NCBI GenBank assembly: GCA_037833965.1
Contig: AP031353.1
Span: 21,392,501 to 21,456,500, forward strand
Origin: Marchantia polymorpha subsp. ruderalis
Lineage: Eukaryota; Streptophyta; Marchantiopsida; Marchantiales; Marchantiaceae
Reading direction: 5' to 3'
Length of the DNA: 64,000 nt
Shown: positions 1-64,000 of the stretch, in pieces
Layout: each line of letters opens with the position of its first letter
Position numbering within the stretch: the stretch's first letter is position 1
Notes under the pieces: generated by a model
What the model saw: the letters and a program-made list of their open reading frames with translations, nothing else
Database searches by the model: none
What the model was told of the DNA's origin: nothing
Translations under genes and position numbers: made by a program

Positions 1-3000
1 AGATTCACACTAGGATGTCAATGAGATGTTAATCTAAGAGTTGAAGAGACACTCGGTACCTGTATTCTCCTCCTGAGAATAAATGTCAGTGAGTGTTCAT
101 GGCTCTTGGATTATCATGAACAGCTCTTTGCATCCTAGTTGGCCTTTCGTCTTCGAAGCTTGCAGATTGCGTCATTATCATCTGCTTCATCTTGAAGGAT
201 ATGCTGACCCTAAGAGATGTGTTCAAGCTTTTCAAACTTTGAAAATTTGGAAGATTTTGTATCAATAAATGTGAATTTGACTTCAGGGTTAATGTGATGT
301 GACTGGACTTCCCGTTTATTGGTGATAGATACAAAAGTCTCAATTCACACAGACCATGGGGTGCAGCTATTGATTGTTAGATATACATTCTGTTGCTTAG
401 GAGGGTAAGAATAGTACTGAATCCGATGTGGTTTCGCTGTGATTTCAGTGTCCTGTGTTATTCTGATGGTATAAACCCTCAAGCTACAAGCCTCAGAGAA
501 TCCTTGGGTGTCATGATTTTTGTCACTAGTGCTTTGAAAATCTGATATGTGTACGTTTCACGTTATTCTGCTCAGGCACTGGATTTTCTCAGTTTTCTCT
601 CCATATTTCTGTACAGATTAAAGATCCTACCAGTACTTGCACCAAGTATTTCATATCCAGTCATATACATTCAGTCGAGCTGTGACGGAACTTCGGGAAT
701 TTGAACTTAAAGTTTTCTTCCAGTCTGCAAAATGCTTCATTGCATCTTGATTTTCCCATGTCTCAAGTTCTCTGCAGTCTTCTGTAAAACTGGAGTTACC
801 TTTTTAAACGTGTACAATAGTTTAAACTCTGTGTTATAAGAGAATGGCTGAAAACGGTTGGAAAACTGGTAGAAACGAGGGAACTGCACCATTTAGTAAG
901 ACCTTGGCGGACACGCTTCAGGTGAGACTCCACATTCATTCATCAATATTTGCTTTCTTATGGAAAAAGATAGATTTCAGGCACTTAGAGATTTCGGAGT
1001 ATCTTGGTGGGTATTATTCAGGTAAAACTCTTAACTGACTCATCAGAAAATGGATATTCAAGGAATAAGAGAGAGTTTTCAGGCACTTAGCCCTGTTCAT
1101 CCGTTATACAGCCCGTTTATACAGCTACACAGTAGTGAGTGCCTGAGGTTGTTTGAAAGCAATGAATTACAGGCAAATTAGATGGATGGGCTGCTCCTGT
1201 ATTACCAGCCAGCAGACGTTCCTTTAATCCAGGGGTTTCTGTGACTGGACTGATGGGTCAGTGGATCAACAAATCTTCTTATTGTTGAATGTTTGTGCTT
1301 GCTCTCTGAGTACTGTGCGTAAGTATGAACAGCATCAATGTTATGTGTTCCATATTTGGGCGAGGCAGGATAATACTGATCAGCGATCGGACCTGCAAAT
1401 TAGTTTTGATATTCCGTAATGTACCATTTAAGCCCACTTCCTTCAGCATAAGTCTAGCTTGAATTCTTAGCATCTAGCTCGGCATACATGGAGGAAGGCG
1501 ATGATGCCAACTGAGAAAATGACTTACTCATTTGGAATTTGAAAGCTTGATTGTGCTACATTTTGTAATTTTCTGAGAATTCAGTTTTCGTTGTCTACAT
1601 GTTAATTGGACCTATCCACTATTAAACCACTGATGTCACAAGTTGAGGGAATTGTGTAAGAAACTCCTTGTCTGTTAAACAATAAGTAATTTATTTAGTA
1701 CATATACTATGTGTTCTTACCCTTCCAACTAGCAGAGAGACGTGAGCATTACTTTGTGGTTTGACAACCGCTTGCTCGAAGTATCTGCTTGTGAGGATCA
1801 AATTATCTCAAATCTCATAGTATGAAATTGTGTGATGCTATGTAGTGTTAGCGGAATCTAATAGATGATTTGGAAGACAGTAGTAACCTCTCTGAGTTGT
1901 CATCACACGTACATGGTTCAATCAATCGTTTTTTCTGAACTCCCTGGAAGTTCTCCAACAGCTGCAGAAAGAAAAATAGTATATCTGACCAAATTTGAAT
2001 AAATTTTTAACAAACAAATCAGGATCGTGAGACGGATGCTCCTTTTTTACTTGATTAGTGGTTCAATATACCAAAATATGCCCTCTCAAAATCTCGGAAG
2101 AGAAGTGCAGTGAGTTTGGATGTACTATGGTTTGTGCACTGCGTGTCGTTGTCATCAAACAGATATCAGTTAAAGCACTTGTGCGTTTCTAAGGAGGCAT
2201 TTAGGGAAAGCATCATCACTGCATTTCATTGTCACCCCAAAATTTCCCTTGCCTTTTCTATCTAAGAAGGTCTTGCTACGGAAGCAACGCATTCAAGAGT
2301 GGTACGTAATTGTCAAGGTGAAACTTCATCCGCTGCACCACTCGATCAAGATGTAAACCGTTTACTTTTCCGCTCATACACGCCTCCTTGTTTTATCTTT
2401 TCCAATAATCTATCAGCGTATATACCAGAAGTCACAACTCAGATACCTCATAAATCAGGCATATTGGAATCAAACATGAATATAAATATCTCGGAGGTTT
2501 AGACTATTTGGAAACTTAAACTGTACTGACCACGAAAAAGCAATCAGCTCTCCAATACATATCTGCTATTAGAGGAGAGGACAAGTTCAACAGTGCGGTG
2601 AAAGCGAAGTTTTCGTTGTCACCTAAACGGTTGTATGTCACTGCAGCAAATTATTATTATCCTTCGTTGACAAACTGTGCCCATCTATCACCGACCCCAC
2701 TGGATTGCGATGCATAATTGCGGAAAGTTATTATTGTCGCACATCAAACGTAAAAGATTCCATCCGTCAGAAACAGCGAATTTCAGCATATTATTATACT
2801 GTATTATTGTGTGTGTGTATCTCTCAAACTTCAAGGTTTTCTTCCCTTGTTTATTTCCGATTACCACAACCTACTTTGATGCGATGCTTTTTAGATATTT
2901 CTGATGCAACATAAATGCAGTGAATATTTTCAACACCCGTATCTCAGATTTTGAAAAATTATTGTACTTTCCTAAATATTTGAATTTTGGTTTTTGGCTT

Positions 3001-6000
3001 GAATGTTGAGCTTCTTTTGATTACCTGAAGAGTTTTCGTTGCCTTGATGTATTTTCCACATTACATCGCATCTTTCATGGCTAGAAAGGTTTTTTTTTTC
3101 AGAAGACAACTTCTTGTTTAAGAAATTACTATGTTTTTAAAAACACATATTTTCCCCTTGATGGAACGTATATGTTTTGTAGGTGTTAGATAATATTTCT
3201 GCAACAAAACTAGAGACAAAGGCCATTTATCGGCCATTTAAAAAAATATATATAATAGGAAAAATGTACTTAGTCTATCATAGAGATATTACATGCACAT
3301 CGTGTATATCGGAACATTTTATGCCAAGAGAATATCCCCTCTAGAGGAGTTTCTTATGAATGTTGAAACATAATAAAGGAAAACAAAAACCAGAATCAAA
3401 CATATTTTCTGAACATGCAACTTTTTGTAAAATTCAAAACTCAATTGAAAGCAAGATGAGAGTTTCTATTTCTATGATGTACACCCATAGTAACTCACAA
3501 TAATCTAATGTGATGACTACAAATTGTTGGTACAACAAAAAAACTGACTTACTCGACGTGATGTCCGCCGTGACAACTGATGAGATGACCGCGCCTAAAG
3601 GGCGCATGCTATATTATCAATCATCCTTATTCTACATTTCACTCATTTCGATCCTTGACCTTTGCAAGCTAAACTTAAGAAGACATTATGTCTTCGTAAA
3701 GGTACAGTAAAATACCTTTTATATACCTCTAGTATGTCTTAGACATATTAAACATGGTGTATCATGCAAAACTCATGGCACCCCATTCAGATGAGAAACT
3801 TGGGCGCTCCATCGTGTATTTCCTCTAACATGCATAATTATAACACTCTTTACACTCCATGTTACATATGGAAGTTTGAACATAAAAAGGTCAACTTTTG
3901 AATCCTTTGGAATTCTCAGAAATGAAAAACCCTGTCAGGTAACTATCAAACTCTTGCAATTTAAAAACTAAAGTAACTTCCTACTTAATTCTGCACATTC
4001 TTCAACTAATACCGAGTAGACCATATCGGAGCAAGGAATTTCCAACCCATAAAGGTTTTGTGGAAAAGAATCAGTCAAAATCTTCATATTGTTAACAAAA
4101 TTTAGTTTGACGGATGCGGGAGAGAGGTAAACTTGGTATGGTGGATTTCGAGGTAAATTGCACTTCAGCCAAAAGCTGTAAGGAAGAAAACGGCTGATGG
4201 AACTCTGCAGATTCAAGCAGGAGTATCACACTCTCAATGTCAGGAAGCATTTAGTAATACGATATGTGACAACGCATCAGAATGTTTTGACGAAGCTTTG
4301 GTTCTCACCGCCTCGGTGCATGAGAACAATAGACTGACAGTAGATCGACTCCTGGAGCCATACAATGCAAAGGAAGCACCGTCCTGTGATCAATAGACGG
4401 GGAATCGTCAGAAGGTCTGCGAGCAGTACCTCCAGCTCTTTTGGGGAAACTAACAGATAGAGATTAGAGGGAGAAGTCAAGACGAACGACGAAGTCAGGG
4501 TACAACACAATATTGGGGCGAGAATATGCATGGCAACCATGTAGTCTTCGCTTCTTTCAGAGAGGACCGAGTGTGGCGGCAGCTGAAATGTTTGCAAGTT
4601 ACCAAAGCTCTTGCTTCCATGTATTCTCTTCTGAGTTTTCGTGTTTGTCGAAATGAAGAAGTCTTTAAAAAAATTTTATGCCCTAAACTTCCAGATGCAA
4701 GGTTTTGATATTTAGATTAACCTTCTTGTGATACAATCGTTTGTTTGCTCTTTGATCTTACTCTTTGATCATGCTCGGTGGTGATAAAATGAACCTTGTG
4801 TTCGTTGATTCACTCCTCGACCGCTAACCCTGCTGCACATCAAATCTAGCTTATATCCATCGATCCGTTCTCAAACATTATATAATCTTGTCAATGAAAT
4901 TGCGTATTTTTTTGGCAGTGATCTCAATTTGTGCAATTTGTGCAAAGAAAGCTGAGATGAAGTCCATGAAGTCCATGGTAAATCGCGCGATTGAAAATAG
5001 ACGGTAATTATCGAACAGATTTTAAGATACCGGACCATTACAAAACGTATTTTCTGTGGTAAGACTGTCCAGGAACATAAACCGTGCCAAAAGTAATGGG
5101 CGTATTCTCCTGAGAACCCTGCCGAATATTCATTGCTCACAGGGTTTCCGACCCCACTAGAGATAAACACAAAAAACTATTGCACTTTATTCAGCGTTGA
5201 CCAATTTTTCAATTTAATCAAATGTAATGCTATAGTGCACACTAAATGAATTTGACATTCATCAATAACGGACATTTTTCAAGTAAATCACTTTCACTAA
5301 AATGTGCATTAAAAACACACAAATGAAGGGTTCAACCAACTTGATATTCGGTCAGGAGAGCACCTCGTGGATTCACGTCAAACGGAGTTCACTCCTAGCA
5401 GGTTGTCGCTTACCAGTAGTCGCTGTAGCATGACGTACTCCATAGACTCTAAAGACTGTACTCTTTTGGTGCAGATAACACTGAGATATATATACCTCCT
5501 CAACTTACATAACTTACTTGACTTCTGACGCATGGGTCAAGGTGATATGATTTTGTTTGCACGGATACCGGAAACCACATAAATTCATTATTATAACTGG
5601 TGACATCGTGCAAAATATTAGGCTTTTAGACCACCTTCCATTCGTTGTAACCTTGATTTAAGCAACTCTGAGTCGAAACTTTGAGCAGAGATTGTCTCCC
5701 GTTGGAGCTTAATCTGAAGCGACGTGAAACATTCGACAGAAACAAATAGGTTGTGGCACTTTGGATAGTCTGCTTATCTACACGCAACTTCAGGGTTGAC
5801 TTCAATCTTGACTTGCGTCCGGAAGGATTCCATGAGCAGATCTGGCCTTAGGCTCACTGGGTCTTGATTGATCTCTAAACTGCAGCAGCCTCATATTTCT
5901 GGCAGGGACGTCTATGTGTAGAAACTTTGCATCGCAACAAGTTTGATTGGACATATTCCCGGGAACAAAACAATCTAAATCCTAAACAAAGTAGTAGCTA

Positions 6001-8441
6001 ATCCAGTCAAGTATATATATGGCATACCCTCTAAATAGCATGCAGTCATGAATCAGATCTCACTAATAGAACAATTAAGAATATAAATAGGCCTACGTGA
6101 TAGATTATTCTGCAAGTTAGTGCATCTACATCAGATCTTACCAACAACAACCAAGAAACAAATAAAATACTCATATATAATGAACCATTTTGCATATTCG
6201 TTAAGCCCTTATCTACGGATTTCGGGTTATAACCTCTCCCACCACTGCCAGAATGCCAAGAAAAAGAAGAGGTAGCATGTAAAATCAGCACGACTGTTAC
6301 GAGATTCTAGGTGCACTGAATATTCTGCAAGTTTCACGTAGTACAAAAACCCTAAACGAAGAAGTACCTGTACCAATTAGGTTTACATTTCAGATTGTCT
6401 TGTAGAATCTCTGGACAGCATGGGAGCATAAATGAGACAATCAACAGACCAATAATCAAGCAGATTGCATGTTCGTTGTGCCTTTATCACCTCGTTGACG
6501 ATCTAGATGAATCTAGAAGTCATGTAATCAACATGCAAGCAGCTTGTTCAAATTAATTTGAGAAGGGAAGGGAGTAAGCATACCGCAGTTGCGAATGGAG
6601 GGGCCAATCGGAGGAACCAAACGGTTGATCAAGAGAAGTGAGTAGAGCTCTTGATTCTTGAAATCTGTACATTGCAAAATAATTAGAATTAGTAGTTCTA
6701 ATCTACTCACTAAACACTTTCTTTACCAGGAACGCATCACTGCTCTAAAACCAGAACTTAAGCAGAAAAGATCCAAGAGACGCTTCTTGCCAAATGCACG
6801 GATTGCATAGCGTAAGTATAACAGTCAGTACATCGACCTTAAGTTTGAAGCAAAACAACAAGATCCAAACAAGAAAGTTCCATGTTCAAGAGCTGCACAT
6901 TGATAACCGATCTAGAGAAAGTGAACATGGAGCCATAGCGTAAGTTTACAGAGACTACAACAAATTGGATCAAGTTTTTAACAAGCAAGTATTATAGTTT
7001 CCGATGAGATATGACGTCGTAACCGATTGCCTCAAAAACCAAGTAAATGATCAACCGCATGGACTTGGTGAGTGCCGAATAATAAGCGAAATATCTCAAG
7101 GCCTTGGCGGTCCCAACCATTGGTGCTAGCTTAATGATTTTGGACGGAAAGAAGCATGAATACAATACCAAAGAACCAAAATAACGATGGTAACTGAGGA
7201 GTAGCACATCAATGCAAAACGTGGAAATCAAACACAGAACGGCGAAATATAGAAGCGAGGGAGCGAAATCCAGCTCTTGGATTACAGTTCTCAAAAATTA
7301 AGTGAGCATTAAAGAACAATTCCGACGCCGTAAAGGCATCCAATGACCATCCACAATGTGGACATAAGGGTACAGGGAGAAAAGTACCCGATCAGCAAAC
7401 ACAGTACAATGCTTATATTCTGCATGGGGTCTTCAACAGCTTAAGTAACCTCTTCACGTGCCTTGAGTGCCACAAGTATAAGTTAGTTCTAGTCTTCAAA
7501 AGCAACTATGTTCAAAAGCAGATTATGCAAAACCAGGCCCGATCAAGTAAGAAATATGAGTAGGTTGCAAGGAAAACCTTGGAATCGCACTATGTCTTGC
7601 CAGATTTTTAGTTAAACACCTGGCAAGACAGCCTATAATTCTGGACAAGAAATCATTCATTTTACTGCTAAAGACTGAGGTATTGAATTACATCATGACT
7701 TGGGACAGAAATCCTGAGCAAAATACAGTGAGTTAGCGTCAGACAGTGTTGAACAGTTGAATCTTCACTGCTGACCATGTACGCGCATTTGATGCTGATA
7801 AAAACTATGCATATATTATTCATGGTAGGGTTCATAGAGCATCCAAGACGGTAGGCTCTCCAGAGCCCGTTTTCCTCGTGATGAACAAATGTCCAGTTTT
7901 TCAGCCACATTTTCTGAGAACGTATTACATGACAAAAGTTATGACCAAAACTCATTGCGATAAGTGTAAAAGAGGGATGAGGCCCTCGAAAATTCGTATT
8001 TCCGACGTCGAATCTATACAGTAAGACATACTCTACAACTTTCAAATTTGCTACAATTTGGCAAAGCTCCTACTCTGGCCCGCAAAAATGACCCAATAAT
8101 GCAGAGATGATCTCGGTCATAAACAGGGAGGTTTTCTTCGGTATTACTTGAGCTGTCTAGCCATATCCACAGAACAACACAGAGCTTGCAGTCGATGCTT
8201 ATGACGAATAAAGAGATTGAAACACCGTAGCTACTTCATTATAGATATTACATTGTACCCATTGATCGTTTTGCAGAATTTAGATCGTGGGTGTGGCTGT
8301 TGCAAAAAAAAGGAGCCCAAGCACTACCCAGAGTACATGCATAGCTAAACTCTAATTCCTGTTGGTGGCTTTGACAATATGTGCTCACCTTTTGACAGTC
8401 TATTATGTGTGACATTGTTTGTACAGACTTCACATGCCAGC
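1..8441. other. Gene-poor region, no recognisable gene
   Basis: I read both strands and found only short reading frames without recognisable domains, many of them opening at non-ATG codons. A possible exon with good splice signals on the minus strand (6567-6665, acceptor TACAG, donor GTATGC) and a hydrophobic frame at 6992-7294 could belong to one small membrane-protein gene. I cannot name a family or join the exons convincingly. No tRNA, rRNA or clear transposon ends were seen. Confidence 0.5.
6567..7294 (-). other. Possible small multi-exon gene, unidentified
   Basis: Seen in sequence: a minus-strand frame at 7294-6992 of 100 codons rich in hydrophobic residues, opening at TTG and so probably starting inside an exon. 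A separate short exon-like block at about 6665-6567 is bounded by an AG acceptor and a GTATGC donor and would encode a peptide containing LLINRLVPPIGPSIR. The two blocks lie in the same orientation about 330 bases apart. Inference: they may be exons of one gene for a membrane protein. I do not recognise a family, and chance open frames remain a real alternative. Confidence 0.15.
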
Positions 8442-9434
8442 CTATCCTAACAGGAGTTCATGTTTTAAAGGGGGATGTCTTCTGATGAGACTGCTCGCTG
8501 CTGTTGTGTATGGCTCTTCAAAGGCATCAGACACATAAGCTTCGACTTGCTTACCGACAGGCTGGTTGCTAGGCCTGATCGCTATCAAAGAAGCACCCTT
8601 CAATCGAATACCGCCAGGAAGGTCCAGAACGGGTGCATACCAAAGCTTGATATTCAAGAGTGGAACTTGTCCTCTGCTCAAAATGGGACTCACCACTCCG
8701 GCAGCTTTGGCTTGAAAGTCCAGTAATTGGTCTCGGTCCATGCACATTGTACCCTGCCCATCAGCGTCCAAAACCATGACGTGTTCCAGGGTGGGGTGAT
8801 CCAAGAGGATCTCTTGAAGCAGAGTATGCCGCTGGGAGGCGGCGAAGAAACAGCTTATCGTCCAAATCACCCTCAGTTTCATATCTCCGCCATAAAAAGA
8901 TTCCGGAATTCGGCCATTGTCCAGCGGAACTGATTTCGTGTGCTCCGATTTCTGGATCCCCGCATTGATCACAGAATCGGCACCCAGCATCACACAGCTT
9001 TCCAAACTACTCCCAAACTCGGCCTTCCACCTAAGAAGCACACCGTTCTCGATGACATCTCCTCGAGGAAGCACGATCCTCAAGCTTTGAACAGCCCTGA
9101 AGTTCCTCAAAACCTCCAGAGGAGTGTGCCTGGACACCTCCGCCACTATCCTCTTTTCTCTTCCCAGCAGGTGCTGCAGAGCGTGTAGGGGTCTTACGAT
9201 TCTGCCGACCACGAACTGAACGAAGTGAGTCAGTATCCTCTCCCTAGCGCTGAGACTGCTTTCTTCTCCGGCCACCACGCTATCAACCTTCACCACCACC
9301 ACGCTCACTTGCTGTACAAGCTGTTGCATCCTCTTGGAAACGGCCTTCAATCGGCCCAAAGAATTCACATCTGCTACCCTCTCCAATATTTCAAGCAGCA
9401 AAGAATCTGACAATCGGTCCATCAGCTCCGCCAT
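8442..9434 (-). CDS. F-box protein, At5g46170/At1g30200-like
   Basis: Substrate-recognition subunit of an SCF (Skp1-Cullin-F-box) ubiquitin ligase, expected in nucleus or cytosol. The target is unknown. The first ATG (9434) gives 330 residues. An upstream in-frame GTG at 9494 could extend the frame, but an in-frame TAA lies just beyond it and no ATG intervenes, so the ATG is preferred. The F-box covers about residues 5-45 (LSDSLLLEILERVADV, then LGRLKAVSKRM). Downstream blocks typical of this plant family are present: VVVVKVD, VVGRIVRPLHAL, GVLLRWKAEFGSSLE, RIPESFYGG, LKLWYAP-like INIKLWYAP, LKGASLIAIRPS and a C-terminal SDAFEEPY. Single exon, no internal stops, length close to Arabidopsis relatives. 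Its base composition is more GC-rich than its flanks, as expected of a real coding exon. It is the only gene in the window that looks intact. Confidence 0.93.
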   Translation of the reverse strand: MAELMDRLSDSLLLEILERVADVNSLGRLKAVSKRMQQLVQQVSVVVVKVDSVVAGEESSLSARERILTHFVQFVVGRIVRPLHALQHLLGREKRIVAEVSRHTPLEVLRNFRAVQSLRIVLPRGDVIENGVLLRWKAEFGSSLESCVMLGADSVINAGIQKSEHTKSVPLDNGRIPESFYGGDMKLRVIWTISCFFAASQRHTLLQEILLDHPTLEHVMVLDADGQGTMCMDRDQLLDFQAKAAGVVSPILSRGQVPLLNIKLWYAPVLDLPGGIRLKGASLIAIRPSNQPVGKQVEAYVSDAFEEPYTTAASSLIRRHPPLKHELLLG

Positions 9435-10850
9435 CGAATGATGTCGCTTTGGTTTCTCAACAGATCCCCGACCTTCAACGCAACTCTCTGCCACCAGGTT
9501 GTGTGATACTAATTACGCATCGTTCCAGATGATCTAATGCCTCTAAACGCCAGCTCTAGAACCTGTCAGAATCAGAAACTTAGGCACTTTAGACCCAGTC
9601 AAGCTTTCCTCTGCTCTACTCCATGGCTCAAAAATTTTGCGTCTCGACTTCGTAGCACCAATGCGGTGCTTCCTACCCCGACAAAATAGTTCTTCCTCCT
9701 CACACTTGCTCAAATCTGCATTCTCAGCCTTCGGTGTTGTAACTCATCACGCCTTCAAGACATACCATCCCATCGATCTCCAACTCTCTACACGTTGCTA
9801 CCTGCTCAATAAGCCAAAGCCGCATTTTACAGGCAATCCAGGCAAACCCCATGATGGAAATCATGACGAAGCGCCGAGCACATGCAGCAGAGGCTCGCGA
9901 AAAGCTAGAGGTAAGCAAAGCGTTCGTCAAATAGCCTAAAGAAAGATTACGAGAATTCCTCCTAGTCTAACTAACTTCATGAACTCATGCCAAGCTTGTG
10001 CGGCCACTGAATCTGTCAGCCAATAAAGCAACCACTAGCTGTACGAAATCGGAGATTTGACGTGGATGCTAACCACCCATTAGAGCTGCTCCCCCTCCTC
10101 GTCACTGATAAACCCTCCGCAAGTCTCCGACAAGCAAGCAGTCAAACAATTCGACGACCGACAAATCTAACAAATTAAAAAAAAAACTACCACTCGAGTG
10201 CGGTACAGGGAGATTATTCAACGCAAACTGACCAGCCTTTCTCAGTCCTTGGAGTCGGTAGGTAGATGAGGGTCGTTGGAAGAGGAGATGGGAGCACGGA
10301 GAGTAGCACAGCGGCGGGAAAAGCAACGCTGCAGTCGGTCGGTCAGTCATCAAAAATCGACATGGCGGTCATGATAGGAATGTCAGTTGGTATGTTCCCA
10401 AAGCTCAACACCAGACACAGGTAAAGCCCAATTCAGGATAGGCATAAGCAGCAGCAGCAGCATCAGCAGCAAGTGCAGAGCAGGTGCAGGTGCAATACTA
10501 CTTCCAACAGCCAACAGCAGCGATGCAATTTATGCAACTTTATTCGCTCGATTCTCACTTCCTCTCATGATCTTTCTTCCCTTCCTCCCTTCCCTCATTC
10601 TTGGCGCCCATGCCACGACAAGACTCGACGATGTTCGAAGCCTGCTGTCGCTGCTGCTCCCGAAGCTGTTGGAGATCCGCTGCTCTTCGTGCTCTGCTTG
10701 CTCTGCCGAGAATTCGCTCCACCTCCTGCTGCGCTCGTTTGGACTCTTGTGGTTCTATTCTCGCTCCTCTCGGCAGTGTGTCAGCAGTTAGCTCTCCGTG
10801 TTGAATCCTGACTCTAGTAACAACTTCACTTCACTTTCACTTCCCTTTCC
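9435..10850 (-). promoter_or_regulatory. Possible 5' leader and promoter of the F-box gene
   Basis: Upstream of the F-box start codon lie about 1.4 kb with unusually CT/GA-rich stretches and a short CAG-type trinucleotide run (about 10448-10472). Such composition is common in long plant 5' leaders. Several overlapping open frames here (for example 10387-10811 on plus) are low in complexity and read as serine/leucine-rich chance translations. No TATA box or transcription start can be fixed by eye, so this is inference from position and composition only. Confidence 0.3.
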
Positions 10851-13800
10851 TTTCCGAGGATTTCGCCATCACTGTCAGTCCTTCCTCCTGTTGGTGCCTT
10901 TGTGTTCCAACTATTGGGGCCGTCATACCGTTGGAGCTAGCCCCTGGTTATCCGTTGGGTTTCATCCTCGTACGGGGAATCTTTCTCGAGAACGAGGACT
11001 CGAAGTAGTTTATAACTTAAAATTGACTATAATACACGCATACGTGTATAAACAAGTGTATATGAGATCATTCCAATTTGTTCGGTAGTTAATATATTTC
11101 CTTCGGCCGGCTGGTGGGAATGAGAAACTTGGGATTTGGAATATGTTTGGTGAGTATTTGGGGAAATCCCAGATTTAATTGCTAACCCATACGCCCCGGT
11201 TCAATTCTGATGCCCGCCCAAAAGTTCATGATTGTGAACGTACACTGGGCAGCTTGTGGAACCGTACTGGGTCCACAGTCGTGTTCTCGGTTGTTACTGG
11301 GCTTCGACAGACAGACAACGGTGCCATAAACTGGAGAATGATATATTTTATATATCTGCACGACTGCAATTTGCTGATGAGATCACGTCCTCCGTCACAT
11401 CTCTCTTACCTTGATGTTGAAGACATTGTAGTTGTAGACATGACAGTAAGATGAACAATGTGAGCTCGCTGAGTCATTAAAGTCTCAGCAGGATCACAGA
11501 GTCATTTAACCTGCTTCTGTTGAGGGTGAGAATTCACAATTTTACATCGAAAGTTGATTTGGAATGAGAAGATGTAAAATTATGAATCATTCAAATCCTC
11601 ATTTAACAAGAGCACGTGCGTTGAGCAACAGGAGTTCTTCATATGTTTTGTATATATTTAATCATGAGTATGTGTGTTCATTTAGCATGCACTTCCTTAG
11701 TACATGACCTTCTTCCCCATCCTGCAAACACATGTTTTAGCTCAAATGGTCGGACTTGATTCCGTTAATAGTGAATGCATGTTAAAAAACTGATTTACCA
11801 TGTTAATATCTACCATATCGAAGAGTTTTCCTTTCTAATGTAGTTTGTAGCTCCAACTGTACGAATACTTTTGAACTGAATGTTTTAGAACACGTCTAAA
11901 ATATGGCACGTGTTAAAACGTAAGTCTGGAATAACCTTCTCCAAAAACATATGCTACCACACTCTCAAGTAATTACCAAACTCATTTCACTAGTAGCTTT
12001 AAACTTGTCAAATCGCCCGTACTGTGGGCAAATTGACGTTCTACAATTAACGTTTTAGATCAGATACCAAACGTCTTCTTGTGATGGTTTCCTATGCTAT
12101 GCATTAAGATCTCCCTAAAAGTATGACATGAGTAAAAAACAACTCTCGTTGCTTGAGACATGGCTGAGGAATTCCCTGCATGCTCTAATATTTAGAAACA
12201 AATCTAAACGATTTGACAATATTTTCTTCTGAAAACATTCTTGTCGGATGTGTCAGACATCTGCTCAATAAGCCTTAAAGACGTCATGAAGTGTTCACGT
12301 TGGGTAGAGATGCATGAATCATTCCTCCAGCTAAAACGACATGAGAGGCTCAAGTCAAAGTCTCGGTCATCCCCAAGTGAGGTGTAGTTGGCAACTCAAA
12401 TCAAAGTCTCGTTGACTGATGGCTGTTCGATATTTTGTGTTTTTCTAAATATTTTTCCACAACACGAGATTCCAACAAGGCCGAGCTGCAAGGTGATTTG
12501 ACTGTAGGATTACTCACAAACAGGTTATAATACAATATTCTCAAAGCTCTGATTACTAAACAGGTTCAGTCGATGGTTTCAGCAGGGTCACATCAGGAAG
12601 GGATTAACCCGATTCACACGTTGCCAGTGACTAGTGGAAGCCGAGTTCAGCAAACTTTTATCGTCAAGCCCAGTAGACTAAATCTTTCACCTTAATGGAG
12701 CAATCTGAAGATGTTATATATCCCTGTCTTTTTCACATCATTTACACTTTCTTTCAGTAGCTTATAATATCTAGAAAGAGAACATGGTTTGTAAGTTGTA
12801 AAAGAACCAATATGGTATAAGATGATACTTTTTGAATCTTCATAACATGAGATGATATGAAGAACCAGACATGATATATAAATATATTTATCTAGATAAA
12901 GAAATAAATCAATTACATATTACCTTACCACTGTACATATTATCCTTTGTTGTCATCATTTTCGTTATGTTAATGGGTTTTAAGAATATTTGACAATGAA
13001 GTAGGAAAAGTAATTATGTTTCTTAGTAAAAGTAAAGGTATTAGTTTCTTACAATTTACCAACTTTCCCTTAAAGTAAAGTACAACCACATTCTCTCTAC
13101 CATGCGCTTTTCGTGAGATAGCATAAATTACAATCTACCGTACTGAGCACATCGCGATTTCCACAGTGCCTTCGCATCAACATTTCTTGACGCATTTTTT
13201 CTTGGCTGCATTTCTCGGCAGTACGTCCATGCATGATTACCACATATGATACAGAGCAAAAGCTGTTCCGTAGACGTCAGTCATTGACGGTAAAGCTTGA
13301 GCATACTATCAATTATATTGTGGCTATATATTATTGACCTTACCTACCAATCATGACCCACAGCAGTTGGTCTCTATACATTGAGCAATTATCTTACATG
13401 GCTGGAACAGAGTGAGGTTCCGTCTCGTGATCATTCAGATTTCCTTCAAGGTGAAGTTGGAACAGCAGAAGTGTGTTCACAAGGTTCGGAAAAGGTCAAA
13501 TTCTGAACCGACAAGTCTGCTGGACTTGTTGGAAAGTATCAACGAACATGAAGACACAATGTTGAGATAGCAACCCAAGTGACAGAGTTGTTGGCGATCG
13601 ATGTGCCACTAATGGCGCATTGAGCTATGGAGTTGGTATCTTGTAGCCGAATAATTCATGGTGTCCTTGCACACTCAGCAAGAGTTCTGTTTTCAAGGAG
13701 AGGAAAAGCAAAGAATAAAGTTGGCTCGCTCTGCTATACAGGCCATGAGGGTATGAAGGGTCGATAATAATATTCTTTGTTCTCACGTTCCAATGCGTGC

Positions 13801-16800
13801 ATGTGGATGCCATGTTGGTCAATATATCTTCCTGTAGCATTAGAAACAGAATTATCCTGGCCTGCATTATGGACAGAACACGTTGCCACCCGAAAGAATC
13901 ACAGTACAGGTCGTTTTGTTGAGGTATAATGCCTCGATGTCAATACATAATTGTAAGAGTAAGACTCCTAAATTTTGGACTTGCCTTATGTGGGTGCTTA
14001 AGATCCTTTGTGGGAATCACAGACCACGACCTCATTCTGACCAACACGGCTTATGTAACCCACAAGGTTCTGTGGTGTTTACGTCAGCTGCTTGATTCTT
14101 GATCATCTATGAGCTGTCAGTTTCAGTCAGGTGACGTCGTTCCTCGTCTTATGCTCATCGTCTGTTAGTGAAGTCACTTCTGCGTGGGGAGTGAGGATGT
14201 GGAATCAGCTTAGCGCAACGTAGCTTCTTCTAGCGCATGGCTGAGCAACAACGTAAGGACAAACGGGGAAATCTAGAAAGGCAGTGCTGCACTTCGTAAT
14301 GTCTGCTCTAAATGCAGTCTACATATCCAGACTAGCTTAATTCCAAATGCAGTCCACATCCACTCAATTGAGAGTGTTGTTTGATCAGACACAGAGGTTA
14401 AAGAGTATCTAAACCGCTTCGTCAGGAAAGGAGTCAGAGGGATCCTGATCCGGATCTGAGGGACAAATATAGAGAACTGTTTTCATGTTTTATGCGCTCA
14501 GCCTCTGAGCTACAGTCTCCGTGAAATAAGATATGACAAAACGCGCCAAATTTGCTATACCCAGAAAGCGCATGCTTTGAAAATCCGAACAGGGTGAACG
14601 AGTCCCCTGATCATTGTCAGTGCTCTCCAGCTTTCCTGGAGATCCTCACAGGGTAATCACTGTGACTCAAGATCCTTGGAAGTTTAGACATCGACCTGTT
14701 GAGAGCCCCGGTCCATACACGAGCATAGGGTGGCATAGAGTGATCGTGAAGTATCTCACTTTGAGGGAAACAGAGAGAAGCACTGAGTCATGATTTAGAA
14801 TCATAATCAAAGAGTGGGGAGCTCCAGTAACTAGAATCCTGGCCTTAGTTAAGCGCATCCGCTATATTATGATATGAACCGGGATTTGGACACCAGAATT
14901 GACCATTTCAGATGCAGGTGTAGCACGAGCCACATTGTGTCATGACCAATTTCGCGTCATTTAGATTCGGACTAGATCCAGTGTCTTTTACGATTCTCCA
15001 GTCAGCAAGGTCTTGAGAGGCACTGGTGGCCAGCCTTGGCCATAGGGAACTCCTGGATTCGGAGCACACGTTTCTAAAGATAAAGAAACCAGAACGGCCA
15101 TGAACCGGGGGCCCAGAAAAGCTCAGTTGGGCATTCAGAACGAACACAATATTAGCAGTGATTCTCGGAGCTAAGGTACTATTCTGCCGACCATATCGGC
15201 AATATTTTAGTTGTCAGGAAGTGTTGGAAGTGCGCAGCCAGCAAACTGGATGTCTTGACTGTACTGAGCAAGTACCGAACGACCGACAATGCACACGTTT
15301 CATATCATAACTGGTGATTCTCCTGTCGCAGTGAGACCATAGAACTCAACATTCATCTACAATGTACGTACATATGAACAAATAGAAGGTCTGTAAACGG
15401 GCCCACTCGTCTGCTACAAAAAATACATTATAGTTTACTTTCTATCGACATTCCACAGAGAGAGATATAAGATACATTGCAGCTCTTGTAGGGTTTTCCA
15501 GAACAGAATGGATTCAAAATGTTCATTTGCTCCGTTCTCTCTGTAGCATATGAATTGCATTATCTCTCACTGACGTTAGATCCCATTCGATTGAGTTCAG
15601 AATCTTCGGATTCTCCGTTCCCTTTACCAGGTACCATCTTCAATGCCTGAACGATCGAGCCATCTCTTCCAGGATTTGACCAAGCATGTACAATTCCGAG
15701 CGACCGTAATTGCGCTTACTTTCAGAAACCGCGGAGGAGCACAATCCAATACTTCAAAGCGTCTGATCAGAGGTTATGATGAGTAGGTGCACTCGAAACA
15801 TAGTCCAGAGAATCTAGGAAAGTAGCTGGCGTCCAGGGTGGTGGTAGTCCTTGCGTTCAGCACTGTCATCCAAAAGTTGTCAATGCTCCGTAGAAACGTG
15901 CGGGAGTTCGGGAGAAACACGTGGCCATAGCTGCAGTTCAAGACATGTACGAGAACATTCCGTTGAATGTATTGCACCACTCATCATAACGACCGTGGTT
16001 GTGGACACTCACAGAGTCCATCACACTGGCAATGTCATACTCACTGCCCGTTAGATGTCTACTGTCGGTGTCGGCCTCGGTCGTTGGTTTCGAGAGAAAC
16101 AATAAAAACTGCCAAGTACGAGTAACAAAACTTTCTGCCACTGGGAAAGTCATATCCAACCTGCAGACTTACTCCCCTAAATCCACGAAGCAGTACATGC
16201 ACGTCAGGGCTGGAATCCATGTGTCAACGGAATGGTCCATCAGAACTCCTTGTCGACGTTCTGCCTATAAACTTATGCGAGGATGAGAAGCGAACCGTGA
16301 TAACGAGCTACGAATGAGACCAATGTCACGCATCACGTCGCGCGAGGGCATCGAATCGGGCTGTTCTATCAGTGTACGAAACAGTTTCTTACCATCCCTG
16401 TTCTCAGCTGACACGGAGTTCACTGAGCGTGTGAAAAATCAGTGTTGTATGAAGGAAGCACGCCCCTACAGTTCAAGTCTTCGCCTTTATTTCCCAGTTT
16501 GGAATATTTGGGCAATCCACGTCGAGATCCAAATGTTCGCGCCATAATTGGACGGGAGGGACTGTGTCGTCAGGTCGATGTACAGAGTTTCGTTACTTCA
16601 ACGTGTTCCCTCCAGAAACAATTCGTACAGTCGAACGTTTGGGCTCCAGCTGTGGGGGAGCACCATGTACAGTTATATAATCAAAAGGATTGAGAGACCT
16701 TCTCTGTTCCTACATAAATTGAACCTGACCCATCACATGTGCTCGGCTCCCGTGTTTTGATAAGAGATTCATCCTTCTAACACAAACATTGAATGAGTTT

Positions 16801-19719
16801 AAATTCTATTTCTTAGATTTTAATGTTCATCTCTTGTGAACCCACATTTGACATTAATTTTAGTAATGACAAATCATTGGATGAGTAGTAAGAAGGAAAG
16901 ATTGAATTAAAAACTCCATAGTTTAGATAGAATAACATTGAGTGTTCTTAGTCTGGACTCAAGTTAATTGTTGAATTACGGGAATCTTTAGTGGGCAAGA
17001 AGTAATATATGGATAGATTTTGGGACTCGGAGCAATTCTGGAGTGAAATGGTATTTTAGGGCCCTCAAAAAGGGGAAAAAATAGATCCAAAAATAATTTA
17101 GGGTTGTTAGAGGGATTTTGACATCTATGGCTCGTAATGTTTCATAGTCCATTCTACCAGTCTGGTAGAAATACTAAGTGGGAGTCGTGGAGGAGGAGTC
17201 TTTAGGGTTAGTGGTAAAAAGAGTGAGTATGTAGTGCATAACGCGCAGAGTTTGATGAGGCCGATCTGGAGTAGTTGCCATGCTCTAGAGCCTTGACTGC
17301 TTCACTTGTTAAAAGCAATTTTAAGGCAAGAAGAATCAAGATACGAGCAGACAACGTGGCCTCCATTCACAAGCAAATTCCGGTCCTCTCATACGATTGA
17401 CGCTTTTGTGAATATGGTATGGGAAAATGAAGACTTTTTTGAGCTAGTATACTCTAAATTTCTTGTCAGCAACGGACATTCAATCTGCATCAGCTTTGCT
17501 ACTGCTTGATTACTTCTAGCTTGTTTACCTTGCTGGATGTAAATGCATGTGCAGTATCCTCACGTTTTTGAGGATCCAAGTACTTGTTAGTATCAAGCGA
17601 TGGATCATGGAAGACAAGCATGGTTGGACAAAATGAGATTTTCATAGTGAGGAGGTTGGCAATCTCCGGCAAGAAACCTTTAGATTTGATGGATCATGAT
17701 ATGTTGACAACTTATGTCACTAGTCTTCTTGCAATTGCGTTACAAGTGTATAACGTGGTTGAAGATGTTGTAACATTTAGTATCGTGACCAAGGTTATGT
17801 ACTATTTAACAGATCAAGAATAGAGTTGTTGAAACATCACCAATAGGTGATGTTTGAGGCAAAGAACTACTCTATTGAAGGTCGTTAGTCGATATAGTCA
17901 ACAGTAATCTTGAAATACTTCAGAGCCTAGAAAAGTGCAGAATTAGATGAAGAAAGAGATTCAAAAGATGTTGCCATTGCAAGAAGCTGAGAAAGAGTAT
18001 GATGAACTACCACCATGTGTCATGATTGGTGGATGCGCGAAGGATAAGAACAACAGCTGCAAGCAAAATGGAAGGAGTATGCATTTGTGCCAAAAGAGTC
18101 AATCAAAATTTCTGGAGATGAAGCAACTCAACCTTGACAATTTAGTTTCAAATATGATAATTTGATTTAATATTGGAGCAAAAGTAAGCTTCCCCTGATG
18201 CTTTATTAAATGTTTCTATTTCAATGCGATAGTACAAGATTTCATTCACATGATCACTAAGGATGAATATGTTGATGCATTTAATTCCATTGAGCTAAAT
18301 AATTTCAATCAAAATTTTTAATTTTAAAAACGTATTTTTTCACAATATATTGATTCATATATAGTTATTAATGATGTAGGATAATTATAGAAGATAAATA
18401 AACTCAAATATTAAATAAACTTATAATAATATCATGAATAGGTCTCAGCAAGGTAGGGTAATCTTATGCTACTACTAGGTAAATCAGTAAAAGTGAGAAG
18501 TAAAATGTAAAGGTTGGGTTATAGGTAAGGTAACGCGTAGAGTAAAGGTAAAGCTGAATGTATTACCAAATTTTTTTAGGGTATCCTTTGACCATTGTAA
18601 AATCCCGTCACAGAGTTCATGGCGTGGCTGCGTAGTCTGTGGCATACTTCCAAGTTTCAAGTAGTAATTTCCTCAGTGTTTACAATTTTTTTTGTATTAG
18701 ACTCTGACGGTCAGATTTATCACAACTATACTTGCTGAACGCGAGAAATTTTTTTTGTAGTTGATCGTACAACAGCTTGAGAAGGAGCGAGGCGTTTGTA
18801 ATGAGTAGTTACTCGAAGATGATGTCATTGCAATGTTACACTCTCAATTTTCCTACGTTATATTGGACTAAAATCATAGTTGTGATACACATAGAGAATA
18901 TGTGCCGGGTAAATTGGTAAATTATCATTAGATAAAGTTAAAAATAGATAGTAGTGGTTTGAGTAAAGTAAAAGTCCATGCAATGGACAATAACTTTTAC
19001 GTTACCTTGCGGAGTACTAATCATGAATACAAAGACATGCATTTCATCAAGTTTCGAAGAAATAAAAATGGAATAATTTTGTTTAGACTGATGTTCAAAC
19101 GATATAAATTCTTTGGAGTTTGAGGAAAAATATATATCCTTTATGCAAATGTGACATTTCTAAAAGTATGCTGTACTTGAATAGTAATGAAGTATATACA
19201 ATACTTGTATATTCACAGTAGGTGTAAAATTAACTAACTCGTTTGTATCACAATTGGATGTATGACTGATAGTTGTATAATGTAAAAAAATAATGATATA
19301 AAATTTTTTCCAATGAACTATGTGAGAAGCACAATATAGATGTTTTTCAAACAGATAATTATTGAAATAAGTCATGTGTTTAGTGCACTCTAGGTATTGT
19401 AGATCAAAGAATGATTGCAATACAAAGTGCATAGTTCGGCGGCTTTGGTTTCCTATTATTTACGGTCTGCATATACAGACCTACTTTCCAAAGTCCAAAC
19501 GTGTACAACTGCTCATATACACGCAAACCCCGTTGCATCGCTCAAGTACATACTTCAAAACATACTGAAACTGAAGATTTTTCAACATGCACTAAAGAAA
19601 TGTTCTTGAGAAAATCAGAGATTGTATACGTTCTAGTTTCCTTTGAAGTCCTTTACACAGTTGAATCGTAGATGACAATAATAGATAGGGAACCTGGTAG
19701 AATATATAGATCCATGGTG
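10851..19719. other. Gene-poor region, no recognisable gene
   Basis: No frame here shows a domain I recognise. The cluster of frames at 15774-16760 overlaps on both strands and lacks conserved motifs. The frames at 17306-18165 (plus) are AT-rich, ordered and in one orientation. They could be the remains of a transposase-like gene, but no motif supports this. A 17-bp hairpin with one mismatch lies at 11532-11587. Confidence 0.5.
11532..11587. repeat. Imperfect hairpin
   Basis: Arms 11532-11548 and 11571-11587 are inverted copies of 17 bases with one mismatch, separated by 22 bases. They are AT-rich. This may be a small foldback element. No target duplication was identified. Confidence 0.5.
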
Positions 19720-19930
19720 CGTATGCTAACAGCTTTTATTGCTGTTGGTCGAGACCATTTGCATGAATGGCCGAAAAGTGGCACAGTTATTCCACTGAAT
19801 GTGGGGCTGCTTAACTTCTCAGCAGTACAAAGTTTGCATGTTCTTATACTTGGTCATTTATTGCCATTTTGCATGCAAGAGTCCAAAAGAATTCGAAAAC
19901 CGAGCTTGTCAAATACATTCCAAAAAACTA

Positions 19931-20435
19931 AGAGAAATTTGCTTATTGGACCCCATCAGAACCTGACTGTTTGATGGGACCCAATACCCAATACGTGTCA
20001 TTTTCTCATTTTCCCATATGGACCGCTCTGACCGGTTACCATCAGTTATGTTCTTGTAATTGATTTGTTTTCACTTCAATGATAAAAAATAATTTCTTTG
20101 ATTTTACATGGCTCTCAATCTTCATCATGGAAGAGTCTAATTTTTCATGTACCATAATGATTTTACAGTTATAATGTATGGGCATAATCTACACACTCAT
20201 TATTTTTTTTTCTAAATTTTTTGGTGGAAATCATGTCAGTGGCTTATTTTGGTCCGTGAAGTGAATTTCACTTTTCAACAAAGAGCCTCAGTGCTTTTCG
20301 TAACCCGGATTGAAAGGAATTACAAGAACTGGATGGACTGAATTGCCCGTCGGAAGGTTCCATAGGGTAAAATGGAACTTCAAGGGTCCCATCAAACATT
20401 CAACATTCTGATGGGTCCCTTCAAGCCAATTTCTC
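19931..20435. mobile_element. 505-bp MITE, Mutator-like
   Basis: Inverted repeats of about 51 bp (19932-19982 and 20384-20435, about 80% matching) end in GAGAAATT and share CCCATCAGAA and GTTTGATGGGACCC. The flanks are near-identical 9-mers, aaaaaacta (19922-19930) and agaaaacta (20436-20444). Copy B of the segmental duplication lacks the element at the matching point (near 56965), which supports a true insertion after duplication. A 9-bp target duplication with long inverted repeats is typical of Mutator-like elements. It has no coding capacity, so it would have been moved by a transposase from elsewhere. Confidence 0.8.
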
Positions 20436-22311
20436 AGAAAACTAGCATTGCATTCAAGAAAAGGATTAATTCCACATTGTGTCATCAACAATGCCTTCGT
20501 CCAGTCATGAAAGTTGTTGACTTGCGCAATGCGTAACTCCCTCTTTTGTTTGTGCGTGGGTGGTCGCATGTTTTGTATGTTGGATCTTCATCGTACATGC
20601 GGTATCCTTGATCCAGCGAAATGTTCAAGTTTCATGCAAGGCATGAATTTGAATACTAGAAATGTAGGGTATACGAATAAAGAAGGCGAGGCGTAGATTT
20701 TCCGGGTGAACATACAAGGAATAAAGTTCAGGTAAGACGCTTTTCGACTGAACATTCCACAACTTTGTGTTTTCTTCCGCGTTGAATTCCATGTGCTAAG
20801 AATCCACAATGAGCGACCGGAAACTTTTGAAAACCTGGACGAGTCCCTTTGCCCTACGCAAACATTTCAACAGCAAATCATCTAGGAGGTACATATTTTA
20901 ATAGGCAATTCTATACTGAAGACTGAATCCACAACATACACAATTTGTGATTGTATTGCCGTATGGTTTAGGAATCCGTTGAATGCTGTGCGGCTTTATG
21001 ACCATTTTCGTGTAGAAAAGGAAAGTGTGGTCAACAAAACTAACAGTCACTAGTAGCGGAACATTGTTACGCTTGTTATTGGTGCACACATTGATCCTCT
21101 ACAATGACTCATATTAATTACAAATGAAGGTATAATCAACAGCATAACTGCATCATAAAAACAGGAGTGACGAAGATAAATTCTCCATCTATTCTGCCCG
21201 GTTTATCGTTCCAATTCGTGAAAGCGTTGCTATCCGAAAATGTTGGAGAAATTGAGCAGAATGCACCCAAATTTTGAAGGACTGGTTACAACTGAGAGAA
21301 TTCTGATGCTGGATAGAACTGTCAGCTCCAATTCTGATTACAGGAATGCTCACTAATTGAAGAATGTCGATGACAAGATAGTCAAAGTCTATGCACAGTA
21401 CCTTTAGAATGGCGAAAACTGACAAATAATGCGTCTTATAGGTAGGTCTGATGGGTCTACATTCGACCATAGGAAGAAGTAAATAAATATGACGACCGCG
21501 TAGGACATAGTCAAGAAGCAAACTAGTCTGTAAACACAAGTCTGGATGCACAAAATAAAGATATAGAGGTAGACATATGGAAACATTAGCGGAAAGAGAA
21601 ACAGGAGCTGTTTTCTGCTGCGGTGTTGTACCCGGTAATTGATGCGGCTTCTAACTCTGCTCATAAACAAGAGGCGAAATGTCAGGATAGCTGCACCGAC
21701 TTTTCTCTGGCGAGCGAAGAAACTGCCTCAATTTTAGCAGACTCCGTGATTTTTCTCAGTCAGGGCAGTCCCTTGGGTCGAGCGCCTATTCATTTCGATC
21801 ACTGCTGGTTACAAATTGCCCGTTCCTCGAAGTTCGATTTCTATCCATACTCTGTATTCAAAATATGTCCGCAGATCTCGACCGTATCATGAGCAGAGGA
21901 TACTAATAAGTTTTAATTGATACCATCATCCGTATTCGCTGCAGATGTTATCCGATCGCTCTTGTGGTGGAGATTGTCTGCTCAAGGTGTCAAACGAAGA
22001 TGTATCAGACAATTAGTTCATCGACTAAGAAATTGACATAAATGAAACTAGTCGGGTACAGTGTGAGATATCAATCGTTGTGAGTATAGAATCTGTGATG
22101 CTTCTAAGAATGACGCGTGTACAATGCATCCAGCGAAACTAGCATTCGGAAGATTGGGGAAAAGAAAGACACTAGCGTGCTCGATGATACAAAGTTAACG
22201 AAGTTGCGAGGTAATTTCGCTTGATCCAAGAGTGAAGTGAATTTTTAGCTAAGAATTGTAAAGTCGCCTTGGAAATTCAGCAAACCTCTGATCGGCTTTG
22301 CAGAAGGAAGA

Positions 22312-22484
22312 TCGTTTGGAGTGGATCTCAACAGCAAGCCATTCAACATTATCGCTGAAGAACTGGTATCAGGCCAACAGTCACAAGGTGCTGCAAGCAC
22401 TTATACTCCTATGTACTCTCAGAATCATCTCAGCATGACAGTAGGCCTGGTAGTACTGATTGCAGCCTCTGTGCTGGTTCTGTG
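22312..22484 (+). pseudogene. Possible last exon with hydrophobic C-terminus
   Basis: After a good acceptor (TTTGCAG at about 22306-22312) an open frame ends with a hydrophobic tail, GLVVLIAASVLVL, then a TGA. The same exon, acceptor included, is present in copy B (about 59119-59306). There a 7-bp loss (CATTCAGTAG region) shifts the frame before the tail. The tail could be a transmembrane segment or a GPI-anchoring signal. I cannot identify the protein or upstream exons, and both copies may be dead. Confidence 0.25.
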
Positions 22485-24983
22485 ACGTGAAGAATCGTAT
22501 TATTCTACCTTCAAATCAACAAAAGCATTAAAATTTGTCCCAGCAGTAGAAATCCACCCTTGTTCGAACGGTCCAATGATCGCATAGAGGCTCAATTCCG
22601 TGAGTCCTGTTCCTGTCAAAAGACTTCTCGCATCTCAAAGTTTCTAGACTCAGGTGTCTTGTACAGTGCTGTGGCAATCAATGCATGCATGAGTCTAGCA
22701 ACATCTTATCGATCACTTTCGAATCTTCGATTCCGGAGAGACATGAAGGGTAGCTGGGGATCGCAAATGACCACCATGAAAAAAGCGGGAGGTAGCTGGT
22801 GCAAAGAACTTAGGTGGGCTCAATTTCATTCTGTTACAAGTGTCGTCTGCTCATTCCATGAGACGACGGTCGCTGACGCTGTGCTTTGTATTTCCCTTCG
22901 CAATGTGATGGAGTCGGTGTTTTAAATTCAAAGCTGTTCGAGGCGACATAGAGATATTTTTCTAAGGTCCTTCGAAGGTTATTTTCACACTGGTGTGAAA
23001 AAACCTGAAGCTCACGTTTCGTTCTGCTTGACACAACTGTACAGCTCTATCACTGCATGCATGCGTTGACCTTAATTGTGATGGGAATTCTGCAAATATG
23101 CTCGAATCGCGAGATTTCAATTCAAGTCTGCAAGCAGCTTTCTTTCTTTCATGTTAACACCATACTTCTGATTTCTCCACCAGTAACGTCAAAGTTCAAA
23201 GGAATCCATAATGCGTCTCGAAATAAAGGTCCTAGGAATGCAGCCAAGCGAATCGCCGCTTTCGCCACCAAATTTGAAGAAATGTGTGGCACTGCCTTTA
23301 CTGCGAACGTAATGACATGTGGGCAACAACCGTAGGCACGCATTGGTAAAAGCTGTTACTTAGTTGGAGGCTTTGAGACTCCCAAAAAGAATGAAATTTA
23401 TTTCGAAAGAGGGCACTCACTCACTGAGAGGGCGTAACCGGTGCAAACTTAAAGCTTTCGATACTGATGGATTCAAGAGGATGTTGGCTCAGCAACATTT
23501 CACCTATTCCAAAGCAGGCCACAGCTTAGCTGGTCCCCTAACATCAGAATATATGCTACTCCAAATAGAGAACACTGCGCATGCAGAATTCTAGCTAAGT
23601 GTGATGACAATTTACACTTAGCTTCGGTTATCGAAAGGTCATCCTGCATCTGCCTGGTATATGGGCCCGTCCGAGGAGAAGAGCGTTCAGAGCTACCATC
23701 AGCTTCTGAGATAGCTGTTCATATCCCAGCTTTAGAAACAAACTTTTCATTTTGAAATGAAGTGGAACAGTGCATTGTACACTGTAGCCCAGTAGTGATG
23801 ATATTGGAAGAACTTAGTTACTAAATGCCGAAACGAGGAAGAGCTGGAGAGAAACCTCGCAGAATCAGTATAGAGGTCATTCTTTCTCCTGCTGGTGCTG
23901 TTCGTAGGATATGAACCATTCTTGCTCATTCCAGGAGTCGTGAGAAGGAAGCTTTGTATGATGAGAACTGCAGCGGCTGACATCTTTAGAACTAATCGAT
24001 CTAAAGATAGAGCTTAACAGTGCTTTGATCATGTTGACTTTTCGAACGGCAAGTCTTGGGCGGGCCACCTAGCTCACTGTCGCCTTTTCCTGTCTCCATT
24101 GCTCCTAACCTTTTTGCTGCGAGCATGTGCTCGATGCATGATAGATGGAGAATAAGTGGAGGGAACAATATTCTGGAGTTGGAGTTGCTGTCACCGCTCA
24201 TCTTACTCTGTGACTTGGCAACAACATGGCTGGCGATTCTCCGTACTTCGATTTCGATTGTGATTGTTCGAGTGGTTCGAGATCTGCTAAGGATGCCATA
24301 ATCACACAACTCTAACGAGTTTGAGCTCCTTGGTGCATGTCAAATGAAGCTAGAAGACTCGCTACTAGATTTATTGAAGCTGTCACACCTTACGCTCGCA
24401 AGCTCGGGCTTGCACTCTTATGCTGCTCTTGTTTGTAAGTCATGCTGGCAGCTACATGCGACTGAAAATCGCAGGCCCATTGCTTCAGCTGCCCTTGAAC
24501 CACCTGATTGTGGTTTTCACTTATCCTTGTGTCCTGCAGTTACTGTCCTCTCATCTAATTGAACTGTACCAGGATTGGATCACTCACTTCGGACATCCAA
24601 ATTGAATCCAAACTGCCCATTTCTTCTGTTTCTAAAGCTATCAAGTGAAGTCTAGATTCTCATTACAGGAGACAATCATGCTCTATTCTCAGAAGATTAC
24701 TTGTGATGCAATGTCGAGTCCTCGTGAAGTCGAAGTTAGCGGTGTTCAACTCACAGCTTCCATCCACAATCAGAAGCCATAAAGTCCTGCCATCTCCTTC
24801 ATGGCAAAACATTGCGGAACAGTGAGAAAATATGTTCCATACGGACGAAAACCCACAAAAAGCAATGCACCATTTGACAGTTAAACTCTCGTGCATCCCG
24901 GCTGGAGTGGAAGAACACATTCCATGGAAAGTTGATATCAAACAATCAGAAGAACCTCCATATGATTTACAGATTCGGATCTC

Positions 24984-25841
24984 ACAACCCACATGCTACT
25001 CCACTTGAAACTCAGTTTCTGTTTTTTATGACGACGGTTATGCAAGCACGCTCGGGGTCTTGCCTATGCGGGTCTGCTTATTCCTCCTCGTTTCACAGGG
25101 TGCAGTAATTGACTTCGTTGAATCTTCGACTGGACTCGACAGAAAAGTTTATAAAAAATCTGTAGCCTGATGGGAGCATCTCAGTGAGCTAGATGTTCAT
25201 AGATTTCAAGACAGTGAACTCTGGACAACGAAAAGACGGCCTCCGATGGGACCAGAAGAGAATATTCCAGGATAATGTAAGCAGTATGCTCTCCCCGTGG
25301 TCCTCAATCGACTCGGTTAGTTGCACAAACTTATACAAACTGCCAGGTGTCAAGGATCCCAATTTCTTTCTATTCTTTCTTTCCTTCTTCATGCTCCATT
25401 CGGGCAGCCCCTAGATAACTTGATTTTATCTCAGTTTTGGGTACTTGAGGGTTGGCGGACCTAACTTTCCGACAACCATGAGGCCGTCAACCGGATTAAA
25501 TTCTGACAACCATGTAGAGTCATGTAGAGGCCGCTGTTTTAGTTAAACTAAAACTAAATCGCAGGAGAGATACCTAAATTGGAATCCTTAATAAATTCAA
25601 ACTGTAATTATGTAACTCAAACACTGAGAATATCGTGGCGACAAAATTTTAGGCGGTAAAGTTTAGGGTTTTTGAAAATAGTGTCACTTCGATATACTCC
25701 AGCTCGTCGATGTTTCAACGTTGCTTTTGGGTGCCAGTGTCAGTGTTGTGAGAAGCTCGTGCTAGAGCTCATGCTTGCCCTTTTCTTGTTATTTCAGGTG
25801 ATTTTTGCAGGTGTGGTGAAAGCATGGAGGCATGATGGATT
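24984..25841. other. Intergenic, no gene recognised
   Basis: This lies between the end of duplicated block A and the transposase remnant. A 19-bp palindrome (about 25533-25552, GTTTTAG...CTAAAAC) is the only notable structure. Part may be the upstream exon or 5' end of the Mutator-like element. Confidence 0.4.
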
Positions 25842-27540
25842 GTGGAGGATCCAGCGTGGGATGGCCCTTTCAATTCGTTAATCTTGAATTGGTCGAATGA
25901 GACGGCCTACATCAAAAGCTCGAGGCTTAACGATATTGTTTCGGAGGAGTCATCTTATTATAGTGATGCAAAGACGGAATTTGTGACACGTTGCTCATAC
26001 AAGGATGGAGTAGCTAGGCACCGTTGGGAATCGTATACAATGTACTATTGCAAATATGGTACTCGAGAAAGTGGCAAGAAGAGTATGTTTTGCTCAAATT
26101 GTATTCGAGATCCATCAACAAATGCAAAATTCGATCCAGGCAGCAGGGATAGATTAGATCATGATTTTCATCACAAGGTTGTCAGTGCAAGTTTAGTGCC
26201 ATTAAACTGCTGCCTAATGATCACATTCCACCAGGACCACGAAATTGTTATACAAGCATAGAAGACACGTAAATGCTGCAGGTGTAGCTTGTCATGGCAC
26301 AGTGTGTCCGGATAGTGTTGGCTTGCCATCTCAGATGGCGCACAATTTATCCTCCGATGCAGGCAACGACATATTTGTAATATTTTCAATGTATTTGTTT
26401 ATTGTTCACAGTCAATCGTCTGTCATATTTGTAATATGTACAATAAGTTTGTTGTTATTACAATTTGTAAAACTTTGACGCTAAGCAAGTACGTTGTCTA
26501 ATATTTTCTACGTTCTTTTGCCAAGGAGGGTTGATTGCGAGTTAAGAAGAGGTTTAACTCCACCACAAATTTTCATGTGTGCTGCAAAAGCACTGTTTGA
26601 AAATCATCAGAGCTTAGGCTATGTGCAAGGAACACATATTAGAGATCAATATATCACATCTGCTGATGTGTATAATATCAAATTGGAACTCGACAAAGAA
26701 ACTTGGAGAAGGCATGTTCATGATAGAATTAACACAGAATTATGGATTCATCTCAAGTTGTTCTCTATCAGGCACCAAAAAGTGATCCATTTAAACAATT
26801 GAGGCTTGCTATTATAAGACCCTTGCTCCTAGAAAGGTTGCTAAAACATGAAAATGGAGATTGTGTTGCTATGGATGGAACGCATGGCACGCAGAAGTAT
26901 AAGGTAATATTCTACTTGTCCATTCTGATGTTTTTATCATTAGGTTTTCATGATTATGTATATTTTACCTCACAATTTGCAATATCTGCAAGATACTTGG
27001 AAGAATGAAGGTTTGAAGCTTTAACATGTCTAGTAAGACGTTATTGAACTTCTCAATGTGTGCTGTATATGTTCTTTTATATACCTTGATCACGTCTAGC
27101 TTATCAATACATAAAAATAGTGAACCATTTATTTTTATCAAGTTTAGTATCAATGAAGATGAGGACTTTGTAGACGACTGCTAGCAGCAAACTCATACAT
27201 TTATTTTATTTTTTGCCATGCAGTAACCACTGTATACCCTTATGGTGTTTGACGAATATGAACACGGACATCCTATTATTTTTGGATTCCTTGAAAGTGA
27301 AGAAACACAAGATCTGGTGGAATTATTATTTATAGTGAAGAAGATGGTCCAACATTATATCCCTGGATGGATGCCCTCCTGCTTCATGACGGATTGTGTT
27401 GACAATGAGAGACTTGCCATAGACATTGTTTTTCCACATATACTTGTATTTCTTTGCATATATCATGTTTGAAAAGCATGGAGAAAAAAATTGATTGAGA
27501 TTGTGAGTGATCATGAAAAGAGAGCTATTATGAATGTTGC
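25842..27540 (+). pseudogene. Broken Mutator-like (MULE) transposase gene
   Basis: In a live element this would encode the DDE-type transposase of a Mutator-like element, acting in the nucleus. Fragments in order match the plant MULE/FAR1-like family: a Cys-rich N-terminal part (25842-26180, ending near HHK then GCQCKFSA after a 1-bp shift), VNAAGVACHGT (about 26270), LTPPQIF through ITSADVYNI (26549-26680), a catalytic block with MDGTHGTQKYK (26871-26903), then a probable intron (26904-27223, GTAATA to CAG). The exon after it has MVFDEYEHGHPI, PGWMPSCFMTDC (second acidic residue), and LCIYHV followed by KAWRKKL. Breaks: TAA at 27224 (from a likely CAA), TGA after LCIYHV (likely CGA), and at least three frameshifts. 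Terminal inverted repeats were not found. Confidence 0.8.
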
Positions 27541-27545
27541 ATTAT

Positions 27546-28986
27546 GATGAATGAATGTTGTTTCAATATCCTAGTGAAATAAAACCATTTTGTCCAGTTC
27601 AACATTTTGCAGATTTTCATGCGCTGATTACAATATGGAAATTTACCACGAACTCACGTTACATAAATGATTTGTTCAAGGATGACGGTTAATGTTGCTG
27701 AGATGACGTTTTAAAATTATGAACCTTGATTCTGCGTATTTTGATTTTATTGTGATTCAACTTTTGGTTTATTAATGAATGTACCCGAGTGCTACTCAAG
27801 TTATCTTAAGGTTTGCTGGTAGAGACATCTCTCTAAGATCTTTCTTGTTGGAGCTTGTTGGATTGTAGGAAGACGCGTCATCAGCTTGATATTTTTTAGT
27901 CAAAAGTATTTGGAATTGCAGGAGTTGGAGGCACTGAAATGTGCAGGGATGAATAGGAACTTACAATTTGTGATTTGGTTGGGGTATTGACACTTAGAAC
28001 TTTAATCGTTCATTGCATACAGATTTTCTTAAATAATGAAAACTCCTCTTTGAAGTTGAGGATTTAATCCTTTCCATTTTTTGACATGCACTCGACCTCT
28101 AGATTCAATGACCAACTAGTACAGTATATTAGACTGTACCATAGAATTCTTGGGTACACTTATCATGATCAGGTTCAGAGCATTGCACGTAAGTAGCAAT
28201 GACATTCATTCATTGCATCTTTCAAAAAATACAAAATGTACAATTTTTTCTCAAAAGAAGTCACATATGCAGTAAAATCCACATATTGTATTGCCAATAC
28301 GTCAAAGTTGGAATTTTAATTTCATTCGATATTTGTCATGGTCGTATTTGTTAAGATCTTAAAACTTTACAGTTCAACTTGAGACTCTATTGTGTATATT
28401 CATCTCATCGTTCTCCATGATTGTACAGGCTGTAAAATTTTACAAACTGAGTCCTACTCAATATAAATATGTAGTTAGGCTCAACCGAGCAATACATGGA
28501 AATGACAGATATTTTTTTTTTCACAACTAATATGAGAAGAAAACGTAGCAAGGTTCTAATTGTAAACAGCTTAAGAAAGAGCTACTGTATGTTATATGTA
28601 TACTCCTCGAGAAGTTTTTTTCAAAAAATTACTTTTAAAAAATTACCTCAAGATCATTACTTAACTTACACATGAAACTGAGACAAGTTGAGTTAAGCAA
28701 AGCCAGCTTCAACCCGATTCCCTTCTTTCTTTTTTAGAATGCCTTTACTCCTCTGAGAGCATTGTCAGCTTCTAGATGCTCAAGCAAACCCTCAAATAGA
28801 CACAAACGCAAATTGGAAAAAACTGAATTCTAGGAGAGACGATCGACTTGACTCTTTCTTCCTAATTTTTCTGCTCGTGATGAATACATATTGTTTCAAT
28901 ATCGCAGTGAAATAAAATCATTTTGTCCAATTCCACATTTGCAGATTTCCATGCGCAGATTACAGTCTGGAAACCACGTACACTTC
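27546..28986 (+). repeat. Direct repeat pair of about 110 bp
   Basis: Bases 27546-27655 and 28878-28986 are about 80% identical, starting GATGAAT and including TTTCAATATC..AGTGAAATAAAA and CAGATTT.CATGCGC. They flank about 1.2 kb of AT-rich non-coding sequence. The second copy is followed by a tandem pair of about 34 bp (28973-29040, containing CACTTCATTTGTAAT). The pair could be a duplicated piece of the neighbouring transposase gene or the terminal repeats of a decayed element. Confidence 0.6.
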
Positions 28987-31900
28987 ATTTGTAATACCTT
29001 CTGTAAAACCACATACACTTCATTTGTAATTCCTTCTTCTAAGTCATTGTGACAACAGTTCCTCATTGTGGAATTCAGGTGCCTTACACAAAGTGACATT
29101 GTGATTTGCTGCATGATACCGTGCACAAATTCACTCGTTTTCACTTCTTGGGCTGGATCCCTATGACAACTCCGCGCGTATTGTTATTTAACATTACCAC
29201 ACATCTGCTGCACCCGTCAGACAGATGGATGTATTATTCATGGTTTGAATTCCTGTATGTGAACGTGGAAACATAACACGACACTTTGAGCCAACCACCA
29301 TCAGTTTTCAACAGTGGTATCTTCTTATGGATCCGATATGTAGCTGAGGTGATTTCTTTATGATGCTTGAGAGGTCATTACAATTTTTCAAGAGAGTTAG
29401 CCATCCCATTGGAGTATTGACATATGTCCAGTGTGAACTCAACTCTTGAGTAAGAAGATGGTGGTACTCATTATAGTTCTTGGATCAAAACCACAACACA
29501 GCTATAAAAGCATTATTGAAGTCAACCTTATTATCATAAAATACTCTTGTCTTCAATTATTAACTGCCAAATCTTCAGGCAATGCTCAAGCTGATATTTA
29601 GTATGTGAAATGAATTGAAAAGTTGGATGTGACTCTAGTACGCAAGTTTTTGTGTCCTCTCATTACACATTCTGAATCCGTAAGAATCAACTTGTACGAT
29701 GACTCTGCATACATCCACCCCAAAAAACAACTGTATCAATAATTGTATCCTTTGAAGCTATCAATCTGTTGACTAAGACATGATTTGTTTGTAGGAATTA
29801 TTTATCCTAAAACATAAATAGTGAAAGATCGTACAGGTTTCCGGTCACAATTGAGGAAAGTTGTGTATGAATAAGCCTGGCCGCAGATCTCCGTGAAAAT
29901 CATGTGAAGAAGTTCTTTCTGTTTCAGGAAGAATTTTAGGAGGTGAGTATGTTGAAGGTCTGAAGGATTTTTGTGAAAAAAAATTAGTAAGATTGATTGT
30001 CAGTAGATGTTACAATTGTCAAAAATTAATGGGGCAATTCATGGGTTTGAAGATAAGTTTTAGACATTGATTTGAATACCATTACGAATACCCAACATCC
30101 TATTGATTAGTTTTGTTGAAATAAAAATACTGGTTCTGCAAGCTGCTTTTACAAGCAACATAGTATCTGGTAAGATAGGGAAACCTTACAATCAATTTAC
30201 TTCATAGAGAAGCTCTTATATTATATCTTGGAATCTGGTTGAACGTAAAAAACACCTGATCCATTGATTGCAATTAAAATCTCCTCTGCCGGACTAGTGT
30301 TTTGAATTTGCTGTCATTATCAACCACACCGTCCACAGCCCTACGTTATCATGATGATAATTGGATGAAGTCTGGGCTCATCCATAAGATCTTTACTTCT
30401 GAACTAAGCTTACCTGCTCCTGTGAAAAAAGAAATACACAGGAGCATGTGACTAAAGTGCGTCTAGCAAGAATCAGCTTTCATCCAAATGAAAATTCAAC
30501 TTTTCTTGTACCATGCGTAATTTTCTATTTGGTCTGCACGGTCTTGAACTCACTAAGTTCGTCGTTGTCTAAATAAACTATCAATGTACTATGTCGTAGA
30601 AAGAATAAATGCACAAGCAAAGTATTTTGAATCATTTTGTCCTTCTTTTTAGAAAAAACTTATAAAAGCCTTAGCATATAGTTAGCATGAACTCAAGTGA
30701 TGTCCCAATATGTAATAAATTTATATATTACAATTTGGATCAAACATAGCTTTTGCGTGAAGAGCGAAAGTTATACATGGATGCTGAATAAATTCATACT
30801 TTGATTAAGATTTAAACAATGCTTATGATCAGCTGCTAGGTATCAAACAAATGATTGAAAACACGTGAAGCCATGTTCTTCAGACGCGACTTCATTTAAC
30901 AAGGTCTCACCGCCACTTTTCTCAAGTTTTGTGGATAACATAAAGTGAAGAAAAGATTGCAATCAAAGTATATTCACGAAGACATATGTAGCCATAATTA
31001 TGGGAAGCTGCCCCTCAGACGCAAGTTATATCTTCAAATGTTCCACAAAGAACTTTAATTATCTTCTGAAAGAGTTTGTATGATTCTACCCTTCAAGCTG
31101 ACTTCGATCACAAAGGCAGTGCAGAATCATTGACTCGAGGAGATTTTTTACTCTATATGCTATAGCACACAAGTGACTAAAACGAAATAACTCGGAGCTT
31201 GATAGCCGACCATGCCAAACAATTTTTTCACTGCTTGTATGTTAAGCTTGAAATTCTCTTCTCTCTTGGTTCCTTTGCCATTTTATAGCAAGTGTTGGTC
31301 CTTAATGGAAAACAAAAGGCATTTTGTTAAAACCTTTATGGATATTAAAGCTTACATGTTCATTGGCACAAATATTTAGATTTATCATGTTCAGAAAATA
31401 AAGCTTCATCCATGCAGTGGGTTATCACTACATCTGCGGTTGGGAAACATTTTCAAGGTGGCCGACATAGTTTCAAGCATTGGTTGAACAGTTCCACTGT
31501 GAGTAACTATGGTGGTTAGTACAACGTCGATTAGGTTGTGAGAATAGGAATTCCCTCGTGGTTGAGTGCGGATGGATGCCCAGATGTTTTTATAGTCCAT
31601 CGCTAGATAGCTCCGCCGGAAAGCGGAACGATGCTCCACCTGGAAAACTAAGTTTCATCCTCAATCAATCAGGAAGCTGCACGGTTAGCCTGCCCGCACA
31701 TTCTTCCATCTTGGATCAAAAAGAGTAGACTCGCAGCGAAAAGAAGAACTTCCGAGATGGCTCACTTTAGGATGACACCTGCCTCGGACTATGAAGGCCC
31801 TATATAGGTGCTATGTATAAGTTTGTGCAGGTAAATCCGTCCGTCTTCAATTGGACAATTTGTGGAATACAAGGACGGATGCCCCTAGATAGTTGTAATC

Positions 31901-33076
31901 TTGCGTCCAGTGTTCACGTAGCCTTCTGAAAATGCGTACTTCATCTTATGTGTTCTCCCTCATCGATCTCGAAATCAGTTGTACGCACTCAGCCCAAGTC
32001 TGAGCGAAATCTAAGGTTTTGGTTCGCTCTCTCGTGTTCACGGATCTCTCCATTTGTCCCTCTGACTTGCTTTGGGCAAGACCCATCCATGTTTAGAGAG
32101 TGGAGTTGTGGTGATACAGGAATTGGTGCCAACGATTTACCTTGTTGGAGAGGTGTGTCGTTTTGTTCGTCTCCTTTTGTATGCTTATAATTTGGGAAAG
32201 TTTTTTCTTGCAGGAGTAGTACTGTACGCAAACAGAAGATGTACACAGTATAACACATTCTGTAGTCAAGGAGTATGAATGAAGAGATACAGAGGTACTA
32301 TAACAAGCCTGCATGATGCCCACCATGGTCGCTCTTTCTATTTCTCAATAAGATGTGTAATGTAACCTAAAAGTCCCTTTGGTCCCTATTGCTATTGTTG
32401 AGTCCAGACACGTGAAATGTAATATAGTTTTTACATCCACTGGAACATTTTACGATTTGGATCTGCAGAGTTACTCGGCCACACTATCCACGTACTCTGT
32501 TGTGCAGATAGGAGCTGATCTCTTCTTTTCTACATCCATTGTTGTTCTCTTCGTTCTGGGTCGGACTCAACAGCAACAGTCACAACCTCTATAATTCAAT
32601 TGAAATGATACTAGAGAATTATAAAAGTGTTTAAACTATCATTATCTAGCAATCTATTATATAAGTATTATTTTTTTATTTTTTTTTTAAATAATATCAA
32701 AATTGCTAAGTACAAATATTTTTTTATCATGTAATTAGTAATATAAATTAATGGGATTTAAGAAAGAAAGATTGATTTACAAGATTATTTTTAAATTATT
32801 CAGGTTTACATAGCAAATCAAATTGCATTTGACAATACATGTTATAGCAAATAGCGTCAATTTCTTATTTCAAATTACATGGCCTACTATTTTTTTAATT
32901 TAAATATATAATCTACATATATATATATATATATATATATATCCGATGAAAAATACTAAAAATCATTAAATCGAAATTTAACTTTTTTACTGTTGCATTG
33001 ATAGAAAACAAATTATCTCAAAACTAAAATAGTAAAAGGTTTAAGTGTCACGGATTCCATTAACTTGACTTGCCTA

Positions 33077-33116
<40 letters not shown>

Positions 33117-36100
33117 CTTCAAGATTTGAATATTTCCAAATTTCTTATATGTGAAAAGAGTTGATTTATCAAGTCAAATATTAAAAAGAGAATAATTGAT
33201 ACTGGAATAATAGATTTGAATATATTTTGGAATCTCATCACCTTGTACGCATAAGAATAAAATCAAATCAAAATAATTTATTTTCTTAAAGAAAAAAAAA
33301 ACCAAAAAAAGTACTCATAATCAAGTTAAATTTTTTAGAATTAAACTTTTCTTATAAAACTGTATATTACTTGTATGATTATATATGTGATAGAATTGGT
33401 TTGAGGACTAAATATTGTCATTTTGATTATGAAAAAAATTCATCAATTATAATCCAATTTAGTTTTTCATCCTTACTTGGAAAAGTACATAGAACATTTT
33501 ATGGAATTTGTAGATAAATAAATTTATTATTTCTTTAAGTAAGATTCAAACACCAAATAAGTATCGTAGCATTAAGAAATGATGGATGATTATACCATGA
33601 GCCATCTTATACATCTTTTGTGAGGCCTCTAGATGTTCAATCATTTGGTGACTCTCTAAGAAAAGCCCCATTATTTTTTATGTATATCATATAGGTATTA
33701 TGGTAAATTTTTTATTACGAAAAAGATGATGAATTAAATAAATTTTATTCTCTGATTTTTTCAGGCTTTTAAATAATAAAGAATTTAATCTTTTATGATA
33801 TATTTTTGAATGGAATATAAAGTTTTACAAGATAATGTTTTGTAATGAAATTTTATCTTTAATATATTGTATATAATTTTCAAATTATTCAAAAAATGAA
33901 ATCAAGTTCTTATCTTCTATTTAAATTTTCAAAGATAGAAAGTTAATTTTTATCAATTCAAATTTTGATAATCAAAATTATGCAATTAGAAATTTAATTA
34001 TTGTGTTATCATCTTTGTAAAAACATATTCAAAATAAGTGATTTTTTTCCTTTGCATATTTAGTGCATAAATTTTTTAATTTTCGTAACTTGAATTTTTT
34101 TTAATTTTTTTTTCCATAATCTTATTTACTTACTCTTTGTGTAATTGAGAACACAAGATTTGTTTCAAATCAATCAAATATATTTTTGGGCATAAAACTC
34201 TGTTCACTATCATTCATGATACAATTTGCTTTTTGGCGTAATTTCATCCAACAATTTTTCTTTTTGAAATTAGGAATTTAAATTGGAAATATTGGATTGT
34301 TTGAACATTATAACAGTATTTTTTATCAATAAGTATTGATGTTAATTCATGAAAAAATTTCAACTTGTCAACACAATTGTGAATACATTTTTTTAAGCTT
34401 TCATATTGAGACTTAAATATTTCATATTTTTCATTGAAATGATTAATTTATTTCAAATTTCAATTAATTTTACAGAATGAGTTTGAAATCTGTTGCTTTT
34501 TTTGTCTGATAATCTCTAATATGTTAATCTTGTTATGGTGTTCATATTTTTATTATCATGATGTTTGAGTATGATTGATTCATTTTGTTTTCTCCTGATT
34601 TGAGATGTTGCATGCAAAAGAATTTGCTATTGCATATTAGAACAAAACATATTCCAAGCTATTTAAATAATGATACATTTATCCTTACTTTGACTTTGAA
34701 ATTAATGTTTGAAATGAGACACGTGTAAGGATTTTTCAAGATGATGCCACATTCATTTTATACATGTTGCTTTTTTGAGTTTAAACCATACTCTAGAATT
34801 ACATGCTGATAAACAAAGAAAAGATGTAAATGAAACTATTCATTCTCTGCATTAAATTTTGCATGCATATTCTAAATATTTCATGCAAGAATCTTACTGC
34901 AAAAATCTAATGTACAACACAAGATTTGTAGCCTTCACCTCATTGGGATTGAAACCCACTTCAAAAACTTTTCTGCATTCTACCTCTCTAAGATTGTTGT
35001 CAACAGCCAAGTACAAATAAACAAACGTTCAACTTTTCTCTAAAACGGTGTACAAGGTTAGTCGTGCAAATGCACGTTCAAAATGATTAAAATCCGTGTG
35101 AAGTCATGTGACTCCAAAGTGGAATGCGCACGCATTCTAAACTGGCTGAGTTTAGAATGGCCAAGTTTTCATGTCTATCAATGACTTTGTTTGAGTGAAA
35201 TAAGGAACTGGCCACTGTAGGTCTTTAATACACGTTGAATCTTTTGAATTTCCAATCATTACCCAAGTAGCGTCATGTGTTCTATATGGGTTGACGTAAA
35301 CTATAAAAGAAACACTATCTTTTGTTTTCTTTTTACCTCTAATGCTCGAAATGTTCGAAATGCATCAAAATGGAAAAAAAAATTCTAGTCTCATTGACTT
35401 TGTAGACATTCTGAGAGTCATATTGAGCTATGATAGAGTATAATTCTTCTAAGGCTGATAATAATTTGGATCATTTTTTTCAATCTCACCATTATCTCTT
35501 TGAATAATTTTTTTTTTGTTGAACTTGACGTGTCTGTAACGAACCAAGCCATTGCCATGAAAACTTAAAATCTGAATTAGAAATAAATAATGTAGAAGCA
35601 ATAAGAGAAAAAGAGATGGTGGTACTAGGAGTTTAGCACAGGGATCTAGCATATTCTAAATCTAGATATACCACGTATCTGAACTTTATGTCTTCCAGGA
35701 AAATATGGATATTACCGAGTACTGCAACTGCGTTTTGAGTTTTCTTTTTATACACGTTGTAACATGTTATCTCTCAAAATGATGTGCGAACAATCTCATT
35801 ATCAGGTATTTGAGCCTTCCGGTACTCCAAATAATCCCACTTCTTGTGTAAAGTTCAGACATGTCAAACGATAATGATTCCTATACAGCCTTTGATTCAA
35901 ACCGAATTTACAGGAGGTAGAATGCTCCTGCATTGACACTCCGGATAATGGCAGCAGAGTTTTAGGACCTCGATATTGCCCTTCCCAGCTCCAGGTTGAG
36001 GACCAGATGCGCGAGGAATTTGCGTTTATCCGTCACAGACAGGAAGAGAGCTAGCGAGGACAGTTCCTCTGAACTTCTGTCCTTGTTCGCAGATGATCCA

Positions 36101-36348
36101 CACCGTCTTGTGTCACAGATGAGTTCACATCGTGTTCAACTCGATGGAAGTACTGGCGTCTTTCCATGAACCTGGAGGGTCAGATGTGGAAATAGATTCG
36201 CTGAGAACCTGTGGGAAAGCAGAGGGAGAGGACGAGGACGAGCCTCGATGCAGGTGGGAAAGCGGCTAGAGCTGGACGCAGAATCTGTCATGAGGGGGAC
36301 GAAATACTCTGAGGCCTCATACGACCAACGTTTCCGGTTAGGCTGAGA
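28987..36348. other. Gene-poor region with AT-rich island
   Basis: No frame with a recognisable domain occurs here. From about 32590 to 35000 the sequence becomes strongly AT-rich, with poly-A/T runs and two TA dinucleotide tracts (about 32917-32942 and 33083-33108). The composition shift is abrupt at the left edge (near 32590). It is consistent with an old AT-rich repeat or transposon, but no termini were identified. Confidence 0.5.
32917..32942. repeat. TA microsatellite
   Basis: An uninterrupted run of about 13 TA units inside the AT-rich island. A second tract lies at 33083-33108. Confidence 0.9.
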
Positions 36349-37745
36349 ATGGATGACTCCTACTGCGAAAAGAATTACACCATTGAGTATGCAGATTTCA
36401 ATGGAAGTCCATCTGAAGATGTCGAGTACTTCCTCCGACATTTCGAAGCCATCGCGCAGTACAACGGACAGGTCTCGGATGAAGACAAACTGTGAACTCT
36501 TTCCAATTTGCTCTAGGAACGAGCTCTCAGTTGATACACGTCTTTGAATGCAGACGAACGAGGAGATTGGGAAAGCCTCCGCGCTGCGCTTGTGAAGAAA
36601 TTTCGTCGAAATCCTGACAGATTTCTGACCAAACTCAGCAGGATAAGGAAGAAGCCTGATGAATCCATTAAAAAACACTCGATCAAACTGACAAGGTTGA
36701 TCAATCAATTGCAGAGTGGCGATGAACCCTATCCTGAAAGATTGAAGGTTTGGTGGTAGTTGAAGGGACTGCCGACATCCATTCGCAAGTATTGCCTGCA
36801 AGCAGGTAATAACTCCACCATGGAAGCTGCCATATCGGTTGCCAAGACCTACGAAGAGACAGCTAAGACTCCTCGTGAAGAACTTCACGGAAGAGGTACT
36901 AAAAGGTCGGAGGATGCGGATGCTGATGCGAGTTAGGGCTCCGATAGGGTCGGGTTCGGATCGGGTTTGACCTTGAACCCAAACCCGACCCGAACAATCG
37001 GGTCGGATTCGGGTAGAACCCGAATCGGTCGGTGGATCGATTATCGTGAGGGGACGGCGAGGGAGAATCGGGAAATTGGAGCTGCATTTCGGGGAGGCAG
37101 GACGAGGAGCATAGGTAGCGCAGCGCGTCCCAGCTAGACGCAGAAGCAAGGGAGCGGGTGCCTGCTTTGCATCAAGCGAGGTACGTAGCAGGCGGGACGA
37201 AGATGAATGCTAGACACGAGACGAGGAGTTGAGTTTCGCGAGACGGAGCGGAAGCCGATGCAGACGACGACGACGGATCAGCTGGTCTTGCAGCTGAACA
37301 CTTATCGGTCGTTGCTTTCTTGATTTTCGGGTCGGGTACAGCACTCTACCCGAACCCGATCGGAGCCCTAATGCGAGTTCTAAATTTCTGATCTTCAGAG
37401 TTGTATATCCATGGGCACATCCATTTCCAGTGTTGCCGAATCAGTTGATTTGAAGTGCAGAAACTTTGAAAATTTCATTCCTCGCCCGCCGTTATACGCA
37501 CCGATCGTCATTCAACGACGGGTGTAAAAAGAGAAGAGGCGAAGCTCTGCTGCAAGAGTAACGATCGACAAGAAGATGTGAGATTTGGAACAAGACTGGA
37601 TCGCCGATCTGCAAGTATTCAGGATGACATTGAAAGCCTTACCAGGAGACTGCACGGGCAAATCTACCTTTGAAGATAAAATAGGACGAGGTGGATCGAT
37701 GAAACCAGGAATTTTATCAACGAGAGCACGGAGGGATCAATAACT
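36349..37745 (+). pseudogene. Broken LTR-retrotransposon gag gene
   Basis: This frame would encode a capsid-like Gag polyprotein. From the ATG at 36349 (MDDSYCEKNYTIEYADF) one frame runs through YFLRHFEAIAQYN, a capsid core (WESLRAALVKKFRRNP, then SIKKHSIKLTRLINQLQSG) and LKGLPTSIRKYC. It holds four stops (TGA 36496, TAG 36514, TGA 36529, TAG 36757), each one C-to-T or G-to-A step from a sense codon. No protease or polymerase domain was found beside it. A hAT-type MITE (36934-37370) sits inside. If it and one target copy are removed the frame continues at 37379, and a weaker continuation (DLEQDWIADLQVF) reaches about 37745. Confidence 0.8.
36934..37370. mobile_element. 437-bp hAT-type MITE inside the gag gene
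   Basis: Ends are inverted copies: TAGGGCTCCGAT at the left and ATCGGAGCCCTA at the right. They are followed inward by GGGTCGGGTTCGG-type repeats in both orientations. The flanks are a perfect 8-bp target duplication, ATGCGAGT (36926-36933 and 37371-37378). TAGGG ends and an 8-bp duplication are the hallmarks of the hAT superfamily. No transposase is encoded. Confidence 0.88.
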
Positions 37746-38369
37746 GCGGTAAGAGACGTAACTTGCTCGTTCTCTCGTGACAATGCCTTAATTGAACACT
37801 GCCGGAAATGGAGTGACTACTGGAAATACAGTATCTCCACCTCATCGTAAGGGCATAAGTTGAGAGGTGCAAATCCCGTCAGGAATTAATTAAAACCCCA
37901 CCAATCACCTATTTACTCAACCTAAGAACGTCTCGTCCGAGAATGTACAGCAAAACAACCCGGTTGTTTTCGGGTGAGTTGAAATATGCGCTCACATTTC
38001 ACTTCATTGCCTGCACAACAATTGCTACAAATTCTGACATTTCATAATGATTCAGATATGTATCCATCCTATGTCTCATTTACCTGATGACTCACAATCC
38101 CCTGTACATGCTTGACTATTAGGTACGAAGAGTACGGGTTCCGGTTAAATCTTGTAGTTCGCCTTTCGCCGGAGAATCGGTCTCCTCTAAAACTTGCTTT
38201 GCTGAACGGAGGTCTTAAGAGAACACCTTCAATGCTCAGGACGATCGTGTGTAATGCAACATGAGTAGATCTACTTTTTGTATAACAGTAAACGCCCTCT
38301 CAGAGTCCAACAAGAGTTAGTACTGTTGTTCCCAGAACCATCAAAGGAGCGAACCAAAGCTTTGGATCA
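37746..38369. other. Intergenic, no gene recognised
   Basis: Nothing with a domain was seen. On the minus strand near 38360-38300 a short hydrophobic stretch (WFAPLMVLGTTVLTLV) is open, but I could not tie it to the nearby transporter remnant. Confidence 0.4.
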
Positions 38370-38377
38370 TGTCAGTG

Positions 38378-38663
38378 TAAGGATGGGCACGCAGCCGGCT
38401 AACTTTCGGCTAGCCTGCTGGGCCTCAAACTTAGCCGGCTAGCCGGTTATGGACCGAACATGCAATTAACCGAATATTTGGTCGAAATAATATTTATTGA
38501 ATAATTTCGGCCCAATCTGAATACATAATCGGCCGAAAACGTAAAAATCGGCCGAGTTTACGGTTCGTTTTCGGCCTCAGATAGAAGTGGCAGTGTTTAC
38601 CGGCTAGCCGGCTAACAAAAAATATTAGCCGGCTAGCCATTAGCCCAACTGTGCCCATCCCTA
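38378..38663. mobile_element. 286-bp hAT-type MITE
   Basis: The left end, TAAGGATGGGCAC, and right end, GTGCCCATCCCTA, are inverted copies with one mismatch. The flanks are a perfect 8-bp target duplication TGTCAGTG (38370-38377 and 38664-38671). Subterminal GC-rich motifs AGCCGGCTAGCC recur near both ends in both orientations. This structure fits the hAT superfamily. It lies just beyond the 3' side of the truncated transporter gene. Confidence 0.9.
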
Positions 38664-38955
38664 TGTCAGTGTACACTATTCTGGTCTGGAGCAAATCTTA
38701 CGAGTCCCAGACTCATCCAGAAATGTTTGTTCGTACCTTTTCGGTGACGAAATCATGATGAATCTTTTTTTTCTTTGACAAGAAATCTGAAAATCAGTTG
38801 GCACTGTATTACAAACGCAAAGCTTTTTTTATTGAATTCGTAGCTGATGTGTCCCTTCGAGCCTAGATGTCTCAAAATTGTTAGATTGGATTAGAAATTT
38901 TTCATCAGTCTTCAGCCACGTATCGATCTTTCCGAACTTTGAATAACAACCTCTG

Positions 38956-39993
38956 TCAAGCAACACCACATATGGAAACTTCTGAATAATACGGGCTCAG
39001 GTCAAACAGCTCGCGAAGATCAGGTTGCAGTTCCAAGTTTCTCTTCTCGAAAGCAGCCACCAGAATCTGGAGAACTCTTGTGAAAGCACTTCCAGAGGGG
39101 CTTTGATGGTAGTACAGAGGATGAGCGAAAATGAAACTCAGAGATACAAATCCAACGATTCCGGCTGGAATTGCTCCGACCCATACCCAACCATACTGTT
39201 CCTGCACCCAAGGGAAGAAGGCCACCGAACCCATGATACGCTCGACGCTCAGACTGAAACACCACAAGTTCATGAACGACACCCTCTCATGGTTCTGCCC
39301 AGGATCAGTGTCGTCGAATTGGTCTGCAGAGAATGCCGTCACACATGCCTTGATTCCTCCCGCTCCAAAGGCCATCAAGTACAATGAACCATAGAAGAAG
39401 ACTCTTTGGGGCACACTAGGCTTGTCGCACATGGTGGGGAGGAGATGATGATCACACGTCGGAGGTTTGAATGGCTCGAAGGACATGGAGACCGTGACAC
39501 AAACCAATGCCTGCAAGTTTCCAAATCAGAATCTCGTCAACTGAGCCATGGAGCATCCGTCTTTCAGTCCACACTTTCCAGAATATTTGCACAAGCTTTG
39601 AATATAGGAAACTTAAATTCTAGATTCTAATCTACGGAGAATTCGAGAGATTGTATTTGGTTGGCATAAAGCAACTCCAGAAAATTCGACACCGAGCTTT
39701 AACATGAAAAAAAATTGTCGTCAAGTAGAGATATATACCAGGAAATATATTATCATGGACCAGACGATGGTCCAATAACGACTCAAGAATGCATCCGCAA
39801 CAAATGCTCCAATAATGGGAGTAAGAAACGTAGTTCCTGCCCAGATGATATAGTTTTTTGCTGCCTCGGCCTCGGTCTCTTGCAGGACTGTCGTAAGGTA
39901 GACTGTGAGAGTGGAAGATATGGCGTAATACGCTACTCTCTCTGCCACCTCGCATGCTGAAGCAACAGTCATATCGCCAAGGATTAGTCGGAC
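38956..39993 (-). pseudogene. N-terminal half of an NPF (NRT1/PTR) transporter
   Basis: NPF proteins are plasma or vacuolar membrane proton-coupled carriers of nitrate, peptides or hormones, usually about 570-600 residues with 12 membrane spans. Two exons are visible. Exon 39993-39739 has acceptor TTTCCTCAG and ends at donor GTATAT. It carries EVAER, the ExxER proton-coupling motif, then YYAISSTLTVYLTTVL and TFLTPIIGAFVADAFL. Exon 39510-38956 follows acceptor TTGCAG, keeps the frame, and carries GAGGIKACVTAFSADQFDD, NLWCFSLSV and YGWVWVGAIPAG. Together they supply membrane spans 1-6. The frame ends at a TGA at 38958 soon after LFDLSPYYSE, with no strong donor and no matching exon for spans 7-12. 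A first exon (phase 1) was not found either. It may be a truncated pseudogene. A distant C-terminal exon is possible but not supported. Confidence 0.82.
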
Positions 39994-40286
39994 TGAGGAA
40001 AGGAAGGCTCAATGCATCGACAGGAGTGTTGATAGAATGTAACGGATGTAAATTCATGCAAATTCTGACGCCAGAATACTGTAACTTGCCTCTCCATCCC
40101 ATTTTCCAATGAAGGAAAAATGTTGACAATCAATCGAGTAACACGAGATAGCTGACCAAATGAGCTAGATGTGCCTGCATGGACTGACTGATAAACAGAA
40201 CATGCACAACGAAACACCCAACATCTTACCCGAAATGACAAGACATGCCATCCGTATCACGTGAAGGCATGATCTCGGATGATCTC

Positions 40287-40364
40287 GTCTTGACATATTG
40301 AGAAAATTGCACATCAACTCTGAAAGTCTTGACATATTGAGAAAATTGCACATCAACTCTGAAA
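40287..40364. repeat. Tandem repeat, 39 bp x 2
   Basis: Bases 40287-40325 and 40326-40364 are identical but for the final position, beginning GTCTTGACATATTG. Non-coding, upstream of the transporter remnant. Confidence 0.95.
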
Positions 40365-40581
40365 CTTCTGAACGACAAAATCAAGATGGAGCCTACTCTA
40401 GCCAGTTAGAATTCCAGCTAAAGACGAGGAGGGGTTTAAGGGAGGAGGAGTGTAATGTATATTGGGGATGAAACTCAAAGTTTATATTGGCTACGGACCA
40501 GACAAGCTTGGGGCCACCTTGTTGCTTGCTTGCTAACGGTTTATATGGCGCGCTAGAATTTCATAGGTGCTCCGTGTTAGC

Positions 40582-40695
40582 TCCTTAACAGTATTCTCAT
40601 CACACTGTTACAGAATCGGTAGCAATACCCCTCTACGGAGCCCAAGGGGTATTGCTACCGATTCTGTAACAGTGTGATGAGAATACTGTTAAGGA
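40582..40695. repeat. Perfect 50-bp foldback hairpin
   Basis: Arms 40582-40631 and 40646-40695 are exact reverse complements over 50 bases, separated by a 14-base loop. The left arm starts TCCTTAACAGTATTC and ends AATACCCC. No mismatch is present. A transcript would fold into a long hairpin, so it could be a young small-RNA precursor, a foldback MITE, or a recent inverted duplication. Confidence 0.95.
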
Positions 40696-40744
40696 TTAAA
40701 TACCGACATATAGAGTTTAATCTACCAATAAAGCACCCCTAAAC

Positions 40745-40930
40745 CGTTAACGTTCGCGGGAGGTTTACGTTTGACGTTCTACGGGTCGTATAAACTCAAA
40801 GCTCGCCGCGAGATTTGTCGGGGCCGGGCGCCACGTTAACGTTCGCGGGAGGACCCGAGCTCCCTGGGTACTCCCGCGGACTCGTAGACCGCAGTAGGAC
40901 AACTATAAACTCAAAGCTCGCTGCGAAATT
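40745..40930. repeat. GC-rich interleaved direct repeats
   Basis: CGTTAACGTTCGCGGGAGG occurs at 40745-40763 and 40834-40852. A second unit, TAAACTCAAAGCTCG followed by a GC-rich tail, occurs near 40789 and 40905. The sequence is abruptly GC-rich compared with the flanks. No coding frame was recognised. Confidence 0.8.
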
Positions 40931-41068
40931 TTACGGGGCCCGGTTCGAGTAGCAGGTGCGCTCTCCCCATCGCCCGCGCGCCCGGTTCAAAGAAGCTTTG
41001 TGACTCGGAGACCGGCAGAGGGCACCGGTCGGACTCTATGACCCGGTTCGAGTAGCCCCGGTGGCGCT

Positions 41069-41841
41069 CCTCGTCACTAAGGGCTCCTCAAAAATGAGGG
41101 AACGCGACCTCTGCCCGCCCGGGCTTTCTGCCCGCAGCCCGACCCCCCCTCCTCACCCGGGCCCACATCCCGACCCCCTCCCCCCGCAACCAGACACCCT
41201 CCCCCGCAGCCCGACCTCCCGGTTACTAGTTATTAGTTGTGGAGACATCATATTATAGTTATTAGTTGTGGAGACATTATCCACTCTGGAGAAATCGCCC
41301 GTAATAATTAAGTTGGCAGCTACCTGAGGCGGAAAAAACAAACTCAATACTCTCATTCTCTGAACTTACATGGCCAGACGAAGGACATAATTCTCAACAC
41401 CATTGTTGGGCTTGATTGTTATTGCCAGCGTTTTTGATTAATCAGAAGTTTGATTTTTCCGATTTACTGCTTGAACGCAGCGCCTGCCCGCGTCTAATTT
41501 TTCCAACCAAATCTCCGAAATGGAAGACATGACATGCCTCGCAATACATTTGTCGTTCGCAGTTCTCTTCAAACGTGGGACAGAATCAGAAGGGGCTAAA
41601 CTATTTAATAAAATTTAATGTAATTTAGCGTGAAGGACTCGGTGACTGGCATTGGCAGAACAGTGGACGCAGACATTTTGCGAAGGGACGGGAAAGTGGA
41701 GTGATCGGGAGGCGGCCATCCCTAGTCGGGCTGGGGGGAAGGGGGGATGGGGTCGGAGGCGGGGAGGTCGGGCTGCGGGCAGAAAGCCCGGGCGGGCAGA
41801 GGTCGCGTTCCCTCATTTTTGAGGAGCCCTTAGTGACGAGG
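41069..41841. mobile_element. 773-bp element with identical 76-bp inverted repeats
   Basis: Terminal inverted repeats 41069-41144 and 41766-41841 are identical over 76 bases (starting CCTCGTCACTAAGGGCTCCT). The flanks are a perfect 9-bp duplication, GGTGGCGCT (41060-41068 and 41842-41850). A 9-bp target duplication with long inverted repeats indicates a non-autonomous Mutator-like element. Perfect arms and target copies suggest a recent insertion. The interior is C-rich at the edges and contains a short direct repeat (ATTAGTTGTGGAGACAT, near 41228 and 41259). No transposase is encoded. Confidence 0.9.
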
Positions 41842-41932
41842 GGTGGCGCTGCTTTACAGCTCTCGAACATAATGGTTGTTCACATTGGTTGACTATGTTC
41901 CCAGCGAAAAGAAATTTCGAAAGTACGTGACC

Positions 41933-42035
41933 AGTAATGTAGTTTCAACTGCGCCAATGACGCCTAGCTTTCCTATTGCTATAGTTGAAACTACATTACT
42001 TTCAACTGCGCCAATGACGCCTAGCAATAGGAAAG
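41933..42035. repeat. Template-switch-like local rearrangement
   Basis: Three overlapping relations exist: inverted 18-mers (41933-41950 and 41983-42000), direct 26-mers (41943-41968 and 42000-42025) and inverted 11-mers (41968-41978 and 42025-42035). One local sequence thus appears forward, inverted and forward again within 103 bases. Confidence 0.9.
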
Positions 42036-42070
42036 CGCTTGATAACAAGCAAGCAGCCTTGAAGACTTCT

Positions 42071-42204
42071 ATCTTTGCTTCTGCGACATGTTTCAGTTTC
42101 GAGCCCACCTAGCTGTGACTTCCCGAGCCTGTTTCAGTATCTTTGCTTCTGCGACATGAACATGTTTCAGTTTCGGCCCACCTAGCTGACTTCCCGAGCC
42201 TGTT
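42071..42204. repeat. Tandem duplication, about 68 bp x 2
   Basis: Units 42071-42133 and 42139-42204 share ATCTTTGCTTCTGCGACATG and CTTCCCGAGCCTGTT, with a few small indels between them. Confidence 0.9.
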
Positions 42205-42966
42205 AGGGCCAAAGTGCCATATTTCATTTTCAGAAAATTCCTTATTTCCAACAAAAAGTCTTTGTTATCTAGATGTAGAAACTAAAAGAATCATTTAACT
42301 AAAACTTTGGGGTGAGAATTTTTGACAAATTTTTGTTGAAGTAGGTGATTTTACTAGAGAAACTTACGTAAATATTCAGCTAAATTTTTGCCATGATAGT
42401 TTGTGACAATTTCTTTGTTCATTGCTGTTACTTTACTAGAGAAATTAATTGAGTACTTGACTAAAACTTTGCGTGACATCTGATGAGTTCATCAAGTTCT
42501 AGTATTTTGTTTCTTTGGTCACCTCATTCACTTGTAGCTTTGAAAACACAGAAATTTATTCAATTAATTTTAAAATATCAAGAAAGTCTCAAAATGTTTG
42601 GGAAACAAAAGTACAAAGACAAAATAGTGAACCCAGAACATTACGAAGTCGATGGTCTAGGTGCACAAAAATCTGTTATCTGAAAATTTTAATTCCAAGT
42701 TTTGAAAATAGATTTCTTCAACTCATGGAATTTTTCGTAGTATTAGTTTCACCAGTTTCGAACACTTCAACGGTGTGGAGAGAGATTTCTCATCGCTAAA
42801 ATGGGAAAAGGATATTCAGAGATCAAAGATAACACCCATTTCTCTCGAAGTTGTATTACATTGCTGACAAATTCGGCCGAAAACTGTCGAGTTCCTTATA
42901 TTCCAAATTTTGATTTGAAATTATTTTTTATTTTGTTGAGGTACGGAACATACGAATTCCGTCCTA

Positions 42967-43867
42967 CAGAGTTAAACCTCCCGATAGTGTCACCTCTTGT
43001 GAGTGACATCCTCCCATTAGTGACATGAAAATGAAGAACCATTAGTTTCTAACGGGTAATTTTATCCAATAATAACAGTACGTCACTATTGTTAATAGTG
43101 TCATTAGATTTTTCAAGAGTGACTATGTAGACCTTTAATAGCTATCATAATTACCAAAAGTCTTTGTTCAGAGTTAAAAGTCTACTTTCGGAGCTTGCTG
43201 ATTGGTCTATCCCAAGTCTTCTCAGTGGTTACAATATTCTCAGACCTTGAATCCGTGTCACTGATCAAATGATGTGAGCGAAGACGTCGACGATATCAGA
43301 CGTCTGTCTCTGCTCACTCGTTGCAATCTGGTTGTGCGATGTTTAAACTCTTGTGGGAAGAGTGCTGGAAGGAAATTGAGACAAATCGAGTGGAAAGAAG
43401 AACACGTCGGTTCTGCCAGTGGGATATTTTCACGCCTTTTCAAGTTGGTCAGGATGGAGCCAAATCCATGAGGAGGAAAACAAGTCAAAAGATTTCAATT
43501 TTCAAGGGTGGCTCCGGGCTGATTCAGAAAATCCAAAATTTCCAACTTAGTCTTCACGTCCAAACAACGCTTGCTTTTAGACATGTGTGAATAAAAACGG
43601 GTGTAGATTAAGAGAGAAAAAAAACTCCCTCCAAACAAGTACAGATTGCGTTGAGAGATAAACGACTACCTCATGCATAACACCTGTGACAGATTGTAGC
43701 GAGAGAGAAAGAAACGCCCCGAAGGCACTATGACAAATTTGTTGAGAAAGAAAGAAGCGCCCATCGAACGCGGGAAAAGATTAGATATCCTCTTGTGAGT
43801 GACACCTCCCAATAGTGACATAAAACCCTAGAACGGTTATGTGTCACTATTGGGAGGTTTAACTCTG
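42967..43867. mobile_element. 901-bp pogo/Tc1-like element
   Basis: The left end CAGAGTTAAACCTCCCGATA and the right end TATTGGGAGGTTTAACTCTG are inverted copies with one mismatch, flanked on both sides by TA (42965-42966 and 43868-43869). A TA target and CAGN-TTAAACCTCC-type ends fit Tc1/mariner elements of the pogo kind. The motif CCTCCCAATAGTGACA recurs in subterminal positions (about 43008 and 43806, with an inverted copy forming a hairpin at 43804-43862), possibly transposase-binding sites. The open frames inside (43274-43590) show no transposase motif, so the element is taken as non-autonomous. Confidence 0.85.
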
Positions 43868-45626
43868 TATATAGAAAGGCCTGGCAATTCAGCTGTCCTA
43901 TGTGGGGGAGTCTGACAGCTCTGCTGACCTTCTCCCCCATGTCTGGAGATTGTGAGATCCGCTCCGCTTTATTTTTGGTGTGGAACCCACACCACCCCTA
44001 GGAGAGCTCACAGACTCGTAGAAGCGCACGGCACGGATCCACACCACAAAGAGTGCTTTGACAATCGGCCGAATGGGTTCCGACATCGGCGGCAGAAGAG
44101 CTGAGAGAATGATTCAAGAGCTGACAAACTCGTTCAAGGCAGTCAAATCTGCTCGTTCTGTCCATGAAGCTGCGGCTCTAAAAGGTCCATGGACGACTTC
44201 GAGAGTTCAGAGATGAGAGGGTACGATCCAATTTATTTTCATCCACCACATCCAAGTAGAGACAAGGTATCCTAGTTTCAAGCTTGAGCTGCTTAGATGA
44301 TCAATATTCCACAACTGCAACATGTTTAGACGGTTTTGAAACTTGCAATTTGCTTGCTTCTATCTTACTGCACTTTTTGCTGATATTGGTTTTGATATCG
44401 CTTTAGGTTTGAGGGAGCCAACGAAGTATGCAAGTGTGGTGACAAATGCTCATGCAACTCTTGCACCTGCAAGTGAGAAAACCGCGTATCTACAGACTTC
44501 AGACCTCCACCTTGCGGACAATGGATAGAGATGCAACCTGATTGCTTAGTCAGCAATCAGCTCACGGTCTACAGCTATGCAGAGGACGCAAGGCGGGCCT
44601 GTTGTTTGTATGCACGCACTACGATTTTCAGAGAATGTAGGAAGTGTTGTCTTGTGCGTCGACGGCTGTAGGAAGAGCTCGACTTCAAGATGACAAGGGT
44701 TGGATTGTATATCCTGTCGACCAAAATAAAGACTTATTTTTCCAGCAAAATCACCTCCCACTGTCTTTTCGTCTTAGTGTAGAATAGGAATGACGAATTT
44801 GAATCTCGAGTGTGTAGGACAGAGGTGAACTTGCAAGCATAGAGGTCTAATCGACTCATAATGGCAAGGGATCATATTTTATGTCCTACACTTTTCCTTG
44901 AATCTAGAGGACATAGTACCAGGGTAGCAGAGATGACCAAAAAAGAGAAACATGGTGTACAATAATGGGATTTGAAGAACGGCATTTGCAGCGAGATAGA
45001 GTCAGTAGTCCAAGTTTAGTTAAAAAACCCTGAACCCTAGGATAGGGGGCACTTGAGCTCAATAGTTGGAACTGAGATGCATAAGCAGCGGGTCAGAGAA
45101 CATTGGTAGGATCTGTTGCGTTGAACCACTGCAAACACTCGTCATCTGAAGGTGTTGTGAAAGTCACATCAATTTAGAACTTTGTGAAAAATCTAGTATC
45201 ATCATCTTCTTAGCATATTGTCTTTGGTTTCTTTTTGTACCAATCATGTACTTTCTTCATAAGCAATTGATGCTTATGTAGAAACGTTAAATTAGAGAAC
45301 CAGACAAGTGTTATTGTGAACTTGAATCTGGCCAAGATGTATTGCTTTTAGAGAATCTAAAAGCAATTTTCTTTCGTGCAAATATGTATTGTCATACAAC
45401 TTACATCCGTAACATGTCATAATTACACACACATATAGAGAACAAGATCATACACACACAAATGCATCACAACTCGCCCCCCTAACTAGCGGTCAAGTTC
45501 CTCTTACTCCAAGTAATCCTATCTACAATCACATGCTATAGATATTCATGGTTGCGCAAATCAGTAGGTTGGGTGCTATGTTATTTCATCGTTAATCACA
45601 TATCAACAATTCGTAACATATGAAGA
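43868..45626. other. Intergenic, no gene recognised
   Basis: No recognisable coding domain was seen on either strand. The left continuation of the methyltransferase retroelement should lie here in minus orientation, but I found no polymerase motif or second LTR. A perfect 12-bp hairpin with a GAA loop lies at 45341-45367. Confidence 0.45.
45341..45367. repeat. Perfect 12-bp hairpin
   Basis: ATTGCTTTTAGA (45341-45352) and TCTAAAAGCAAT (45356-45367) pair exactly around a 3-base loop. A short T run follows, but the context is non-coding and its role is unknown. Confidence 0.8.
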
Positions 45627-45841
45627 TCAAGTCATCTCCCCCTCTGAAGTACATCGTCTAGCCGGAACAAAAGAAATAAGTGGAGTCAAACACGACATGT
45701 TGTGGTAACCCACTTTTTGTTTTTGGTCGGAATTAAAATATTTTTGGAAAATAAGTACCGCGGCAGCAACTGTAAATAGTAATCGGGACGAAAAATAGAG
45801 TACAAAAGGGAGAATCACGGGTCACGGAGAATCTAGGAGTT

Positions 45842-45866
45842 GGGGGGGGGGGGGGGGGGGGGGGGG
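45842..45866. repeat. Poly-G tract, 25 bases
   Basis: A run of 25 G follows CTAGGAGTT. Copy 2 has only GGG at the same place (about 52859-52861), so the tract grew inside copy 1 or is an assembly artefact. Confidence 0.9.
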
Positions 45867-46290
45867 CTTAGGCCGAGGTCGAGCGCCTTGGACGGAGCGG
45901 ACGGTCCCTGCTGAAGACAGAAGAAACCGCCTTCGGCGCAGACGCCTCGAGAGTATCTTTTGCTGAAGACGTACAAAGCACGCGACACATGCGTCTTCGT
46001 CATAAGGAAAACGACCCCGTTACTTCGTAGGCCTTCGGCCGTACGCCTCCGGCGGTAGGTTCCTTCGCCCCAACACCTTCGGCACTAGCGCCTTTGTCGC
46101 TAGCGCCGCCCTTGTCGTTAGGTTTCGCCTTCGGCGGAAGGAATGCCTTCGCATCTAGGATGCTCCTTCGGTGGAAGGATGCGCCTTCGGCGGAGCGCCT
46201 TCAGCGGAAGAAGAAAGAACAACGGAGTCGGCGGAACTCCGGACCTTCGCCGCGAGCGCCTTCGGCGGTACACAAACGGAGAACGGCGTT
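45867..46290. repeat. Hairpin repeat cluster, CCTTCGG type, copy 1
   Basis: Many short palindromes with the core CCTTCGG recur, for example CGCCTTCGGCG (about 45930, 46127, 46190) and GGCCTTCGGCC (about 46030). Each can fold into a short GC stem with a TTC loop. The flanking bases differ between sites but still pair. More lie at 47920-48095, inside the ORF region, and a few in the tail (about 49340, 49540). Confidence 0.85.
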
Positions 46291-46791
46291 GGCAGAAATC
46301 GGCGTAATCAAGATTGAATGTACAAGTGTGGGAGTCCGCGCAACGGCGGAGCGTGAATTCACACGTGCAAATTGGGCCGTTACGCCTCCGCGCCGGCATC
46401 GCATTAAAGCGGGCCGCGGCCAGCCCAAGTGTCGAACGTTGAGCAATCGAGAAGGAAGGGACTCACTCTCACATTTTCAATTTTGCATTCGCTAGAGCTC
46501 GCGACGCGCAGCAAAGTAATTCGCGTTGAACTTGCGGAGAGATTTTCGAGAGTGTAGGAGAGTGTGCGGGAAATTTGCCCAGGGTGCGCAACAGGAGAAT
46601 CTTGCAGGAGTCTTGTGGAGAATTCGCTGAGTGCTCGCGGAAAGGTTGAGAGAGAGTGGGAGGAGAATTGTAGCGAGAAATTGCAGCGAGTTCGCCCGAG
46701 CCTCCGACGCGCAGTAACCGAGTTTGCGGAAAGTTTGCAAGAAGTTCGCGTCAGCAAAGAGCAAGAGTGCGCATGAACTTGCAAGAACTCG

Positions 46792-49094
46792 ATGGCCTGG
46801 TCAACTCAGTTGCGAATGGTCCTGCTGAAAGTGCCGCAGATCGGACTGCGCGCATTTCGGAACGAGCTGTCGGCAGTGAAGCTCGATTTCCTTCTATGGG
46901 GATGGAATTGGATGTGCCCGGATATGGTCCAAGAGTGGCTGCGGGAGAGGAACCAACCTCTGCGCGGTTTTTGACCACATCCGGAGAGGTGGCAGGTCAG
47001 TGATTGGGAGCAGGTCTTGGCAAGGTGCGCGGGAGAGGAAGGCGACCTCCTCTTTGAGTGCGAGAGTGTGCAGGTCACGAAGGGAGAAGAAATTTCCTTC
47101 GGTGCACTTTTCAAGAACAGCAAGTCGAGCAAGAACGGGTACAAGATCCGTGACTACAAGGATCGCATGCGGAGTAATGTCGCGGTAGCACTCCTCCAGA
47201 TTTTACAGCCGCACCGGACCACCTACATGACTTCTTGGCAGGTGGGGTTTGTGGAGCTGGCGTTGACGGGAACTCCGATCCATTGGGCTCGGATTTTGTG
47301 GAAGGCAACGCGACAGCACGCGCAGAGGAGAAGGGAGGATCGATCGATCACCTCTCTCCCTACTTAATTAATTTCTATCGATCGATGGGGTGTTTGACAG
47401 CGTCGGAGTGTATGCAATTTCCCTTGCTGTCACGAAGCAATCCGGGCAGATACGTGAAGGATGTCGAGGTTGACACCGACACCGACGAAACGCCCGCTTG
47501 CACACCACCAGCTCGACCACGAGCAAAGGACAAACCGCGGGCAGTACGAGTACCGTGGAAGTGTAAATGGGATGGAGAAGCGGACCAGAGCTAGCGGGAA
47601 GTGCCTGCTACTCCCGCCCGAAGTCGGACGACCCACGAGCCCTCAAGTCGGCCGAAGCAGAAAGCACGCAAGCTTGTTCTGCCGGCGAGTAGCGCGGACA
47701 CAAGACAAGCCGCGGAGAGAAGAAACTCGCCATCCTCGGAGGAGGATGCGAGTGCAGGAGTTCTTGGGAGGACAGCTGACCTCCCTACACCGAAGGCACA
47801 AATGACTTCGGAGGAAGCACGTAAGCCTTCAGGCCAAGGAAGACGGCATGCGGCACCGGCCAGCGACGGAGAGGTGCTTGGCCTCCGAGCAAGTACCCTT
47901 CGATGACTCGACTTCGGGTCAAGAGCCTTCGGCTCAAGCGCCTTCGGCGTAGGAGCAAAGTAGAAAGGAGCCGTCGGCTCAAAGGACTTCGGCGGAAGCG
48001 TCTTCGACACAGACACAACTCGAGCAGCCTGCGGAGGACGAGGGCAGGAAGGAGGAGACACGTGGCCTTCGGCACAGATGCCTTCGGCGGTAGCAGTTCG
48101 GGTAGGTGAAGCAGGCCCACTGGGAGCAAGATCTCCCACCCCGTTGGAGATGTTGGCAGGAAGTGAAGCGGCGGTCGCGGAAGAAGAGGCTGCGCAACCC
48201 AGCTCCAGAGAATCGAAGAGGATTTCTGCCGTGACAAAGATCCTCGACACAGAGGACGACACGGGGTCAGAGGATGAGGAAGTGGAGTCGGTGCAAGGTA
48301 CACCGACGGGAGTGCTTTGCGAGCAGGTGGTACCGCTATTGCGGTACCTAGATCGCAAGGCAACGAGCTATACGGATCCCTGCCATCGAGGATCCTACGT
48401 TGAATTGGTCAGGAATCGAACTTGGATTAAGGTAGCAACAAATCCCGAGCTGATAGCCCTGGACCAGAAGTACCGGCAGCTAGAGGAGAAGTACAATTTC
48501 CTGCTGGGACATTGTGCCCTCTCGCGGAAGCTGCATAAGACAGCACTTCAGCTGCGAGATGACACAGCGGCCGATGCCTAGCGCGAATTTGGGGAGCTGC
48601 GCGCGAAGATCGAGGCGGAGCTTCCTTCTGAACGAGCTCAAAATTGCATCTTGGCAGAGGAGCTCGTGCAGCAGACACGGTTGCTGGAGCAGAGTGAACT
48701 CGCACGGAGGGCGGACGAGGAGTTTCTGCGTTGACTGCAATCGCAGTGCGACGAATTGAGAGCGCAGCGTGCGGAGGCGGAGCTGAAGTTAGTGGAGTTT
48801 GAAGGCCACAACCGGCGCGCGACAGATCGCATGCAGGAGGAGTTAGTAGCGCGAGTTGACCGGTGTCTTAGAGGTTATACTCGTTGGAAGATTGTAACGC
48901 GGGAGAGAGTGACCTTGCACGAGTTGGAGATTCGTGCGGCGGCCTTGATGTCGGATGACAGTCGGAGTCGGTTGTGCGTAGCGAAGCGGTTGTATTCTTT
49001 TCTGTCGAGGTCGCGGGACGCCATTGCGAACCTCAAATCAGATGTGATCGCGGTGTTGCTGCGGCTGGGACTGCGCAGTAGGGCAGACGATTGA
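46792..49094 (+). pseudogene. Element coiled-coil ORF, broken copy
   Basis: Homologous to the intact ORF of copy 2. The conserved start ATG (46792) is followed by QLRMVLLKVPQIGLRAF and WGWNWMCPDMVQEWL. An in-frame TGA at 46972 interrupts it. Then come DWEQVLARCAGEEGDLLFE, LLQILQPHRTTYMTSWQVGF and TPIHWARILW. From about 47345 to 48130 an expansion rich in CCTTCGG hairpins, absent from copy 2, shifts the frame. Homology resumes at about 48130 with an acidic linker, EQVVPLLRYLDRK, and a long coiled coil holding two more stops (TAG 48579, TGA 48732). The C-terminus ends SDVIAVLLRLGLRSRADD. The function is unknown. The TGA stops are one C-to-T step from CGA. Confidence 0.85.
47345..48130. repeat. 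Copy 1-specific expansion with hairpin units
   Basis: About 790 bases lie between the conserved globular domain and acidic linker of the ORF. They have no counterpart in copy 2, which has a short linker there (about 54765-54960). Toward its right side the segment contains GAGCCTTCGGCTC, GCGCCTTCGGCG and GGCCTTCGGC palindromes. Open frames on both strands here look like products of the GC-rich repeat. Confidence 0.7.
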
Positions 49095-49429
49095 TCGGGT
49101 AGGGAGTTAGTGCGCAGTCGGCCTTCGCACAGGAGGCATAGCAGATGAGGCGTAGAGTAGAGTGTTAGGTAGTTAGGATTTTAGAGTGTAGAAAGTAGTT
49201 CAAGGCGTTGGCCTTGGGGGATTTTCCAATTTCGGAAGTTCAGTTCAAGAACTCGTTTTCTCTACGCGTTTGTGTCTTTCGTTTTGTCACCGCGCAAGAG
49301 GAGTTGTTGAATTGTCGAAGTTACCGCAGCCTACAGCCGAAGGCCTTTGTCTGAGTGTTCTGAGCTAGCAGATAGGCTAGTCAAATCTGAAATTCAAACT
49401 TACACCTTCGGACGATTTTCCCTGTTTGT

Positions 49430-50065
49430 ATTCTTTTGGGATTTTTCCCCTTGAATGCAAAAGTGAAGTTTTGTTACTTCGGAGTAAGCCTTGGTTGTAA
49501 ATTCAGGTTGTGTGTGTTACGCTGCTTGAGGCGCCTTCGGGGGTAGCCTCCGCAGTATTTCTGGGAATGACTAGTGACTGAGAATTCAAACTCGTCAATA
49601 GACTGTTAAGTTGTGACATTGGATCTTTTTTCCATTGAGTTTCTCAGTTTGGATTCTTGTAGTCTCTGCGTGTTTTGTGAGTTGAGTGTGTTGTTCACCG
49701 CGTGAAAGTGACTTCGGTTTGATGAAGGTACAACATCCGAAGTAGAAAGTCCAACCCGGATGCCCTGCACTAGCAGTAACTAGTGGAAGGGTTGTAAATT
49801 CGGAGTTGGGGTTACTACCTACAGATCATCTAAGTGTACTCTTGGGAAACTTTCCCCCTGAAGCTTAAGTAGAGGCCCTAACCGACCTTTGAATTGTGCT
49901 TTTCAAGTTTCAGGTGTGTGTTGGGGTGAACTACGCTGCACTGTGCGAACTCCGAGTGACCTTTGAGTTGAGCACTTGCAGTATTTCTTGGAGTGACAGT
50001 AGCCTGAGAATTCAAACTCTTCAATAGTCTGATAAAACGTGACATTTAGTACTTTGTGTGTTGCC
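49430..50065 (+). repeat. Internal tandem duplication in tail, copy 1
   Basis: Two units about 420 bp apart share GCAGTATTTCT.GGA.TGAC, GAGAATTCAAACTC.TCAATAG and GTGTGT..ACGCTGC (for example 49551 with 49979). Copy 2 shows the same two-unit structure (56210-56785), so the duplication predates the spread of the copies. Confidence 0.8.
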
Positions 50066-50435
50066 TCTGGCCCTGTGGGTTCGACCTTTTGCTGCTATAC
50101 TGCAGTTTTAACCTTTGGTGGGTTATTACACATGTGTCATCACTTAGAACATCTATCACACATTAACATACATGCCGTTTGACCAAATGACCCACACAAC
50201 AAGCACCTCAAGCCAACACGTACTATTGCCAAGCTTGGATCCATAGTACCATCCACGTTTGGAAAATGACATGACACATAGTTGCGCGCATGATCCTTCC
50301 AAACAACACCGTCATGATCTTCCAACATGAGATTTCCAGAATATAACACTTCTTGCACTTGCAAGATAGTGCGTCGCGCCGTCTCATCCAATGTTTTTGA
50401 TGCAGTCTGCTTTATAATAGACTTAGATCTCCACA

Positions 50436-52407
50436 TTAACCCTACGAATCAATAGTCCATAATTTCCTCTCCGTATGGTTGCATATCGCAACGTATCTTT
50501 ATGCTAAGCAATTGCAAGGTTCTCAAATGATATAGCCATGACTCTCCAAATGAGCTCTGCTCGTTGAGATTACACTCTCATCCACATGTCTAGATCACCA
50601 ACATTCACTGTCTCACTAGACTCACGACGAATCGATATTGACAAGTTTGAATCTTGGCCGTACAACTGGAAAATATGATGAGAAGTAAACCAAGAATGCT
50701 ACTTACAGCTATATCAATAGGAACAATGAAAGATTGGCATATCACAAGCCAACTCTATTTGTATGTTTGATCCAATACAAGCAATCAACTCCTTCATGTT
50801 AAAGGCAAAACAATTCTTATATGCACGTAACAATTGTGTCAACCGTCGTCTTACTCCTCTTGTGATTTTGAGACCAATCAATGGCTCTCAATACTTCTCT
50901 ATAGGCACGCTAGAGCGAGATTACACTCTCACCGGTTGCTATGCCATATCCTCAAGAGAATCGGTATGGCTCTCTGTACCTTCCTTTGAACCAACTCCCA
51001 CGTGAGACACTCCTCCAACTATATGCGCTACAACTCTAGTCGGTCCTCTCGTCACGTCCCAAAAACTCCAAGGATAACGAATATCTTGCTTGTTGGCCCC
51101 AGCCATTGTCTCTACCGTCCCGGTAGGCAATGAGCTAACTAGTGGTGTAGAAACCACCAAATCAGTGCAAATACGTCATTGTTCAGCCAAACTCAGGCTC
51201 ACAATCCAAATCAAAAAATTTAGATTCAAAGCTTAATCCAAAACCTGACAACGTGACATCTCTAAAACTGAAGAAATCATCGTTGTATCGGTAAAAAACT
51301 CCATGGTGCGTTTGCGCTCATTTGCTTTGAGTTCTACTTATAGCTACACATGGGTATAGCTTACAAGCCCGGGACCACTATCACGATATGCATGTGATGA
51401 AGGAAAACTAACCAACATGGATAAAGTCATCCGAGGCTAATCCACGGGTTTCATCAATGTTGTAGGTGACGTGTCAGGGTCTCTCACCGCCTAAGAACGT
51501 CACAAAAAATCCAAGATACTATCAACGATGAGTGTAAGATTACGCTACAAGAAATCAAAAGCACAACGTATTATCTCCCGTGATAGAAGATTTGTCTATC
51601 ATAATCATAAACAATGAGCAAGTGATTCAATACTTGTAGCATCCAACAATACAGTTGCTTCAATCCATGATCTGACCTCATGAATATTTGCCATCAACTG
51701 GGTCCGAATGTCACCAAACAATGGCAAGTTCTCTAGAATATATGTTGACCGATGTATCTAATGCACTTCAAGATGACGTAACACACGTAACATCTCTCAA
51801 AACATACAACATCTAGGGTCCTGCAACCCTACTCCATAACCAGCGCGTGTGTGATCCTGGCATGGCAATCTTGCAATCACCAAGTCAATAAACTCAACCC
51901 GATCGAGATCCGACGTCCCCTACAATGTAATATTTGAAGTCAACGTCTACTAGTTTCCTCAAATAACTGAATGTGACAACAATGAAGGATAATGTTGTAT
52001 CAATTGACTCAACGTGCAGTCTCATCTTTCTCCACATACAAGTATCTGTGTACGAAAATACTTGACTGCAACATTGTAGCCAAACCTATGCTGATTCCAC
52101 AAAAAAAAATCCTATAAACAAACAACTTCCAAATAACATGCTATTGGTGTAGTAACTAATGGAGATAGTGCACTAGGATCACAAAGAGGTTGATCATCCT
52201 GAGATTTCTCTATCTACTGAGTTAAAGAGTCCTCATACCAAACCTTCTTCATCAACCTATGAGCCTTCAACTATACCTCATGGCAAGAACGCCAAAGTGA
52301 AACGTCCAAAGAAGAGTACATTGCTGCTGCAAAGGTCACAACCTCCTCCACATCCTCATAGACTATAGTGTTGTCGGCCGACATGTTGCACATCAACAAG
52401 TCATTGG
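50436..52407. other. No plus-strand gene opposite the methyltransferase frame
   Basis: Short plus-strand frames here (for example 50763-51005) are shadows of the decayed minus-strand methyltransferase frame and show no domain. Confidence 0.6.
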
Positions 52408-52421
52408 ATCATGTAACCACT
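52408..52421 (-). other. Degenerate primer-binding site
   Basis: Next to the LTR end, minus-strand TGGTTACATGATCC aligns with the plant initiator tRNA-Met primer site TGGTATCAGAGCC with a few changes. Position and flanking AATGAC fit the usual context, but the match is imperfect. Confidence 0.5.
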
Positions 52422-52592
52422 TGTAACACTAGGGTTTAAAGAGAATCTTATTTGAAGATGAAAACACAAACTCTGAAAATGAGATATAACAACAATGGTT
52501 CTCTCTCCCTTATATAACTCTTTCCAACAAGTACAAAAAAATAATATTTTATTCTCACTATCTATTCTATTACTTGTGGATTGATGCTAACA
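52422..52592 (-). repeat. LTR of the methyltransferase retroelement
   Basis: Read on minus, the 171 bases start TGTTAGCATC, contain TATATAAG (about 52518-52510) followed by GGGAGAGAGAACC, and end CCCTAGTGTTACA. This is the form of a plant LTR with promoter TATA box. Just downstream, AGTGGTTACATGATCC resembles a degenerate tRNA-Met primer-binding site (normally TGGTATCAGAGC) and is followed by the ORF start. No partner LTR was found to the left, so the element is probably truncated. Confidence 0.7.
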
Positions 52593-52909
52593 ATTATTTT
52601 TGCTGTTGATCAAGACTATTTGCGTGAATAGTTGAAAAGTGGCACACTTATTTCACTGAATGTGCCACTGTTTAACTATTCAACATTACAAGAGATTGCA
52701 TGTTCTTGTGGTACCCCACTTTTGGTGTTTTTACGGAATTTAAAACATTTTCGGAAAACTGTACCGCGGCAGCAGTGTAAATAGCCATCGGTGCATCAAA
52801 ATAAAGTGAAACTGGATGATCTCGGAGAATCTCAAAGAATCTTGTAGAATCTAGGAGTTGGGCGCAACGTCTGGGACAAACGCCGCCCTAAACGACAGGC
52901 TCTGAAGGA

Positions 52910-53810
52910 GTACCCCTTCGGCGCAAGGCGCCTAAGCCGCCTTCGGCGCTAGAGAAATCCCTCAGAATCTGATCAATTTCCAAACGCCTTGACTTGGTTA
53001 GGATTTCGTTGGAAAGAGCTTGACATGCTGATTCTAACGAGCCCAAGAACGCCTGGAACGGATGAGGACTCAGGGAATTATGACGGTCGAAAGATACAAA
53101 GATCTTCGCCTACGCATATGCGAAGGAAGTTCGCCTACGCATAGGCGAAATAGGGCTTGACGTCGGCGGGGTGTCCGCCGAGAATGCCGCCTACGCATAG
53201 GCGGGGAGGATTTGCACCTACGCATAGGCGAACGAGAATCGCCTACGCATAGGCGCTTCGGCGTCGGCAGGAAGTCCGCCTTCGGCCCTAGAAATCCGCC
53301 TTCGGGGTTGGAACTTGTATGGCGCCTTCGGCGCCAGCGCATCACGGATGGGCGAGGACCCAACGGAGTAGTAAAATCCGTACGAACCGTATGGACTGTA
53401 CGGACGGAACGGACGAGTGCGCCTTCGGCCGGCCGGGATTACGGAGACAAGAGCGCCAACGGAGAGGCGAGAGAAATGGACAGACTGGACGGAGTCCGTT
53501 GACCGCAGTCAACGCCTTCGGCACAGCCGCCTTCGGCGCTGCGGCTGCGGCGAGGGACCTGCGCGGACGATCGTCTTGTGTGCGGACGGAATTCGCCTAC
53601 GCGTAGGCGAGCGCCTACGCACAGGCAGATGAAGTTCTGCGCCGGCGGAAACTCCGCCAGGGATTCCGCCTACGCAGAAGGGAGTTCGACTTTTGTCATA
53701 TGCGCGGACGAACGCCTTTGGCGGAGCGGCACTAGCCAAATTGAAGTATGAAGGAGTGTAGCGCGCCGGCGAGAAATTCGCCTTCGGCGCTGCGCGCCTA
53801 TGGCCGCGGC
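52910..53810. repeat. Hairpin repeat cluster, two families, copy 2
   Basis: The leader holds CCTTCGG-core palindromes (about 52914, 52945, 53321, 53420, 53514, 53776). A second family with core CGCCTACGCATAGGCG folds as a 6-bp stem with a CGCA loop (about 53110, 53130, 53189, 53216, 53239, 53593). Outer bases pair at several sites: TTCGCC with GGCGAA at 53128, CCGCC with GGCGG at 53188. The second family was not seen in copy 1. Confidence 0.87.
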
Positions 53811-53963
53811 GTGATACGCTGGCGGAGTTCAAATTACCAATTCGAGCGTGCGAGTGAAGTTGGCGTTGGCGGAGCGTGAAGCCGCGCGTGAGAGAGAAGG
53901 CCATTATACCGCGGAGCCGGCGCGGCCATCAAGTGATTCGACCTTCACGACCGAGAGCCGACC

Positions 53964-55859
53964 ATGACCTCCTACGAGGAGACAGAGGACGTCTTATTCT
54001 TGAATTTGCGATTTCAATTTCTGGTGCGAGCTGCGCGCGTCCACTTGCTAGCTGAGAGACGTTCTAGACATCACCGCGCGGAGAGTTACTCGGTGGCTGA
54101 AAGAGAATTGAGTGCGCGACAGTTGGAATTGAGAGAAATTAGAGTTTGCAGAGGAGGCAGAAGCGCAAGCAAGAGGCTCGGGCAGAGCAGAGAGAGAGTT
54201 GCGCGAACCAATTTCAAGAACGCAATGTCGAAATCGATGAGGCTGCGGATGGTGCCACTCAAGCTCCCGCAGAATGGGTTGCGTGCCTTTGAGGAACGGC
54301 TGATTGCAAGGAAACTCGAGTTCTTGCCGTGGGAATGGAATTACGTGTGCGTATACATGGTGCGCGAATGGTTGGACGAGGAGCGACCACCTACGCGTGG
54401 ATTGCGTTCGCACGTAGATAGATGGACTGTCCGCGATTGGGGACAGGCATTGGGGAGGTGCGCAGGTGACGACGGGTACCTCCTATTCGAGAGTGAGAGC
54501 GTCAAGGTAACGAAGCAAGACGAAGCCTCCTTCGTGGAATTATTCAAGCGGGAGAGGTCTTCCAAGAACGGGTACAGGACCCGCGACTACAAAGATCGTT
54601 TCCGCAGGACCCTAGCGATGGCGTTGTTGCAATTGTTGCAGCCGCACCGCACTACGTACATCACGTTGTGGCAAGTGTACTTCGTGGAGCTCATCTTGGC
54701 CGGAGCTCCAGTTCACTGGTCGCGTATCTTGCATAGGGTGATGCGACAGCATGCGTTTGAGGAGCGGGGAGGAACTCTCAATCACCGAGGGAGCAGCGAG
54801 GCTGCAGGAGCGCCTGCAGCGGCAGAACACGCAGCCATCTCGCAGCCCCACTCAGGCCAGTCGCCGACGCAATCAATGGCGACCGAAATCCTCAATTCGG
54901 AGGATGATGAAGAAGGAGGATCCACGGAATCAGTGTCGGGATCGGGATCCACCGAGGAAGAGGAGGAGAAATTAGTTGATGCGCCGGCGGCGGCGCTCTG
55001 TGAGCAGGTAGTACCTCTGCTGAGGTACTTGGATCGCAAGATGGAGAAATACGCGGATCCTCGCCAGCCTGGGTCCTACGTCGAGTTAGTGCGCAGGCGA
55101 ACTCGCACTAAAGTCCACACTAGCAAGTTGCTAGCTTGGGTGGACCGGGAACTTAAGGATCTGCGAGAGAAGCATGAATGCTTGTGGGGTCAGTACAACC
55201 TCAATCAAAAATTTTACAAGTACTCCGACAAGGTGAGGGATGGTAGACTGAAAGAGCTCGCCAAGGAGCAGGTGAAGCTCACGGAAGCGCTGGATTCTGA
55301 GCAGGCTCAGAATCAAATTTTGTCAGAGGAGCTCGTGCAACAGACGCGGTTGTTAGAGCAGTGTCAGCTCGCACGACAGGCGGATGAGGAATTAATCCGC
55401 AGGCTGCTATCCGAATGCGGAGAATTGAGAGCACAGCGTGCGGAGGCCGAATTGCAGTTGGTAGTAATTGAAGACGATCGCCGGCGAGAGGCAGATCGCA
55501 CGAAGGAAGAGATGGCGAGGCGAGTCACCCACTGCCTCAGGGGCTACGCCCACTGGGAAGTGGTGACGCAGGAGAAACTCACACTTCGTGAGTTAGAGCT
55601 TCGTGCAGCCGGGTTGTTGACAGGTGACAGTCGGAGTCGGCGGCGAGTAGCGAAGAAGCTCGATTCTTTTCTGTCGAAGGCGCGAGACACCATGGCCACC
55701 CTTGAGACGGAGGTTTCCGCGGTGTTGCGGCGATTGGGACTGCGCAGTCGAGCTAAAGACTGGCAGGGTAGAGAGTTAGTGCGCGGCAGTCCGTCGCGCA
55801 GGAGGCGAAGCACAGGTTCTGCGGAGTGTAGTGTAGCGTGGTTCCGTGCAGGCGCATAG
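53964..55859 (+). CDS. Element protein, coiled-coil, unknown function
   Basis: This is the only open copy of the element ORF, with 631 codons from ATG 53964. The homologous frame in copy 1 starts at an ATG matching codon 88 here (54225), so translation may begin there and give 544 residues. Domains: a conserved globular part at about residues 93-270 (RMVPLKLPQNGLRAF, WEWNYVCVYMVREWL, DWGQALGRCAGDDGYLLFE, LLQLLQPHRTTYITLWQVYF, APVHWSRILH), an acidic low-complexity linker (about 300-335), EQVVPLLRYLDRK, then a charged coiled coil to about residue 560 and a basic tail. The globular part recalls domains of plant transposon-associated proteins of unknown function, but I cannot assign a family. No zinc knuckle, protease, polymerase or DDE motif was seen. 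It could be Gag-like or an accessory protein. Confidence 0.75.
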   Translation: MTSYEETEDVLFLNLRFQFLVRAARVHLLAERRSRHHRAESYSVAERELSARQLELREIRVCRGGRSASKRLGQSRERVARTNFKNAMSKSMRLRMVPLKLPQNGLRAFEERLIARKLEFLPWEWNYVCVYMVREWLDEERPPTRGLRSHVDRWTVRDWGQALGRCAGDDGYLLFESESVKVTKQDEASFVELFKRERSSKNGYRTRDYKDRFRRTLAMALLQLLQPHRTTYITLWQVYFVELILAGAPVHWSRILHRVMRQHAFEERGGTLNHRGSSEAAGAPAAAEHAAISQPHSGQSPTQSMATEILNSEDDEEGGSTESVSGSGSTEEEEEKLVDAPAAALCEQVVPLLRYLDRKMEKYADPRQPGSYVELVRRRTRTKVHTSKLLAWVDRELKDLREKHECLWGQYNLNQKFYKYSDKVRDGRLKELAKEQVKLTEALDSEQAQNQILSEELVQQTRLLEQCQLARQADEELIRRLLSECGELRAQRAEAELQLVVIEDDRRREADRTKEEMARRVTHCLRGYAHWEVVTQEKLTLRELELRAAGLLTGDSRSRRRVAKKLDSFLSKARDTMATLETEVSAVLRRLGLRSRAKDWQGRELVRGSPSRRRRSTGSAECSVAWFRAGA

Positions 55860-56209
55860 ATAGTGCAGTGTAGTGCTAGTTAGTACTTAGAAGGTATAAA
55901 GTAGTTCAAGGCGTCTTGCCTTGGGATTTTTCCAGTTTCGGAAGTGCAGATCAGGAACTCATTTTCTCTGCGTGTTTGTGTTCTTAGTTTTGTCACCACG
56001 CGAGAGGAGCTACACCTTAGCGATCCGCATTGTGTAGTTGAAGGCCTTCGGCCGAATGTTCAGAGCTAGTACATTGGTTAGAGACTTGAGTAGTTCGGAT
56101 CTACACCTGCGGATGATTGCCGATGCTAAGAGCCAGTGACGAGTTAGATACTTGAACAGTTTTCCCCTTACACCTTCGAGTGATTGTTTCTTATTGTACT
56201 CATTCAGGA

Positions 56210-56652
56210 TTTTTCTCCTGAATGCCAAAGTGAAGTTTTGCTACTTCGTGTAAGCCTTGGTTGTAAATTCAGGTTACGATGCAGCAGGTGCCTTCAGGGT
56301 AACCCCTGTAGTATTTCTAGGAATGACAAGTGCCTAAGTATTCAAACTCTTCAATAGACTGTTATGATGTGTTACTGGAATGTTTCTCAGTGAGTCCTTC
56401 CGTGCGGACCTGTGTTCTCTGCGTGTTTTGTGAGTTGAGAGTGTTGTTCACCGCGTGTGAGTGACTTCGATCCGAAGTAGGAAGTCCAAACCGGGTTCCC
56501 TACGCTAGCAGGAAACTAGTGGAAGGGTTGTAAAAGCCAGAGTTGGGAGTCACTACCCGCAGCTTCGCTGAGTGTACTCGTGAGAGACTTTCCCCCTGAA
56601 ATCTTGAGTAGAGGTCCTAACCGATCTCTGGGTTGTGTTTCTGTAGTTTCAG

Positions 56653-56683
<31 letters not shown>

Positions 56684-56785
56684 GCTGCACTGTGCGACCT
56701 CCGAGTGAACACTTGCAGTATTTCTGGGAGTGACAGTCGCCTGAGAATTCAAACTCCTCAATAGTCTGTTAAATGTGACACTTTG
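56210..56785 (+). repeat. Internal tandem duplication in tail, copy 2
   Basis: Units about 400 bp apart share GTATTTCT.GGA.TGAC and ATTCAAACTC.TCAATAG (56310 with 56714), matching the duplication in copy 1. Confidence 0.8.
56653..56680. repeat. GT microsatellite, 14 units
   Basis: A perfect GT run in the tail of copy 2. Copy 1 has only a few GT units at the same place (about 49914). Confidence 0.95.
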
Positions 56786-57412
56786 TACCCTGTGTGTTCC
56801 TCTGTCCCTGTGGGTTTGACCTTTCTACCACTATATTGCAGTTTTAGCCTTTAGTGGGTTATTACAGTTCTTATACTTGGTCATTTATTCTCTGCCATTT
56901 TGCATGCAAAAGCCCAAAAGTATGTGAAAACCAAGTTTGTCAAGTCACATACCATAAACCTAGTCTTGCATTCAAGAAGAGGATTATTTTTACCGTGTTT
57001 CATTAGCAATAACTTTGTCCAATCATGAAAGTTGTTGGCATGCGCAATGCATGATTCCCTCTTTTGTTTGTGAGTGGATGATCACATGTTTTGTATGTTG
57101 AATCGTCATCGTAGAGATGATGTATACTTGATCTAAGAAAATGTTCAAGTTTCATGCAAGGCATGTGAATTTGATTTCGTTTATTACAAATGCAGGCTAT
57201 ACTAATAGAGAAGGTGATACGCAGATTTTTCTGGGTGAACATACAAGGAATAAAGTTGAAGTAGTACACTTTTGGACTGAACATTTCACAACTTTGTGTT
57301 TTCTTCCGCATGGAATTCCATGTGCTATGAACCATTATTCCATGAATCCAGAATGAGATACTAGAAACTTTTCCAAACCTGGATGATTACCTTTGCACAC
57401 TTGAATAATCTA

Positions 57413-57735
57413 GGAAGTAGCGGTTAGTTATACTTCAATTTAGGTTAATTATCACTCATCCTACCCTATTTAAAGTGAACAAAAATGTTTTCGATATCAT
57501 GTAAGGAAAAAGCCACGACTTATATTGAATGGGTGAAATGGAAAAAATTGTCCGCATTGCATTCGCAAGGAAATATAGACTTTCTCATTGACTCAATTAA
57601 TGCTTTCAAGAATTCACAAGGTGAGAGCGTGATTTCATGGGTGGTATTCCACACATCCAAATTTTTTTAGATTACCCATCACATACTTCTCTACGGGAGA
57701 GTATAGTAAAGTAAGGGATAATTAGCCTCTCCCAT
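57413..57735. mobile_element. Block B-specific insertion, possible MITE
   Basis: Between sequences shared with block A (CTAGGAAGTA on the left, CATATTTTAAT on the right) copy B holds about 320 extra bases. TAATTATC near the left and GATAATTA near the right are inverted, suggesting terminal inverted repeats, but the exact ends and target duplication are unclear. Confidence 0.45.
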
Positions 57736-60700
57736 ATTTTAATGCATAAATCTCACCGGAAAACTTAATCCACCATATACACAATTTGTGATTGTATTGA
57801 GGCATGATTTAAGAATCCCTTAATGCTGTGCGTTATTATGACCATCCACGTGTAGAAAAGGAAAGTGTGGACAACAGAACTAACAATCACTAATAGAGAA
57901 ACATTGTTAGGCTTGTTATTGGTGCATACATTGATCCTCTACAATGATTCATAGTAACTACAAACGAAGGTATAATCAACAGGATAACTTCATCATAAGA
58001 ACATGAGTGACGACTATACATTCTACATCTATTATCCACGGTTAATCGTTCCAATTGCCGAAAGCGTCGCTATCCAGAAATGTTGGAGAAGTTGCGCAGA
58101 ATGCAACCAAATTTTGAAGGACTGGTTACAACTGTCAGCTCCAAGACTGTTTAACAGAAATGCTCACCATAATGAAGAATGTAGATGACAAGATAGGCAA
58201 AGTCTATGCACAGTACTTATAGAATGGCGAGAACTGACAAATAATGCGTCTTATAGGTAGATCTGATGGATCTACATTCGACCATAGGAAGAAGTAAGGA
58301 AATATGACGACCCCGTAGGTCATAGTCAAGAAGCAAACTAGTCTGTAAACACAACTCTGGATGTACAAAATAAAGATATAGAGGTAGACATATGGAAACA
58401 TAAGCGGAAAGAGCAACAGGAGCTGTTTTCTACTGCGGTGTTGTACCCGGCAATTGATGCGGCTTCTAACTCTGCTCATAAACAAGAGGCGAAATGTCAG
58501 GATAGCTGCACCGACGTATGTCTGGCGAGCGAAGAAGCTGCCTCAATTTTAGCAGACTCCGTGATTTTTCTCAGTCAGGGCAGTCCTTTGGGTCGAGCGT
58601 CTATCCATTTCGATCACTGCTGGTTACAAATTGCCCGTTTCTCGAAGTTCGATTTCCATCCATACTCTGCATTCAAAATATGTCCGCAGATCTCGACCGT
58701 ATCATGAGCAGAGGATACTCATAAGTTTTAATTGATATCATCATCTGTTATCCGATCGCTCTTGTGGTGGAGATTGTCTGCTCAAGGTGTCAAACAAAGA
58801 TACATCAGACAATTGGTTCATCGAAAACTAAGAAATTGACATAAATGAAACTAATCGGGTACAGTGTGAGATATCAATCGTTGTGAGTGTAGAATCTGTG
58901 ATGCATCTAAGAATGACGCGTGTACAATGCATCCAGCGAAACTAGCATTCGGAAGACTGAAGTAAAGAAAGACACCAGCGTGCTCGATAATACAAAGTTA
59001 GCGAAGTAGCGAGGTAATTTCGCTTGATCCAAGAGTGAAGTGAATTGTTAGTTAAGAATTGTAATGTCACCTTTGAAAATCAGCAAACCTCTGATCCGCT
59101 TCGTCTCTTTGCAGAAGGAAGATCGTTTGGAGTGGATCTCAACAGCAAGCCATTCAGTAGCTGAAGAACTAGTATCAGGCGAACAGTCACAAGGTGCTGC
59201 AAGCACTTATACTCCTTTGCACACTCAGAATCATCTCTGCATGAGAATAGGCCTGGTAGTACTGATTGCAGCCTCTGTGGTGGTTCTGTGGCATGAGGAA
59301 TCGTAATATTCTACTTTCGATTCAAAGAAAAGCATTAAAAATTTTCCCAGCAGTAGAAATCCACCCTTGTTCGAACCGTCCAATGATCGCATAGAGGCTC
59401 AATTCCGTGAGTCCTGTTACTGTCAAAAGACTTCTCGCATCTCAAAGTTTCTATATTCAGGTGTCTTGTACAGTGCTGTGGCAACCAAAGCTTGCATGAG
59501 TCTAGCAACATCTTATCGATCCCTTTCGAATCTTCGATTCCGGAGAGACATGAAGGGTAGCTGGGGATCGAAAATGACCACCATGAAAAAAGCGGAAGGT
59601 AGCTGGTGCAAAGAACTTAGGTGGGCTCAATTTCATTCTGTTACAAGTGACGTCTGCTCATTCCATGAGACGACGATAGCTGACGCTGTGCTTTCATTCG
59701 CGCCGAAAGGTTTGCTGAAGAAATTGAGCTTCTGGACAGTTTGTTTGTTGGATTGCCTTTCGTAATCTGAAGCAATCGTTGCTTTGAATTCAAAGCTGTT
59801 CGAGGCGAAATAGAGATATTTTTCAAGGGTCCTTCGAGGGTTATTTTCACACTGGTGTGAAAAAGCCTGAAGGTCACGGTTTCATTCTGTTTGACATAAC
59901 TGTACAGCTATATCACTGCATGCATGCGTTGTCCTTAATTGTGATGGAAATTTTGCAAATATGCTCGAATCGCGAGATTTCAATTCAAGTCTGGAAGCAT
60001 ATTTCTTTAACACCATACTTCTTATTTCTTCACCAGTAACGTCAAAGTTCAAAGAAATACATAATGCGTCTCGAAATGAAGGTTCTAGCAGCCAAGCGAA
60101 TCGCCGCTTTCGCCACTATATTTGAAGAAAAGTGTGGCACTGCCTTTAGTGCGAACGTAATGACATATAGGCAACAACTGTAGGAACGCATCGCTAAAAA
60201 GTTGTTAATTAGTTGGAGGCTTTGAGACTCCCAAAAAGAATGAAATTCATTTCGAATGAGGGCACTCACGCGCTGAGTGGGCGTAACCGGTGCAACCTTA
60301 AAGCGTTCGACTCTGATGGATTCAAGAGGATGTTGGTTCAGCAACATTTCACTTCTTCCGCAGCAGGCCACAGCTTAGCTGGTCCCTAACATCAGAATAT
60401 CTGCTACTCCAAACTAAGAACACTGCGCATGCAGAATTCTAGCCAAGTGAGATGACAATTTACACTAAGCTTTGGCTATGGAAAGGTCATACTGCATCTG
60501 CCTGGTTCATGGGCGCGTCCGAGGAGAAGAGCGTTCAGAGCTACCATCAGCTTTTGAGATAGCTATCCATGAGCAACTAAATATCCAAGCTTTATAAACA
60601 AGTTCTGATTCTGAACTGAAGTGGAACAGTGCAGTGTGCTTTGTAGCCCAGTAGTGATGATGTTGGAAGAACTTGGTTACTAAATACCGAAACGAAGAAG

Positions 60701-61905
60701 AGCTGGAGAGAACCCTCGCAGAATCGGTATAGAAGACATTTTTTCTCCTGCTGGTGCTGTTCGAAGGATATTAACCATTCATTGCTCATTCCCAGGTCTC
60801 GTGAGAAGGAAGCTTTGTATGATGCGAAATGCAGCGGCTGACATCATTAAAACTAATCGATCTAAAGATAGAGCTAAGAGTGCTTTGATCATGCTGACTT
60901 TTCGAACGGCAAGTCTTGGGCGGGACACCTAGCTCACTGTCGCCTTTTCCTGTCTCCATTTCTCCTATTCTTTTGGCTGCGAGCATGTGCTCGATGCATG
61001 ATAGATGGAGAATAAGTGGAGAGAACATTATTCTGGAGTTGGATTTGCTGTCACCGCTCATCTTACCATATGACTTGGCAACAACATGGCTGGCGTTTCT
61101 CCAAACTTACCCTTATGATTCGGATTGTGATTGTTCGAGTGGTTTGAGGTCTGTTAAAAATTCCATAATCACCTAACTATAACGAGTTTGAGTACATTGG
61201 TGCATGTCCGATGAAGCTAGAAGACCCGCCAGTAGATTTACTGAAGCTTTCACAACTTCCGCTCGCAAGCTCGGGCTTGCACCCTTCTGCTGCTTCTGCT
61301 GCACTTGTTTGTATGTCATGCTGGCAGCTACATGCGACTGAGAATTACAGGACCATTGCTTCAGCTGAACCACCTGATTGTGGTTTTCAATTATCCTTTT
61401 GTCCAACCATTGTCTCATCTATTTGAACTGTACCAGGATTGGATCACTCACTTCGGACATCCAAATTGAATCCAAACTGCCCATTTCTTCTGTTTCTAAA
61501 GCTATCAAGTGAAGTCTAGATTATCATTACAGGAGACAATCATGCTCTATACTCAGAAGATTACTTGTGATGCGATGTCGAGTCCTCGTGAATTCGAAGC
61601 TAGCGGTGTTCAACTCACAGCTTCCACCCACAGTCAGAAGCCCTAAACTCATGCCATCTCCTTCATGGCAAAACATTGCTGAATAGAATGCTAATGGCAA
61701 GATCACGTTCCCAAAACTTGACCCCAGAGGCTTGCAGACTCCATCAGTGGGAAGACATGTTTCATACGGACGAAAACCCACAAAAAGCATTGCACCATTT
61801 GACAGTTAAATTATCATCCATACCGGCTGGAGTGGAAGAACACATTCCATGGAAAGTTGATGTCAAACAATCAGAAGAACCTCCATATGATTCACAGATT
61901 CGGAT

Positions 61906-64000
61906 ATTACATGTTACATTTTTTTACATGTTACAATTACTTGTCTAACTCCACGCTTAGATGGAGGACTTGAAAGAGCTTGAGTGTCGAAGACGAATTA
62001 GCTAATGATAGAAGATGGAGAATATGTCAGTAGATCTGATGAGGACAATATGGAGGATTCAGACTAATCTGGTAACATTATCACGGGTGTGCTACTTCCA
62101 ACAACAACGCTCCAACATCCAAACATCGGAGTTCCGTTTCCAACGGTTAATTATGTGCGAGACTAAGTATCAAAACTTTGTAACCTTCCACTTCAAAAGA
62201 CAATAAAAACGGCTGCGCATTTTCTTCTCATAAGCAATTTCACTGTACAATTCGGTTCAACATGACAAAGAGAGCAATAGAGCCGTTGGTAGAATGTTAA
62301 AAAAATCAAAACTCCAGCATTTCTCTTCCTCTAGCATATGATAGAGTATCTTTCCACATAAAGGCCACAGCCTCCGGGACAACAATGCCACATATCACAC
62401 GCTCAAACAATGACATAGATTGGGCAACACAAAGGTCTTTTGTCTCACGCGGATGTTTGATTGTAAGAGCTTCTTTTCAAATATTGTACTCCTACTTTTG
62501 TGAATTGAAACAATGAATCGTAGGACTCATCAAACTTGAATGGAAAATCATAATTTGAATATGGAAAGACACACTAATCAAACGTATTCTTGCATTCATG
62601 ACAAAATTTTGAAGCAGAGTCGAAGGTTGGGAATTGAAGAATTTACGGTAACATCTTGATTTTATGCTGGCCTTGATGAAGAATATGAGAAATATAGATA
62701 GGGCAACGAGCTTTTAAGTGTTTCGAGCTAGACAAATGTAGATGCAGATAGAAGAATATCAATCAAGATATTTTTAAATTAAGTATGATGTGCCACATTT
62801 TACTAAGAGATGGTCGAAGAGTTGAAAACATAATGAAGTTACATGAATCTAAATAGTTATGACTAAGTATAGTTAGTTATATTTAGTTTATCAACATTTT
62901 TTATACTTGGTAGAATAATTAGAAAAATTCTAGAAAAAAATAGAAAACATTATTATTTTGTCTTTTATAAAAGTTTAGATTTGAAGAGAAAAAACTTTTG
63001 ATAACAAGATTAGTTTTGATTGGTTGGACTAAATAAAGAAAAATCCATAGATTAGATTAAGTTTTCATTTGACTTAGTAGCAAGTTGAGGTTCTAGAATT
63101 TTGGAAGTCTCAAATGGCATATGTTCACCTCAACCTAGAGTCAAGAAAGCTTCTAAATGGTTTGGATAGACCAATGACATGTTACATATTGGAAACTAGT
63201 CAAATCTTCCATGATTTATCTTTGTAAAAATAAATTAAGAAATAATTTTCATTTGTTAATATTTCAATTTTTCAAGTTGTAAAATTAGAAAAGGAAAGAA
63301 CATGTAAATGTTTTTTGAGTAATTTTCAAGAATTTTAGTGCTTGTAGAGTCAAAAATGAATTGTGTTCAAATTTTTTTTCAGTTCCTGATCTTTCATGTA
63401 ACCAAAGTCATGAGTGTCTGAACTTTAGGGGGTTATGATAATTATCAAAGAATAACTCTTGGAAAATGTGTGCAAAGTTTATTAGAGTACTTTTTGTTTG
63501 TTAATAATTTCTGAAACTTTGTTTCTTTGTAGAATGAGATCTTAGTTCCGTAACAGTGAGAATTTCATTGACAGATCATGTCTAACAAAGAGATTATGAT
63601 CTTTCTAAAGTCTAGGGGTACAAAAACATGAATTGAATGAAAAACTTTCTACTTTAGTTATTTGCAATTTTTGGTCATTTACGAAACGTTTTGGGAGAGA
63701 TATCTTGAATTTTTTTCATTTTATAGAAAAATGAGTCAAAAAGTGAATTGGAAATTTACATTATTCAAGGTATCTGAAGTCTTGGATGATAGTCTCCCTG
63801 GACTTTAACACAAAGAAATTCAAAGTGGAGCTTCAATATAGAGCAGTAAGTCAATCTTTAAGAGTGAAACTCAAAATGTGTTTGTATTGTGGAGAGTAAG
63901 TACTCAAGGTTGTTTCGTGTACTCTCTGCAACATGAACCTGAGGTTGAGAAATCAAAGAAATTAGGGAAATTTGAAACTTTATTTGAGACCATCTTCTTC
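61906..64000. other. AT-rich region, no gene recognised
   Basis: Beyond the end of duplicated block B the sequence is increasingly AT-rich with short frames only. No terminal repeats, RNA genes or coding domains were recognised up to the window edge. Confidence 0.5.

What the first reader, a model, noticed from the sequence alone, without database searches (positions are those of the whole stretch)
50131..52393. A retroelement that carried its own C5 DNA methyltransferase and PHD finger
On the minus strand one frame shows C5-methyltransferase motifs in canonical order: motif I remnant, LPCQ with AGYGVGLQDPR, ENL, a motif VIII segment, and motifs IX-X. A PHD finger follows, and the whole starts just inside an LTR. 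Methyltransferases captured by retrotransposons are, to my knowledge, reported only from a few lineages such as dinoflagellates and charophyte algae. A land-plant copy joined to a PHD finger would be a notable chromatin-writing transposon. Motif order and PCQ are seen; the retroelement link is inference from the LTR and primer site.
Basis: partly seen in the sequence, partly recalled or inferred. Interest (0 to 1): 0.92.

Follow-up and report, generated by a model that had tools for sequence, protein, structure and literature searches.

The report
Liverwort retrotransposons carrying a DNA methyltransferase
The window holds a dead fragment of a large family of mobile elements in a Marchantia-type liverwort, whose intact copies carry a DNA-methylating enzyme and a histone-reading PHD finger together with the copying machinery; related elements occur in mosses and green algae, and the way they appear to insert is unusual.

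Summary
Window 52421-50130 (-), continued at 45700-45427 beyond a nested insertion, is a decayed piece of a Ty3/gypsy retroelement: 5'-truncated, reverse transcriptase to integrase core deleted, full of stops. The same 241-Mb genome (nine contigs; a Marchantia by its protein matches) holds a large family with young copies. Six were read: ORF1 (gag, protease, DNMT3-like C5-methyltransferase), one in-frame TAG in a readthrough-like context, and ORF2 (RT, RNase H, integrase, PHD finger; unbroken in four). The methyltransferase is under purifying selection (median dN/dS 0.14). The methyltransferase recurs in other liverworts and Sphagnum; with the PHD, and moved between RNase H and integrase, it recurs in chlorophytes. 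The ends are not ordinary LTRs but A-coding-B-A-B split repeats with 4-bp target duplications. An 11-nt self-priming site and the polypurine tract fit a B-A LTR, so inserted copies look like a two-LTR circle opened at GACAGCTGTC. Closest known: KnitGypsy-Dnmt3 of the alga Klebsormidium. New variant of a known kind: I found no report of the land-plant members, the PHD, the relocation or the permuted insertion.

The parts
50709..52421 (-). remnant of ORF1 from about codon 860 to its end (methyltransferase domain about 52174-51170), the normal ORF1/ORF2 stop, and ORF2 codons 1-77; 26 in-frame stops in the aligned frame, one of them the normal one
51800..51919 (-). stop-free piece with motif IV (LPCQ) and the residues that follow it
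   Evidence: E 2e-11
50130..50699 (-). remnant of the integrase C-terminal part and first half of the PHD finger; RT, RNase H and integrase core missing just upstream (junction about 50708/50699)
45427..45700 (-). continuation: end of the PHD region and 3' non-coding part, up to about the start of repeat B1
   Evidence: match to L004; relatives L025 and L043 run from 50130 straight into 45700
45701..50130 (.). nested insertion of another repeat (TGTGG...TTACA, 4430 bp), 5-bp duplication CATGT on both sides; interrupts the PHD region
52416..52586 (-). LTR end of another multi-copy LTR family fused upstream of the remnant (in L041 and L042 followed by TGGTATCAGAGC)
52707..56866 (.). second insertion of the same other repeat (4160 bp), 5-bp duplication GTTCT, in the DNA upstream of the remnant

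Best explanation
The feature is a dead, deletion-bearing copy of a high-copy Ty3/gypsy retroelement family that carries a DNMT3-like C5-methyltransferase and a PHD finger. Shown by sequence: four complete copies are 10.5-12.0 kb; ORF1 = gag, CCHC knuckles and DSGA protease (read by eye), methyltransferase; one in-frame TAG followed by CAACCA or CAACTA; ORF2 = RT, RNase H, integrase, PHD; repeats A-coding-B-A-B, ends TGTC...GACA, 4-bp target duplication. Inferred working: transcription starts in A at AGTTCTTCGAG, and these first 11 nt fold back onto the complementary CTCGAAGAACT directly after A1 and prime reverse transcription (self-priming, about 0.8 likely). Ribosomes reading through the TAG make the Pol-PHD extension, so methyltransferase is made at Gag level (about 0.75). 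The polypurine tract and primer site define an LTR B-A, whereas inserted copies end at the B|A border; this fits a two-LTR circle (or equivalent) cut at the palindrome GACAGCTGTC after each CA by the integrase (about 0.6). The methyltransferase then most likely methylates the new DNA before or at insertion (about 0.5), and the PHD finger tethers the integrase to a histone H3 tail state (about 0.5). The window copy lost its 5' part and its polymerase, was duplicated with its surroundings as dead DNA, and took up further insertions.
For: PF00145 search of the own genome: 123 scored matches (a few are host genes), 25 of them in open frames of 1324-1365 codons (hand count). Six copies read with flanks. 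Pfam on ORF2 of one copy: RVT_1 4e-34, RT_RNaseH 3e-36, H2C2 9e-16, rve 2e-13, PHD 9e-11. Methyltransferase closest to DNMT3A/B/C in PDB by sequence and by profile (best E 1e-22), then DRM, HaeIII/HhaI, DNMT2. Catalytic Cys in 98 of 101 and the motif VI Glu in 100 of 101 domains of over 270 aa. dN/dS medians: methyltransferase 0.136 (33 of 36 pairs had dS over 0.03), RT 0.063, INT 0.069, PHD tail 0.16, gag-protease 0.18. 4-bp duplications in 4 of 4 copies with both ends. Primer complementarity in 6 of 6 copies, and the predicted RNA folds pair nt 1-11 with the primer site in full in two copies and nt 1-8 in a third (three folded). On contigs C1-C3, 2 of 96 primer-site hits have a B|A border just upstream, and 0 of 21 full-span elements. 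Window decay: 174 C>T or G>A against 38 reverse and 104 transversions.
Against: No activity was tested: methylation, readthrough, self-priming, circle cutting and PHD binding are inferred from sequence. The A2|B2 border is alike in all 4 copies read, which end-joining of a circle would not obviously give, so it may be copied from RNA as in DIRS models. The methyltransferase is not found in every relative: P0169, P0198 and P0210 have RT, integrase and PHD and a long N-terminal part but no match, and of 117 proteins with an integrase found by the PHD search 42 have it (many are separate ORF2 proteins or fragments). C>T and G>A changes in the window are hardly commoner at CG (37 of 143 sites) than elsewhere (137 of 613), so methylation-driven decay is only one reading. 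The species is inferred from protein matches.
Confidence: 0.85

Rival explanations
1. The window locus is a domesticated methyltransferase-PHD gene, expressed from the LTR promoter upstream and duplicated as a gene family.
For: LTR end upstream in the same orientation; the deletion joins ORF2 codons 77 and 841 in one frame; three relatives (L022, L023, L040) share the LTR fusion and two (L025, L043) the deletion.
Against: 26 in-frame stops in the window. Leaving out the normal ORF1/ORF2 stop, it shares 10 of the 16 stops of L022, 10 of 13 of L023 and 10 of 17 of L040 (but 0 of 1 in the short stretch of L043), so the sequence was most likely dead before it was duplicated; some sharing could be parallel decay. 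Flanks are duplicated too.
Confidence: 0.03
2. The methyltransferase is a chance passenger: a cellular DNMT3 copied into one element and spread by hitch-hiking, without a role in the element.
For: Capture by retroelements is known to recur (PMC5890265); some relatives lack it.
Against: dN/dS about 0.14 in the domain; catalytic Cys in 98 of 101 and Glu in 100 of 101 domains, PCQ invariant among 16 relatives at 37-76% identity; kept in bryophyte and chlorophyte relatives.
Confidence: 0.07
3. The split repeats are an ordinary LTR element misread because of nested or rearranged copies.
For: Two places with a B|A border upstream of the primer site exist on C1-C3, and L015/16 has a further piece of the same family next to its 3' end.
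Against: 4 of 4 complete copies from two subfamilies have A...B-A-B bounded by 4-bp duplications; 0 of 21 full-span elements on C1-C3 have an exact 5' B|A border; the legend of Fig. 4 of PMC5890265 gives the Klebsormidium element the repeat structure of a DIRS.
Confidence: 0.05
4. Bryophyte and chlorophyte elements captured a DNMT3 and a PHD independently, and their likeness is convergence.
For: The methyltransferase sits at two different places in the polyprotein; de Mendoza et al. argued for independent captures in dinoflagellates and charophytes.
Against: A single type I methyltransferase (P0031) finds the Haematococcus one at 39% identity, E 7e-51; the integrase C-terminus plus PHD is 43-49% identical between Marchantia and named chlorophytes; RT and methyltransferase trees split the two types in the same way.
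Confidence: 0.15

Closest known systems
KnitGypsy-Dnmt3 of the charophyte Klebsormidium nitens (de Mendoza et al. 2018, PMC5890265; abstract, sections 9 and 11 and search passages read; figures and supplements not seen)
   Same: Gypsy domains, DNMT3-class methyltransferase, repeats arranged as in DIRS, purifying selection on the methyltransferase (their Ka/Ks under 0.2; here median 0.14).
   Different: Described with the DNMT in the Pol ORF; here it is in the Gag-protease ORF before a leaky-looking stop. PHD does not occur in that paper's main text. Host is a land plant with at least 171 exact B|A borders in its genome. No record named Klebsormidium surfaced here, so direct kinship is untested.
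SymbioDIRS-Dnmt3 and SymbioLINE-Dnmt of dinoflagellates (same paper, passages read)
   Same: Retroelements with C5-methyltransferases; A-coding region-B-A-B repeats in SymbioDIRS, and there too two domain orders.
   Different: SymbioDIRS has a tyrosine recombinase; here a DDE integrase with 4-bp target duplications.
Chromoviruses (Ty3/gypsy with an integrase chromodomain; recalled)
   Same: A chromatin-reader domain at the C-terminus of the integrase.
Tf1-type self-primed elements (recalled) and spumavirus integrase cutting 2-LTR circles (PMC1180852, abstract read)
   Same: 11-nt self-complementary primer site; integrase cleavage of a palindromic junction of circles.
   Different: Here both are predictions from sequence; the palindrome is at the B|A border inside the LTR defined by primer site and polypurine tract.

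Membership tests
KnitGypsy-Dnmt3-like elements | Gypsy-type RT, RNase H and DDE integrase | tested here: met
KnitGypsy-Dnmt3-like elements | DNMT3-class C5-methyltransferase in the element's coding region | tested here: met
KnitGypsy-Dnmt3-like elements | A-coding-B-A-B repeats | tested here: met
   (4 of 4 copies with both ends)
KnitGypsy-Dnmt3-like elements | DNMT in the Pol ORF | tested here: not met
   DNMT is in ORF1 upstream of an in-frame TAG; the unnamed relative P0072 has all domains in one long frame
KnitGypsy-Dnmt3-like elements | sequence kinship with the K. nitens element itself | not testable with these tools
Ty3/gypsy LTR retrotransposons | RT, RNase H, integrase order; polypurine tract; primer site | tested here: met
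   (primer site is self-complementary, not tRNA-like)
Ty3/gypsy LTR retrotransposons | same LTR at both ends | tested here: not met
   5' end has A only, 3' end B-A-B
DIRS/PAT elements | split direct repeats | tested here: met
DIRS/PAT elements | tyrosine recombinase and no target duplication (recalled) | tested here: not met
   DDE integrase and no recombinase among the Pfam hits of ORF2, 4-bp duplications
Chromoviruses | chromodomain at integrase C-terminus | tested here: not met
   PHD PF00628 instead, no chromodomain listed
Domesticated host gene | conserved open frame at the locus | tested here: not met
   26 in-frame stops, many shared by relatives

The most novel reading that the evidence does not exclude
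A clade of writer-plus-reader gypsy retroelements spans the green lineage (at least Marchantia and chlorophytes), derived from one old capture of a DNMT3-like methyltransferase and a PHD finger. The elements self-prime, make a circular intermediate, methylate it, and let the integrase cut a palindrome inside the LTR to insert in a permuted form, guided by the PHD finger: an integrase-based insertion route distinct from that of retroviruses and of DIRS elements.
Probability: 0.4. Interest if true: 0.85.

Novelty: new variant of a known kind. Interest (0 to 1): 0.72.

Why it matters
Transposons are normally the targets of DNA methylation. Here a large and, by its repeat identities, recently active family in a Marchantia-type liverwort encodes its own DNMT3-like methyltransferase and a histone-reader domain under purifying selection. 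That makes a standing question, why a transposon would write the mark that silences transposons, testable in a plant. The permuted ends with an integrase and target duplications also question the tidy split between LTR elements (integrase, linear DNA) and DIRS elements (recombinase, circular DNA).

Tried and rejected
Rejected: a tRNA-primed LTR element starting at 52393 (the LTR belongs to another family); a DIRS element (the polymerase is gypsy with a DDE integrase); a domesticated gene (shared stops); a near phage source for the methyltransferase (17 IMG/VR hits, of 79 stretches with a matching pattern, are at 26-43% identity over short stretches).

Literature: ten searches. Those aimed at a PHD in gypsy or green-lineage elements and at a Marchantia element listed no paper whose title or abstract start reports either; four of the listed papers were opened in passages only. 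Preprints and most subscription papers are not in that library. The type labels that a script gave to P0012 and P0026 as type II are artefacts of deletions in Marchantia copies; both were too short to enter the methyltransferase tree. The 133 of 133 PHD count is biased because most of those proteins were found with the PHD part; the count from proteins found by the methyltransferase alone is in the report.

Full report
WHAT IS IN THE WINDOW. The window is G000:C4:21392501-21456500 of a 241-Mb genome in nine contigs. The best named protein matches are Marchantia polymorpha, up to 94-95% identity, so a Marchantia is inferred; the exact species was not tested. The minus strand between 52421 and 50130 encodes, with many stops, the second part of ORF1 and both ends of ORF2 of a retroelement. 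Stop-free pieces searched apart match the methyltransferase profile in canonical order, best piece E 2e-11. At sites invariant in eight intact sequences the window shows 174 C>T or G>A changes against 38 reverse and 104 transversions. That is what decayed methylated DNA would show (inference), but the changes are hardly commoner at CG (37 of 143) than at other C or G sites (137 of 613).

The remnant is 5'-truncated at 52421, lacks the RT to integrase core (junction about 50708/50699), and is cut in the PHD region by a 4430-bp insertion (45701-50130, duplication CATGT). A second member of the same insert family sits at 52707-56866 (duplication GTTCT). Relatives L025 and L043 lack the first insertion and carry the same deletion; L022, L023 and L040 carry the LTR fusion. 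They lie at C4:21.47, 21.57 and 22.66 Mb and C6:20.27-20.28 Mb and share flanks as well. Shared stops (10 of 16 in L022, 10 of 13 in L023, 10 of 17 in L040, 0 of 1 in the short L043 stretch, leaving out the normal one) suggest that the unit was dead when it was duplicated.

The stretch 52586-52416 is the end of a multi-copy LTR of another family; in L041 and L042 it is followed by TGGTATCAGAGC. The type of that family was not tested.

THE FAMILY. Of 123 scored PF00145 matches in the genome, which include a few host genes, 25 lie in open frames of 1324-1365 codons (hand count of the table). Six copies were read with flanks. All six have ORF1 of 1358-1365 codons and an in-frame TAG after it. Four have ORF2 of 1042-1045 codons in one piece; in L011/12 and L019/20 it is broken. 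ORF1 shows a gag region, two CCHC-like knuckles and a DSGA protease motif, all read by eye (the Pfam protease hit is below cut-off, E 0.12), and PF00145 at E 3e-10. ORF2 of one copy shows RT, RNase H, integrase zinc finger, integrase core and, at residues 996-1040, PHD (E 9e-11). The stop context is TAG CAA CCA in five copies and TAG CAA CTA in one; both fit the TMV-type readthrough motif CARYYA (recalled).

THE METHYLTRANSFERASE. Sequence and profile comparison with PDB chains put DNMT3A/B/C first (profile E 1e-22 to 9e-19), then DRM, HaeIII and HhaI, and DNMT2. The host's own DNMT3-like and DRM-like genes are separate loci (L001, L002; class judged by motif order). In an alignment of 16 relatives (37-76% identity to the first) PCQ and the Glu of motif VI are invariant. 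Across 101 domains of over 270 aa the Cys is kept in 98 and the Glu in 100; in the second type the Pro of PCQ is often Glu (24 of 41 read GWECQD). Pairwise dN/dS medians (pairs with dS over 0.03): methyltransferase 0.136 (33 of 36 pairs, nine copies), RT 0.063 (17 of 21), integrase 0.069 (8 of 15), PHD tail 0.16 (18 of 21), gag-protease 0.18 (15 of 15). Of 16 loci given to that script, those without an unbroken frame over the segment dropped out.

ENDS AND REPLICATION SIGNALS. Four copies with both ends read have A1 (291-293 bp) at the left, B1-A2-B2 at the right, termini TGTC and GACA, and 4-bp duplications AGGC, AAAG, AGTG and TACT; lengths are 11978, 11565, 11729 and 10547 bp. In the other two (L011/12, L019/20) the 3' repeats are incomplete. 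Within the four copies A1 and A2 are 99.3-100% identical and B1 and B2 100%, so these insertions are young. A polypurine stretch (AGCTAGGGGGGCG) lies directly before B1, and the 44 bp printed before B1 are identical in all four, across two subfamilies whose B is only 74% alike. At the end of A1 stands CTCGAAGAACT, and inside A its exact reverse complement, in 6 of 6 copies; a TATA-like box lies 29-30 bp upstream of that complement in five (L013/14 reads TACAGA). Three RNAs were folded from there: nt 1-11 pair with the primer site in full in L009/10 and L013/14, and nt 1-8 in L017/18. By position, primer site and polypurine tract define an LTR B-A, but insertion happened at the B|A border, where the intact border reads GACAGCTGTC and the inserted ends lack the central GC.

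Genome counts of exact strings: B|A border 171, A1-primer border 278, polypurine-B1 border 187, against 0 to 2 for reversed controls. The printed lists are complete for C1-C3. There, 2 of 96 primer-site hits have a B|A border 200-500 bp upstream, both also with the polypurine tract before it, and of the 21 primer sites that have a B|A border 8-14 kb downstream none does. Mutated borders would be missed by exact strings.

MECHANISM. The layout A-coding-B-A-B equals a two-LTR circle (LTR = B-A) opened at B|A. Cuts after each CA of the palindrome would leave 2-nt overhangs as in 3'-processing. A retroviral precedent for integrase cutting a palindromic circle junction is PMC1180852 (abstract read). 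Against a freshly end-joined circle: the A2|B2 border is alike in all four copies, so it may be copied from RNA. The role of the methyltransferase (marking new DNA) follows the proposal of de Mendoza et al. (discussion read). The PHD at the integrase end stands where chromoviruses have a chromodomain (recalled).

RELATIVES. The methyltransferase search gave 66 proteins, a second with P0031 gave 53, and the integrase-PHD search 176, of which 120 were listed. In some searches only the roughly 8000 candidates sharing most words were scored. Named hosts of the methyltransferase: Marchantia, Calypogeia fissa, Sphagnum troendelagicum, S. fallax and Haematococcus lacustris; Volvox reticuliferus and Tetrabaena socialis records found by the PHD search also matched the profile, and a 'Chrzof' record matched by integrase-PHD. 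The Calypogeia and Sphagnum records do not reach the place of the PHD, so a PHD in other bryophytes is not shown. Most other hits are unnamed metagenome proteins, and one 96%-named bacterial bin record (P0039) is probably misbinned (inference). 34 of 210 proteins held methyltransferase, RT, integrase and PHD together.

Two domain orders exist: methyltransferase before RT (type I, Marchantia) and between RNase H and integrase (type II, Haematococcus). Labelled rows of the two types lie on opposite sides of one branch in the methyltransferase tree (15 and 41 labelled of 102 rows, support 100) and the RT tree (12 and 24 labelled of 59, support 99). On the host-rooted methyltransferase tree only type II is a clade. 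These are quick trees with long branches, and the root is unsure. Of proteins found by the methyltransferase, 23 had an integrase match; 17 of these had at least 200 aa after it, and all 17 have a PHD; P0073 and P0074, with 174 and 195 aa, have none but may be too short, since the PHD usually starts 160-200 aa after the integrase match (counted from its rows). The C4HC3 pattern is kept in 128 of 134 PHD regions. Among 27 proteins with at least 350 aa before RT, 24 have the methyltransferase. Of 117 PHD-found proteins with an integrase, 42 have it, and of 48 that also have RT, 20; many of the rest are ORF2-type proteins or fragments in which it would not be expected.

KNOWN OR NEW. de Mendoza et al. 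2018 describe KnitGypsy-Dnmt3 with gypsy domains and DIRS-like repeats (section 9 read); the words PHD and Marchantia do not occur in its main text, and its figures and supplements were not seen. A 2025 survey mentions DNMT3s in streptophyte and dinoflagellate retroelements, and the Marchantia passage shown concerns 4mC (12 of 22 places shown). Six searches aimed at the PHD or at a Marchantia element listed no report of either. I file this as a new variant of a known kind.

Noticed in passing
window 45701-50130 and 52707-56866: Two members of another repeat (TGTGG...TTACA, 5-bp duplications, one with a 631-codon open frame at 53964-55859) without long terminal repeats found at the ends; a piece of one end is abundant in the genome (4042 first-look candidates for the query 52380-52860, 40 scored).
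   Followed up: partly
type II proteins such as P0084 and P0085 (Haematococcus lacustris): In type II methyltransferases the Pro of the catalytic PCQ is mostly Glu (24 of 41 read GWECQD) while the Cys is kept in 39 of 41; whether this changes activity is unknown.
   Followed up: partly
G000 contig C1 (5.6 Mb): C1 holds 17 of the 96 primer-site hits on C1-C3 (18%) with about 8% of their length; it may be a sex chromosome where the family piles up (inference).
   Followed up: no
G000:C2:20746595 and C3:16783422: Two places where polypurine tract, B, A and primer site follow each other, as in tandem elements sharing one LTR.
   Followed up: no
proteins P0060-P0063: A small group of unnamed methyltransferase proteins with EHV in place of ENV in motif VI.
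   Followed up: no
window 19697-21922: Further diverged relatives of the DNA found at 52584-58739: local duplication inside the window.
   Followed up: no
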